A DNA stretch of 64,000 nt from Angiostrongylus vasorum (Eukaryota > Nematoda > Chromadorea > Rhabditida > Metastrongylidae), in contig JADANN010000240.1 of assembly GCA_018806985.1 (NCBI GenBank), forward strand, positions 124,001 through 188,000, given 5' to 3'. A program made the translations under genes and the position numbers. Below are positions 1 to 64,000 of the stretch, in pieces; the first letter of the stretch is position 1; every line of letters begins with the position of its first letter. Under the pieces are notes generated by a model. The model was not told the origin of the DNA. It ran no database searches and was given only the letters and a program-made list of their open reading frames with translations.

Positions 1-288
1 CATTACCGCGATGTCTAATCCTCACATTAAGATGATTCGTTAAGAAAGAGGAAGACATAAATAACATTTGCGGTCAGTTGTGTACCACTGACGAACATTT
101 ATCTATATGGATTTGGTTCAAAATCGCAGAGCTTTAGTCTGGTAATTTAGATCTTTTTGACTACGGTACCGATTTCAACTCTCTTGCAAGACATGGCAAA
201 AATTCGACACATGAACTCATCGATCGGCAGCCTATTAAGTTCCTCGACAAAAACTTGGTAACAAAAAAAGGCGCTATAAGCTCTAAGA

Positions 289-571
289 AAGGCGCGTGTG
301 ACGCAGTGGTTAGAGGCACCACTGTGGCACACACATGGAATCGATCCCCGCGCCCATGGCCCACCAAGCCTTCCATTCCTCCGCGGTCGGCAAATTGGTA
401 CCAGACTTGTCGTGGAGGACAGCATCACTGGCTCGATACATCGGTAGGCCACCGTGAGTCATTGTAAAGGCCAGGTATGCATTCAATCACGTCCAACGAT
501 GCTTAATGAAGTCGAATGCATGGCGCACCCTCAGGGATTCATCAACGCCGAGAGCTTTATCCTTTTTTATC
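289..571 (+). repeat. SINE-A copy, full length, with target-site duplication
   Basis: tRNA-like head (GGCGCGTGTGACGCAGTGG), core (CCTCCGCGGTCGGCAAATTG) and tail (GAGAGCTTTATCC) are all present. ATAAGCTCTAAGA flanks it perfectly at 276-288 and 572-584. Confidence 0.9.
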
Positions 572-584
572 ATAAGCTCTAAGA

Positions 585-1889
585 GTGTGCTTCTCCTCTA
601 TCCTACCTCACCCCAAAGCGCCACCTTGTTTTGTAAGTACACTCCATCATTCTGTGCCCTCCAAACCAATCAACGCTAGTGTTTTAATTGTCACGATATC
701 ATCATTCTTTTCATGGCGTGAAGAAGTGTTAGAGTTAAAAATTAGTGATCAAGGAAGGAAAATCGTTTTTTTCTTCAGCTTCCAACAGGACACAAGACAA
801 AAAATTTATGCCATAGGACACGATGGATCCACTGATACAATATTGATCGTCTGTTATTCTTATTATATGATCGGCTTCACTTATTGTGCCAGGACAACAC
901 GTTCCCCCACATTACTTCCCGGTTCGGAAAATTGCCCTCGGACTTGCCTATGCAATGTTCTTTCCGATCTACAAAGCACCCCCTAATGCCTTTAGTGCAG
1001 GCCTGGGGCGCTGTGGTAGAGCCACCATAACATTATAAGAAGAACCAATTCGACTAGCGTTCAACGCATTCGTGATTCCTCACGAAGACAGTACCCACAA
1101 ATAGCAGCCGATCCAAAATGCAACTCCGAAGACCGTCGCAATGAGCAGTGGGCAGTCTACACTGGTGTAAGGAGGAAAAAATAATGCTATAGCTAAACAA
1201 CTTACTCGATGTTAGTACCATTCCATCCACATTTCGCGAATTTTGGTATACCAAATGGATGATAGCTTATGTTTAGGCGAGATCCGAACGTCTTATATGC
1301 AGGTAGCAGTTGTTTCTGTAGAAACCTAAGAAAGAAGTTCATGGGTTTGTGAGACTCTTGCCGTGGTTATCGTAACAGTTACCCTTCACATAAATGACTG
1401 AACTGGTGGATTAACGCCATAGGTCTCTTAGGCTCTTACATTTGTTGCCGTAACAGAAACCGCTCATGCACTTAGCCAAATAAATGTAAAAAAAATCTAG
1501 TAAAATCCACATAAGCTCAACGAATGGTTTTCATCTGTCCAGGAAACTCTATTCTAGACACAACGCACCTTGGTTTTAGTTTTTTTTCAATAAAAATTAA
1601 TCAACGACATAATTGAACAGCCCACTTAGCGACGATGAGCGACACCAACGAGCGAGCGCCAACAAGTGACTTCTTATATTGCTGTTTTCGCTATCATTTT
1701 TTTGTCTAATTTACCTATTTTGATTCCTTTTCTTGCTACTCGGCGATTAGAGCACATAAATGTTTCAACGTACATTTTGGACGACATCATCGTTCATTTT
1801 ACATGTCAAACATTGAACATATGTTGTTTCGTTGCATGAAAATCCGGTTCTAGGCCAAATTCCCCAGCATTTTGACGTTGTTTTGAAGG
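585..1889. other. No gene seen
   Basis: AT-rich unique-looking DNA. A 133-codon frame at 585-986 has no domain, no acceptor and poor composition. Nothing else noted. Confidence 0.5.
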
Positions 1890-2165
1890 TTCAATGCCGA
1901 TTTGTGCTCCCTAGATCATTCTCATTTGCGGTGATTGACGATGGCAACGTTTGGTAGAGGACTGGCTGAGAGAAAGGCAAACCAGAGGCTCAAGGGAGCG
2001 CTGGATAACACGTGAGCCCACGGGAAAAGGTAATACCGGGTTCGAATCTGGACCGGGGGTGCAAACTTTGCAAACATCTCTGCAACATAGTGGTTGTGTG
2101 AGTATAATTCAAACAATCATTGTCCAATTCAACTTTTTATTTGCTGCCTTTTACAATTTTTCACG
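1890..2165 (+). repeat. Family C repeat, diverged
   Basis: 5' block (GCCGATTTGTGCTCCCTAGA), tRNA-like block (GAGCCCACGGGAAAAGGTAA, GGGTTCGAATCTGG) and 3' block (TTTGCAAACATCTCTGCAAC). GGTTCGAATC is a good B box. Confidence 0.75.
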
Positions 2166-2463
2166 GTATGGTATTTTGTAGAACACACTGATTCTGAGAT
2201 ATTTGCACCACTCCTTCCTTGTACAGTATCACACACGAATTTCTTGTTTTTGTTCAATCCAGTCTGCCACTGCGAGTCCCTGGTCGACGAAAAGAAGTGA
2301 ATTTTTACGACCAAGTGGGTGAAAGCAAGAAAAATCATGTGATCTCCTTAGAACCGTGAGGCGCTTGCAATGTTTATGGATGCCATAAAATGCTCTACCT
2401 CACGTTCACTGGAACTGAACTCTACAGCGACTTCCGACATTCATTTTATAAACGAATCATTTT

Positions 2464-2823
2464 TTATTTCATAGGGAAACAAAACGTTAGTGCTGATAGC
2501 TTGACTGCTGTGCCAGTTTGTGGAACGGTTTTGTTAATACGGACCCGAGGAGGATAGAACCAGCGGATCCAATCAGCTAAGAGTAACGCGGAACGCAGCA
2601 GCTTCAGTGTTCTCCACTGATTAAAGGCAAAACAAGAATCGAAAAAAACTACGGTCACATTAACGCACTTCGTTGTGTCAATACATTGTGCTTCGCCGAA
2701 AATCTCAATGTCCACGGTGTCGCTGTCGCGTTTGTTCAATTCTGGATACGGGTTTCCGTATGAACTACGAAATTCCATGACGATGATGACGATGAAAGTG
2801 GTGACCAACTCTGGTAGCGGCAT
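2464..2823 (-). pseudogene. GILT-like 5' fragment, probably decayed
   Basis: The reading from ATG 2823 has a hydrophobic leader (about residues 7-16), then VDIEIFGEAQCIDTTK, which resembles the GILT active-site strand (family: E-A-x-C-P-D-T-[ST]). The Pro is Ile and the second Cys is Thr. A GT donor (GTGCGT) follows at 2668, splitting the Lys codon in phase 2 just after the active site; the 41-47 kb GILT gene has an intron at the same place and phase. After a short intron, residues like LLLADW and RVRINKTV fit the next GILT block loosely, but the best TTTAATCAG acceptor breaks frame. Only a poor acceptor 8 bases further keeps frame, and a stop follows. No CQHG exon was found further along. 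The start follows a TTTTTTCTAG acceptor. Either a decaying paralog or a very divergent one. Confidence 0.5.
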
Positions 2824-2997
2824 TGTCTAGAAAAAAGCTGTAGATCTCATAAGTTCATATGTTAATCTCATTTGTTCGATACCAGGAGCGAGAAATGCAT
2901 AAACCTCAGTAAATGAGTAGTGTTTTATATTATCCGATCTGATGCTTTTTGTTCATAACATTGATGGCGTAGATCAAGGGAGAGGTGAATAACACTA

Positions 2998-3276
2998 AAG
3001 GATAAAGCTCTCGGCGTTGATCAACCCCCTGAGGGATGCACCATGCATTCGACTTCGCTAAGTATCGTTGGAGGTGATTGAATGCATATCTGGCCTTTAC
3101 AATGACTCGCGGTGGTCTATCGATGTATCGAGCCAGTGATGCTGTCCTCCCAGACAAGTCTGGTAGCAATTTGCCCACCCCAGAAGGATGGAAGCTTTGG
3201 TGAGCCATGGGGGGCAGGGGATCGACTCTACGTGCGTATTTCAGGGCACCTCCGACCACTGCGCCACACACCCCCC
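2998..3276 (-). repeat. SINE-A copy
   Basis: Full-length in reverse orientation, from the AAAGGATAAAGC tail to the tRNA-like head (TGCGCCACAC). Moderately diverged; no convincing target duplication. Confidence 0.9.
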
Positions 3277-4526
3277 TCGGGTGAGGTAGAATTTTTAACT
3301 TTCAAACATTTCAGTGAATAGCGAAAAATTAAATAAGAGCCGTTGATGAAAAGGAGTTAAGAGGTACTGAACGGCTGATGAAGGACGATGGTTGCACATC
3401 TCTGAGTGGAGCGAGCAGAGATTATATATGAGACGGATTCACCCCCACCCCCTTCTCCTCTTCCCACTCGCTGTCATCGAGACCTTAGTTTTTGAATAAT
3501 TCTAATATATGACATCATAGTGTAATGGTACCGTCACACTGATTAAATGCTTGTTTTTGTTTTATTTGAAACATTCATAAGGGAATCCTAAATTACTTAA
3601 ATCACTGTTTATTAACGAGAAGTCTTAGTAGTTACTCAATGAGTAGTAATAAGCGATTGATGAATGAAAATGGTGGTGGGGATGAGAGCTGTGTCGAACA
3701 AACGGAAATTTGAATAGTACAGCATTCATAACCACTGCGCTATATTCTCTCATTAAGAATGATTGAAGCAAATGAGAAGTGCAGTATGGTGGGGATAAAA
3801 CCTGAGTGCAATTGAATTTTTTCTCCACTTTGTTCTCCGATCTTTATGAGTAGATCTTCTTAAGTTTGTTTAAAAGCTTATCCTTTCCCATTAATAAATT
3901 CGAAAAAATATAGATGCATAGGGATCGATTTCTACTGTTCAATAAACTTATTTTAGTGCAACATTACTGTAGATGGCGAAACGCCACGAAGAGAGCACAG
4001 AACAAGGGTCCACATTTGCAACCGACTGAAACAACTTCAATTCTAGTGTCTTGTTAATTTTATACGACCAAGACTTTCCCTTGAATGAAGATCCGAAATT
4101 TCCATTCATCACAGTGACGTTTTCGAATATGCATCTTGGGTGGCAGAGCAACGGTCACCGATCAGAGGCGATCATGCCGCATTCCGATCGCGTTTCTCAT
4201 CAACAACAGCGGCCTTATTGAAAAAGTGTGCTCTTAACTGGGAACTCAAACAAAATACTTGAAAATGTATTATATTTGACTAATTAGCCACATGGCAGAA
4301 CGCCTTCTGCTGTATATCGAAGTTCAACACCCAGAAAAAATACGTCTCGTCATAGCGATGAAACACTTAACCGCTCAGATATGCTGCCAATCATTCATTT
4401 CTGCATATTTTTCAAAGCATTTTTCATGATAATTTGTAGTGAGTTTTTAGAATAAGCTACACTGTCTATTGCCGTATCCTGCCTGTGTGGTGGATAGTAA
4501 TTTTTTTGCATATAGTGTAATAGGAC
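3277..4526. other. No convincing gene
   Basis: On the - strand a TTGTTTCAG acceptor at about 4030 is followed by a short leader-like frame (MWTLVLCSL) that stops after 20 codons without a donor. Otherwise non-coding. Confidence 0.4.
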
Positions 4527-4925
4527 CTCCCAATGGTTCACCGCCCCATCGGTGGCTGGGAGGTGTTCCTGTGTGTCGGACTTCGATATACAGCGGGATG
4601 ATTCATCCCAGTGGCATGGTCCCCCAAGCTGAGAAGGGAGTCCGTCGCTTCCATCAAGAAGCCTAGCTAAGAGTAAACCAATACCAGGATGCACCATCGT
4701 CCTCGCTGGTATCAAAGTCGCCTGGTGGCAAATCTCCCTCAGATCCACAAGAGCTGTGACTGCCTGTGGTGGTGAAGACCTGGGGCATAGTTTGGCCAGG
4801 CTGACGTCGGGATTCGGGACAATGGCTTAACCAGCAAATCTCCAAAAAATGGGGATTATGCTGGGGCCCGCAACACCAGTGAGGACGGGCCGTCCAAGTA
4901 TCCAAGTAAGTAGGTGTGATGGGAG
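4527..4925 (+). repeat. Family D repeat, long copy
   Basis: About 400 bases, collinear with 24655-25045. Landmarks: AAGCCTAGCTAAGAGTAAAC, CGCCTGGTGGCAAATCTCCC, GACCTGGGGC, ATGCTGGGGCCCGCAACACC and GTGAGGACGGGCCGTCCAAG. The end resembles the RTE at 50735-52950. No clear tRNA-like head. Confidence 0.85.
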
Positions 4926-6291
4926 GGTTAAAAATATGACGTGAAATAAAGAAGGCAAAATGGTGCAAAATATGTAAAATGTAAATGAATTCTGATGTGA
5001 AATAAATATGGAATAAATGACGATGTCAGATACACAAAATAAATTTCTTGGTAATGTAACTTTTGAAGTAAAAAAAAGCTATGTATTAAAACAACGCTAT
5101 ATTTATTCCGGGAAATCGTAATGGTTGTAAACCCTTATCATTTCTATCATTTCTTCGCAACTCACTTTACAGTTGCGGCAAAAAAAAACGATAGTGACGA
5201 ACACTCATCTTCTTCTTGACTAATACGACAACCTTCTTTAATGATCTTGGAATCGTCGTTGAGAGGACGGACCGGCGATAGCCTGTCGATATATCCAGAT
5301 GAGTGCTTTTATCATTCCATAGAAGCCTAGTAACAATCTCATGTACCCGAAGTATGGTGGGCATGGCTAGGTGGTCTAATGAAACCGAACCAACGACCGA
5401 GTGAACAATGCCTCATCAATTTCACAACTTTCGGCAAATGTTTGAGATTATATGTGTCATGCTGCAATATTGTGACGCTTAAAAAAAATACTTTCCAGAT
5501 AAAATTCAACAGTGTAGGAATTTTCCGAATCTGGAGAGATGGAGGATTTCTTAATGAGGTCGTGGGAATCGAGCCATTAATCCACTTTGCATTTCAAGTG
5601 ACCTGTCACCAATCCGCTTGTCCTTACTTTTTTGGATGTGGTATAAAATTTCATCAGGCAGCACTTTTTAATCATTGCCATCAAATCATACGTTTCTTTT
5701 CGGCCTCGATGAATATCATTAGCCAGAAATTCGAACTACTTTGTTGAGCTCTATGAAGTGATTGGTTGAAAATATTGATTGCTCAGTTATACATCAGATC
5801 ATTTTCCCACTCACAACCCGGCTCCGAAGAACACAAAAAGGTCGAGACGTGACCGAATAAAAAAACTATGTAACAACCTAGTGTAAGCTGAACAATTTAA
5901 GCAAATATGCTGATTGTTTATGCTGATTTTGAGTTTAACCCTCTTCAACTCGTCCTCATCGCTATTTCTTCGAGTGGGTCGTCAACTTTCGACCCATGTA
6001 GAGAAGGCTAAGAATATTGAGTTTGTTGAAATGAATGGCAGAAGACGGTGAAGAAAAGATTCTCTTCATGAGCGTCAGAGAATTCATTGCAGTCATTACT
6101 CTTATACGGGATGAGCTAACATTCATTTTACATCCTCGTATCTCCAATGTATATATCTTTAGGGTAGATGCCAAGGTCCGTGATGCATAAAAGAGATACA
6201 GCGTCTAAATCTTAATTTCTTTTACGAACATGGCGATATCTCCGTAATGCGAAGATATGGATCCTGTGATTTTGCTATAGTAATGCTCATA
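4926..6291. other. No gene seen
   Basis: AT-rich DNA between a family D repeat and a SINE-A. A 122-codon frame at 5379-5747 lacks any recognisable domain. Confidence 0.5.
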
Positions 6292-6558
<267 letters not shown>

Positions 6559-7939
6559 ACGCTCATACAGAAAAATCCATTGCGACCTTTAAAACATCTC
6601 GAGAAATACACCTGCAATCACCATGATTGCTTCGATGACGTTAATCAATTGAACTGTAATGCATTAAAAACGTGGCATCCATCCAGTAACTTAATACAGT
6701 AGTGCTTTCTCCAACAGCAACGTTGTATGTACTGTTCTGCCTTCAACAAGCAACATGGAAACGCTGCGTGACATCTGCAGATGGAAAAAAGCCGTCCAAA
6801 AAGTTTTTTTGTGGAATTTATTGTTTAGGGAGCAGAATAAAAAAGTGATGCAGAAAGGGTTTATGTGGCTATAGGGACAGTCGACTCCCAAATTCAACCT
6901 AATATGTTGAGTCTACGCAGCCCTAACGAGTAATAATTAATGATGGGATGGTTTAATAACTAATGATGTTGTGCAACTTTTTTTTACAATACGGTGGAAC
7001 CGTTTTTCTGGTTATTACACTTGTTCATTATTCACTCGACATACCAGACAAGAAAAGAAATGACGAGTTCTCTAGACGTTCTGAGTCAACCATTTAACAT
7101 GATGGATGGCAGAGAAGCAATAAGAAAACGGAAAATTGCTCTCATTTATTTATATGGCGCATTACCACGTGTTGGACCGATGCCAGCACTTATTTCATTA
7201 GATTGGTTACGTTATATCAGTAATCCGTAAAGGTCTTCGGATTTCCGTGTTGGTCCAGGGGCTACTTGAGAATTTCTTCTTTTTTGCGTACATCTTCGAA
7301 TGCCAATCGGATTCAGTTTTTATCGAATATTGGCCCTGCTTCACTAGAATGTTACCAGGTCATCATTACAAGCAATCACCGGCTATTGCGGATTGTAGGA
7401 AACTTTTTCCAAACTCTGGCGTAAGCTCACCTATACACTCATTAGCTCGATCCTGTCTGAACCCGCTATGTCCATCGTTTCGAGGTTAAAAAATACGGAA
7501 AGGGATTACCTATGTTTGTCCATAACACTTTTGATAAGTCAGAACGTCTGAAGTCGCTCGTTCCTGATGTAACACTTAGTGTAGAAAATGTGAATAACTG
7601 TTGTGGATGGTACTCAGTATAAGATCGCATCGTAGTGTTAGGCAGTGATGTTGTGCCCATCTACTTCTGGCAAAGTACTGCGAAATCTACAGATGTCAAC
7701 GCTTGTGAATTGCAACATCACAAATTCTCCACATCAGTTTCTTGTTTACTTTTATTCTTGTTGCCCGACGCAACGAACGGCCTACACGAAAACCGGTACG
7801 ATCATTTACCTTCTTCATTTCACTTCTTCGGTTCGTGACAGTTGAAGCAATGTACTTTTCAAATCACATAGTTTTTTTGTTGGAACCACTAACCAATGTA
7901 ATGGACTGGTAAATAGTTTGGCAACAATACATTGAAAGG
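6559..7939. other. No gene seen
   Basis: AT-rich non-coding DNA. Overlapping short frames around 7630-7840 have no domain. Confidence 0.5.
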
Positions 7940-8205
7940 TCGCGCGTAATGCAGTGATAAGAAATGCCAAGTAATGTGCAAATGGTTGCTGTTTCGATCC
8001 TGTGCTTCGCCTAAACCGAGCTCGCTATATATCCGCTGAGGACAGTGGCATTGACTTTACATCTATTACATTGATAGCCCAGGTCAAGTCATTTTATAGG
8101 CCGAGTGCCCATGCAATCACCTCTACGATGGTATCGTTTAAATCGACTGCATAGCGCATCCCTAAGGACGTTATTATCGCAGAGTGCTCTGTCGTTTTAT
8201 TCTGT
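7940..8205 (+). repeat. SINE-A copy, old
   Basis: Head keeps TAATGCAGTG (A-box position) and TGTTTCGATCC (B-box position). The 3' half has GTCAAGTCATTTTATAGGCC and GCATAGCGCATCCC. Much of the core is changed or lost. Confidence 0.65.
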
Positions 8206-10109
8206 AAAACTTTCTTTGCTTTATATTGAGAGCACTGTTATGATTTAAAGAATCTTTTGTACCTATTTAGTTAAACTGTAGTCATATGGTCGTCGCATCA
8301 GATGTAGATTGTACCATTTTCAGTCGGCTGTATAATGCTTCTATTTTGCGTGTATGATGTAAGTATTCATTGTCTACCTACGCTTTGTATTTTTTGAGCA
8401 CAAACTAATGCTTAATTACCAGGGTTTGAGGTACACCCTACTGCAGTGATACGGTGTTTTTCGTGAAAAATCTTACGAGGACGTACATTCTATGTTAAAC
8501 TATGTGAAACATTCTCCTCCATTAGCTGTTAGGTTGTTCAACTAATCGTATTCCACTGAGCCAATTAATGCAGTTTGCACTTGCCGGTTGGTGCAGAAAT
8601 GTTGGAGATTTCCTCACCATGAATTTCACAGAAACGCTTTGTAATGGATATCAATTACTGACGTTCCGGGCCATTTCAAAGATAACTTCTTTCCAACGAT
8701 CTACAACGCGACGTTCTTTCCAACATCTCACATGCAGTGTTATCTCAGAAAAACTTTGTAATCGCTGAAACGCGTGTTCTCAAGTCATAAAAACTGGTTT
8801 TCCTCAACGCCTCAAAATTGAACGCAAAACCAGGGCAGCAACTCAAAAAAATGTTGTATGAACTTATGGTTCCTAGGGAATCGACTATTAATCACGGAGA
8901 AGGTCATACGCGCCTACCGGCAGTTGACTATGATCATCTGAAGACCTAATCAGACCCAGCCTCCATAAAACATGAGTGAGAGTAGAGATCGTTCGTCATA
9001 TAGAACGCATTGGAAGGATGGAATAGGCCGCCTTCAGTGATTGGGCAGAGATATAGATCTAAACATTTTTTTCAAAGTATAGTTCGCAACAAGAGGTATT
9101 GATACCATTACTTCTTCGTTTTTTTGGATGACCGAATCTTATAATAAAACGCTTTTCATGGAGCTGTGAAATCACCTTGCCCAATTAGCTGCGCAGAAGC
9201 TGAATGGTTTAGGATACAAAACAGTTCATCACTCAAAATACTTGTCTAACGTATCGATGAACAACTATCACTTCTTTGTATAGCTCGAAAATAATCCATT
9301 GAGGAAATCTTCAGCAACAAAACCGATGCAGAAAATGGTTTCGCAAAATTCGTCGATTTCAAATCATTGGATCCCACAATGATGGATTAAATAAACTTTT
9401 ATCTTATTTGAGAAAAATGCCCTGAGTTCAACGCCTATAAAATTATTTAAGTCTTAGGACCGATTTCCTATTGAACTCCACAGATTGATTAATAGGCTAC
9501 TTTTTAGTTCATCATCAGCAGACCCTAGGTGTTTCGCCTTCCGCACAGCCTGAAAGGGTCAAATTGACAGATAGCGTACTCGGCGAAATGCTTCCATAAC
9601 CGTGGTAGAAAAGTCTAAACACAAATTTCAATTGCATTGATAACAAGACATTATTAAGCAAAAGAACTGCACGGGTAACAACTTCTGAAACACTCACCGT
9701 TTTTATCGCGCAGAGATGGCAAGTGTGCCTCTTTCAAGCAAAAAATCATGATTAACCGCAGGGAGGGAGTGCCATGCTATCATGCGCGACCATGGACAAT
9801 ATGTCGGACTGGCTCTTTATAAATCTATTCACGTGTTAATGTCTATTATAAAAGAAGAAATAAAGTTACGATTTAGCTGAGAAATGCCTTGTAAACATCC
9901 TATTTATGGCTGAATCATATAACATATCTAGCTTGCTGATAACTGATCTTCATTTCTTAATCACCAAGTACGTCTCTTCTGCTTCGAGTAGTTGTCTTCC
10001 ACAAAGAGTCGAAGCCTAGCTTGGAACTATTAATTAGCAAAGAAATGAAGAGCACAGTGACTCGTCTCGTGGCTAGTCACGCAATAAACATTTGACCTTG
10101 ATTCATATT
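8206..10109. other. No gene seen
   Basis: AT-rich. Short blocks recur once around 8625-8765 (TTCTTTCCAAC twice, CTTTGTAAT twice), a weak local duplication. Confidence 0.4.
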
Positions 10110-10945
10110 CATTTGTCACATGTCACCTCGTCTCGCTAATCATCGAGTGACTCGAGATGGCGCAGCTAAACCACTGCTCATTTCTCCACGTCGCGTACAA
10201 TAGTACCCCGGTGAACTCTGCTGCCTTACGGACTCATTGAGTACCACATAATTCTTCAAGGATTTTCATGAAGAACTCTGACCATCTGGTCGGTTGCCAC
10301 GCTGCAGTTAAACATTCCGAGAAATCCAGTCGCTAACGGCTCTTACCCATCGGTTGTCGTCTATACGCACTACGTGTTCGATCCATCTTATCTGCGATAG
10401 TTTTTCGTATTGAACAGCATCTTCGATTTTTGATCGCTGATGCAGGTCGGAGCTTCGAATTCCTACCCTCACTTATGTGACATGGGATCCTCCTAGCATC
10501 GTCCTTTCCGCTACATGTTCAATAATGCTGAGTGGTCTCTCATCCTGCTCAAGCAATGACAAGGGGTTCTAACGCATACGTTAGGGCAGGAAGTACCGCT
10601 GAGTCAAAAAAGTGCGCACGGAGTCGTGTGTTTTTTGTTCTCTCCACTACATCATCCATGCTCTTGAAAGCTCCTCAAGCTGCTCGCTTCCTCCTACTCA
10701 ACTCATGAGTTAAGTGGGTCATTATGCTAATTTCCTGACCTACATGGATGTTGCTGAAGCATTCGGTGATACTCATTCCATTGAGCGTGAATTGGACATA
10801 GGAAACCAATCCGTTGTTCATGAATATCGTTCTTGTGAGATTTAGGCAAAACTAGTCTTGCCACAGACTTTATCACAGCCGGCAAGAATTCGTTACTCCT
10901 GACTAGTGCTTGGTGTTGTAAGAGCGATGTCTCTCAGCATAACTG
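10110..10945 (-). mobile_element. RTE-type LINE 3' fragment
   Basis: Nucleotide sequence parallels the 3' part of the LINEs at 29645 and 49195 (shared blocks such as CACTACATCATCCATGCTCT and GCTGAGTGGTCTCTCATC). It covers the region after the RT active site to the 3' end and is 5'-truncated. No long frame survives, so it is older than the 49 kb copy. Confidence 0.75.
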
Positions 10946-10959
10946 GGTTCGACGCCGAT

Positions 10960-11250
10960 GTGGTCTCATCAGATCAATCCTGTTGACGGGTGATTGCTGA
11001 TGGCAGAGATCGATAGAACTAACTGAGAGAGAGGCGAAACGAAGGACCCGCATGGTGTGGTGGTGAACGCGTTAGCCCCCCGAAAAGGTAATAGCGCGTT
11101 CGTTCCCCACCGCAGACACCTGCGGTCCGGAGTTTTGCAAATATCTCAGCAACGTTGTGGTTGTATTTCGCTTAATAGCCTGCCATAAAAATTATAGAAG
11201 GCGGAAAACAAAAAGTAGACAACATGGAATACGTTGAAAATCACTCCGCA
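10960..11250 (+). repeat. Family C repeat
   Basis: GACGGGTGATTGCTGATGGC, then GCATGGTGTGGTGGTGAACG, GCGCGTTCGTTCCCC, then CGGAGTTTTGCAAATATCTC and AGCAACGTTGTGGTTG. Close to consensus. It starts where the LINE at 10945 ends. Confidence 0.85.
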
Positions 11251-11453
11251 TTTTAAAAACAGCTAGCTACTGTTCTCCGTGGGTGGAGGTTTCATTTAAC
11301 CGCCAAACGATTGCGTTATTTCTCAGTTCTCATCCGTCAAAGCATCCATGCTGTTGCGCTTCAGCATGGTATTTCGTAGCGAAAAAAGGTCTTCATCGAT
11401 GCATCGTTGTCAAAATTTTGCCTAAGATCAAGGAAATGTTAGATAACGAATAG

Positions 11454-12135
11454 ATGGTAATACTCCTAGACGCCAGCTGGTTCGCAACCGCCTGTATGAC
11501 TGTCTACGTGCAACGAAAAAATTGCATAATTTGCTTTAATGGTAGAGACGGTGACTGCATGAGTTCGGGCACAGTTTATCTGATCTCATGTAAAGCGTGC
11601 GGGGACGAATACATTGGCGAAACGGGTACACCACTTCATATCCGTATAAAAAGAACACGTAGTCGGTAAACTTAAATCAAATAGTCAACTAGGCAGGCAT
11701 AGGACACAGAGACATAACGGGGAAGATTTTGAAGTAAGGGTTACAAACCTCGTACAGGAATCGAAAACAGAAGCGCGAAAAACTCTCGAGGCTTTCTGGA
11801 TCAATTCCAGGAATCCGGAAATGAACCGCAGAAAGGAATGCCTCATTATCACGCGTGCAGTATTTAAACCTGCTATTCCGATGGGGGGAGGCACATTACG
11901 ATTCCATGTGAAATCTATGCGGTTGGTCTCCACGTGACGTATTCAATGGAAGACTCATAGAAAGCGTTGAGTGTGCAAAGAAGCTATTCTGTGTTCAATG
12001 TGATTGAAATCTCGGTTTAGCATTTTCTCTGTTTGGTTATGGAGGTGTTTGGCCAAGTAGATTGCAGCCAACTTGACCTTTCCAGGCTCTGAGGGAAGGC
12101 GAAATCGGCCGAAAGGCCAGCTTGTGCGTAAATAA
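11454..12135 (+). mobile_element. Penelope-like element 3' part with GIY-YIG domain
   Basis: 11454-11669 encodes the GIY-YIG nuclease of Penelope-like retroelements: a C-x-x-C pair (CIICFNGRDGDC), then VYLISCKACGDEYIGETG. The frame breaks after that, but alignable sequence continues to a block GGCTCTGAGGGAAGGCGAAA near 12090 that is also present at the 3' ends of the other two copies. Confidence 0.8.
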
Positions 12136-13593
12136 AGAATTAATAACACCTCTTTTCTGCTAAACAAGAATATAAATAGTAAGAAATAGATAGGTACGTC
12201 ATTCAAAGCCATTTAAAATTCTTCTCATCACCCCACGATGCAACATATAGCAGTTGTCGCTTGCAAAAGAAAATTTTTTTGAATCAATATGGGAGTGCCT
12301 TCCTTGCTTCTGGTGGAATCTCAAAGCGATAAAGTATTACGAACTTCTGCCATTTGTTAACAGTACTTCTCCGCAATACTATAGCCATTCTTGAACCCTT
12401 CATAATTACCTTCTGGACAATGATACTGGCCAACCAAGCGCGGTTCGAAAATGGCATCAACCAAATTTCACTTCAAAATTGATAGAGTTCTAAACAAATG
12501 GATGCATCGAGTGGGGGATGTGTGATGAATAATTCCCTCTCGACACCCGTCTTTCCCATTGACTGTTGAATGAGTATTGAATGCACCGGTCAAATCTCCA
12601 CTCATTCGTGTCGTGTGCTATAATAGTTCAACAAATTCTCTTTGTCTTAAAGAGAAGAACTCTATTATACCTTCCTTTCAAGACCTCGAAGCATATTTGC
12701 TATTGGGTAGGTGGTCTTCTTCTATAGGTGTGTGAAATTCTGTGGCACACAGTTGCCAGCAACTGTTGTCTACCTTTTAATGCACATCACATTTTCTGAT
12801 TTCTGACCGTCACTTCGATTTCCCTCTCTCATCTGCCTGAAACAGAACATTAATTCCGAGCACTCATTCATAGAAGGTTAGAAGAGAAGAAGATCGTTTC
12901 TCCTGAATGCCCTTTTTTTTGCGAAACTTCCAATTGATAACCAACCCTTCCACCAGCGGTGTCGAAATCGGCATACATTCACTCCGTGTGTGAGTAATAT
13001 CTCATGCTGCATGAACGACATAAAAGCAATCTCTCCACAAGCGCTGTCAAAATCGTCCCCACTCATTCCCTCTGACTACGGCTTGATGTTATAAGAACGG
13101 TAACACCATGATGTAGTTTCCGTTCATCTCTTACTCCTATGTTATTCCACTCCAGTTCTCGTATAAATCTCTCGAAAAGTGGCTCGGAATGGTCTTAACC
13201 AAGTGGTGTCGCTTTGCCATACATCTCTCTTCATGTTAATAAAGATGTTGTTATAAAATGTTGAAATTCTGGTTGAGAAATGGTGCTTCTATTGCCGTTT
13301 CTATCTCATCTAAGTCAAAGGAATTTCCGGAACCGTTTGCCGGCATGGCTGTCCTTTACCTACTATTATGTCATTTCCGTTTAAGACGATTCCAATACAG
13401 AGTTCGTAAACAATAGACTGCAAGCAAATTAGGCAATACTTTCTGTCGCTCTTATTGTCCAGCATCCTGCTGATCTTCTAATGATTTAAGACTATGTGTT
13501 TAAAATTAATTTTGAAACAGGTTATCCATGAAAAACAAGCGAATGTGGAATAGTGTGAAATAAATGTGATGGTATGTTAAATGGAAGTTATGA
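12136..13593. other. No gene seen
   Basis: Non-coding. Two similar blocks near 12950 and 13035 (CCACCAGCGGTGTCGAAATC and CCACAAGCGCTGTCAAAATC) suggest a degenerate local repeat. Confidence 0.4.
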
Positions 13594-13970
13594 GGGGCGG
13601 GTAGCACAGTGGTAGTGATGTCCCTCATCACGAGCAAGATAGAAGTGCGATTCTGCTCTGGGCCAACCAACACCCCTCATCCCTACGGGGTGGCGAAATT
13701 GGCACCGGACTTGTCTGGAAAAAAAATCACTTTATGCAATCTAACTGGGAAAGCTCCAGCCCGGCTATCCCAGGACTCCAGGGAGAATCGACTCGATCAG
13801 CATTCTACCACATTCAAAACGAAATGAAAATCATCAAACAGCAGCCGAAAGCAAACGTAAAGGTTGGAAGACCTTCGAGGATGATGGGTGCGAGGAAACG
13901 AATCGAATGTGAGCAGTGCTGGGATCCGCACGGTAGACGTGAAGACGGGTCATATAAAATGAAATGAAAT
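13594..13970 (+). repeat. SINE-B copy, full length
   Basis: tRNA-like head with a perfect A box (TAGCACAGTGG) and B-box-like GTGCGATTCTGC, then the core shared with SINE-A (ATCCCTACGGGGTGGCGAAA, ACCGGACTTGTCTGG), then a private body and the tail GTGCTGGGATCCGCACGG, GAAGACGGGTCATATAAAAT. The tail resembles an RTE C-terminus and 3' UTR. Confidence 0.88.
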
Positions 13971-14518
13971 AGAATAAAAAGTGTTATGCTAACAAACCAG
14001 ATATATTCCTCATTCATTTAAAACTCTCTGCGACTGGTGTCCAACGATAATTAAAGGACTTATGAAGAACAAAACGCTGGCTATTCATGGGTATTCTTTC
14101 ATCGAAATGGTAATACGAAGTTGGTAAAAAAATTTAAGAGGATAATTTTATGGCATTGTCGCCTTCTAGAGAACCGGATTGCTCCGAGTCAATTGTGCAC
14201 ACTTGTCCCTTCTTCTGATGTGGGTCCTCTTGATCGCAACGAGTCGAAACCAGTGGAGCACCGCACAAATGAACTAACCTAACTCGGAAGTGCTCTTTTA
14301 TACAGAACGATTGTTGAAGCGAAACTGCTGAAACATTAGCTATTATTAATGAATAAAAACTGTTATAACAACCTCGTGCTTGCTCACCAATAGAACAGTA
14401 ACCAAGCCAGTGTGTTAATGAAGAGATTCTTCAAGTGGGTTTCATGATAAGTTCCTCAGATATTCCAATAAAAGCCCTTTAGGACTGAAAGGCTACGGTT
14501 TCACACAGGTGCTACATC

Positions 14519-14807
14519 ATGTCGAGCATCGAAAAGAAGGAATTCGTGGACAACAAATCCATACTTCCCGACATAGTTTACAGGAAAGTGGACGAGGCGG
14601 GGGGAATCTCAGCGAGGAAGTCGTGGATGATCTTCATTGTTCTTCTGGATGCAGTTATTGTTCAGTTTCCCAAGTGGACAATCATTTTGATCTCGTTTGG
14701 CATTGCGTATGCCTTTCACAAACTCTGCAGCCTTCGCCAGCACTTCCGTTCTTCTGTCCTTAAAATCACTTCCCATCGTTTCTACGTAGAGCTTTACAAG
14801 TTCTCAT
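14519..14807 (+). CDS. Possible first exon of an unknown membrane protein
   Basis: ATG at 14519 follows a TTTCACACAG acceptor by 8 bases, a typical nematode gene start. About 96 codons are open to a GTAAGG donor at 14808 (GTAGAG at 14786 is an alternative). The N-terminal 35 residues are charged and hydrophilic (MSSIEKKEF, LPDIVYRKVDEAGG); residues of about 36-66 are hydrophobic enough for one long or two short membrane segments (WMIFIVLLDAVIVQF, WTIILISFGIAYAF). No family recognised. If spliced at neither donor it ends at a stop at 14831. Later exons were not found in the T-rich DNA downstream. Confidence 0.45.
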
Positions 14808-15295
14808 GTAAGGTTGCGTTTGGATGCACCTAACGAGACTCAACGTTGGTGTAGCAGCTCGAGAGTCTGTAGTCAAATCCTAGATTGATTTCGAAATTCT
14901 CGGATTTGTCAGCACTGCCATGACAGTGTTGGATAAGCCAGTCGTAGTCTCCAGCCGTGCTATCTCTAATAGTATCTTCTCGAAAGTCAGCTTAAGAATT
15001 TAACAGACTCCATTTGACGGACGACAGATTTGGGACTTCCTCGCCTCAAATATCTCTCCTTTCTGAAGAAAAAAACAAACATTATACGAAAGATACAATA
15101 GTTCAGTCCTGAACCACTTTTTAAAAAATGTAGTTTTTACTACAAGAGGGTAGGCAGAAAAAAAATTGGTACGAAAATAAAAGCGTCATCATAAAATGTG
15201 CAGTAGACCATTCGCGATGATAGTTAGCACATTCGTATACGATAAGAGGAAAACGAATACCTAAACTTTTATTGTTCTATCTATATATAAATATA

Positions 15296-15968
15296 GGAGC
15301 GGATAACACAGTGGTAGTGATGCCGTCATCACAAGCATGGTACTAGTTCGATTTCGCTCCGGGCTAACCAAGCTTCTCATCCCTCCGGGGTCGTGAAATT
15401 GGTACCGGCCATGTGTGGGAAAAAAATTGCTCTCTGCAATCCAACTGGGTATGCACCAGCCCAGCTATCTCAGGACTCCAGGGAGAAATTCTCGACCAGC
15501 ATTCTACGACATTCAAGATGAAATGGAAATCTTCAAGCGGCAACCGAAGCCACACGTAAAGTTGGAAGATCTTCGTGGACAATGGATGCGAGGAAACGAA
15601 TCGAATGTGAAAAATGTTGGGATCCGCACAATAGATTGAAGACGGACCATAAAGGATAAAGGATAAAGCTCTCGGCGTTGATCAATCTCTGAGGGATGGG
15701 CCATGCATTCGACTTCATTGAGCACCGTTTGGAGATGATTGTATGTGCATATCTGGCCTTTAAATGACTCGCAGTGACTTGCCGATGTGTCGAGCCAGTG
15801 CTGCTATCCTCCCTAAACAGGTCTGGCAGCAATTTGCCAAACCCGGAGGGATGGAAGGCTTGGTGGACCAAGGGCGCGGGGATCGATCCCACGTATGAGT
15901 TGCAGGGCGCCTCCGACCAATGCGCCACACGCGCCCGAAGACGGATCATATAAAATAAAAAAAATAGA
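15296..15968 (+). repeat. SINE-B copy interrupted by a SINE-A
   Basis: 15296-15651 and 15951-15968 are one SINE-B. Its head folds as a tRNA-like arm: GGAGCGG (15296) pairs with TCGCTCC (15354-15360), with TAGTTCGATTTC as the B box. The insert at 15652-15936 falls within the tail. Confidence 0.9.
15652..15936 (-). repeat. SINE-A copy inserted in a SINE-B
   Basis: Full-length reverse copy with a doubled tail unit (AAAGGATAAAGGATAAAGC). GAAGACGGACCATA (15638) and GAAGACGGATCATA (15937) flank it as a 14 bp target duplication. The surrounding SINE-B resumes right after. Confidence 0.92.
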
Positions 15969-17062
15969 ACGAAAAAAGTATATGAGTATATTCGGACACT
16001 AATGCACTAAAATAATGGCAACTCTGTACAATTATCAATAAGTTGACCTCTGAATTCTCACGAAAGCTAAAATTAGAAGCGAAGTAAAAATAACGTGCTC
16101 CAGCGATAAAGTGTGAGCTAGCATTGATCGCCTAATGGGAACTCGAATGTCCCCTGTTTCTTGAAGAAAGGCTTCTCGTGAAGTAACACTTGCAAGGCAG
16201 TTGTGTTTTATTCTTCTACCTTTTGAGTGAAGACTCTTATGTCTCTTATAATTAAGTGCTTAACAGTTTGCTTAAGTGGCTTGGCTGCAACTTTTGTATA
16301 GGCACTGGTTCGCTCAGGAATTTCCCAGTTCCACTTCCTGGATTCAATCAATTCCAGTCGTTTTTTTGTTGTGAATATATGTTCTGGTCCTAGTTTACCC
16401 TTATGCAACGTATATTCGTACGCAGAATACAGCTAGCGAAAGATCAGATTTTTTTAGGACTGCTCTAGTTTTCATTTCATGCTTTTCTCTGAATTGAATT
16501 CTGGCCTCCTCTCTTCTGTTTTCAAACGATTCTTAAGTAGTAGGTTCCAATAACTTCTCCAGAGCAGTAACGCGCCGAGCCAAGAGTGGACGAGTTTCAC
16601 GCGGCCTGCTATTACGAGTCCTATCGCGATAACTCCTGAGCACGTGAGTCATTCGGCTTCTGGATAGTGTTCCGGTTCCGTTATGCTCTCTGAAGCCTTT
16701 TTTCTTCTTATCCTCCTTCATATTCTACCCTCTTACGGCTTTTTATAGCTCTTATGGCGTCTACCTTGAGGCTAGCTTATATCCTCTGTGGCTCAGTACT
16801 AGGCTTCTTTCTTTGTTACACGGTTTGTTCGCTAGTGTTATTACCAATTCCGTCAATAGTTTCACTATGAGAAAAATCAATTCAGCCGGAGGCCCCTTCT
16901 ACACACTTCTGTCGACCATAAACTATATCGATCTATGGCGCTCGAAGGTTCGTAACTTTTTGGATTTCGTTCAGATTTGATGTATTACCTATCTTTCTGG
17001 GAAAGTAAACGCAATGGTGTAAACGCTGATTGTTTTGGAGTTTTTAATACGTTAATAATGGG
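15969..17062 (-). other. Possible decayed coding remnants on the - strand
   Basis: Two - strand frames, 16533-16721 (basic, Arg-rich) and 16208-16408 (Lys-rich), and two beyond the next SINE-A (17703-17897, 18050-18316), share orientation and polar composition like a decayed mobile-element polyprotein. No diagnostic motif was found, so identity is open. Confidence 0.2.
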
Positions 17063-17328
17063 AGACCCTGCAATACACGTGGGGTTTATCCCCATGCCCC
17101 ATGCCTACCAAACCCTCCGTCCCTCCGGGGATGGAAAATTGGTACAACATTTGTCTGGAAGTGTAAGAGCGCTGGCTCTATACATCAGTAGGTCACCGAG
17201 AGTCATTGTAAAGACCAGGTTTGCATTCAGCCACCTCCAACGATGCTTAACGAAGTCGACTGCATGGCGTATTTTTTCAAGGATTGATCAATGCCAAGAG
17301 CTTTATCACTTTATCCTTTTTGATAACG
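17063..17328 (+). repeat. SINE-A copy, head partly lost
   Basis: Begins near CCTGCAATACACGTGG and continues through the core (CCTCCGGGGATGGAAAATTG) to the tail (GAGCTTTATCACTTTATCC). The A-box part is missing. Confidence 0.85.
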
Positions 17329-18395
17329 AAAATTGTTGGCGCATTTTTTAACATTTCGAATTCCATTATCTCTATCTGTGCCCTTAGATTTTGTTGCCGG
17401 ATCTTTTACAGTTGTACTGATTTGCAAGCTTTAACAATTGTCCAAAGTAGATGTCTATTGGCGCAATCAGTATTCCTTCCACGTGCGAATCCATCGTTTC
17501 CTATTCTTTGCTTAGGTCCTAGTTCTTCCTATTTGTGTTAAGTTAACAATGGTTTTATTAGGATGTAAGTTCGTCTCTATCATCTGCAATCCCAATAATC
17601 CTTGGTTAAGTCGAGAAGACAGAAAGTCGCCACACGCCACGTTATGCACGGTAATGTTTAGTGGACTTCACTAACCCATGGGATACGTAGAGCAGCACAG
17701 TGCTATTGTGATGCCTTCCCCTTTTTTTCATTCGTTTTGGTCACAGGTTTGAAATGGATCGCCCTATGAGCTTTGTTGTGGGATATGTTTGTTATTAGCT
17801 CGGGTTCCGAATAGAAGTATTGGACTTCAACATGGCTAACTCGACTGTGCGTCGCCCTTCGACACTCAGGAACACCATCGTCCAGGATGTAAGTCATTTG
17901 AGGGATTTGAGAATTAAAGAAGTTAAATATCTTGTAATGTTAGTGCATTCTTTAAGTTCTTCCAAAATTGGGTCAAAAAATTTTAATGTTGGTTTCGTTT
18001 TTGCGTTATACAGTGGGTTATAGATCTTTGCCAAATTTAACTAGTGCAGTTAAGAAGAACTGTTGCACTTAACATGAAACTTACTGATCAGCGTGGTGTT
18101 GCTCGTACAACAGAATTTCCTTTTCTTAAGGTCGTTAGTGGCTTTAGTATCAGTGATAATGAGTTCTTTAGTGCCCAGTGAATCCTGCAAATAATTTTCG
18201 GATCCAAAATGCTTTTTTATTCGTTCTTTTTTCCTTCTGATATACTGATTGGTTCTGCAGTTAATGTTAGGACTCGTGGACAGTTTCCTTGCGAAACGAG
18301 TTCTGTTGTGGTACATAAATCTTTACACTTTTTTTTTACTGTAGAACATCTTTAGTTATATCATAAAAAAGTAGTATTTAGGTTGAACTACTGCG

Positions 18396-18468
<73 letters not shown>

Positions 18469-20404
18469 GTATATATTAATACAAGTAATAAGGACGGTTT
18501 ATGTTACTGAAGAAGCGTTGGAATGGAGCGCATGTTGTGCGAAGACCCTGGTGGAAGATTTTTCTTGTCTGCTAACCTAAGCATGAGTAATACTTGTGCC
18601 TACTCGAATAACCAAGAGTACTGTGATGATCTTAGTCAGCAGCGCCACAGTCTTTAGAATGAGTTCGTGGATGAAGATGGTCGCAGACGAATGGGCGAAG
18701 ATTTGCGAAATAGTAGAGCCCCACTCCGTCCTGATAATCAGGTGTTTTCTTTTTGCAACAAAAAATTGTGCTCACAAATTACTTATGTTCTAAGCATTTA
18801 GTCGCTTGAACAAAGTGTTTATTTGCTGATCTAAACTTGTTAAAGGTCATAACAGTGAAGAGTTTTTTGCAACCAGTATATCTTCGAAAGTTACGCTGGG
18901 ATCCGGTGAAGATGGCCCTCCAAGTATCCAAAACAACAATTTTCGGTTGTTTGTAAACTCCCTAATATTCCACGCTTATGAACGCGATCTCTTGCAAAGA
19001 AGTGCTTCCAGGAACCACATACCACTGGAGATCAACTTTGTAAACTTTCGTCGTCCGGAACGTAATCAAGAGAATCGTCACGGTTTCTGAAAAATGCTCC
19101 AGCGATATTCACTTCTATTTCCACTGATCTGCCATCGCCATTGTTTACTAACGGCTATGATAACCATGTTTATTTTAAAGCAAGGTTTGTTCAGGATGAA
19201 AGCATTGAGCGAAAACGTGATTCCATTGTTATGTATCGAGATAACCCGACGCTTATTCTTGATGATGCCGGCCGGCATCGATTCACTTAGAAAGTTCTGC
19301 GAAGATCGACGTCGTCCAGAGGAGTTTTGTTGTTGTTTCGATAAGGGCTGTCTGATGTGAGACATTCATCTGCTCAGATACTTTTGCAGATACTTTACTG
19401 GAGAGTCGGCAAATTTCCCGTTCTGTACTCTACATTACTAGCCTAGCTCTCTCCTACTTGCTATTTTTAACGAGATTTTGTTCAATACTGATTTAGTTTG
19501 GATACCAAAAGAGATTTTTTTTTGCTTATATTAGTTGAGATGTGGTACTTCTGCAGTTTAGTTCTTCATTAACCAGTCTTCAAACATATCTTCAACCTCT
19601 TTTTTATGTCGTTGAGCTTTAATACCTTCTGTTTATTAGAACGTGGTTCTAAAAGTTTTCTAATTAATGGCTTTGTTATCATATGGTCAGTTTGCTCTAT
19701 TTATATCGGAATGTGATCTATTTTCACATGTCCACACTTTCTACACGAGCGATCTCCTACCTATAGGACGCGGACGATCCAGAGTGGGGTTGAACGACCA
19801 ACGTGCTCATAGTAATTGGCTTTAATACCACTGCGCTACGCGCTTCTTATTCACACTGTGCATGTCATATCATCTATCTTCCCATATTATGGCATACCAG
19901 CAGTACTTTCGAAAAAATTTGTTCCCTTAGGTCTGTTATCCATGAAAGTTGTAGAGTTTGCGTGCAGGTTCTGACATACTCGAGCATTTGGTTTTCATGG
20001 ACGCCGTTTAATGCAGAATGAATTGATTTCTTTCTTAACCTTTTGGATAACACTGCTGGTTTTTTACCGTTTATGTACTGGAGAGCTTTCCGGAGACCAG
20101 TGTGATAGCAATTCGTTGACCACAGAGGCGGAGAGGGCTTGCTTAGGCCGGGTGATGTCGAACCAGATACCATGCAAGATATCTAACCTCAGCTCTTACC
20201 TCGCTATCTGTACATTCCTAATTCTATTTAGTTCGTCTTTCTTGGACAAGATGCACATGAATTAGGCGTTAAATTACGTAATCGCAGATATGATCAGGGG
20301 TTTTGGAATTGGTTCCGTAGACACTAGAGAACTTGTCAGTAGAGCACTAGTTTAACTTAAAGCCCGCCTTAAAATTTCGTCGAATGCTGTTTTGGACATA
20401 CGAG
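17329..20404. other. T-rich non-coding DNA
   Basis: The + strand is conspicuously rich in T, as in introns of + strand nematode genes. Apart from the (TA)n tract no feature is supported. Confidence 0.4.
18403..18467. repeat. (TA)n microsatellite
   Basis: About 32 AT units in T-rich non-coding DNA; no SINE is joined to it. Confidence 0.97.
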
Positions 20405-20660
20405 ATGCTCTGTAGTGCACAGGGTGGTTGATTCGATTAAATACGTGCACCACAAGTACATTCCTCTGGGGTCGTAAAGTTGCCTACGACGTTGTATGCG
20501 TGGATAAAAGTACTCTATAGATACATCGCTAAGCTACTGTGCAAGTCATTTTATAGGTGAGATGTGCATCGAATCACCTGTGCATAGAGACAAACGCGCT
20601 GCAAATCGTTAAGGGATGGATTGGCGCTCGGTACTTTATCCACAGTCCTTTATCTTTTGC
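20405..20660 (+). repeat. SINE-A copy, very old
   Basis: Recognisable by TTCCTCTGGGGTCGTAAAGTT, GCAAGTCATTTTATAGG and the end TTTATCCACAGTCCTTTATC. The head is blurred. Confidence 0.55.
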
Positions 20661-23600
20661 CCTTCATTCTTCTTCATACTTCGATTCGCGTTCAGATAGC
20701 ACCATCCATATATAATTGGTTTTCTATGAGTCTCCAACATTTTCACTTTATTTATTCATTTGCGACTTCGTTTTAGAATTATATTACTCGTCACTTTAGT
20801 GTTGTGTGCAAACAAAACCACCTCTGCACGTCTCGTTTGTAGTTCTCAGGACCGACTTTCAATTAAGCTCGAGATTGTTCACGAAGTTAGTGTTCATGTT
20901 TACACTAACGACTGTCATTTTGGGAAGTTGAGTGGGAATACCACAAAAATAATGATTATGAGATAATCAATACGGCAAATGTTACAGATATAAATATTTC
21001 TTCATCTTCGCTTAGAAAGTTTTGAGGTGTATTAGAGAACGCCTTGGATACCTATTGAAATTCAGCGACATGAACCACTGATCGACTAGCATTATTCACT
21101 GTATGTCCTGGTAAATGGGTAACCTTTCTAGTACTGCACTTTTGTTTATGTTATTTGAAATAACTGGTGTCATTCGTTCCATCAAAGGTTTGGTGAGTTC
21201 TCGGCGCTGCCTATTTGCTTTAGATATACGTAACTTTTGTAGTGGCATATATCACATCACAAATTCGGATGTATGTTTTATATGTTTGTAATGAAGAAAG
21301 AAGAATGTTTGGCAGTACGGTGCTTGTCCTACGGTTTTTTCCATAAAATCGGTTTCAGTATTGATCAACATGGCATTTGCGACAACACCTACATTTATGC
21401 AGCTGCAGTTCTGATGCTGCTCTGTTTTTCTTCACGGCTTCACTGCGTCTTAGTTTTTTCTTTCTTTTTTCTTTTTGTTCTCCGTTAAACTAATGTTCTG
21501 TGCATTTTGCTCTAAGCTAGTACAATTGTTATCATTTCTCTTTCCTCGACATCCTGTTAAACCATTGTTTTCGTTGAGCAGTTCTCTTTCTCACATATTC
21601 ATAAAGTCTAGTTACCTTTTGTAAATGACGTGGGAACATGATTTCGTGGTATTTTTTTCATTGTTTAGCGATCATTTTTATCCTAAAACTATGAAGAGGC
21701 CAGGAATCAAGTTCGCTCGCATGTTCCTCCATAGAAGAGCTAAACCGTCGTTCTCATTCCACTTAAATACGTCTTTGCTTTTTCTGCGTGGCTCTAACTA
21801 TAGAATTTCCCATTTCTTCACTGTGTCAAGTGCATCCAACCAACTAGTTGAATTCTCTAAAGACAGTTTTCTGATTGACTTTTACTGTATCATTCCTTGG
21901 TTCACTAACTGTGATGGTATATCTAGCGCAGTACATGCCACCCTTAATGTTTTTTAGGTAGATTTATTACTATGTTACATAGTGGACGTTAGTAATATGG
22001 TGCTATACATTTGTTTACGCTTCATCGTTTTTAGAGCCTTCGTTTTTTTTGTAGGCGGAGCTTGGCACGATTTTTCTCTTTCAGCACATTTTCTTTCCTT
22101 TTTCGTTTTCTTTTTTTAGTTGCTGAATGCTGTTCTTCTGATCTTCATCGATGGAGATAGATATGTACATGTAGTTTAAGTCATATGACTGAATCTAATC
22201 GGCCAAGTGCATACCAGATGTGCGGAAATGTCGCGATATTTAAAACTCGTTCATTCTTGAACAATTTTCCCCGCATATTTTGTTCCACTCGAGGCATTGC
22301 CATTGGCTAATTTTTGACTCTTCACTAAGTTTTCGTTATTGGCTGTACATACTTGCAAGTAGTTCGCTGTTGGCTTGACGGATTGGTTTTTTGTGCTCTT
22401 GTTGGCCGAAATTATACAATTTTATCCTTATTCGTTCGTCACGGTTTTAGTCTTTGCAGGTTACCAATCCTAATCTTATTCGCAGCATCTCAGTATTAAA
22501 CCAAGTGTTTTGGTTTCGTTAGGTTATTAAACTCCCCCTTTTTTCTTGACTTCTTTATCCACACCATCGTGATGTTCTTCTTAAGAGTTGATATGTAATG
22601 TAGGCAGTTGTTCATCACCTCTTCTGAATCACACAGCTGTAGTAGTTTGACGTTTATAGGTAGAAGCACAACTAAAACTGAAGTAGCGACAGGAATCGCG
22701 GTAGGACTTAGATGAAGCCTTGTAGAATGTGGAGAAACTTCAGTTCGAGACATAAGAGCTAGCGATTGTTTGTGATGAGCAGCGAACCAGAAACACCATG
22801 AAACGGGCTTTTTTTTATGAAATGATGGCAAAGTTTGCCAGATCACAAATAATGCTAGAGAATGTGTTGACACACGCATTCGTAAGAAGGGCAGGCTATT
22901 CAAGCTCCAAATATTCAGCTGGAATAGAATTCTTTAAACAAATTAAACAAAGAGTACTTTCTTTGAGAACAAACTGCTTCACAGTTCGCTTCGCACTATG
23001 CTGTTATACAGTTGATTATAGTAGTTCCTTTATATTCCTGCACATGGGTCGAACATGACATTACTATGTTCAATATGAATTACTGTACTACACAACACTT
23101 CTGTTCGGTATTATCGCCATGAATGTTCTTCTGTTATCATTTTCATGTTATCTATATTTGTACTGACAGGGCTTCGCGAACAGAAATCTGATGCGAAGTG
23201 TGAGAACTGCAGATGCGTAGGTTGTATTCTTTTGTCTGCTCACTAAAAACTTTGTTTTTTCTTATGTGAAGGAATTTCGTCTTAGTATACAGAAATTCAA
23301 TAATATACGTTTAATGAATTTCAGTTACTGTTGTTATACTTCAGCTCTCTACTGGGATGAGTTTAGGCGAATCCCTAGATCTAAAACGATGTTTGAGTTT
23401 TTAGCACATGGTGTGCCATTCTTGCCGACCACTATTTTTTTGCAAACATAGATTTACCGATTTAAAAAGGTTATCCCTAACTTTTCTGCCTAGACGTGTT
23501 CATAGTGGAGGTGTAGAAACAAAGCTACGAACGAGGTTTTCCTCTGAAAGTCTTTTGTATCTGTTTACATCTATGTAGCTTTCATTTTATTGGTAGAAAT

Positions 23601-24199
23601 CTCTACATCGATATTACTGTTTTTCTTTACTTACAAGTAGCCTTCAACGCTGTTCTACTATTGAGCGTTTATTTTGTTCTTAGCTGTTGTTTTATACATT
23701 GGTTCTCAGCACGCTCAGAACATACGGAGTAATATGCGACCCATAAATGTCCAAAGGTAGCTCTAAGCCCTTAACCTGCGGCACTTCGATAACTACGCAT
23801 AATTTTTTGTAAGCTACGGTACTTGGTGGTTTAGGAATATGATGGATCCAAGGATTTGCCTTATTGATGTAATGGTATAAACGGTATTCCTAGAATGTTC
23901 TCTAGTTTTTAATTTTCGGAAAAAAATTACGAATTTTCGTGAAAGTGCAAACGAGTTTTGAATTTTTAAAACGTTCAATGTATGCGTAGCTGCCGCAATC
24001 GTCAACAATACGTTGTCGAAACCGTCATGTCCTTTTAAATAAAATCCCGGCTGTTTAATCACTTCAATGCTCGGGATAGTGGCATAGAGAACGCTGTATG
24101 AACTCCGACAAATCAGAATTTTATCATTGTGGAATAAGGGAACTTGGGAATATTTTGTGGGCAAAGTTCTCTAGATTTTAACGGTTTTTATCTCAGTTA
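20661..24199. other. T-rich non-coding DNA
   Basis: Same T-rich character for 3.5 kb with no repeat I recognise. Frames at 21625-21957 (+), 22496-22903 (-) and 23814-24164 (-) exceed 100 codons but show no domain or splice frame. It may be intron of a long + strand gene. Confidence 0.4.
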
Positions 24200-24496
24200 A
24201 AGGATGAAGCCAAAGGATAGGCTAAAGCTTCTCGGCGTTGGTCAATCCCTGAGGGATGCTCCATGCATTCGACTTCATTAAGTATCGTTGGAGGTGATCG
24301 AATGCATATTTGGCCTTTACAATGACGCGTGGTGACCAACCGATGTATTGAGCCAGTGCTGCTATCCTCCCGGATGAGTCTGGTACCAATTTGCTGACCC
24401 CGAAGGGTATGGAAGGCTTGGTGGGCCTTGGGGGGCGGGCATCGATTACACGCGTGTGTTGCAGTGGCGCCTCCAACCACTGCGCCACACGCGCCC
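24200..24496 (-). repeat. SINE-A copy with target-site duplication
   Basis: Full-length reverse copy ending in the tRNA-like head (GCGCCACACGCGCCC). TTTATCTCAGTTA is at 24187-24199 and again at 24497-24509. Confidence 0.92.
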
Positions 24497-24654
24497 TTTA
24501 TCTCAGTTAGTAATGTTAATTATGAGCTTTGTTTGTTAGAAGACGAGATTGTTCCCGCATCTCTGTAGTGATAATAATGCTCATCAGGCGTAATTCGCAA
24601 AAGTGAGGTAAGCACATCACTTCGTAGTCAACGTAGATGAAGGGAAAAAAAGTG

Positions 24655-25045
24655 CCGTCCTAAGGGCTTACCGCCTCATCATGGCTGGCTGGTGTTGCTG
24701 GGTGTCGGGTTGCGATATACAGCTGTGGATCCATTCCCCTGACAGGGTCTCCCAAACTGAAAAAAAAAGTCCGGTGTTTCCATCAGGAAGCCTAGCTAAG
24801 AGTAAACCAATACCAGGATCCAACACCGTGCTGATACCAAACTAGTCGCCTGGTGGCAAATCTGCCTGTGATCCACAACGGCGGCGACTGCCTGTAATGG
24901 TGACGACCTGGGGCAGACTTTGGCCTGGCTGTCCTCGGAACTCCAGGGAGCCACAATTGCTTAACCAGTAAAACTCCAAAAAAGTGTAGATTATGTTGGA
25001 GCCCGCATAACCAGTGAGGACGGTCCATCCTAGTAAGTAAGTGGG
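24655..25045 (+). repeat. Family D repeat, long copy
   Basis: Collinear with the copy at 4527. The end reads C-R-L-C-W-S-P-H-N-Q-stop in one frame, like an RTE C-terminus, followed by GAGGACGGTCCATCC. Confidence 0.85.
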
Positions 25046-25227
25046 TAAAAAAGTACTCGGCTTACACATATTTGTCGGCAAGTTGCAAGATTTCTTCCTT
25101 TGAAACGATTAGGTTCTAGTTTTCTCTGGCTGGTTTCTCTGGCTGGAACTGCAGAAACGGAATTTCATTAAGGAGGAAGTAGGTACGTTTTAAAGTACTC
25201 ATCATTTAGGATCGCCACTTCATATAA

Positions 25228-25228
<1 letters not shown>

Positions 25229-25305
<77 letters not shown>
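25229..25305. repeat. (TA)n microsatellite
   Basis: About 38 TA units joined directly to a headless SINE-A. Confidence 0.97.
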
Positions 25306-25308
<3 letters not shown>

Positions 25309-25310
25309 AT

Positions 25311-25570
25311 ACCGCCCTGCAACACACACATGGAATCGATCCCCGCGCCCATGGCCCACTAAGCCTTCCATCCCTCCGGGGGTCGGCAAATTGGTACTAG
25401 ACATATCTGGGAGGACAGTAGCACTGGCTCGATAGATCGGTAGGCCACCGTCAGTCATTGTAAAGGCCAGATATGCATCCAATTACCTCCAAACGATGCT
25501 TAATGAAGTTGAATGCATGGCGCATCCCTCAGGGGATTGATCAACGCCGAGAGCTTTATCCTTTTTTTAT
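25311..25570 (+). repeat. SINE-A copy abutting a (TA)n tract
   Basis: Sequence from CGCCCTGCAACACACACATG to the TTTATCC tail is close to consensus. Everything before, including the A box, is replaced by (TA)n. Confidence 0.9.
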
Positions 25571-26994
25571 TCTTTCATATTTTAGTTTGGGCTAGCGAAT
25601 TAATACAAAAACTCCCGAAATAGGAATATAGGAAATGACCGTGCGCTCTTAAGCTTTTTTTTCGTTCAGCTGAGTTTTTTTTTCTTCGCATTCTTTTCAA
25701 TCAAAACTGAGCTCGCTTCTTGGCGCTATGATGGTTTTTGTTCGTTTGGCGATCGAATCATTCGCATTTTTCTTTCTCGCGCGTTATCTACGAATTGTTC
25801 TGCCTCTTGTTGACGATAAGTGTCTTGATGATCAGTGTTCCTTCACTTAACACATAGCTTGGTTTCTTGTTCCCCACTGGAACTTTGTTCTGTACAAGTT
25901 CATTGTTCGTAAGGATCTCCATTTTGTAGTAGCGACATCTGAACTATGCGACTGAGGTAAATCCTCGTTCTTTGACATTTCAGTGTCAATCGAATGCTGT
26001 TTTCTTAACAAATAGAGAACTGTTCAAAGCACAGGAAATTTTCATAGTAAACGTGTGCTTAGAACTTCATCTTAGTCCAGTTATTGGAATTGGTTCTACC
26101 ATTGTAGACACTTATCATTCAATATGGTCCTGACATGGCAACGCTGCCTAAGGCACTGGTCCGCTCTTATTCGCACATCGTGAGAATGACCATAGGCTTC
26201 TGCTTCATCAGTAATGGAATGGCTTTCTATTAAGTTGAACATTGATTAATAAATTAACGTTTTGTTCTTGATCAGATGTGAATGTCTCACCAATTTCTCA
26301 TCTATGTAAGACTCTGTGCGGCTGGTACTCATCTATAACCGGAAAGCTTATAAAGAACAAAACGGCTCTGAAGAAGACGAAGCTGCTGAGACATCAACCA
26401 GTATTGAATAAGGGTTTTCCTGGAAATATCGTGACCGTTCAGGTCGAATACGATATTTTATTGTTTTATCAGCATTTCTATAAGTGTGACGTAAGGAGAG
26501 CTACTCCGCCTTCGTCTGCATAATAAACTGCTCTGTTCGAAATTCTGCTGCTTTTATGCCTTTCTATCGCAGTAATCGATTGCGTTCAGACTTTTTGTCT
26601 GGTAGCTTTATTGAGCTGGCTTTAATTAAACGAATTTTGTTAGAAAAGTATAGTCTGACATTGTGGACGTCGAAAAGACGAATGGTGATGGAATTGATTG
26701 TGTCGCCGAGGACTTCTGCCGCATCGATGAGCTGTCAGGTCATGCGTTCGATCATCGATGTAATATGTGTCATTCCAAAGTTCTTATCGAACGGATATCT
26801 TGTTTTTTCATACCGTGGAAGTCTGTGGTCAAGGCTATGATATCCGTTTAATATGGATATTTTTTCTGTTTTCAGTCTCATCTTCATATGAATTCGAAGC
26901 GACATGAGAATATGCTATTGATTATCATCACACCACCATTCATGACACTTTGTAATGTTTGTATAACATTTTCATCATTCTTTGTTCGTTAGAA
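25571..26994. other. No gene seen
   Basis: T-rich DNA between two SINE-A copies; frames below 95 codons without motifs. Confidence 0.4.
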
Positions 26995-27274
26995 TGGGCG
27001 TGCGTGGCGCAGTATTTCGAGGGCGCCTTGCACACTGGGGATCGACCTCGTGGCCGTAGACTCAGCAAGCCTTCGATCCCTCCAGTGGTGTAGGCAGGTT
27101 GGTACCAGACTTGTCTAGCAGGATACCAGCGCTAGCTCGATACATCGGTAGACCACTCCAAGTCATTTTAAAGGCCGGGTATGCATTCCGTCGCCTCCAA
27201 CGAGGTTTAATGCAGTCGAATTCACTGCGCACCCCCATGGATTGGTCAACGCCGAGAGCTCTATCCTTTTTTTT
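26995..27274 (+). repeat. SINE-A copy
   Basis: Full-length from GGGCGTGCGTGGCGCAGT to CTCTATCC plus a T run. TTGTTCGT occurs just before and just after, a possible short target duplication. Confidence 0.88.
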
Positions 27275-27299
27275 TATTGTTCGTCAACTCTAACGTTAT

Positions 27300-27545
27300 G
27301 GTCACAATTTTAACTTATTATTTGCTGCCTACTCTTTTTTAACGGCAGTGTATATATTGCGAAATATAACTTTAATGATGCTGAGATATTTGCAAAACTC
27401 CGGACCGCAGGTGTCTACGGTGGGGAACGAACGCGCTATTGTCCTTTTCGGGGAGTAGCGCGCTCACCACCATACCATGCGGGTCCTTCGTTCCGCCTGT
27501 CTCTCAGCTACTTCTATTGATCTTTTGCCATCAGCAATCACCCTA
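27300..27545 (-). repeat. Family C repeat
   Basis: Reverse of the consensus: GAGATATTTGCAAAACTCCG, GGTGGGGAACGAACGCGC, CACCACCATACCATGCGGG, CCATCAGCAATCACCC. Ends about 450 bases before the rab-7 start. Confidence 0.85.
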
Positions 27546-27971
27546 ACGTTATGCATTGTTAAATTATTAAAAGATATCAATGAATTCACAACATATTCCC
27601 CCCCTCGTTCTACGAAATTTTTTAGCGAGATATTCCTTTACAGAATGTATTTCCGTTAATCTGCTTTTCTATAAAAGTTCCTCCATCCAGGAAGTTTCGT
27701 GCATTTCACAGTTTAATAGGAAGAAGGTGAAATTTTCGGCGAAGTGTCATGTGCTATAGTACAATACGTGTTCGGTACTCATGGCGTGACTACTGCTATG
27801 TCGCTTTTTTTTCGTTTTCATTTAAAAAAAATGAAATATCTGTTCGGTTTCGTGCTGTTATGTTCGCTGTCCTCATAATCGTCCCCCTGGATGTTCGTTC
27901 GCCTGTTCACGTGATCGACGCATTGTTTACAGTATGGATCTAAAAAAAAAGTGCATCTGATTCTCCTTGTT

Positions 27972-27981
27972 TGATTTTCAG
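27972..27981 (+). promoter_or_regulatory. 3' splice acceptor upstream of the rab-7 start codon
   Basis: TGATTTTCAG matches the nematode acceptor consensus and ends 11 bases before the ATG. No upstream exon is visible, so spliced-leader addition is the likely use; a 5' UTR intron is the alternative. Confidence 0.6.
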
Positions 27982-27992
27982 TTTCAATTAAG

Positions 27993-30900
27993 ATGTCGGG
28001 AAGAAAGAAGGCACTTCTCAAGGTTATCATCCTTGGTGATTCGGGTGTTGGCAAAACGTCGCTGATGAATCAATATGTGAATCGCAGGTTCAGTAACCAG
28101 TATAAGGTAACGTGTTGGCCTTTTTTGAAGTTCTTCACTTCTCTAATCGATCCAGTGGTAGTCGATATATCAAATTTGAGTTGTTAACTGTTAAGGAATT
28201 CAAACCCAACGGATGTCTGTTTACACAATCTTTAGAAATATAGTCCGCCCATCAAAGAAATGTTCGAAATATTTTTTTGCTTAATATTTTATTTGTCATC
28301 CGAAATTGTCCCCAGTAATTCAAAGAGTTACATGGCGTTTCGTTATTGTTTCTTTTACTATAATTAAAGAGATATAAACTGTTACAGGCTACGATAGGTG
28401 CAGACTTTCTCACTAGAGATGTGCAAATCGACGATCGTACAGTAACACTACAGGTGTGTTACGTCAAATTCTTTACTTCTATTTGTCCTCACTGTTTTTT
28501 TTCTGATAGTGCTGTTCAGTAATTGTTTAGCACATTCGCGACATTTAGCTGTTTTCCGTTTTACCATACTTTTTGCGACGGTTAGCCATCTTGGCGATAT
28601 GACTCGTTTAAAAGGCATACGTTTGACGCATCGCTTGTGGTTGCGGCTCCCGCGAGTGCTTTTCAGAGCTTTCAAGTGCTTTCGTTCGTTATTTTTATTC
28701 CTTAGAACTTGAGTTTTAGACAGATTTGACCTAGATACTTAAATCACTCGTCCTAAACACGTCTTGCAGCACGTCTGTTCTTTTCATGGTCTTGCGTTCG
28801 TCACCCACTAAATTAGTTGAGATCTTATGCGAACTCCTATCGTTAATACACTGAATGCTACTCGCTTGTAGTTGTCTCCGGATTTCCTAGATAGTCTCCT
28901 GGGGCGTTCTCAAGTTATCGGTATAAAAAGTTGCGTGCAAAGTTTTGCTGCGTTACGATTAGGATTCTTCCAGGAAGGCAGCGACTATTGTGTAGGTAAG
29001 AAGCCCAGCGACTGGTTGACAGACCTCTCTAAGATGATGTAGTTGGCCAAATCCTATTAAATTTCAGACGAACATGATATTTTTTCGAAAAGTGTGTACC
29101 AGTGGAAAGATAAAGCGAAGTCTCCTCTGTAAGCCTGTTAAGTTCACGGACGTTTGTGAACGCTGTTGTAATTGTCGAGAAAATATCGGTAGCTGTCGAG
29201 AAACCTACATTATTACCAAGGTGTTAAAGAAGCTATGTACCTCTGTATTGATGGATATCAGTGAAAATGATAGCCGGACTTTATCAGAGGATTTTTTCTG
29301 TTGTGGATTACCATTTGAGTATGCTCACAAGTTCGGGTTTAAAATTTGTTCTGAATTTGCTTTGAAAATGAAAGCAGTTGGATTTTTTGGATTCCTGGAA
29401 ACCACCTTTTCACATTACTAAAGATGGTTTGTTTAACAATTCATTTATAATCATAGGAACGCTGTTAAATTGTTTTTTTAAAATGCGACTGGTTTTGAAG
29501 GCAGAATTAAATGAAAGTAAATTCGAGGAAGATGAGAAATAAACAAAACGTAAGTTGGAATCATTGTTCTGTGCATGCTTTTTCTACGATGTCGTCATTT
29601 CCAACGTTTTTGGGGAGAATCTAGCCAAAGGTAGCCACAGGTTGCTACGGGTCAAATGTCATCTATAGTCCTGTTGTTCGTCGAGTGACTCGAGCGCGCG
29701 CCAATCAATATCCATTTTTCCCTATCGCGTGCAAGCGTAGCCCAGTGCGTTCTGCTCGCTCTAGACCTTTAAGCATCATGCCTTTCTTCTAAGGACTTCA
29801 TTAACAACTCCGACCACCAAGTCGGTGCCACTCCTGCACTTCGTTTGACATCGAGAGAATCCAGTCACTAACGGCTTTTGTCCATTGGCTGTCATTGATA
29901 CGCATTACGTGTCGACCTCACCTTATCTTCGACAGTTTGCGTACAGAACGGCATCTTTGATTTTTGATCGTTGACGCAGGTCGGAGCTTAGATTCCTTTC
30001 TTTACTCGTACGAAACCGGATACTCCTAGCATCATCCTTTCGATATCGCATTCAATAACGCTGAGTGATCTTTCATCCTGCTTACGCAGCGACCAGGTTT
30101 CTGACGTATCCGTTAAGGCAGGAAGTACCGTTGAGTTTAAAAAGGTGGGCACGGAGTCGGGTATTCTTTGTTCTCGTCACTACATCCTCGGTGTTTTTAA
30201 AGCTTCCCAAGTCGATCGTTTCCTTTGCTCAACTCTGGAGCTAAATCGTTCATCATGTTGATTTCCCGACCTAGGTAGAAATAACTGGAGCATTCGGAGA
30301 TATTGCTTCCGTTGAGCGCGGAACGTGAATGGAGCATGCGAAACCATTCCGTTCCCCCATGAACATAGTTTTTTGTGAAATTTAGTCTAAGACCAATCTT
30401 TCCACAGGCTTTATCAAAGTCGGCAAGCATACGTTCCCCTTGGCTAACGTTTAGTGTTATAAGGACGATGTCATCAGCAAAGCGAATACCATCGATTTTC
30501 ACTCCCATATCATCCCATTCCAATGTTCGCATGACGTTCTGGAGGGTTGCGGTAAATAATTTTGGCGAGATGGTATCCTCTTGCCTAACTCCTACGTCAG
30601 TATTAATATCGTTGTAGAATGGTGATATCTTGGTTGTTAAATTCTTGTACAGCTCGCGAGGAATCTTTATGTACTGAGTAGGGACACTTTGACTATCAAG
30701 GGTTTCCATGAATGCTTCTATCTCAGTTGAATCAAAAGCCTTCTGTAAATCGATGGAAGTGAGACAGAGTGGCTTTTTTTACTTTCGCGATGCTTCAGTG
30801 AGCCTTTTTATTGTGTGGATTTGGTCCATGGTACTAAACCTTTTTCGAAACCCTGCATGCCCACATTGCTGCCCTTCCTCCAGTGTTCTGCCAATCCTGT

Positions 30901-33900
30901 TTAGGATGACTCAAGTGAAGTGTTTGCAGACGACAGTCAACAAGCAGATTGGGCGATAGTTGCGGATATCGTGTAGGTCACCCTTTCTTAACAATAGCAC
31001 GGTCCTGCAGGTCTTCCATTAAGTAAGGACTTTGCATTCAGACAGGTAACGTGTGAAGAGCCTAGCCAGCCTGTTTACGAGGACTAGCGGAAGATTCTTC
31101 AGGTGTTCTGGTCTTATCCTGTCCGGACTTGGTGCTGTTCAATTTTTCATCGACGAAATGGCATGTCGGATTTCAGAAGGGAGAACCAGTGTTAACACTT
31201 ATCGTGCTCCTTTATTTCATATGAGGACGTGGCTATTGAAGCAGTCTGACTAGCAGCTGTGAATGATTTTTCGTATTGCATTTCTGGATGCTGTAACTGT
31301 TCCGTCTGGGGGTCGGAGTGCAATCATCTTGGTCTAGCAACTGGCGAAGCTTCGGTGGGCTTTCCGAACGCTTTTCCCCAGCCTCTGCAGCTTCGACCAT
31401 TACTGCTACTCTTCTCTCTTTAAGATCTTCTTTTATCGCCTGTCTGCATTGTTTTGTAAGTTCGGACGTTAGTTCGCGGTTGACTGCAGCTCGTGCGATT
31501 CCATACTGGCGTATCAGCTCGAATGTTTCTAGAGACAGACGTCTCGTGGTGACTTTCGAACTCTCAGCTTTCATAGCGCTAACGTTGAATGTTGAATGAG
31601 CCGGTGCTATTCCTCGTCGATGTTATCGACAACGACGGCTTCCCAACAGTCGACTAGTGAATTGAATAGGTCCCAGTTTATGGTGGTTTTGGGACTTCGT
31701 TTTTTGAATTTAGCAGTTTTTTCTTCTTTCCGCGAGAAATTGAATCTAGTTCAAAGGAGGCAATGGGTCTGATCCCGTGTGAAATATTAAGACAACAGCG
31801 ACATCGGTTGGGCAAAACCTTCTATTTCCTATGATGTGGTCTATTTCGTTATGGTACTCTCCATTGAGAGACTCCCACGTCCAGCGTTGAGGGTGGGGCT
31901 CCTGGAATTGCGAGTTACTATGGATGGTCTTGGTCGTCTTGATAAACTTATACAGCTGCTCACGCTGCTCGTTCCATTCTAACCCGTGGGTCCTATTGTG
32001 ACGTTCTTCTTGTTCCATGTTAGTGTTAAAATCTCCATTAATGACCTTGAAGAATGTATGGTCTTCTCTGTCGATTTTCTCCAAGTCCGTATAGAACGCT
32101 TCGACTTCTTCGTCATAGTTTTATGTCGGCGCTTAAACGACGAAGATTGTCGAAGCAGGTATCGACCCACATCTCTTTAGTCGTAAACGTCCGATTCACG
32201 TAGCCGAGCTGCAGGTAACCGACCTAAAATACGTGGTTTCTTGTACCAATGTGTCTTCTAAGGCTATCACAGCGTTAATATGAGGTGTTTGTTGATGGTG
32301 ACGCGAACGAACACCTTTCCTATCACATAATCACATACATATCACATATCACACGCATTCTCGTGAACTGATGTGTAAGATGCACTCTGCCTACGTACAA
32401 GCGCACCTACACGGGCATGTACTTGGATGCAGTGGTATTTAACGTTAAAGTAGGTTAGGCACAGCAAAGAATAAGGACCTCATTTCTGAACGAATTCTCT
32501 CCTTAGGATAAAGAAATAGTCGATTTTGGATGGTTTTTAGCCTGCCTTCATGCACTTGGAAACACTACCAAGCCTGTAATCTGGGATTTATAGGCAATGT
32601 TGATAGAACTGTGAGTCGGTATGAAATAAATTAAGTGATCTGGAGTTGAGTGAGATGTATTCGTCATTCCTGAAATTGCTGTGAGATGCATTAATTTTAA
32701 CACTTTGTTTCATACAGATCTGGGATACTGCTGGTCAGGAGCGCTTTCAATCCTTGGGTGTTGCTTTCTATCGTGGAGCTGATTGTTGTGTGTTGACGTA
32801 TGACGTTACAAATCCTTCATCATTTAAAAGTCTCGATTCATGGCGAGATGAGTTTCTTATACAAGCGTGGTTAGTCCTTCGCGACTTTCAAATATATTCC
32901 TCATATTTTCATAGAATGACGTGTGTTTGGTGAACATAGAATATTGAGCTATCATGTAGAACTTCCTCTGAATAATGATTACCTAATCTACTCAAGAACT
33001 AGCATAGGATCCGATCACTTTCAGTCCTCGTGATCCAGAGAATTTTCCATTCGTTTTGCTCGGCAATAAAGTTGATCTGGAAGCACAAAGAGCTGTGAGT
33101 CAAAAACGTGCAGAGAACTGGTGTCAGTCGAAACATAACATGCCATATTATGAGGTGAAACTATCGAGTTTATGTTTCTGTCTTTTTTTTTATTTTTCAT
33201 ATTTTTTTATCCTGTGGATTCCATAAAAGATTGAGATGTGGAACTTTTAGGTCTCTGCCAAAGAAGCTCTAAACGTAGAAACCGCATTCCAAGCGATTGC
33301 GCGTGACGCACTTGCAAGAGAAGTTCAGGTTTGTCGTTTGGATATTTAGATTTAATTCTTTCCGTTCATGATGATTGCCGATTTGTCGCCGTTTACAAGT
33401 TATAAATCGTAGATCCGTTTTTCGCAAAGACGCTATGGCTCGACGCTTGAAATATCACTATGGCTTTATTTGTCTAAATTCCCCCCTCAGATCTGCTTTA
33501 GTAGTACTGGCGTTGAACTGGATTTAAATTTGCGACCTGTGTGTAATTTTTGTAGTTTCCTTTAAATTGTTCCAGTAAGGAGTAGGATTTGAAGGACATA
33601 TTCACTGTGAATTGCTTCAACTGACAATCCTTGTTCAGTATTAGAGTACCTATCTTACAAAGATATGTTTGGCTGTAACAGTTTTCATAACCAAGAGGTA
33701 CTTTTTTACTTCAGGAAAAAAGGAAATGTGTATGGGAAAAAAATAATCGACTTAGTATTAAAAGCTCTAGTAATCATTTGTTCTTTAACACTTTGTCTAT
33801 TGGTTGTTTATCATGTTTATTGGTTGTTTATCACTAGCCATCTAATCCAGTAACTCTTTAGTGCAATGTAGCCATAACTATGCTGAAATATTTACAAAAC

Positions 33901-34318
33901 TCCGGATCGCTAGTGTCTGTGGGGGCGACCGAAAACGCTGTTACCCTTTCTGGGGGCTAGCGCGTTCGCCACTACATCGTGCGAGTCTTTCTTTTTGCCT
34001 TTTTCTCAGCAATGTTATTGACCTATAGGTGCTATCTTTTAGTGCACTTTACTGAAGTATCTGATTTTGAGCTGATATATTATTGAGATAGAACTACTGG
34101 CAAATCCACTGGTCGTTAGGAGTTATTACAAGCTTTCATAATTATTGCACATAAATTTGAATCATTTAATATTACTAAGATTCTCATGGAGTGTGCGGTC
34201 ACATGGTTTCGTCGGTCAGCTTGCATCGTTGCAGGAAACACACGACTTTCCGGAATTTCCTGATCAGATTCGTCTCAACGACAATCGATCGTCGTCAAGC
34301 GGTGGTTGCAATTGCTAA
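27993..34318 (+). CDS. rab-7: RAB-7 small GTPase, complete, six exons
   Basis: Rab GTPase that controls traffic from early to late endosomes and lysosomes. Exons: 27993-28106, 28388-28453, 32718-32869, 33025-33154, 33251-33328, 34235-34318. They join in frame to 207 aa, the usual Rab7 length. Seen: P-loop GDSGVGKT (residues 15-22), switch I Thr40 in ATIGADF, WDTAGQE with Gln67, guanine-binding NKVD (125-128), SAK (156-158), and a C-terminal Cys-Asn-Cys for double geranylgeranylation. All introns are GT-AG; the third exon uses donor GTTAGT, which keeps family length (QACPRDP, where Ser is commoner than Cys). The start follows a TGATTTTCAG acceptor by 11 bases, so the mRNA is probably trans-spliced. 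Intron 2 is 4.3 kb and holds an antisense RTE LINE; intron 5 holds a family C repeat. Nothing looks broken. Confidence 0.97.
29645..32170 (-). mobile_element. RTE-type LINE, 5'-truncated and decayed, inside rab-7 intron 2
   Basis: Read on the - strand, pieces appear in LINE order. 31746-32084 has the end of an apurinic-type endonuclease (VINGDFN, then [17 protein letters not shown]). 31233-31574 is a basic linker. 30197-30709 has reverse transcriptase with FADDIVLI, the catalytic Asp pair intact. About 29700-30200 carries the C-terminal segment in broken frames. Most of the endonuclease N-terminus is missing. Frameshifts make it inactive. It is antisense to rab-7. Confidence 0.85.
33855..34045 (-). 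repeat. Family C repeat in rab-7 intron 5
   Basis: Reverse copy with GAAATATTTACAAAACTCCG, CTGGGGGCTAGCGCGTTCGC and TTTTCTCAGCAATGTTATTG. Diverged. Confidence 0.75.
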
Positions 34319-34439
34319 ATATTTCCATACTGGTCATCGCCTGATCGTTTTTCGTTCTAAATGTTCTGCTTAACTATATGGTATAACTTCACATTCAGTC
34401 CTTACCTACTGGCGTCCATTAAGTCTTTTTTTCTCCAAA

Positions 34440-34445
34440 AATAAA
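34440..34445 (+). promoter_or_regulatory. Poly(A) signal candidate for rab-7
   Basis: AATAAA lies about 120 bases after the rab-7 stop codon, in T-rich 3' UTR-like sequence. It is the first perfect signal I noticed downstream. Confidence 0.5.
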
Positions 34446-34879
34446 CAGTGATACCGATGCCTGTTATCCATCATCACCAAGTAAATCACGTACCATGTAT
34501 TCATAATGATGAGTGCTGCATCGTGTCTGTATAGTTTCTCGTTGCTTACGTCAGTGCCCTGGTGTCACTTGAAACTTGTGTGGATCGTGATCTGAACTAA
34601 GGAATACTTGGTGACTGCTGCTGTACGTTGTCATATGTGACCGGACCGCTAGATTTTGTAATGGAATCAACATTATAGTGATCTTCTCACCTCCTTCATT
34701 ACAACTGTACGTGAATTTTGATACGTTTGAACTAACGAACTAACTAGTGCTTTCTTGTAGTACTGTTTAATATTTGCCACTGTTCGAGATTTCTACATTT
34801 GCATGTTCTCCTATATTTCTTTATCTACTACTTTTGCAATGAAATGTAAAGAGATTTTTTGTCGTTTTATGACGTGTGC

Positions 34880-35114
34880 AGGGCGGATGTGGCGCAGTTC
34901 TCGGACGCGCCATGCAATACACACGTGGAATCGATCCCCGCAAATTGGTGCCAGAGTTGTCTAGGAGGATAGCAGCATTGGCTCGACACATCGGTAGGCC
35001 ACCGTGAGTCATTGTAAAGGCCATATATGCATTCAATCACCTCCAACGGAGCTTAGTGAAATTGAATGCATGGCGCACCCCTCAGGGATTGATCAACGCT
35101 GAAAGCTTTATCCT
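34880..35114 (+). repeat. SINE-A copy with internal deletion and perfect target duplication
   Basis: Bases between GATCCCCGC and GCAAATTGG are missing, which removes the junction between head and core; GC is shared at the break. TTTTATGACGTGTGC at 34865-34879 is repeated at 35115-35129. Confidence 0.92.
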
Positions 35115-35130
35115 TTTTATGACGTGTGCG

Positions 35131-35814
35131 AAAGACATTCGTAACCGACGTGTTATTGAAGAGACGTGGACATTATTCATAGGATTTGAAACAAATTGGT
35201 GATGAACGAATACTGCCAATAGGGGGGAAAATGCGACGTGCTGATCTATTGATAGTTTCTTAGGCTACACTGCAACCTTTATTATTAAGAATAATAAGGA
35301 TATTATCTATTAGTGGGGTGTCGAAAGAGTAGTTTTCATACCGCAGGAATTGTGTCGTTCTCAACGGATCTTTTCCACCTAGGATAGCTCAGCCAGTTTT
35401 TCTTTTCGCTATGTGATATTTCTGCACGTGGCAGATAGAGGTTGGAACGTGGGCCTAACAGGACATCGCGCTTTCTTGAGAAGCAGGAGATTCAGGAAAT
35501 AGATTCGTTATTCCAATTGTCCCGCGTCGCCGTAAACCTGGATATAATTAGACGTATATAAGAGCGCTTGCGTGGATGAATGTGCTTACTTGTATTCTAA
35601 TTCTACGGTGTACGTTAGTAAGGCGAAAATCTACAATCGAGTGCAGTGCAAGGCAATCAGCTTACTATTCCCCCCCCCCGATCTAGTAAGCTCGTTTACT
35701 CCAGGAAGGAAAGGGAAATTAACCTTGAGTATAAAAACCTAAGTCAGAGGTCGGCAAGTCAACTTAGGGTAAGGCGAGTACGGAAAGGTTACTAACAAGT
35801 CAAGGTCGTTCTAG
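35131..35814. other. No gene seen
   Basis: AT-rich spacer downstream of rab-7 with a C10 run near 35672. Sequence from about 35690 may already be the 5' UTR of the decayed LINE. Confidence 0.4.
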
Positions 35815-37330
35815 ACTGCCCAAACTTAGAACACACGCTTCGAACATTGGAGCCCTGATGGCTGAAGAGGCTAAGTAGGAAGTCACTGGACTGACCGAGA
35901 CGTGCAGACACCGCCATTAAAGCCACTTATGACAACGAAGAAGAACTGTTTGCTCGGAATATGCGATAGAAGCGCAGTGAGGACGTTGATGTGCTTGTCA
36001 ACATAAGCCTGCTAATACATATCGAATCCTGAGTAGAAAACATTCCGAGTTCAAAGCATGGAGTTGAAAAGATGTGGACCATTGTCTTCTCTAACATTCG
36101 CTCACGTTTTAATCTGAAGCAATGGCGAAAACGAAGACGGAGCGTTCTGTGTAGACCAAGAGAACTTTTACAGAAAACAGTGTAGATCTTAGTAACTAAA
36201 ATCTATGGTCGATGTCATTTTTGTCCGAGAGCCTTCACAGGACTGGACCAACACTTCGCGCAGTTCTTTTTTTTCCTTAGCAGCCGTGTACACATGTCTC
36301 GTATCATATTAGAGATAAATTGTATGCTGTCCAAATAGTTATCCCTTCCGAATTTGGACTTGCTATCTCATAGGTGACGAAGCGTGCAATATCTGACAGG
36401 TCAGGGTTTTATTTTTTGTTCCCAATTTTTTCTTTTATTAACTTCTGAACAACTTGAAGCCAATCCACACTAACACCTTGGCGCGGCTTTTTTCCTCGTT
36501 GCCTCAGAATGCCTCAATGAATGTAGGGCCGGCACGACCATGTACCTGCAGAAAAGGAAGACCTACGCTACGTAAGCGAGTTCTCATTCGATCTTCTTTT
36601 AGTCGTCTACTAGTCCACTTATCTGCAGGTTATCTACTTTATCTACAAGTGTAACAGTATAATGTAAGAAGGATAGTCATTCGAATAAGACTTTAATAAA
36701 GATTAGGCAGGATATATCATACCCGCTCGATGACGAAACTAACTGAAGTGTCGCGAAAATACAAGCACTTTCAGTGATTATAAAAACGCTCTCGACACAG
36801 TTGATGCAGAAGTGGCCATAGAATTTCAGAACAACTGATATGTCCAATTGTCAATAAATAAAAAATTCTTCATGAGCTATATAGCAACTTCACAAGCAAG
36901 ATTTTATTGTTCTACAACGACATGGTTGGCCCTAAGAAAGGCTTTAGGCAAGGCGATACGATCCTGCCAGAATTATTTATAGTCATCCTCGAGAACATTA
37001 TGCGAAAGCGGAACTGGGATAATACGAGTAAGAAAGCCCGTAACCAACGGCTACACCATCTACTCTTTGTTCATGATATCGTTCTTATAATAACAAGCAT
37101 TAAATGCAGAACGGTTTCCCTACCGCTTGTGGAAACTTGGTCTTTGAATCTCAAAAAACAATATTTAATATTCATGAGAAACGGGTTTACTTCTGATGTC
37201 ATTCGCTCTTAAATGAATTATTACCTGCTAATGTTACAACTGTGTATCTTGATCGAGAAGCTAATACGGTGAACGACTTATCACCAGTGCTAAGCGGGAG
37301 GCAATGATTCACTTGGAGAACTTGAAAGAA
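35815..37330 (+). mobile_element. Badly decayed LINE
   Basis: 36907-37212 encodes an RT remnant (GFRQGDTILPELF, then FVHDIVLI, so the first catalytic Asp is His). Just upstream, 36780-36850 reads like the preceding RT block with a frameshift. 35815-35930 resembles the start of a LINE ORF (NLRT...NIGAL), which is weaker. Whether both belong to one element is not certain. Confidence 0.55.
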
Positions 37331-38129
37331 TGAGAAGTTTAGTGAGAGGAACAGAGAATAACTGTTTCCATGCCTAGCTTTTTCGGCTTTGCCATACTAC
37401 TTGTTTTAATGTACGCGTCAGGAAGGTAGGAACATTCAACATCAGGTGAACCAGTGGACACAATCCATCAGTGAGTTTGTCCTGTAGGATGTCAAGCTCA
37501 CAGCAGTGAAATCACGAACCAGAAAGTCATACTTTTCCACTGCGATTCTGGAAGAAAACTTTAACACTGTTCTGGTTTCTTCAGCAAGAGAGTTCACTGG
37601 GTTAGTCATGGGTGAAGCAGAGAAAATATACAGGTTTTACTAGCTCCCAGATAAGTTATTCAACAAATAACGCGACTATATGTGATATGGCTGATACAGA
37701 CCATAGACTTTCTTGGGACGTTTGCATTCTAATTAGACTTGCTCAACTAGTTCCATATATTTCATCTACGGTGTCTCCTTCCCCGGTCTCACCAAGGCTT
37801 CACGCAGTGCTATTTCAGGTCAGTCACACGAGCGAGTGTTTCCTTCGTTTTAAACGCAAATAACGCAACCGTTTCATATACGAAACACATGTTTTATGTC
37901 TAGCGCCTCCAGAGGTTCCACGTGCAAGTGTGATGATTGGTGTGTGGGAATCTCTATGAGAGTCCGTGATTCTACAGGCCAAATTGTCTGACTTGCAATC
38001 GCAACATCGTTGTGGTAGCACCGCCCACGAGGTTGCTCATCCGGTGGTCATCACACGCTCGCTGTAGAAAGCACTGCAGCAGATTGCTAGTTCAGTAAAA
38101 TTCGAAAATAAAACGAACTTTGTAGAAAT
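37331..38129. other. No gene seen
   Basis: Spacer between LINE remnant and old SINE-A copies; an 83-codon frame at 37612-37863 has no motif. Confidence 0.4.
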
Positions 38130-38425
38130 AGTTTTGGAGTACAAAGCGTTCCGCGTTGACCAAAAGCTAAGGGATGTGGTATACATTGCACTTCAATCGT
38201 AACATCGTTAGAAGTGAATGAATGCATATCCGGCTCATGCAATCAATCGCGATGGCCCACCGAAGTACTAAGCAGTGCTATCATCTTCCCAGACAAGACT
38301 AGTACCAATCTGCTGATCATGTAGGGATGGAAGGCTTGGTGATACCGGACCACGGACCGAACCAACGGCTGCGTCTTTATTGTAGGGCACCCTTAACGAT
38401 TGCGCAACGCAGGCACTGGAAAACG
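38130..38425 (-). repeat. SINE-A copy, old
   Basis: Reverse copy recognised by GGGATGGAAGGCTTGGTG, the mirrored core CAGACAAGACTAGTACCAAT and GAATGCATATCCGGC. Confidence 0.75.
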
Positions 38426-38994
38426 TTGTGTGAAAATTGCTCTGTATTATTCGCTTATTTCTATTAACCGTGTCCATATATTTCATGCGGATTCCAGCAT
38501 TTCCTCTTTTTTTTCTGGTTCGATGTTTTGCACTTGTCATTAACGAGTCTTCGGAAATACGTGCAGTTTCGGTTGATAGTTGAGGATGTTTGGGTTCCGT
38601 TGTGAACGCCACTGAATGCTCGTCGAGTTCATCATCTTTGGAGTTTCGGCTTAGCTCTACTACAGCGTATACAAGCTTTCAACACAGACAGGCTATGACT
38701 TTTTTGGATCGGAAAAAGCTTTCCTGAGAAAGAATTGGTAGTGTTTCGTTGACCCCAGGTTAAGGATGACCTAGTTGGCCCAATAATGGATCGAGTCAGA
38801 GACCATGCATATATTGTACAGCATCTCTACTGCAATTATTACGCTACATGTAAGACTAATATGAAGAAAACCCATTAAAGTGGTTAAGAAGAAACTGCGA
38901 GTGTCCCTCTTCCACACTAGAAGTTGGCTTTCCGAGTTTTCGTTAAGGTTACGCACTTCACTTCGTCGAATAAAGCTACATAATAAGGGATGAG

Positions 38995-39255
38995 ATTTTT
39001 AACCTTGATTGGCATCCCTACCGGATGCGTAATGTATTTAACTCAATTCAAACCATTGTAGGACTGATTAAATGCATATTTGTCTTACACAAATGAATTG
39101 CGTTGACCTATCGGTGGATTAAATCAGCATTGTTATCCTCCCAAACGATGATAGTTTGCCGACCCAGGAGATGTAGGGCTCGGTTTTCTTGGGAGCAGGA
39201 TAGAACCAAAGATCATGTCTGCACTGTGGCGAACCCTTATCCACTATAGTATACA
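38995..39255 (-). repeat. SINE-A copy, very old
   Basis: Reverse copy; visible landmarks are TTAAATGCATATTTG, GACCTATCGGTG and CATTGTTATCCTCCCAAACG. Confidence 0.6.
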
Positions 39256-40125
39256 ACAGTAGCAATATATCTCCATGCAGGCTCTGAAGAGTTGGTGTTG
39301 TTCAAGGATTTGTTCTCGTTGTAGAAATCCGGCTTTAAATGACTAGTGTGGAAATCCGTATGATAACGACGTACCGAATAAAAAGCTTACATGAGGTTGG
39401 TAAACAACCGAGTACCGAATAAAGTGCCGAGTAAACTTATTTATTTAGTGGCCAAAAGAACATCACCAACAAAACAAAAACCAATGCATTAAGGCATTTT
39501 GTCCGATTTAAATAAATACAACATTATCAGAAGAAAACGTACATAAAACCAATAACACTGAATGTCCATTATTATCTTAATTATTAGCATTAATATTTAA
39601 AAACGTCCTCCAACAAAGGGAAAACAACTATAACCATCATTCTGAGTCCAAAAAAAAAATTTACCCCTATCCTGCCCCTGCTTGATTTTTAGCAGAGTGC
39701 TAGTGTTGTACGATTACTGACATAACCATCAACAATCAAATCAACAGTATTGACTGAACAGTTGGCTAATCGTGGTGGGACACACAAGAATGTTGTTGTT
39801 GAAGATCGTCAAGCAAAAGCGAGAGCTAGTCAAACATCACAAACACCATATTTGGCCGTAAACCCGTGAATAATAAAAAAAAAAACTACGCTTAGAAGCA
39901 ATGTAATTAGTTAAAATTCTAATGAAATGAATGCAATTTCTGTTATAGCAAGTCAATAGATGAAGACGATTCGTAATGACTGGCTACAGAGACCGCCCCA
40001 ATGTCCTATCTTCGGTCAATCAATACCTATTGCTTCTACACAACTGTTTTGCTTAGTTGGAGCAGTTTTTGCCAGGATTTTTTCTATTCGTTTCCTCGAT
40101 GCAGGAAGATGAAAACGAGAAGAGT
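39256..40125. other. A-rich spacer, no gene seen
   Basis: The + strand turns A-rich here, with many AAAAA and AATAAA runs, next to the inverted duplication. Confidence 0.4.
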
Positions 40126-40863
40126 CATGTCTTTAACAAAATCCTTTATTTGGGCAGCTACTGCCTTCTCTTTAAGGGTCCTAAAGAAGGCCTTGTGATT
40201 GAATCCAACGAAGGAGAAGTTTTTCTCAATTTCATTCAATAAATTTCTCATATCCACTAGGGAGATCGCATCGATCTTGATCATATATTTTCTATCTCAA
40301 GTTGCTCCAGAGTCGCATGATCGGGTTCCTCATAGGGACTTTAAGTTCTAGTAGGTTCGCCATCCAGTTTTATTTTCGTATTGTTGTACTCGGTTTTAGT
40401 CAAGTCTTGTGGGTAATTAAACCCCCACAAGACTTGGCTAAAACCGAGCACTGCAATACAAAAATAAACCATTCAGTTTTGAAAACTAAAACTATTAAAA
40501 AAGTGAAACTTAATGGTTTATTTTCGTATTGCAGAACTCGGTATTAGCCAAGTCTTGTGGGGGTTTAATTACCTACAAGTCTTGGCTAAAATCGAGTACT
40601 CAATACGAAAATAAAACTGAATGGGAACCCACTATAACTTAAAAGTCCCTATGAGGAACCCGATCATGGGACACTGGAGCAACTTGAGATAGAAAATGTA
40701 CTGACCAAGATCGATGCGATCTCCCCAGTGGACATGAGAAATTCATTGAATGAAATTGAGAAAAACTTCTCCTTTGATGGATTCAATCCCAAGGTCTTCC
40801 CCAAGATCCTCAAAGAGAAGGCAGCGGCTGCCCAAATAAAGGATTTTGTTAAAGAGATGTTTT
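40126..40863. repeat. Large inverted duplication with nested palindromes
   Basis: Left arm 40126-40475 and right arm 40511-40863 are reverse complements at roughly 90% by eye, with a spacer of about 35 bases (40476-40510). The inner part of each arm (40365-40475 and 40511-40623) is itself a palindrome centred on GGGTAATTAAACCCCC-like sequence. The outer arms carry one reading frame, also mirrored: about 70 residues such as VDMRNSLNEIEKNFSFDGFN, open in both arms and not recognised. It looks like a palindromic MITE beside a gene or element fragment, then duplicated in inverted order. Confidence 0.8.
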
Positions 40864-41035
40864 GCTTAGTTTTTAACAGAGTACCGAAAGTGAGTTTAGG
40901 CACGAAAACTAGATCTAGTAACAATAAATAGCACGAAATACGAATCTACAGCAGTAAAGTAAAGACGTACCCATCTTGGTCGACGCCATCACAAAACCCA
41001 GACCTGGGTCTTGTTCGACGAATGACGGAAAGAAC

Positions 41036-44000
41036 TTAATGCACTTGGGAATTCTGCATATACACCACACATTCATCGGGAGCAGGTATAAGTTTTTTGC
41101 AGAGATTTTCTGTTAAGTCATAATAAGCGTCAAAGTTCCGCTCGCCGTCAATCATAATCCATGGAACAAAATCGAGTGGTGGACTAAGTGAAGCCGTCCG
41201 CAAACCGGCCGTCGCCAAAAGACGTCGTCCAATTGGGCCAGTTGCACATTCTTTCATCCTGAAGTGAGGTTGATCGTAAAACTCTAGATAGATATCACTC
41301 TACTAGATACATCAAAAACCAATCAAGGTTTTTTCTTCGAGTATTGTTATCCTACGAAGAGCGTTATTACTATTACTATGATTACCATCTTATTTCCCTT
41401 TCCTTATTACTACTTTCTCCAAGTATTTCTACTCCACGAAAAATACTTTACGACTATTACTGAATGGTTCGCGGAGCACTTTGATTAGAGATGAAGTGGA
41501 ACATGCATTACACCCAACGATTACATTGCGCCCCGGGCAACCAAAGGCTTACACATCCGTCCGTGGTCCGAAAACTTGTACCAGACACGTCTTGGAAAGG
41601 CCCTCTCCCATCCTGAAAGCAGGGGACATCCTATGGTGAACACCTGACTATGCTCTAGCAGAGTTATATGAGAATTCCAAGGAGAATTAATTTGACCAAC
41701 ATCCAACGCATGCAAGAAGGCAAAACCCTCAGCTAACAGCTGAGCCAACGCGAAGATCCTCGCAGATGACGAATAAAAAGCAATGAACCGACTAGTTTGC
41801 ACTTTATGTGACGACGTGTAAATTAAGAAGTCAAATAAAGAAAAACTATGCTATTGTGTCAAAGTAGCTACAAACGCCATCAATGATTTAGCGTGCGGAA
41901 AACTGTGCGGCCATTGTGGCGAAGCTGTGCGTTGGATGAGTATTGATTAGGCACACGAAAGCAAAGTCGTCTTCTGCGCGAAGCCATTCGTTTTAATTCT
42001 TGTGTACCGCTACTTTTATGCATGTGAAGTAGTGGTTGGAGGCGCCCTGCAATACACATGGGAACGATCACCGTGCCAAAAGCCCACCTAGCCTTCCATC
42101 CCACCGCGGTCGGAAAACTGGTGTCAGACTTGTCTGGGAGGATAGCAGCACTGGCTCAATGCATCAGTACGCCACCACGAGTCATTGTAAACGCCAGGTA
42201 CGCATTTAATCACCTCCAACGGTGCCTAATGAAGTCGAATGCATGGCGTATCCCTCAAGGATTGATCAACGCCGAGAGCTTTATCCTTTTTTTTATTTTA
42301 CCGCTGTTTTTATCAACGATCTTAAGAAGTGAGAACCACATCTAGATGTTGACTGAATGCAATAAGAAGAAGAAATTCTGAAAAGAAAACAACAACGACT
42401 CTGTAAAAATATCTGCGATACTAATGTATTGAAATAAGAAACAAATAAAAGGATGAAAAATAAAGCGCTCGTTTTGATCAATCTCTAAGGGAGGAGCCAT
42501 ACATCCGATTTCATCAAGCATCGACAGAGTTTGTTGAATCCATATCTGGCCTACACAATGACTTCTGGTGGCTTACCATCGTGTCATGTCAGTGGTGCTA
42601 CCCTCCCAAACAAGCCTGGTACAAGTTCGATGAATTCGAAGGGATGGAAGACATGGTGAGGCCGGGGCGTAGAATTGAACTAAGGACAAAGTACATACTG
42701 GAAGAGAGTATAAATCCGTAATTGCACTGATTCCAACGCTTATCTACAGCCACGTTTATTTCATTTTCCATCAGTAACCTACCACTGTTCGTCTAAGAGC
42801 GCATTATTAGTGACACATGACTTCACTGCATCGTCCAGATCATTTCGCCCTTGGATGCAATCGATAATTGGGACGGTCCTGTCCGGAACACCAATCCGTT
42901 CGATAACACAGTTCATCAACTGATTCAATAAACATTCGCTTTCACCATGTTGGCACGTGCATCTGAAAAAAAAGCCTATTTTTTCCACATTCTGCATCAA
43001 ATCAACTTACATGGAGATAAATTTGCGAAAAAGCATTTATTGAAATCTGTGTGATCCATAGATGGCTCATATTCGTTACTATAACTGTACACTTACTATT
43101 CAATTGCCAAGCTAACACCAGGTTGATGAAAAATTTTATTCGGCCAACGCTTCGACAATTCGTCTTCCCTAGAGCCGCTGATCCAAGGCTATGTCCACAT
43201 GCTTTCGTACTCCCAATGCGGTGTCTTTGTCTCTGCATTGAGTCAGATCTTTCTCAGTGGAGCACTGCTCGAATGAGGCATACTCACCCCGCGATGGTCT
43301 TTTATACATCACAGTTGTTGTTGATAATAGTGGTTGTCCCATGATAATAAGTTGTTTTTGCTGGATAATCTATCTTGCGGAAGTCGGTGCCATTATTAGC
43401 TAGCAGAGAACTGTTTATCAACCTCGTGTTAGCTTATCAATGAAAGAGTATATACATATTGACCAGGAGCGAGGTTAAAGGAAAGTCGGTTTTTTGAAAC
43501 ATAATTATACAATTATGGTGTCAGATAGCGCAATGGTAGTGATGTCCGCCATCGAGCATGGTGCTAGTTCGATTCCGCTCCAGGCCTCTTATCCCTCCGG
43601 GGTCCGAAAATTGGTATCGGACTTGTCTGGCAAAAGTTCACTCTTTGCAATCCAATTGGGAACGCTCTACCGAGGCAACCTCATGAGTCCAGGGAGAATC
43701 GACTCAACCAGCATTCAACGGCATTCATGACGAAAGGGGAAATTCTTAAGCAGCAGTCGAACCCTCACGCGAAAAGTTCGAAGACCTTCGTGGATGGTCG
43801 TTCCGAGGAAACGAAGCAAATTCAAGAATTGTAGAGATCCGCACGGAGGTGTGAAATCAGGGTCGTATAAAAATAAGTTCATAATTGGTAGTTTCTAATT
43901 TATTTAACTAGTTTAGTTAGTTTATCTTCAATTCTGTTTACAAATTTTTTTAATTTAATTCAATGCAAGTCAATTTATTATATAATCTAACCAATTTCTC

Positions 44001-47000
44001 AGTCATTACTTCAATTACGACAATTAGTATTACATATTTGCACCCATAGATACATTCATATTCATAAAGATCGCATTCTGTTTATTGGAGTGTGAAGTAA
44101 TCGATTATTGATCGCCTACTCGTAATCGTCTCCAGTCGTCGCCACACACCGAGCTTTTCCGAAAGGAATCATTGTGAGTTCTATGCGACCCGTATTCGAT
44201 AGCATTGACCATGTTTTCATAAGCTGTTTGTGCAGAAATCTGAAATAGAATGAAAAAATCGTAAGTGAAAAAAGGCGAATAAAAATTTAAAAAAAATGGA
44301 ATACTTCATCCACTCTCCATCACCATCCAGTCGAGATTTAAAAAAAATAAATCAGTAGCTAAAAATTCACTATGGTTGACGAATAACCGAAGCAAAAATG
44401 AATAACACTTGAATCGAGGAAGGAAAAAAAAGTGAAATGATGTCATCAATGAGTATAATGTTCCACCTATGAGGTTTCGTTTCGAAGTATGATCGCATGT
44501 GTAGTGAATTTACCGTACTGTGCTGTATTGTCAGGGAATAACAACACCATGTGCAACTGAGTGATTGCATCGCATAAGTTCTTCAGAAATACATGAAACG
44601 AAAACTGTGACGATTTCCACGGAATTTTTTACTGAAGGATACAACCCGTATGGTGTGGCGGTGAACGCGTTAGCCGCTGGAAAGGGTAATAGTGCGTTCG
44701 TTCCCCCACCATAGGCACCTGCGGTCCGGAGTTTTGCAAATAGTGGTTGAGCCTCACATAATACCCTGCCATGAAAAAATTTTAACACGCAGTAAATTAA
44801 AAAGTTAACCGGCATGCGTTTACTTCCATACAATAACACACATACAACACAATCGTAGCTGACGTTTCGGCAGAATCGCCTTCTTCAGAGCCTGGAAGGG
44901 TACACTAATACGCAACTTACTAGGTCAAACGCTTCAACAGCACAAACAGAGAGATGAAAATCTACACGATAATTACAGGACCTGGGCTTCTCTAAAAACC
45001 CACCGCTTTTTTCACCTGTCTTCCACCGAGGAAGAACAGCCGCTCAGAGTCGCATATGCTTGACAACTGCACCTCCCCCACATCAATGATTGATGTGAAG
45101 GTACGGGGCGAGATCACGTGTAATCTAGGGGCATTACTCTCTGCTATTCATTGTGGGATTTTTTGGCATTTATCCAAAAAGCCTCGAGGAGTTTGTGCGT
45201 TGGTATTCTAGGATCCTGTGCGAGGGTAACGACTTTTATATCAAAATCGCCTCCGCTGTGCTTTTTGTATCCTATGCGTGCCTAGTGGAGTGCCTTGTTT
45301 TGATTTTCGTTTGCCATCTAGGTGTTCTTTCATGCGGATACATAAAGGTCTGCCCATTTCGTGAATAAATTCGCCTCCGTAAGTACTACAAGACATCAAG
45401 TATATCGTACCTGAACTCATGCAATCACCGTCCCCTGCCGTAACGGCAGATTACGCAATTTGTTGTTTCACATAGACGGTCGTATAGGCGGTCACGAACT
45501 AACTGACGACGTAGAGTATCCGGTGGTATTTCAACTAACGCTACCGATTCCTCTAGATCTGCCCTTCTTAAGCATCGCTTTATCGCTATACTTATTTCAT
45601 CGCTAATAAAGGCCAAGATAAACGGGATTTTTGTTCCGGCTAAACTGTTCGTTTTAGGACGTCGCTTTCCTTCTAAACTTATCTCGTGGGATTACTATTT
45701 CGTAGCCATTGGAGATGGCTGTTTGCCGGGCCAAGTCGTGCAATTCTTCCTTTAGTTCCCTACTTTGTGCACACAGAGGTGGCTGTTCGAAACATGTTTC
45801 TTAAATCGCCCTCTGTGTGTGAAGGGTGGGAGGAAAAGTCACTATCCTCGCACGGGATCCTAAACCACCAACCTCGCGACTGCTGAGAGAAAAAACGACG
45901 AATTCATAATCCAATGCCGAGGTTAATAGAAAGTCGATATTGGGTACTATTAAAAAGTTAACATTGTGATTTAGACTACAGCCTGAGCTTAACTGAGTTC
46001 ATTTGCCGATTTGTGCTCCCCAGATCACTCCCATGATTGCTGACGGGTGATTGCTAATGGCACTGATCAATAGGACTTACTGAAGGATAGTTAAAGTAAT
46101 TCGGGGTTACGTAAAGTACAATGATTCGGACTCCGAAAACAACGGTTTTCTATAGTAAATCACTCTGAGAACTTTATAACGAATATGATCCCTACCCATA
46201 ACCAATAACGAAACTAAAGATGTATTTTCTTATGGATGTAAGATTGGAAGAAACTACTTGTGTCTCTCGTCACTTCATTCACACCTCTTTCCTTGAGATG
46301 AATTTACGACTTGTTAAGCAAAATCAGCCAATAAAAAAAAATCGATGGACGCGTACCTAGATGTGTCCGGACATTTTGATTCCATGTAGATTTCCAGAGA
46401 TACTTTGTTGAGTTTCGGCGCCAAAGGAATCCTTGACATTATCTGAAGTATTGAATCATATTTGCAAATAGAAAAATCTGCGTCCGAGTTTTGCAAATCT
46501 CTCAGCATCATTGGTGACTGTATTTCACATTGTACCCTGACAAAAGGCCGCGTGTGGCACAGTGGTCGGAGGCGCCTTGCAACACACACATGGAATCGAT
46601 CCCCTGCGCCCATGGCCCATCAATCTTTCCATCCCTCCGGGGTCGGCAAATTTGTACCAGACTTGTCTGGAAGATAACAGCACTGGCTCATCATACATCA
46701 TCGGCACCGCGTTCATCTCCAACGATACTTAATGAAGTGAATCCATGGCGCAGGGATTGATCAACGCTGACAGCTTCATCCTTTATCGCTTTACCCACAC
46801 GAAAGTATAATGGGTAACAGGTAAGAACTTAAACACTACGATATTGTTTCACATAGACTGTTGTTGACGAAAGTTTTATCTGAGAGTCTTTAGTCCGCTC
46901 TACACTCACCTTTTGTCTCCCTTCCGATAAAAAACGGCACGATTTTTTATTTTGCGAATCGGACTTACCCTATTATTTTTGTGCATTTTGCTATTCGGGA

Positions 47001-47698
47001 AAACGAAAAAGAGCGAAAGGAGTTTAGCTTATAAATCTACATACTTCTGCAAGGTCCTGACATGTCCTCAAAAAATCTTTGTCATCCGTGCCAGCTTCGA
47101 TCCCTCTAATCATCAAATAGCCCGATCGGAGACCACTAAACTTCTTTTTGTCCCCATCACCCAGAAAAAATATTAAGTGTGCTAGCTAGGTCGAGGGACA
47201 TGAAGGTCATCAAACGTAGGTTGACAGACAGGAGCAGGTCGCTTGGCTTTGCTGCAAAGTAGGTTTACGCCTGGCTAGATCTTCAGATAAAAATGTAGAA
47301 CTTCACTGTAAGGGTAGGTCTTAACTCAAGCAGAAGGAACTAGACAATCGATAAGGAGCTGCTTACGAAGTCAACGCAACAACACAAATGATGAATATTG
47401 ATCGGATGTGAGAATATGTGTGCTCATGTGAATTCTTCGCAAATACTTACTTTGCAGAAAAGCTGGTCAGCCCACAAGAGATCCGAGCAGTTACATGGAA
47501 AGAAAAGACAATTCAAATTCTTCAAATCTCGCTCGAGTAACGTAAATAGTGTACGCTGACGAGTTTCTGGTAGCTCAGCCCGGACAAGAATGAATAGGAC
47601 GAACGGTAGGGGTAATAGAAATTTTCTGACATGGTCGTATAATATGACGTATTGTATGGAAATCATCGGTACTAATGCGAAAAAATCAGTGTGGTTTG
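41036..47698 (-). CDS. GILT-family lysosomal thiol reductase, five exons, one frameshift
   Basis: Gamma-interferon-inducible lysosomal thiol reductase (GILT) family; relatives reduce disulfides of proteins in lysosomes. Exons from 5' to 3': 47451-47698 (ATG at 47666), 46357-46442, 44119-44239, 42783-42962, 41036-41258. Phases match at every junction and give 274 aa if one extra base in exon 3 is ignored. Seen: a hydrophobic signal segment (about residues 12-29), active-site CPDT (96-99, Thr replacing the second Cys), PFGKA (126-130), the GILT signature CQHGESEC (144-151) followed by N and C at family spacing, and FVPWIMIDG near the C-terminus. Exon 3 reads CCTTTCCGGAAAAG near 44160, where the family frame needs one C fewer. 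This may be a sequencing error or an inactivating mutation. Exon 1 follows a TTTTTCAG acceptor. Introns hold SINE-A, SINE-B, family C and Penelope pieces. Confidence 0.88.
41528..41660 (+). repeat. Possible SINE-B core fragment
   Basis: CCCCGGGCAACCAAAGGCTT, then CGTGGTCCGAAAACTTGTACC and AGACACGTCTTGGA, follow the SINE-B core order. Diverged, within GILT intron 4. Confidence 0.4.
42020..42292 (+). repeat. SINE-A copy in GILT intron 4
   Basis: From GTAGTGGTTGGAGGCGCCC to GAGAGCTTTATCC plus T run; antisense to the gene. Confidence 0.88.
42452..42725 (-). repeat. SINE-A copy in GILT intron 4, diverged
   Basis: Reverse copy from AAAGGATGAAAAATAAAGCG through TACCCTCCCAAACAAGCCTG to GGGGCGTAGAATTGAAC. 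It lies about 160 bases after the previous copy, in the opposite direction. Confidence 0.75.
43514..43872 (+). repeat. SINE-B copy in GILT intron 3
   Basis: Head has TAGCGCAATGG and a near-perfect B box (AGTTCGATTCC), then the shared core and the body ending in GTGAAATCAGGGTCGTATAA. Antisense to GILT. Confidence 0.88.
44640..44830 (+). repeat. Family C repeat in GILT intron 2
   Basis: CGTATGGTGTGGCGGTGAACG, GGAAAGGGTAATAGTGCGTT, CACCTGCGGTCCGGAGTTTT. The ATCTCAGCAAC segment is deleted. Confidence 0.82.
44848..45660 (-). mobile_element. Penelope-like element 3' part inside a GILT intron
   Basis: Read on the - strand, 45425-45616 encodes the segment before GIY-YIG (FISDEISIAIKRCL, LCETTNCVICRYG), then decayed nuclease sequence, then the shared 3' block GGCTCTGAAGAAGGCGATTC near 44890. 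It has the same strand as the GILT gene whose intron 2 holds it. Confidence 0.75.
46005..46090 (+). repeat. Family C 5' fragment
   Basis: GCCGATTTGTGCTCCCCAGA, then TGACGGGTGATTGCTAATGG; stops before the tRNA-like block. Confidence 0.65.
46475..46544 (+). repeat. Family C 3' fragment
   Basis: CGTCCGAGTTTTGCAAATCT, CTCAGCATCATTGGTGACTG. Lies between GILT exon 2 and a SINE-A. Confidence 0.6.
46545..46790 (+). repeat. SINE-A copy in GILT intron 1
   Basis: Intact head (GGCCGCGTGTGGCACAGTGG), core and tail, with small deletions around 46690-46750. Antisense to the gene. Confidence 0.88.
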
Positions 47699-48614
47699 CT
47701 GAAAAATGTATGACGTCATTCATCAAGGAGTACTGTAATGGAAGGGAAGCTATGCAAAAATAACGCTGTTCTCTTATGCTGTGGACAGAAATCCTTAACG
47801 ATGCCTATGTTTCAAACGAACTGCCGGATTCTATAGAATATGTCAAAGTTCGGAACAAATACCACCTGTATTTGATCTTAGCAGAACCTACTGGACCGTA
47901 ACTAGAACCTTTCACTTTTTTTATTACGCTATGTTTTATATGAATACCTCAAGAGAAATAGCTCTTGAATTTTAAGAAATGCGGTCAATTAGTCTTAAGC
48001 GATCGATGCGAGACGGCGAACTGAACGGATGTGTAGATGCAATGATATTGAGATAGATACTGATCTTAACGAACTCAAGGAATCGCAAAATTCCCAGATC
48101 ACGGCGGATTTCGATTCTCTGACACTGCTAGGCAATATAAGCAAAGTTAGATGCCTGCTCCAGTCTGTACAAATCTTTAGCGGTTACTGTAGCTTATAAA
48201 CGCATAAGTTTTAACAAATGTTCAAATACTGTGGGAATTAATTTTCATTAAACTTCGGTATTAGTAACTAATTTACATTTTAAGAAGTGTCCTTGTTAAA
48301 TTAACTCGAAGTTGCTATCACATCCTCTTGAAATTCGATGAGATACGATGTCACCTATATGAGCGCTTAAACGTGACTACACACATGAGGTTCACTGCTT
48401 CATCGTGTGTGAAGCACATTCCCGTGAGCTTATCTTTTTTGAGAAGAAAATGATGAGCTCTTTTCATTAGGCAGATTTTTGGTTTGGTTCAACAATTAGG
48501 CATTTATTAGAATTAGGGAATATTAATCGAGTAATAAAATATGGGTGCATAGTACGGCACCGCTCGGAAGAAAGTGAAATGGCCGAAACATCCACCATTG
48601 TATTTTAGAAGTGA
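47699..48614. other. No gene seen; 5' flank of the GILT gene
   Basis: AT-rich DNA upstream of GILT exon 1. Any promoter would lie here, but no clear element is visible. Confidence 0.4.
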
Positions 48615-48770
48615 TAACAACTTCGTATTAGCATTTCTTGCATTCGATTCGTTTTCCTGGCATTTATCATCCACAAAGGTCTCGAAGATCTCGCGTGTTG
48701 TTTTGGCTGCTGCTTGATGATGGCCGTTTTCTTTATGAATGTCGTAAAATGCTGGTCGAATCATTTCTTC
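48615..48770 (-). repeat. SINE-B 3' body fragment
   Basis: Reverse of the distal SINE-B body: GACCAGCATTTTACGACATT, CATCAAGCAGCAGCC and GAAAACGAATCGAATGC on the - strand. It lies about 100 bases before a + strand SINE-B. Confidence 0.7.
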
Positions 48771-48871
48771 GTGCAGTCATGGGGATATCCGAGCTAAAGC
48801 ATTCCCATGTGCTGTGAAGGAGGGCGTAATAGTAGTAATTAACAATTAACAAGAATAATAATTAATAACAA

Positions 48872-49158
48872 CCATCCTCCGGGGTCGGGAAAATGGTACC
48901 GGACTTGTCTGGGAAAAAAATCACTCTCTGCAATCCAGTTGGGAACGTTCCAGCTCGGGTTTCTTAGGACTCCAGAAAGAATTGCTCCACCAGCATTCTA
49001 CGACATTCAAGATGAAATGAAAATCCTCAAGCAGCAACAGAAGCCATACGTAAAGGTTGGAAGAGCTTCGTGGAAAATGGATACGAGGAAACGAACTGAA
49101 TGTGAGCCGTGCTGGGATCCATGTAGTATTTTTTCAAGACGGGTCATATAAAATAAAA
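48872..49158 (+). repeat. SINE-B copy, headless
   Basis: Starts exactly at the shared core (CCTCCGGGGTCGGGAAAATG) and runs to GACGGGTCATATAAAATAAA. The tRNA-like head is absent. Confidence 0.88.
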
Positions 49159-49194
49159 TCAAAAAAATGACGGCAATTAATAATAATAATCACC

Positions 49195-50028
49195 TGTACC
49201 ACCTGTAGTCCCGTTGATCGTCGACTGACCTCGAGCGGGCGCCAGTAAATCTTCCATTTTTCCCCGTCGCGTGCAAGAGTAGTCCAGCGGGTTCTGCTCG
49301 CTCTAGGGACTCGTCGAGCATCATATTTTTTCCTCTAGGCTCTTCGTGAAGAACTCTAACCACCGGATCGGTGGTCTTCCTGCAGTACGTTTGATACCTC
49401 GAGGAATCCAGTAATTGACGGTCCTTGTCCATCGATTGTCATTCGTACGCATTACGTGTTCGGCCCAACTTATCCTCGACTGTTTGGCGTACAGAATGGC
49501 ATCTTTGATTTTTGATCGTTGACGAAGGTCGGATCTTCGGATCCCACCCCTTACTTGTGTTAAACGGGATATCGTTTCGACTGCGCGTTCCACAACGCTG
49601 AGTGATCTTTCATCCTGCTTACGCATCGACCAGGTTTCTGGCGCATACGTTAGGGCAGGGAGTACCGTTGAGTCGAAAAGGTGGGCATGGAGTCGGGCGT
49701 TCTTTGTTCTCTTCACTACATCCTCGATGCTCTTGAAAGCTCCCCAAGCCGCTCGTTTCATTCTGCTCAGCTCTGGAGTTAAGTCGTTCATCATATTGAT
49801 TTCCCGATCTAGATAGACATAACTGGAGCATTCGGAGATATTCGTTCCGTTGAGCGTGAATGGAGCGTACGAAACCAATCCGCTCTTCATGAACATCGTT
49901 TTTGTGAGATTAGTGGAAGACCAACCTTTCCACAGGCTTTATCAAAGTCGGCAAGCATACGTTTCGCTGGGCTAATATTTGGTGTTATAAGGACGATGTC
50001 ATCAGCAAAGCGAAGATGATGTAACTGC
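49195..50028 (-). mobile_element. RTE-type LINE 3' fragment, fairly young
   Basis: Starts inside RT at FADDIVLI (about 50010) and runs to the C-terminus (WKIYWRPLE near 49230). One frameshift lies near 49900; a second near 49330 separates the last about 45 codons. The 191-codon frame at 49321-49896 is uninterrupted, so this is the least decayed copy of its family here. Both ends abut ATT/TAA simple repeat, as is usual for RTE insertions. Confidence 0.85.
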
Positions 50029-50080
50029 CGACTGCGGACCATAATAATAATACTAACAACAAATAATATAATATATAATA
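50029..50080. repeat. TAA/AAT-rich simple repeat between LINE and SINE-A
   Basis: AATAATAATACTAACAACAA followed by AATATAATATATAATA; AAT units also occur on the far sides (49175-49190, 50366-50400). Probably a preferred insertion target. Confidence 0.7.
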
Positions 50081-50365
50081 GGGGCGCGTGTGGCGCAGTG
50101 GTTGGAGGCGCCACTGCAACACACACGTATAATCGATCCCCGCGCCCAAGGCCCTCAAGCCTTCCATCCTTTCGGAGTCGGCAAATTGGTGGCAGACTTG
50201 CCTGGGAGGATAGCAGCACTGGCTCGATACCGGTAGGCCACCGCGAGTCATTGTAAAGGCCAGATATGTATCCAATCACCTCCAACGATACTTAGCGAAG
50301 TCGAATGCATAGCGCATCCTTCAGGGGATTGATCAACGCTAAGAGCTTTATCCTTTATCCTTTGA
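50081..50365 (+). repeat. SINE-A copy, close to consensus
   Basis: Best-preserved head: GGGCGCG pairs with CGCGCCC as a 7 bp acceptor-like stem around TGGCGCAGTGG (perfect A box) and AATCGATCCCC (degenerate B box). Tail is two TTTATCC units. It sits in a TAA-rich simple repeat. Confidence 0.93.
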
Positions 50366-50734
50366 TAATAAATAATAATAACTGATGGTAGTGATAATAA
50401 CAACAGCAATTTAACAGATAAATTGATGAAATAAATTATGTTTGTTACTCTTTACCAATCATATTTTTTTCCGGACGTTTCTACAACCATTATAAAATTC
50501 AAAGTTGTAAGTAAAACCACATGGTGAGTTGATTTTATGCACTTTTCGATATTTCACAATCTTTTAGTGAAAAACGACAAAAGAAAAACTTGGACAACTG
50601 ACACCCACATCGGAGTAATAATTACGAATCATAGTGTTCAAGAAGAATATCAATGAAATTAACACGAAATAGTCGCACAGCTGCTAATAAACAAATTTTT
50701 TTAATTTTTTGCACAAATTAATAATTAGCCTCCC

Positions 50735-52950
50735 AATGGTTACCGTTCCACAGCACGCCTCTTCCATGGGAATTCACTTTTCGACAAAAGAGAAAAATCA
50801 CCGATGGACACGCGAGTCCCCTAACGGCACGGCTCACGCGGAGACCCGATCGTGTTCTCACGAACAGAAAATGGTGCATTTGACAAGTGGTATCTATTCT
50901 CTAAAGCACCTAATCACCACCTACCTTCTCTGTGCGAAGATTCGATTCACCCGTAAGCTGGAAAAAGCACTCTTGTCACTGTCCAAGAAAGACACGTCGT
51001 GTACGATCAGGATATTATCAATAAAATCCTCTCCTCATGTGACCGTCAGATAAACGAAGACCCTATCGAAGACTATATGTTGCTTGTTGAAAGACTTAAA
51101 ACTTCTGCCAAATTCCCTCAGTTCTTCAAACAAAAAGTTCAGATACCTTCTCCATTACTATTACTGAGTTGCTCCAAAAGAGAAGGACACTGAAGCGTGA
51201 CCCTACTGTAAAACACCTAACATGGCTGATTGTAAATTCCAGCTGTGGAAGATCTTTGGAAAAGGATTTACATCAGCATAAGCAAAAGAATTTGCTGGAA
51301 TCAGCTCAAAAATGATGTACTTTGAAGGCCATCGAGAACTTTTGGACTGTAATGTTCCACTATCTGCCCTGATGAACCAAGGTGGAATTGCCACTACATT
51401 TTGCCATGGTATGGAATTGATAATAGAGGAGTTCCATACCAATCTTCTCCTCCTCACACTCCTCATCTCGGAACCCGAAATCTCTGCTGCTCAAAAACCG
51501 CCTATACTCTCCGAAATTCGAGTTCCGACAGAAAATCTGAAGATACGCATAGCTCCTGGACCCGATAATACTACCGCCCACTTCCTTAGTGCTGGTGGCC
51601 ACAAATTATATGTGCTTCCCATAATCCGTATGGCATCCTACATCCAAAAGGAAAAAAAATTCCAAACCAGTAGAAGACGTCGCGCACGGTTATCACACCC
51701 AAGAAGAGTGATCGGAGTAATCTCCGCAACTACCGCCCAGTATACTTGTTGATGTACCCTACAAGCTGTTCACCGAGATTATCCTTTTGCGAACACGGAA
51801 GACCTCGAAGGGGAACAAGCTGTTGAATAATCATGGTTCCGAAAGAGATTCTACTGCATGGACCACATCCAAACTATATCGCGGCTCAAAGAGATCTGTC
51901 GGTAGAACTACCTTCCCCTTGTCCTAACATTTATCGACTATGAGAAAGGGTCTGACAGCGTCGAAACGAATACAATCCTATCAGCGCTCGTCGACCAAGG
52001 AGTGGTCAAGGAGTCGTTCTACATACGAACATCATCTGACTGTTATCGGAGCCGCAGCGCAGATATATAGCTTTTTCATCGATACTCCACACTACCCACA
52101 TGGAAAAGGCTCGGCAAATGGCACAATATCGTCAAATACCTGCTTACTGCCGCATGGCAATGGATAACGAAGTCACTAAAACAGACGAGAAGGGTACACG
52201 TATTTATGGAAAAATCCTATCAAATCTTCGTTTTGCGGACAACATCGTCATTTTCCCGAGTACTAGTGAAGCAGAGTCGATGCTCAACGTACTCAACGAA
52301 GTGCGAGAAGAGATTGGACTGCGTATAAAAAGGACGAAAATTCAATTCATGAAGAACCCATAGCACGAAGGTGAAAAAAATCGAACTGGATGATTCTCTG
52401 ATTAGAGACAACCTCGTACCTATACTTAGGCGACAAATGAATATAAAGGACAAAATGAAGGAGGAACTAGACAAAAGAAGGGGAGAAGCATGGGTCGTAC
52501 GTGAGCTCTCTCAAAGAAGCCACCGACCGACTAACGGACCGAGAACTCAGTGCTCTCATCGTTCTGTTATGTAGCAGAGACGTGGATTCGTATTTCAACC
52601 AAGTCCCGGTATTCACAACGTCTAGCCGGAACGCACAACTCAGATATTCCAAACCTATCCCATATACATCAATAGCGAAACACAGATGCGCCGGTCACGT
52701 AGTAAGAAAAAAATGACAGATAGGCGAAACGAAAGGTGGAGTAGATTCCAGGACATTGCAGACGTCCGCTTGGAAGACCACCTAAACGATCGGTGGACGT
52801 GTTCATGGGTAAGTCAACCATCTGCATTCTTAGTTGGCAACGATTTCAGGATTACGGAATGGGACTCAGTCAACCATTTTCGAAGCAAACCACCACCATG
52901 GACGACGACTGACCCGCACAATCAGTAAAGATGAGCCATTCAAGTACACA
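50735..52950 (+). mobile_element. RTE-type LINE, second family, decayed
   Basis: Reads from the end of the endonuclease (HRWTRESPNGTAHAE near 50790) through RT to the C-terminus. RT-like pieces: 51312-51752 (APGPDNTTAHFLSAGGHK), 51900-52060 (TFIDYEKGSDS in shifted frame), 52100-52363 with FADNIVIF, in which the second catalytic Asp is Asn. It ends DPHNQ-stop at about 52928. Frameshifts are frequent and the 5' half of the endonuclease is missing. Its last 40 bases match the tails of family D and SINE-B. Confidence 0.8.
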
Positions 52951-54984
52951 ACTATGAAAGCATTAATAGTTATACAGCTTATGGTCTCTTTTGTATTCTT
53001 AAGATTTTGAATCAGCAACTGAGAAAAGATTTTTAAAAATTCGCTGACAGCGTAATTTTGCATAGATGGAGTTGCATTTAAACGAACATCCAAGAAAAGT
53101 TTCGATCAACAGAAAAATTTGTACCATTGGCTTCAAAAACCAACTTGTATTTTTACTGTTGTTTGAAAAAAGTGAGAAAAATTCGAAGTGAAGGCCGAAC
53201 CGATGAGGTTATAGAAGATCACCGTGAAGCTCTTACAGTATTGGACGGTAGCCTTTGGCCAACAGCAAACCGCATAGAGAAACGATAGGCTTAGCTTTTC
53301 GGCCTTGCTCTCCTGTTTTTTGTAGAGAAATAGGAGATTTATATTAGTTCTTTGGTTAACGACGCGTGTTAACATCTCAGTTATAAAATTGATAACGCCA
53401 AACATTTGAAGTGTAGTTTTCTTATCCAGTTTTAAGAAAAACATATTGAGGAAAAAAACACTGTGAAAACTGAATAGAAAGCCGAAACGAACGGCCCACA
53501 CGGTATGGTGGTGAACGCGTTAGCCCTCGGAAAGGGTAATAGCGTGTTCGATCCCTTCCGCAGACACCTGCGGTCCCATGTTTTGTAAATGTCTCAGCAC
53601 CATTGTGGTAACCATAAAAACAGTTTTCTCAGAATTTTTCAATCCGTCATAAACAACGGAACGGACTATGATACTCATTGTGCAAAAAATCTTAAAACAA
53701 TGAAAAAAAGAGTCATGCTAAATATACACTACCCAGGATAATTCAATGGATCTCTTTCATGAGAAAGATTTCGGTCTCTGTAGATTGGAACCACACAGTG
53801 CATAAGGGAACGGATAACGACGAAGAAGATGGGATCATTAGCATACGAGATACCCTATGCCTTGATATCAATATAAAAGGTTGTCAACGGAGCGTACCAA
53901 GTGCATCGATTTCAATGCACATTATTTTTCCACTGAAGAAGATCAAAAATTTGGTTATAATCGCACATGTGCTAACAAAGTTGCGTTTGTACAAGGATAG
54001 ACGTGGCAGTATCGTGCCTGTCCGAGTTCGGATAAACACCAACAATTCACCGACTGACCACACAGACGGAGGCAGTTCCCGATAGTCTTCAGAAACGATT
54101 TCCCACGCCTTTATCGGGAAGACCCGTGCGTATATCCATCCCCATGGCAAAGTTCGCCTATTTACACAGGGATATTCTCACAAAACAGAAAAAAAAGTGC
54201 TTCATACGAGAATTGCGATACTCTTAGTGCCGATAGCGCAACCAGAGTACATGGTCGGGCTCTGCTATTAATTCTACCGCGAATATGGGTACATTCACGA
54301 ACAGCTTGCCGAAACCACCATAAGTAGACGTTGCAATCGACCCATAACCGCTTCTCATGACCTCGCAGTCATTTTGTTCTAAACTTTTGGTCAAATTGAC
54401 TAGAAGAATGAAATCGGCACAAATGACTACACGGAGATATTTGGTCTATGTTTTAATCCTCTATTTACCCATCCTGGAAGGTATGACTTAGCCTTGAAGT
54501 CAAACACTTGGAGTTTTTCACTATATATGAAAACTGAAAAAAACTGGGATGATGTCTGAGAAAAAAGTGCTGAAATGAAATAGGCAACCTGGGAGAGAAC
54601 ATCAGTTTTTTCTAAAGTTTCCCAAGTGCCTACCTACCGGGTGATATCATCACATATGTCAACTGTTAAAAATCTCCAGAATTTAAGCGGCTGCATGTGC
54701 TTGATGATTTTTTAGAAAACAATAAAATCAATGTTCGCTGACCCGTAATGGAAGCGCGCTGTTCAGGGTGGGCTCTCCGAGTGGAATATGAGCAATTGTT
54801 CGTCGGCTGTGGATCTACTGGGCTTTTTGCGATAAAAACAATTTATCAATAACACGAATGATTTAGGGGTTATAAACGTAATAGAATTGTAGCATAGACT
54901 TTGACCTATGATCCTAAGTCCTATGAATGATATGTATACTGTAATTTACTATGTGTTATTATGGACCAGCTTTTCCACTAGGAA
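52951..54984. other. Mostly non-coding, one possible decayed frame
   Basis: Besides the family C piece, both strands are open at 53759-54150 (108 codons on +, 88 on -). The - strand alternative frame reads like an old retroelement piece but has no diagnostic motif. Confidence 0.3.
53493..53625 (+). repeat. Family C repeat, central part
   Basis: ACGGTATGGTGGTGAACGCG, GTGTTCGATCCC (good B box), CAGACACCTGCGGTCC and TGTCTCAGCACCATTGTGG. Confidence 0.8.
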
Positions 54985-55145
54985 GCCTAGCTAATAGTAA
55001 ACCAATACCAGGATCGACCACCGTCCTGGTATCACACTAGTCGCATGGTGGCAAATCTCTCTCTGATCCACAAAGACTGGGAAAAAATGGAGATTATGCT
55101 GGGGCCCACACAACCAGTGAGGATGGGCCGTTCAAGCATCCAAGT
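54985..55145 (+). repeat. Family D repeat with internal deletion
   Basis: AGCCTAGCTAATAGTAAACC to TCTGATCCACAA, then a jump to GAAAAAATGGAGATTATGCT and GATGGGCCGTTCAAGCATCC. The end is very similar to the 3' end of the LINE at 52910-52950. Confidence 0.82.
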
Positions 55146-55306
55146 GGCTATATCGGGTGTTATGAGTTAAACGATTGGCTGGCGTCTCCATGGTGTGTCG
55201 TTTGGTGAAAATGAGCATATCCTACCTGTTAGTTATCTTAGCCCTTTTCTATCGAACTGTTATGAAAACCTAAGGGTTCAAGACGAAAAATCAGTACAGT
55301 ACTTAC

Positions 55307-55465
55307 TTCATCCCGATGTCCGTATGATTCACCATATTTCGGATGTCTCGATAACCAGCGATATATCAGAAAAATCGATACGATCGTTACGGCGGCGTAC
55401 AGATAGCGACGCAAACCGCTGCGCGTCATCTGACGCCGCATTTGATCTGAAATCGATCGCGTCAT
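55307..55465 (-). CDS. First exon of a type II membrane protein
   Basis: 53 codons from ATG 55465 to a perfect GTAAGT donor at 55306 (phase 0). The first 20 residues are basic (several Arg, QMRRQMTRSGLRR), followed by one membrane segment (YLYAAVTIVSIFLIY) and a short polar stretch. This is the layout of Golgi enzymes such as glycosyl- or sulfotransferases, but no catalytic exon was found, so function is unknown. The exon is richer in G+C than its surroundings. Downstream exons would lie below 55300. Confidence 0.45.
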
Positions 55466-55744
55466 TTTTTTCTTCTTTTTGAATTTTGAATTAAGTTATA
55501 CTACGATACAATGGTGACTCATAGAACATGGTTATACGATTCGTATGAAGGCGTAGGTAAACGAGCATGAATCATTTCGTGTTCAACAACTCACACCAAA
55601 CACGGAAGGCGAAAAGGCTTTACTAGTCCCACGATGAGCAACACTTCCAGTGCTCATCTTTTCCAACGAATACTAAATACTTCTACGAATTGAATCATCA
55701 ACAACGACAGTAACTGGTAAAAGGAAAGATCGTTCGGCTTTAGT

Positions 55745-55990
55745 TGGCCACCCTTGCGAACGCGGTCGCAATGCATCCGACTCCATTCGTAGCATCGTAG
55801 AGACGATTAAATTAAAGGCATACATAGCATGTAGTTGTGGGTACCTGTCGATGTATCAAGCTAGTGTTTTTACTCTCTTGGACAAGTTTGGTGCAAATCT
55901 GCCAACCCTAGAACGATCCATGGCTTGGTTGAGGCATAACGCAGGATTACGTCTGCATTGGAAACCACCTCTAACCCACTATGCAACATG
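55745..55990 (-). repeat. SINE-A copy, old
   Basis: Reverse copy with GTACCTGTCGATGTATCAAG, TTGGTGCAAATCTGCCAACC and CCATGGCTTGGTTGAGG. Confidence 0.65.
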
Positions 55991-56429
55991 CACCTTATTC
56001 AGTATCATCCAGTGCAATCAATATCTTAGTTTGTTAATGAGAGTATGTCCTGACGATTCCAGTCGATTTCATTCGATACGATTTTGAAGCTCTACACATC
56101 ACCAATAGCATCAACATCATTGCTGTCGAACAGATCGATCAATACGAATCGATAAGGCCCTGAATATCACCAAAAGGCGTAAACCTCCATGGAAATTTTT
56201 GTTATGAACGTCATTTACTAGTCTAAAACAAAACTTTTTCTGTGACAGTTTTATCGCTTAGGAAGCGAAGGAAAAAAAGAACTGGACGATCTGTTGACTG
56301 TTGAAGAAAAAAATCGCGAAGAATGTAGAGAAAACGAAAAGAAACATTACACTGGTGGTTCGATCCACTGTGGTAAGAAAGTTAGCCATAAAATAAGAAT
56401 TAGACGGACTAATGAAAGATACGTAAAGT

Positions 56430-56690
56430 ATATGGTGTTCGTCATTCACTGCAGGATGAGCCATGCATTTGATCCCATTCGTAGCATTGTGAGATCATTA
56501 AAGGCGTATCTGGTCAACACAACCGCCTGTGACCTACCGATGTGTCATGTCAGTGGCTTCATTCTCTCAAACGAGTCCGGTACCAATTTCCCAACCCCGA
56601 AGAAAAGGAGGGCTTGGTTTGCAGAGCGTGTGATCGAACCAAGGACCACGTGTGTATTGCAGAGAACTTGTAAGCTCTCCATTATGGGTG
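56430..56690 (-). repeat. SINE-A copy, old
   Basis: Reverse copy with GACCTACCGATGTGTCATG, GTCCGGTACCAATTTCCCAA and GAGGGCTTGGTTTGC. Confidence 0.7.
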
Positions 56691-57114
56691 CTGCATTAGG
56701 GGAATTAAAAAATCGAAGATCCGAGCATATTTTGGTCAAAAATTCTAATTTATACTTCGTTCTTTCAAGGATTTCAAAATCTACAGAGAAATACTAAAAC
56801 ATATGAACTTCCAGAAAAAAATCACTTTTTTCGAAGCGTTTCTTCTGAAAGATTAATCCCAAGATCCCCGAGTCCCATTCATGCACAACAAGAACAGAAA
56901 GAAAAGGAAAAATCCTTAGAAAAACTGGAAGAGTCGTCGTAGAGCAGCCATCTCTGTGAACGGACGTCAAGTCAATCGACCACTCAGGAATTTTTTCAGA
57001 CTCGATCAATACTCAGATAACGAATAAACTGTCTCTATTAAATATTTGCACTCTTTCCGATACACGTTTTTACACTTTTATCCACATTAGTTCTTAAACG
57101 GGTTATTAAAAGCA

Positions 57115-57490
57115 GGAAGTGAACTGGTTAGAGATGCCGCGCACTATACGTATAGCAGCTGGTTGGACTCCGCACAGGGGGCAACTAGGCCTGTACGCCA
57201 GGGGTCGAAAAATTGGGCAAATTTACCTTTAAAAAACTCCAATCAATTCAAAAATGAGGTTTACTGGTTACAGCGAAGATCTGAGAACATCTTATTACAG
57301 CTTTACCAGCATTACAAAAAGAATCAGCTCCATCGCTATTCAACAACATTCATGAGGAACACAAAGTCATCGAGTGGCAGTCCAATCCAGATGAAAATCC
57401 GGAGACCTTCGTGGATAAGGGATAAGGGGCAATGAACCGAATGAAAGAAGTACTGGGAGCCACAAAATATGTGAGGCCGAGTGAGATTAA
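57115..57490 (+). repeat. SINE-B copy, old
   Basis: Head-like AGTGAACTGGTTAGAGATGC with GGTTGGACTCC as B box; distal CCAGCATTACAAAAAGAATC, GACCTTCGTGGATAAGG and GTACTGGGAGCCAC. Confidence 0.65.
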
Positions 57491-58181
57491 TTCAGAAATA
57501 AATATTATAATCTTTATGAAATGTTAATAAGAGGAAAGATTTACGAGTCAGTGTACCCTGAGAATGTGACGAGATTCGAATGTACACCCACACTCCCCAC
57601 CCAATCCGGGTAGAAGCCAGATTCCTTGTACGATTAGTCTATACGGTGCACGAAACGCGACAGGCCGTCTTCGTGAGATCACCAAATGTGGGGATCTCTA
57701 TTCAACCAAAACCGAAACACACTAATTAGGCGACTGAGCTCATCAGCACCACATCACGACAGGTATAATTACCGAAGAAACTGATATACCTATAAACTAT
57801 CCTAGAAATTATGACTACCAATTAGAGTTCTCGGCCATAGATATCATTTTCAAGTGCAATGAACAAACAACGATCTAACCATTCAGTTGCAGAAGACGAA
57901 TTCTGGTGAAACGATAAGCGTTCATCCTCCAACGATACCGGTCAAACAATATCATAACGTCGAAAATGAGGTAGTATCCGAGCTAATCATCAAGATTATC
58001 ACGATAAGAAAGCCACGATGTCGATCATTTGAGCAGGAAACACGTTCCAAGGGACAGTGGCCACATATAATGGTACTGGAGAAAAGTGCTACACATTGAC
58101 GCCTTATGAATACGAACTTCTGGTCAAACACGATCATCATCACGAACAGCGCCGGACACCGTAGAAACGTATCGCACTCAC

Positions 58182-58231
58182 GCATCTGTCCCGCCCACAA
58201 AACAATGCCGCACACCGTGGCGCTGTTCTTG
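58182..58231 (-). CDS. Possible small exon with Cys-x4-Cys-x4-Cys spacing
   Basis: A GC-rich 50-base block lies between a CCACGCAG acceptor and a GTGAGT donor at 58181. Joined to the exon at 60590-60813 it stays open and reads APRCAALFCGRDRC, which resembles small secreted Cys-rich repeats. The short length makes chance possible. Confidence 0.25.
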
Positions 58232-58416
58232 CTGCGTGGAATCGAATATCGAGTGGGAATACTTACCACTTTTTTGACCAGAAAACGAGAAAATACCTTG
58301 AAAATATAGATGTGTAACGAAGGAAAATAGAACACTACTGTTCTTGAATGGGAATATTTTTTTTGTGAGCTACATAATTATCCGATTGCATGTCTATATA
58401 CGCGTCTGTACGTGTC

Positions 58417-58521
58417 TGTATGTGTGTGTGTGTATACGTGTGTGTATGTATGTGCACGTGTGTATGAGTATGTGTGCGCGTATGCGTGCGTGCGTGCGTG
58501 CGTGCGTGTGTGTGTGTGTGT
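58417..58521. repeat. Compound (TG)n / (TGCG)n microsatellite
   Basis: Interrupted TGTG, then seven or so GCGT units, then TG again. Long frames over it (Cys-Val or Thr-His) are not genes. Confidence 0.95.
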
Positions 58522-58799
58522 TTGTGTATCTGGAACCGGAATCGTTCATTAATCATTTTCAGCGATTGATAATAGCATCTAGAAGAGTTCTGCATTCTCT
58601 TGTTGGCGATTCCTTTAGTCCACTCTCAAAAAAAATCGATGTTTAGAAAACCTATGACACAAAAAACAGGCTCTGGATGGTATTGTTGTTGTTATTGTAA
58701 CTTTCGTTGTTGTGACGAAAGACGCTCACAACGGATTACAAAGGACTTCGCCAAAGTAACCTTGTTATCGAAGATGTGCAGAAAATACTAGTTGATGAT

Positions 58800-59165
58800 T
58801 GGATGTGACCAATGAACAAAGTTGCCCTGCATGGTCGCCATTTTAGGTTTGCTTCGGGCCAACCAAACCTCCTTTTCTCAAGGGTCGTTGGATTATAACC
58901 GGAGTTTTCCGAGAAAAAAAATCTCTCCGATTTATAAACATCAATGAGTGACTTTGGTGAACCGGTCGATTTAGGAAACCTCAACCAGATCTATCCTGGC
59001 TTTCCAGGGAAAAACATACTCGATCAACATTCGACGACGAGCATGAGAAGACGCATGAGCTAGTGGCAGCCGAACTTACACTCAAAGCCGAACTTCGTGG
59101 ATGAAGGATGCAAGACAAGAAACAGAGTGAAAAAAAGTGCTAACGAGGAAGAACAATATGCAAAG
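58800..59165 (+). repeat. SINE-B copy, old
   Basis: Landmarks in order: TTCGGGCCAACCAAACCTCC, GAGAAAAAAAATCTCTCCG, CGATCAACATTCGACGACG, CTTCGTGGATGAAGGATGC, GTGCTAACGAGGAAG. Confidence 0.65.
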
Positions 59166-59389
59166 ATGGGTGTTATGTGAAAAAAAATGACCAAAGGAAT
59201 GATATGATGGTTACGGAAGTGTTTATGTCACTCTCATACCCCTCAGTACCTTCGTGGCGTTCAGCTGTTCTTTTAATTCCTTATCTCACTTGCCCACTTT
59301 CCGAAACGGATGAGTTGATGATTAGACCAATATCATCTTCGAAAAAGACAAGGATTGCATGATGCTAGTAAAAAATAATGCAAACAGAA

Positions 59390-60355
59390 ACAAAGAAGGG
59401 AGCACAAAAAAAGGACTGTTGTAAGAAACGTCTCAAGTTTGCGCACAGAATAGAGCAAAAGAAAGCCATTTCCGATGGTTACGAAACTATAGCTGCTCGT
59501 GATGGGTGTAGAGGAAGAACCACACTCCCAAACGATACGTCTAGCGAGGATATGATCCCTTTTCTCGTGCCCTTTATTTCTAAAGAAATAAACACAGCTA
59601 TAGAACGTGCTTAAGATGGACCGGTCTACAGACTTCCTGAGCGGTAACAGTGACTGAAACATGACCGAACACTCTAAAAGATTAGCTAGTTCGTAACCGC
59701 CTGCATGACCATCTATGCACAATGCAAAATTGCATAAGATGGCTTAACGGTAGAGACGGTGATTGCATGAAATCGGGTACGGTGTATCTAATTTCTTGTA
59801 AAGCGTGTGGTGACGAATACATTGGCGAAAGCGAAACAGGTTTACCACTCTGTGTCCGAATGAGAGAACACTTAGATAATAAGCGTAAAGTTAAACAAAA
59901 TACTCCACTAGGCGCGCATAGGACGACACAAACATAACGCGGAAGATTTTGAAGTAAAAGTTACCATCCTCGCACAGGAATCGAACACTTCAATGAGCAA
60001 AACTCTTGAAGTATTCTGGACAAATTCCCAGGATTCAAGAATGAATCATAGGGAGGAATGCCTGGTTATGACGTATGATCTCATACAATATTGCGTACTG
60101 GTATTTTAATGTCCGAGAGGAATACCACCCATCCGTTTGAACTCTTTGTGGTTGTCACCATGTGGAAGACTCAGTAGAATACTCATAAAGAACGGTAACT
60201 ATGTGACGTGGCTGCTTTGACTCCAGTGCGATTGAGAACTGGATATCGAGGGCTTTTTGTGCTGAGGTTATGGAGCTGTTTAGCTCATGAAGTTGCAGTT
60301 AACTTGATTTTTCGGGCTCTGAAGAAGGCGAAGTCCCCCGAAGCGATAGTTCTTG
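59390..60355 (+). mobile_element. Penelope-like element 3' part with GIY-YIG domain
   Basis: 59378-59614 gives the segment before the nuclease (FLVPFISKEINTAIERA). 59722-59937 gives the GIY-YIG domain (VYLISCKACGDEYIGESE, then LCVRMREHLDN, more complete than at 11454). The shared 3' block GGCTCTGAAGAAGGCGAAGT is at about 60318. Frameshifts and stops between pieces show it is dead. Confidence 0.8.
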
Positions 60356-60589
60356 TGGATAGATAACTATGGTATCAATCTCATGTATACTTTTGAAGAA
60401 AACAGTGAGCGCAAATAGATTTTCTCGTTATCAAAACTGTTATGAAAACACTAAAATCAATTTTATCTAATATATAATACAACGACAGTCCATTTTTCAT
60501 CCCGAGGAAGAATAAACACAAAGGACACACAACAATCTCGACTGACTTAGTACAAATACAGAAGTTAGTGCAATGTAAATAATACTCAC

Positions 60590-60813
60590 TTGTTTGAACA
60601 CTAGGTCGGTTCGGCTCTACGGGATATCCTACAGACCCCAGAGCGATTTCCATATGGTAACTTGCTGATCGGCCAGGATTTTCCCCCGCGGTCGCTAGAC
60701 ATCCGTTGCAGGGCCCTCCCAAGTCTTCACAACCGGTGCTAGTCGACCATCGTGGATCAGCAGGAGATCCATCAATTTCAGATTGGAACATTACCAAGCC
60801 GGTGATGATATTC
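60590..60813 (-). CDS. Probable internal exon, Cys/Gly/Pro-rich protein
   Basis: About 74 open codons between an acceptor (GATGACAG before 60813) and a GTGAGT donor at 60589 (starts and ends in phase 1). The reading holds GSPADPRWSTS, CEDLGGPCNGC and GYPVEPNRP. No family recognised. The 3' phase fits the small exon at 58182-58231. The same frame upstream (to about 60935) is also open apart from two stops near 60835-60845, so older coding sequence may extend there. Confidence 0.4.
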
Positions 60814-61294
60814 CTGTCATCGGTTTACTCTTAGATGTATTTCCGGATGAAAATGTCGAACTCCTTTGGCTCAACTGGATTTTCAGTGGAAATGAAGCTC
60901 AGCTGGACATCGAAATTCGAACCCAGGAAAACTCATAAGTTTCGATGAGGCTGTAAACCATTGAGGGGGGGAATGTTATTACTAAAACGCTAGGAGTCTA
61001 AAACGAACAATAATCCGTGACATGATGGGATCCAACTGAAAGCGACTATTGTGATATTCATAGAACTGTGGTGCCGAATAATCACATTATCGTCGATTTT
61101 AATATAATAGGAGCCATGACTACGTCATGTTCATATTGTGTCGCTAGCACCGGAAATCAATATGGGCTATCAAACAGCTACAGCTATGATAGTTCTAGGG
61201 AAAAAACTAAGTTTTTAGAGGACGAGACTATTCTTTATTGAATCGGCATCTTCTTCGATGCCTGAGATGTTTTCTATTGAAGTGTTCCAACATA
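60814..61294. other. Mostly non-coding
   Basis: 60848-60940 is open on the - strand in the frame of the next exon (FDVQLSFISTENPVEPKEF) before two stops; the rest shows nothing. Confidence 0.3.
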
Positions 61295-61433
61295 TGTCGT
61301 CAATTTTTTATTTACCGCCCACTGATTTTTTAACAGCAGAGTATTATATGGAATATAACCACAATGTTGCTGAGATATTTGCAAAACTCCGGACCGCTGG
61401 TGTTTGCGGTGGGGACCGAACACGCTATGATGG
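61295..61433 (-). repeat. Family C repeat, left half of a head-to-head pair
   Basis: Reverse 3' half: CAATGTTGCTGAGATATTTG, CAAAACTCCGGACCGCTGG, GGGGACCGAACACGCTATG. It stops abruptly where a + strand copy starts. Confidence 0.85.
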
Positions 61434-61612
61434 GTGATTGCTGATAGCGCCAACAGGTCAATAAGACGGCTGAGGAACAGGCGAAGCCAAGGACTCGCAT
61501 GGTGTGGTGGTGAACGCGTCAGCCCCCGGAAAGGGTGATAGCGTGTTCGGTCCCTACAGCAGACACCAGAGGTCCGGAGTTTTGCAAATGTCTCAGCAAC
61601 ATTGTTCCGACA
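61434..61612 (+). repeat. Family C repeat, right half of a head-to-head pair
   Basis: GGGTGATTGCTGATAGCGCC, CATGGTGTGGTGGTGAACGC, GTGTTCGGTCCC, GTCCGGAGTTTTGCAAATGT, TCTCAGCAACATTG. Confidence 0.85.
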
Positions 61613-61755
61613 TAAACAGAAAAACTCGAAATTATGATGCAACTTGACGAGGTTAATCAATATTGTGGTCAATAATTCACTGTGATATTTCTGCAGTATT
61701 TGCAACAGTTAAGAAGTATCAGATGATGATATGGTCACATAATGAAGTACGTCGT

Positions 61756-61959
61756 CTACAGGGGTGACGTTCGTCGTGAACACAACGAGCATGCCGGTCT
61801 TGAATGCTGTCGAACCAGTTCATAGTCAACAGAAACGATAATTAGCTGAGAAACGAGAGCGGATCTCGAACCAGCACCTCCACCATCATCATCTCCACCA
61901 CGACCGCCGCTACCATAAGCACCACCTTCTGTACCGTCATCATACCCTGTGGTATTCGG
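61756..61959 (-). CDS. Possible terminal exon with a Gly/Asp-rich stretch
   Basis: After a TTTATTGACAG acceptor, 67 codons are open to a stop at 61756. The first 30 residues are low-complexity Gly-rich (GGAYGSGGRGGDDDGGG), then ordinary sequence with a C-x-x-C pair near the end. No family recognised. It may belong to the same - strand gene as the exons at 58-61 kb, but a stop here would place it in another transcript or an isoform. Confidence 0.3.
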   Translation of the reverse strand, partial: PNTTGYDDGTEGGAYGSGGRGGDDDGGGAGSRSALVSQLIIVSVDYELVRQHSRPACSLCSRRTSPL

Positions 61960-62014
61960 CTGTCAATAAAGAAAGCACCACTCCGAATATTCGGTCCATT
62001 TCATATACGGAAGC

Positions 62015-62168
62015 CGTGGCAGACCTTAGTCAGGTCAGGCCGACCTCGGGATCCAAGGGAACCACAATGGCTCAACCGGCAGGTCTCCAAAAGAAAGAGG
62101 AAAATGGAGATTGTGCTGGCGACCACACAACTAGTGAAGACAAGCTATCCAATCCAACTATCCAAGTA
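62015..62168 (+). repeat. Family D 3' fragment
   Basis: CCGACCTCGGGATCCAAGGG, CACAATGGCTCAACCGGCAG, ATGGAGATTGTGCTGG, AGTGAAGACAAGCTATCC. Confidence 0.7.
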
Positions 62169-63628
62169 TACGGAATCTTAGGATTAACAATAAAGTTTTT
62201 GCCTCATAGTTGAACTAAAATTTGACCAGGGTCGAGATCTTATTTAATTTCCGCATATGATTTGTCGAAACTCACTTTTTGGATTCAGAAGCGGAAAAAG
62301 GCTATTGATTGGCAAAAGGGATTCGAACGAAAACGTTTCCTCAACGTCAACGTGAAACTTTAAGCAAAAGATTTTGATAACCATTGACGAAGCAGCTGCA
62401 TTATATACTCATAGCGAAAGAGAAAGTGTAATGATTGGTTAATATTTCATAGTGTGAGGATTGAATGTCAGCTTTTTGTTGAAAATATTTACTGAAGATA
62501 ACAGAGGGTTCTTTGTGGAAGTCGTACGAGAGGGAGAATTTCATTCTTCAATATGACCAAACAGCTTTGAAAGGAGTTTGACACTCCGAAGCGGAAAATG
62601 AGCCCAGGAACAGGAAGCCTATTCTCAAGCCCAGAAATCATTCCCTTGCTGAAAAAAATCTACACATAAGGTGAGAAACCTCTGCTCAACGACTAACTCT
62701 CCGCCTCTTGCAATAATTGCTTGGGAACGCATAAGAATGGCTATCTGTAGACTGTAGCAAGGAATTACTTCCACCGATGAACATAGAGTTTAGTTCTATC
62801 TCTTGCCACAGGCGAACTCAAATCTCCCATCCATCAGGGAGTTGGAAAAAATAGCCTCAGACTTGTATGGCACGATAAGAAACAATGACTTGATATATCG
62901 GTCGGCTTCTACAAGTCATTATGCAGGCCAAATATGTCTTCAATCGTCATCACGATGCTACGAATGGATAGCATCTTTAAAAAAGTTGATCAACTCCGAA
63001 CGATTTGCTGTTTATGGATGACGATCTAATGGCGAAACTCTTTCTCCTAACCTATTGGGCAATCGATCGGGTACAGCGGACACAAGGGCGTAATTATGAG
63101 GAATATCCATTAAAGATTGCGAATCTAGTAAAGGAGCTAGGGAATGACTAGATAAGGTTTCTCCAGTTCATCCTGAGAAACTCAAAGTCGAGAAGAAAAA
63201 ACGAAGAAAGAAAATGAACCGATAAGATCCTACTAGTGATCGATTGAAAACTACTACTCGAACTATGGTAGCGAAGGATTAAAGAAATGTAAAGTTTAAC
63301 TATGTTTGCTATCACTATTTTATTGCCTAGAAACAAGAAGAAACCTGCCGAAACGCCACCTCCTCAAGGTCAGACATCTAGCGAGGGATCATTCTACCTT
63401 ATGAAACGGCGGAATTCTACTGCATAAACACAGAATTAAGGTTAGAGATTCAAATTATATGCCTAAAAGGATACGAACAATGGTTAATTCTGCAAAAAAT
63501 ACAAGAACACTTACGATAGGAAAAGTGGTGTTTCGGAAACTACGACTACCCCCCACAATGTCACATATGATTTCCATGGCATTGGAGCTACAAAAAATGG
63601 GAATACTGTAATTCTGTAGGTAATACAG
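62169..63628. other. A-rich DNA, no gene seen apart from an old SINE-A
   Basis: Non-coding by eye on both strands outside 62812-63008. Confidence 0.4.
62812..63008 (+). repeat. SINE-A 3' part, old
   Basis: Core (TCCCATCCATCAGGGAGTTG) and distal landmarks (CTTGATATATCGGTCGG, AAGTCATTATGCAGGCC, TTGATCAACTCCGA) remain; no head. Confidence 0.6.
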
Positions 63629-63827
63629 TAAGTGCTCGAAATGACATTTGCGCTGGCTGCCGGCCAAAATTGTCGACGGTCAGCGGCGAAGATTTCCCGA
63701 CGAGCGGCGCAATCGATGTCGCAGACGCCGTACGCGATATCGCGCGGCGTCCCATTGATATCGCGGAGCTGTCGCGAATGAAGGCGAATTTCCCGTCGCC
63801 GGGTCATTTTCTTCGGATACTTGTCAG
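63629..63827 (+). CDS. Possible GC-rich internal exon near the window edge
   Basis: A block strikingly richer in G+C than its neighbours is open between an AATACAG acceptor and a CAG/GTTAAT donor. The reading contains CAGCRPK, GEDFPTSG, AIDVADAVRDIARRP and MKANFPSPGHF, with mostly G or C at third codon positions. The opposite strand is also open (63511-63807) but lacks good splice sites, so + is preferred. No family recognised; the gene would continue past the window. Confidence 0.35.
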
Positions 63828-64000
63828 GTTAATCCTTTTCTGTGGATGTTTGTGGACGTTTCTCAAACATTTCTATTGAATTATGACCTTCTTTAAACTG
63901 CTGCCTTCACTATTCCCAATTTTTTTATACTCCTCTACAAATGAATTTCTTCTCATGAAAACTGTTTCTGTTACATCTATGTTTTTCGGTATTCGACGTA

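Follow-up and report, generated by a model that had tools for sequence, protein, structure and literature searches.

The LINE and the repeat copies in the window

The window, a stretch of 64,000 nucleotides, contains an RTE-type LINE copy of a subfamily designated RTE-1, together with copies of two short repeat families, family D and SINE-B (Table 1). The LINE copy is old and broken, with stops scattered along its whole length, and lacks about 0.7 kb at the 5' end and a part of the tail. Its start was placed by the alignments of the furthest-5' genomic copies, which begin at window positions 50751-50765 (20 genomic LINE loci matched). The fragment 52040-52360 matched RVT_1 with an E value of 0.001, under the Pfam cut-off. 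Together, the window copy and 20 genomic ones gave a partial majority consensus that matched RVT_1 at 3.6e-22, with a C-terminal end reading ...EWKLCWGPHNQ*. With this protein consensus as the query, which covers the 3' part of the element only, the best 120 of 1196 matches included relatives in Necator americanus with 76% across the entire length, and closer but partial relatives in Angiostrongylus cantonensis, with at most 92% over 53% of the query. We take the LINE to be a probable member of the RTE clade, on motifs typical of the clade and these relatives rather than on a tree. By the same relatives, the genome probably belongs to a metastrongylid nematode near Angiostrongylus.

A second and younger subfamily, RTE-2, was retrieved by a C-terminus search of the genome (280 Mb, 468 contigs). 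The genome search scores the best candidates only, resulting in copies biased towards the query; its first-look candidate counts, which are not copy numbers, were 5294 for the D region, 5463 for SINE-B and 18648 for the RTE C-terminus.

The window holds further repeats. SINE-A and SINE-B have a core of about 55 bp in common (within SINE-B 68-126), with 77-87% identity at eight places, and the head and tail of SINE-A are by eye unlike those of SINE-B; the core possibly represents a central domain that is conserved across SINE families of nematodes and unites them. One SINE-A copy is nested in the tail of a SINE-B copy, with GAAGACGGAyCAT on both sides as the target-site duplication. A third repeat family carries a tRNA-like stretch (GGTGTGGTGGTGAACGCGTTAG...). 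Judged by eye, the second LINE-like copy resembles RTE (...WTTLARDGEKWKIYWRPLE); it ends in an (ATT)n-like repeat unlike the tails of D or SINE-B, and Pfam gave no significant match for its part 49321-49938.

Table 1. Repeat copies in the window, and family D stretches at genomic LINE loci.
Feature	Position	Strand	Remarks
RTE-1 LINE copy	50751..52954	+	
Remaining LINE 3' tail (last codons and 3' UTR)	52913..52954	+	RTE-1 3' consensus 224-265, 81% identity
Family D copy named in the earlier note	54966..55145	+	D 115-231 joined to D 323-385; 91% and 94% identity
Full-length D copy	4526..4912	+	D 1-390, 88% to consensus
Full-length D copy	24658..25042	+	D 3-389, 86% identity
Partial D copy	62033..62168	+	D 266-386, 73%
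5' stretch of either D or RTE-1	60792..60963	-	D 6-180, 68%
Full-length SINE-B copy	13594..13960	+	88% to consensus
SINE-B copy, SINE-A copy in its tail	15296..15645	+	91%
SINE-B copy	43524..43872	+	79%
SINE-B copy without head	48876..49155	+	SINE-B 88-365, 89%
SINE-B fragment	48630..48807	-	SINE-B 152-324, 74%
SINE-B fragment	57338..57464	+	SINE-B 207-334, 71%
SINE-A copy nested in SINE-B tail	15646..15935	-	
SINE-A/SINE-B core, eight places	358..411, 3148..3197, 17103..17158, 24368..24427, 25353..25412, 42082..42139, 46614..46670, 50156..50207		
Third repeat family, tRNA-like stretch	11007..11171, 44644..44706, 53471..53606, 61470..61605		
Third repeat family, tRNA-like stretch	27359..27523, 33866..34036	-	
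Second LINE-like copy	49134..50291	-	
D stretches 5' of the LINE body in genomic LINE loci			L039, D 1-317; L041, D 116-321; L043, D 19-316; L046, D 1-317; L050, D 1-300; L057, D 1-315

An RTE 3' end in both short families

Sharing of a tail is an accepted way for short elements to recruit a LINE, and the earlier note had proposed that SINE-B and family D carry tails copied from the LINE in the window. The end strings quoted there were all found: CCCGCACAATCAGTAAAGATGAGCCATTCAAG at 52913-52944 in the LINE, CCACACAACCAGTGAGGATGGGCCGTTCAAG at 55106-55136 in family D, and GATCCGCAC at 13923, 15621 and 43836 in SINE-B, in each case followed by some form of GTGAAGACGGGTCATATAA, with TAGAC separating the two SINE-B strings in one inspected copy. 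The last codons had been correctly read as x-P-H-N-Q-stop, as the RTE copy consensus shows. The RTE 3' consensus of 20 genomic copies ends in ...GCGAGAGAGAAACGAATGGAAATTATGCTGGGGCCCGCACAACCAGTGAAGACGGGCCATCCAAGTATCCAAGTAAG. Of this consensus, 34 nt (RTE-1 3' consensus 190-223) are missing from the window copy, so that the window, where only the last part had been seen, understates the length of the shared tail.

Comparison of the consensus 3' ends, as had been suggested in the note, revealed matches above chance of the LINE tail to both family D and SINE-B, so that both families have an RTE-type LINE 3' end. At 16 of the 20 LINE loci, the last part of family D (D 326-392) equals the LINE's 3' end; the match starts at D 324-333 in 15 of them, and in L058 it covers no more than D 365-392. 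The last 75 bp or so of SINE-B (282-356) aligns to the C-terminal codons and 3' UTR of RTE, with an identity of about 68% to RTE-1 and about 78% to RTE-2. The SINE-B consensus scored 28 against the 3' end of RTE-1, the window subfamily (shuffles: mean 12.7, maximum 22), and 37 against that of the younger RTE-2 (mean 11.9, maximum 21); none of the 2000 dinucleotide shuffles of SINE-B per subfamily reached these scores. The RTE-2 3' consensus used here was built from 16 of 20 fetched ends, with L091, L093, L096 and L097 excluded as divergent. At the peptide level, comparison of ...WTMDARKRIECEKCWDPHSR from SINE-B with ...WTTTARERNEWKLCWGPHNQ from RTE yielded a score of 70, which none of 5000 shuffles reached. 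The SINE-B reading frame depends on one additional A, which 11 of 23 aligned rows contain; the core W..AR.R.E...CW.PH lies downstream of this A. The shortness of the aligned stretch would favour chance or convergent low complexity as the source of the likeness. However, the alignment is collinear and stops where the terminal repeats begin, and the two sets of shuffles contradict this explanation, which we consider to have next to no chance of being true.

Family D is an internally deleted RTE element

The consensus of family D, derived from 29 genomic loci and the window copy, is about 392 bp long. It consists of the first ~317 bp of RTE-1 fused to the last ~67 bp of RTE-1, with the ORF absent. 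Within ~5 kb upstream of the LINE body, the 5' part of D was found on the same strand in six of the 20 LINE loci (Table 1), beginning at D 1 in four of the six. The six loci remain alignable past the D breakpoint in every one of their 15 pairs, with a longest piece of 69-77% over 103-338 bp, and the sequence runs into an apparent ORF start (ATGACGTC...). The D-like stretch is therefore the LINE's own 5' end. Further D matches in the 20 LINE loci, mostly on the opposite strand, represent separate D insertions. Family D is a short internally deleted element (SIDE), made of the 5' and 3' ends of the LINE without its ORF. The term was coined for R2 deletion derivatives of Drosophila (PMC3414825) and has also been applied to NARTc and RIME of trypanosomes (PMC4035085).

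The earlier note had regarded D as a true SINE, with a body of its own and a borrowed LINE tail. Such an element would be short and common, as D is by its number of first-look candidates, and would share its tail with the LINE, and the D consensus holds no stop-free stretch longer than 62 codons in the three forward frames. However, the body of D equals the RTE 5' end, and none of the 29 loci has pol III A and B boxes near D. We attach very little probability to the SINE reading, and a separate body is contradicted by the 5' match in the six LINE loci. By the note's own account, a 5'-truncated, internally deleted LINE with no own body would refute its reading. This is largely what was found: the internal deletion and the lack of an own body are there, but D is not 5'-truncated and keeps the LINE 5' end; the particular copy named in the note is itself 5'-truncated and internally deleted, with D 232-322 (91 bp) gone.

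Both D and SINE-B are surrounded by an excess of target-site duplications, which for D, with its many copies, is evidence of spread as a family through target-primed insertion. Words of at least 7 bp common to the two flanks were present in 14 of 19 D copies, compared to 13.5% in the swapped-flank null, and in 9 of 20 SINE-B copies, compared to 11.6%; 19 of 29 D loci and all 20 SINE-B loci were retained, chosen by completeness. The words lie directly at the element ends in several D copies, not in all.

A candidate HDV-like ribozyme at the 5' end of family D

The D consensus starts with CCTCCCAACGGTTTACCGCCTCATCGTGGCTGGGAGGTG, and its first base opens what is, by sequence and fold, a candidate HDV-like ribozyme that may cleave itself. 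P1 has 7 bp (CCUCCCA/UGGGAGG), and its 3' strand comes immediately after P3, which pairs GCC with GGC (3 bp) around the loop UCAUCGU, giving an L3 with CG. P2 of 7 bp (GGUUUAC/GUAAACC) makes the pseudoknot, and J4/2 (CUAAGA) provides the putative catalytic C. A descriptor of HDV-like ribozymes, whose rules were fixed after the sequence was seen, picked out a single site in the D consensus, which starts at nucleotide 1; over 20000 dinucleotide shuffles of D it gave none at the start and 27 anywhere. It found no match in SINE-B and one match, on the minus strand, over both strands of the window (128 kb). The Rfam HDV-type models matched none of the 8 D loci run, out of 29 (E up to 10), nor was there an HDV-type match on the window at the gathering score.

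Covariation was assessed on 36 stretches, all those in the collected loci whose start lies in the first 4 nt and which extend at least to nt 155 of the 165; LINE 5' ends are among them. In these, 85% of the cells are paired, compared to 32-49% when the pairing is slid, and 93 of 500 shuffles were as high. If D copies decay independently, a lack of covariation above shuffles is expected and uninformative. In a looser test, P1 (6 of 7 pairs), P3 and the CG of L3 are kept together in 12 of the 36 copies; neither full-length D copy of the window passes it.

Among 20 regions upstream of RTE-2, nine of them clearly with the RTE-2 5' UTR, no HDV-like 5' end was found, and D 1-176 had no match upstream of RTE-2 in nine copies. 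One of the 20 (L113) contains a D copy, and its lone match in a simple P1/P3 scan lies outside that copy. The 5' end of RTE-2 begins near TTCGGCTTCTACATCGTCCTTGAGCGG in six copies (L099, L100, L102, L111, L114 and L115), from which the HDV-like start of RTE-1 and D is absent; the 5' ends of the two subfamilies differ.

The structure at the 5' end of D could instead serve in protein binding or translation, or be an RNA of some other kind. Covariation no higher than in shuffles and the want of an Rfam match would accord with this, and a review mentions, from work in preparation, that the 5' ends of RTE carry ribozymes of the twister and not the HDV-like type (PMC7761336). However, the nested P1/P2/P3/L3/J4-2 layout is located exactly at the first base of the element, and HDV-like ribozymes are on record both in RTE, by citation, and in the Ascaris element R4, where they have been demonstrated (PMC3774820). 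These alternatives appear unlikely to us, and the HDV-like candidate fits the known pattern of self-cleaving ribozymes already published for RTE 5' ends.

SINE-B combines a pol III head with two RTE pieces

The SINE-B consensus, derived from 20 genomic and three window copies, is about 365 bp long and has a pol III A box at position 9 and a B box 42 nt further, with strict A and B boxes in 8 of the 20 genomic copies. ARAGORN found a tRNA in none of the 20 copies, and the description 'tRNA-derived' therefore rests on the boxes. The tail proposed in the earlier note does come from RTE, but this undershot the RTE contribution, since a piece of RTE 5' UTR is also present. SINE-B 113-207 matched the RTE-2 5' UTR, the consensus of which was built from 9 of 20 regions, with a score of 34 (shuffles: mean 15.5, sd 2.8, maximum 30.5; 0 of 3000 reached it). 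The match ends at GACCAGCA, about where D too leaves the 5' UTR. The match of SINE-B to the 5' UTR part of D itself was weak (score 23.5, reached by 97 of 3000 shuffles). For the 74 bp in between (SINE-B 208-281), an RTE coding origin found no support in three frames, and no source was found.

SINE-B may have been born from a SIDE, in that a pol III head could have been joined by template switching to an already deleted RTE transcript. This idea, which we consider less likely than not, is prompted by D (at ~314-317) and SINE-B (at 207) leaving the RTE 5' UTR at nearly the same base; this point precedes the likely start codon of RTE by a few dozen bases.

The terminal repeats of the two families differ. 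D ends in the RTE terminal repeat of AAGT/ATCC type, and SINE-B in (AAAAT)n, an end that was found in none of the 3' ends compared from 20 RTE-1 and 20 RTE-2 loci. When RTE-2 coding sequence joined to the SINE-B tail was used as the query, none of the 40 scored matches extended past base 191 of 207, where the repeat starts. Either RTE accepts more than one kind of terminal repeat, or another RTE lineage has escaped detection. The earlier claim that this RTE family is the driver is accordingly strong for D and no more than probable for SINE-B, as the terminal repeat of SINE-B differs and its tail fits RTE-2 better than the window subfamily (37 vs 28).

Proposed mobilization of both families by one RTE lineage

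We propose, with good confidence, that one RTE-type LINE lineage supports two non-autonomous parasites, the SIDE family D and the pol III-type SINE family SINE-B. The RTE protein would be made from intact RTE RNA and copy RNAs that bear the RTE 3' end. The RNA of D would be transcribed, probably from outside promoters, trimmed to its exact 5' end by its own candidate ribozyme, and copied into the genome by the RTE protein upon recognition of the common 3' end. The RNA of SINE-B would be produced by pol III from the tRNA-like head and copied in trans by an RTE of the same lineage.

SINE-B might instead be moved by an unseen RTE lineage that ends in (AAAAT)n, its tail match to RTE-1 and RTE-2 then reflecting kinship between RTEs. 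The difference between the terminal repeats of SINE-B and RTE, as well as the modest identity of the tail to either subfamily, agree with such a lineage. However, SINE-B also matches the RTE-2 5' UTR, and no RTE of this kind appeared among the 40 scored matches, although this absence is weak evidence because scoring was limited to the best candidates and RTE-2 served as the basis of the query. We regard an unseen lineage as a real possibility that falls short of likely, and favour movement of SINE-B by an RTE of the lineage that probably moves D.

If SINE-B did arise from a SIDE, such elements would be the missing step to bipartite RTE SINEs, and non-autonomous elements would make up much of the sequence annotated as RTE in nematode genomes of this kind. 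With D, SINE-B and RTE at hand, how bipartite RTE SINEs arise can be put to the test.

Comparison with known systems

Bipartite RTE SINEs have already been described in birds, as have deleted elements with a ribozyme in flies and trypanosomes. Among the matches listed in a search of open-access titles and abstract openings, none concerned a SINE/RTE pair of strongylids or a SIDE of RTE type. In Angiostrongylus cantonensis, which has a similar genome size (282-Mb assembly), RTE-RTE LINEs are likewise abundant; RTE accounts for 39.2% of the genome and underwent at least two waves of expansion (PMC6871775). The whole words SINE, SINEs, short interspersed and non-autonomous are absent from the main text of that paper, and a paper on RTE transfer between nematodes and shrews mentions neither SINEs nor ribozymes (PMC6542046). 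Should the present genome be that of A. cantonensis or a close relative, part of the 39.2% may consist of short parasites, which would change how repeats are annotated and how small-RNA targets are interpreted.

Similar to D, the R2 and R2/R1 SIDEs of Drosophila possess a 5' HDV-like ribozyme, a candidate in D, and a LINE 3' end without the ORF (PMC3414825). They are moved in trans, as D would be. These SIDEs belong to the R2/R1 clades and are rDNA-specific and rare, whereas D is of RTE type and dispersed, with thousands of first-look candidates. In addition, D retains about 150 bp of 5' UTR beyond the candidate ribozyme, unlike the Drosophila SIDEs (PMC3414825). The pairs NARTc/L1Tc and RIME/ingi resemble D as truncated and abundant LINE derivatives whose 5' ribozyme, a candidate in D, is as in the parent; they differ in that they belong to the L1Tc/ingi clade of protists and in that Pr77 is also reported as a promoter (PMC4035085).

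The closest counterparts of SINE-B in these sources are bird SINEs mobilized by AviRTE, such as ManaSINE1, which have a promoter head and a bipartite tail of RTE 5' UTR and 3' UTR (PMC4844689). SINE-B differs from them in its host, probably a strongylid nematode, in a 3' piece that includes the last ~20 codons, in a terminal repeat unlike that of its RTE, and in the additional 74 bp. Together, D and SINE-B are probably a case, in a nematode, of one LINE lineage that sustains both a deletion derivative headed by a candidate ribozyme and a pol III SINE made in part from the same two ends.
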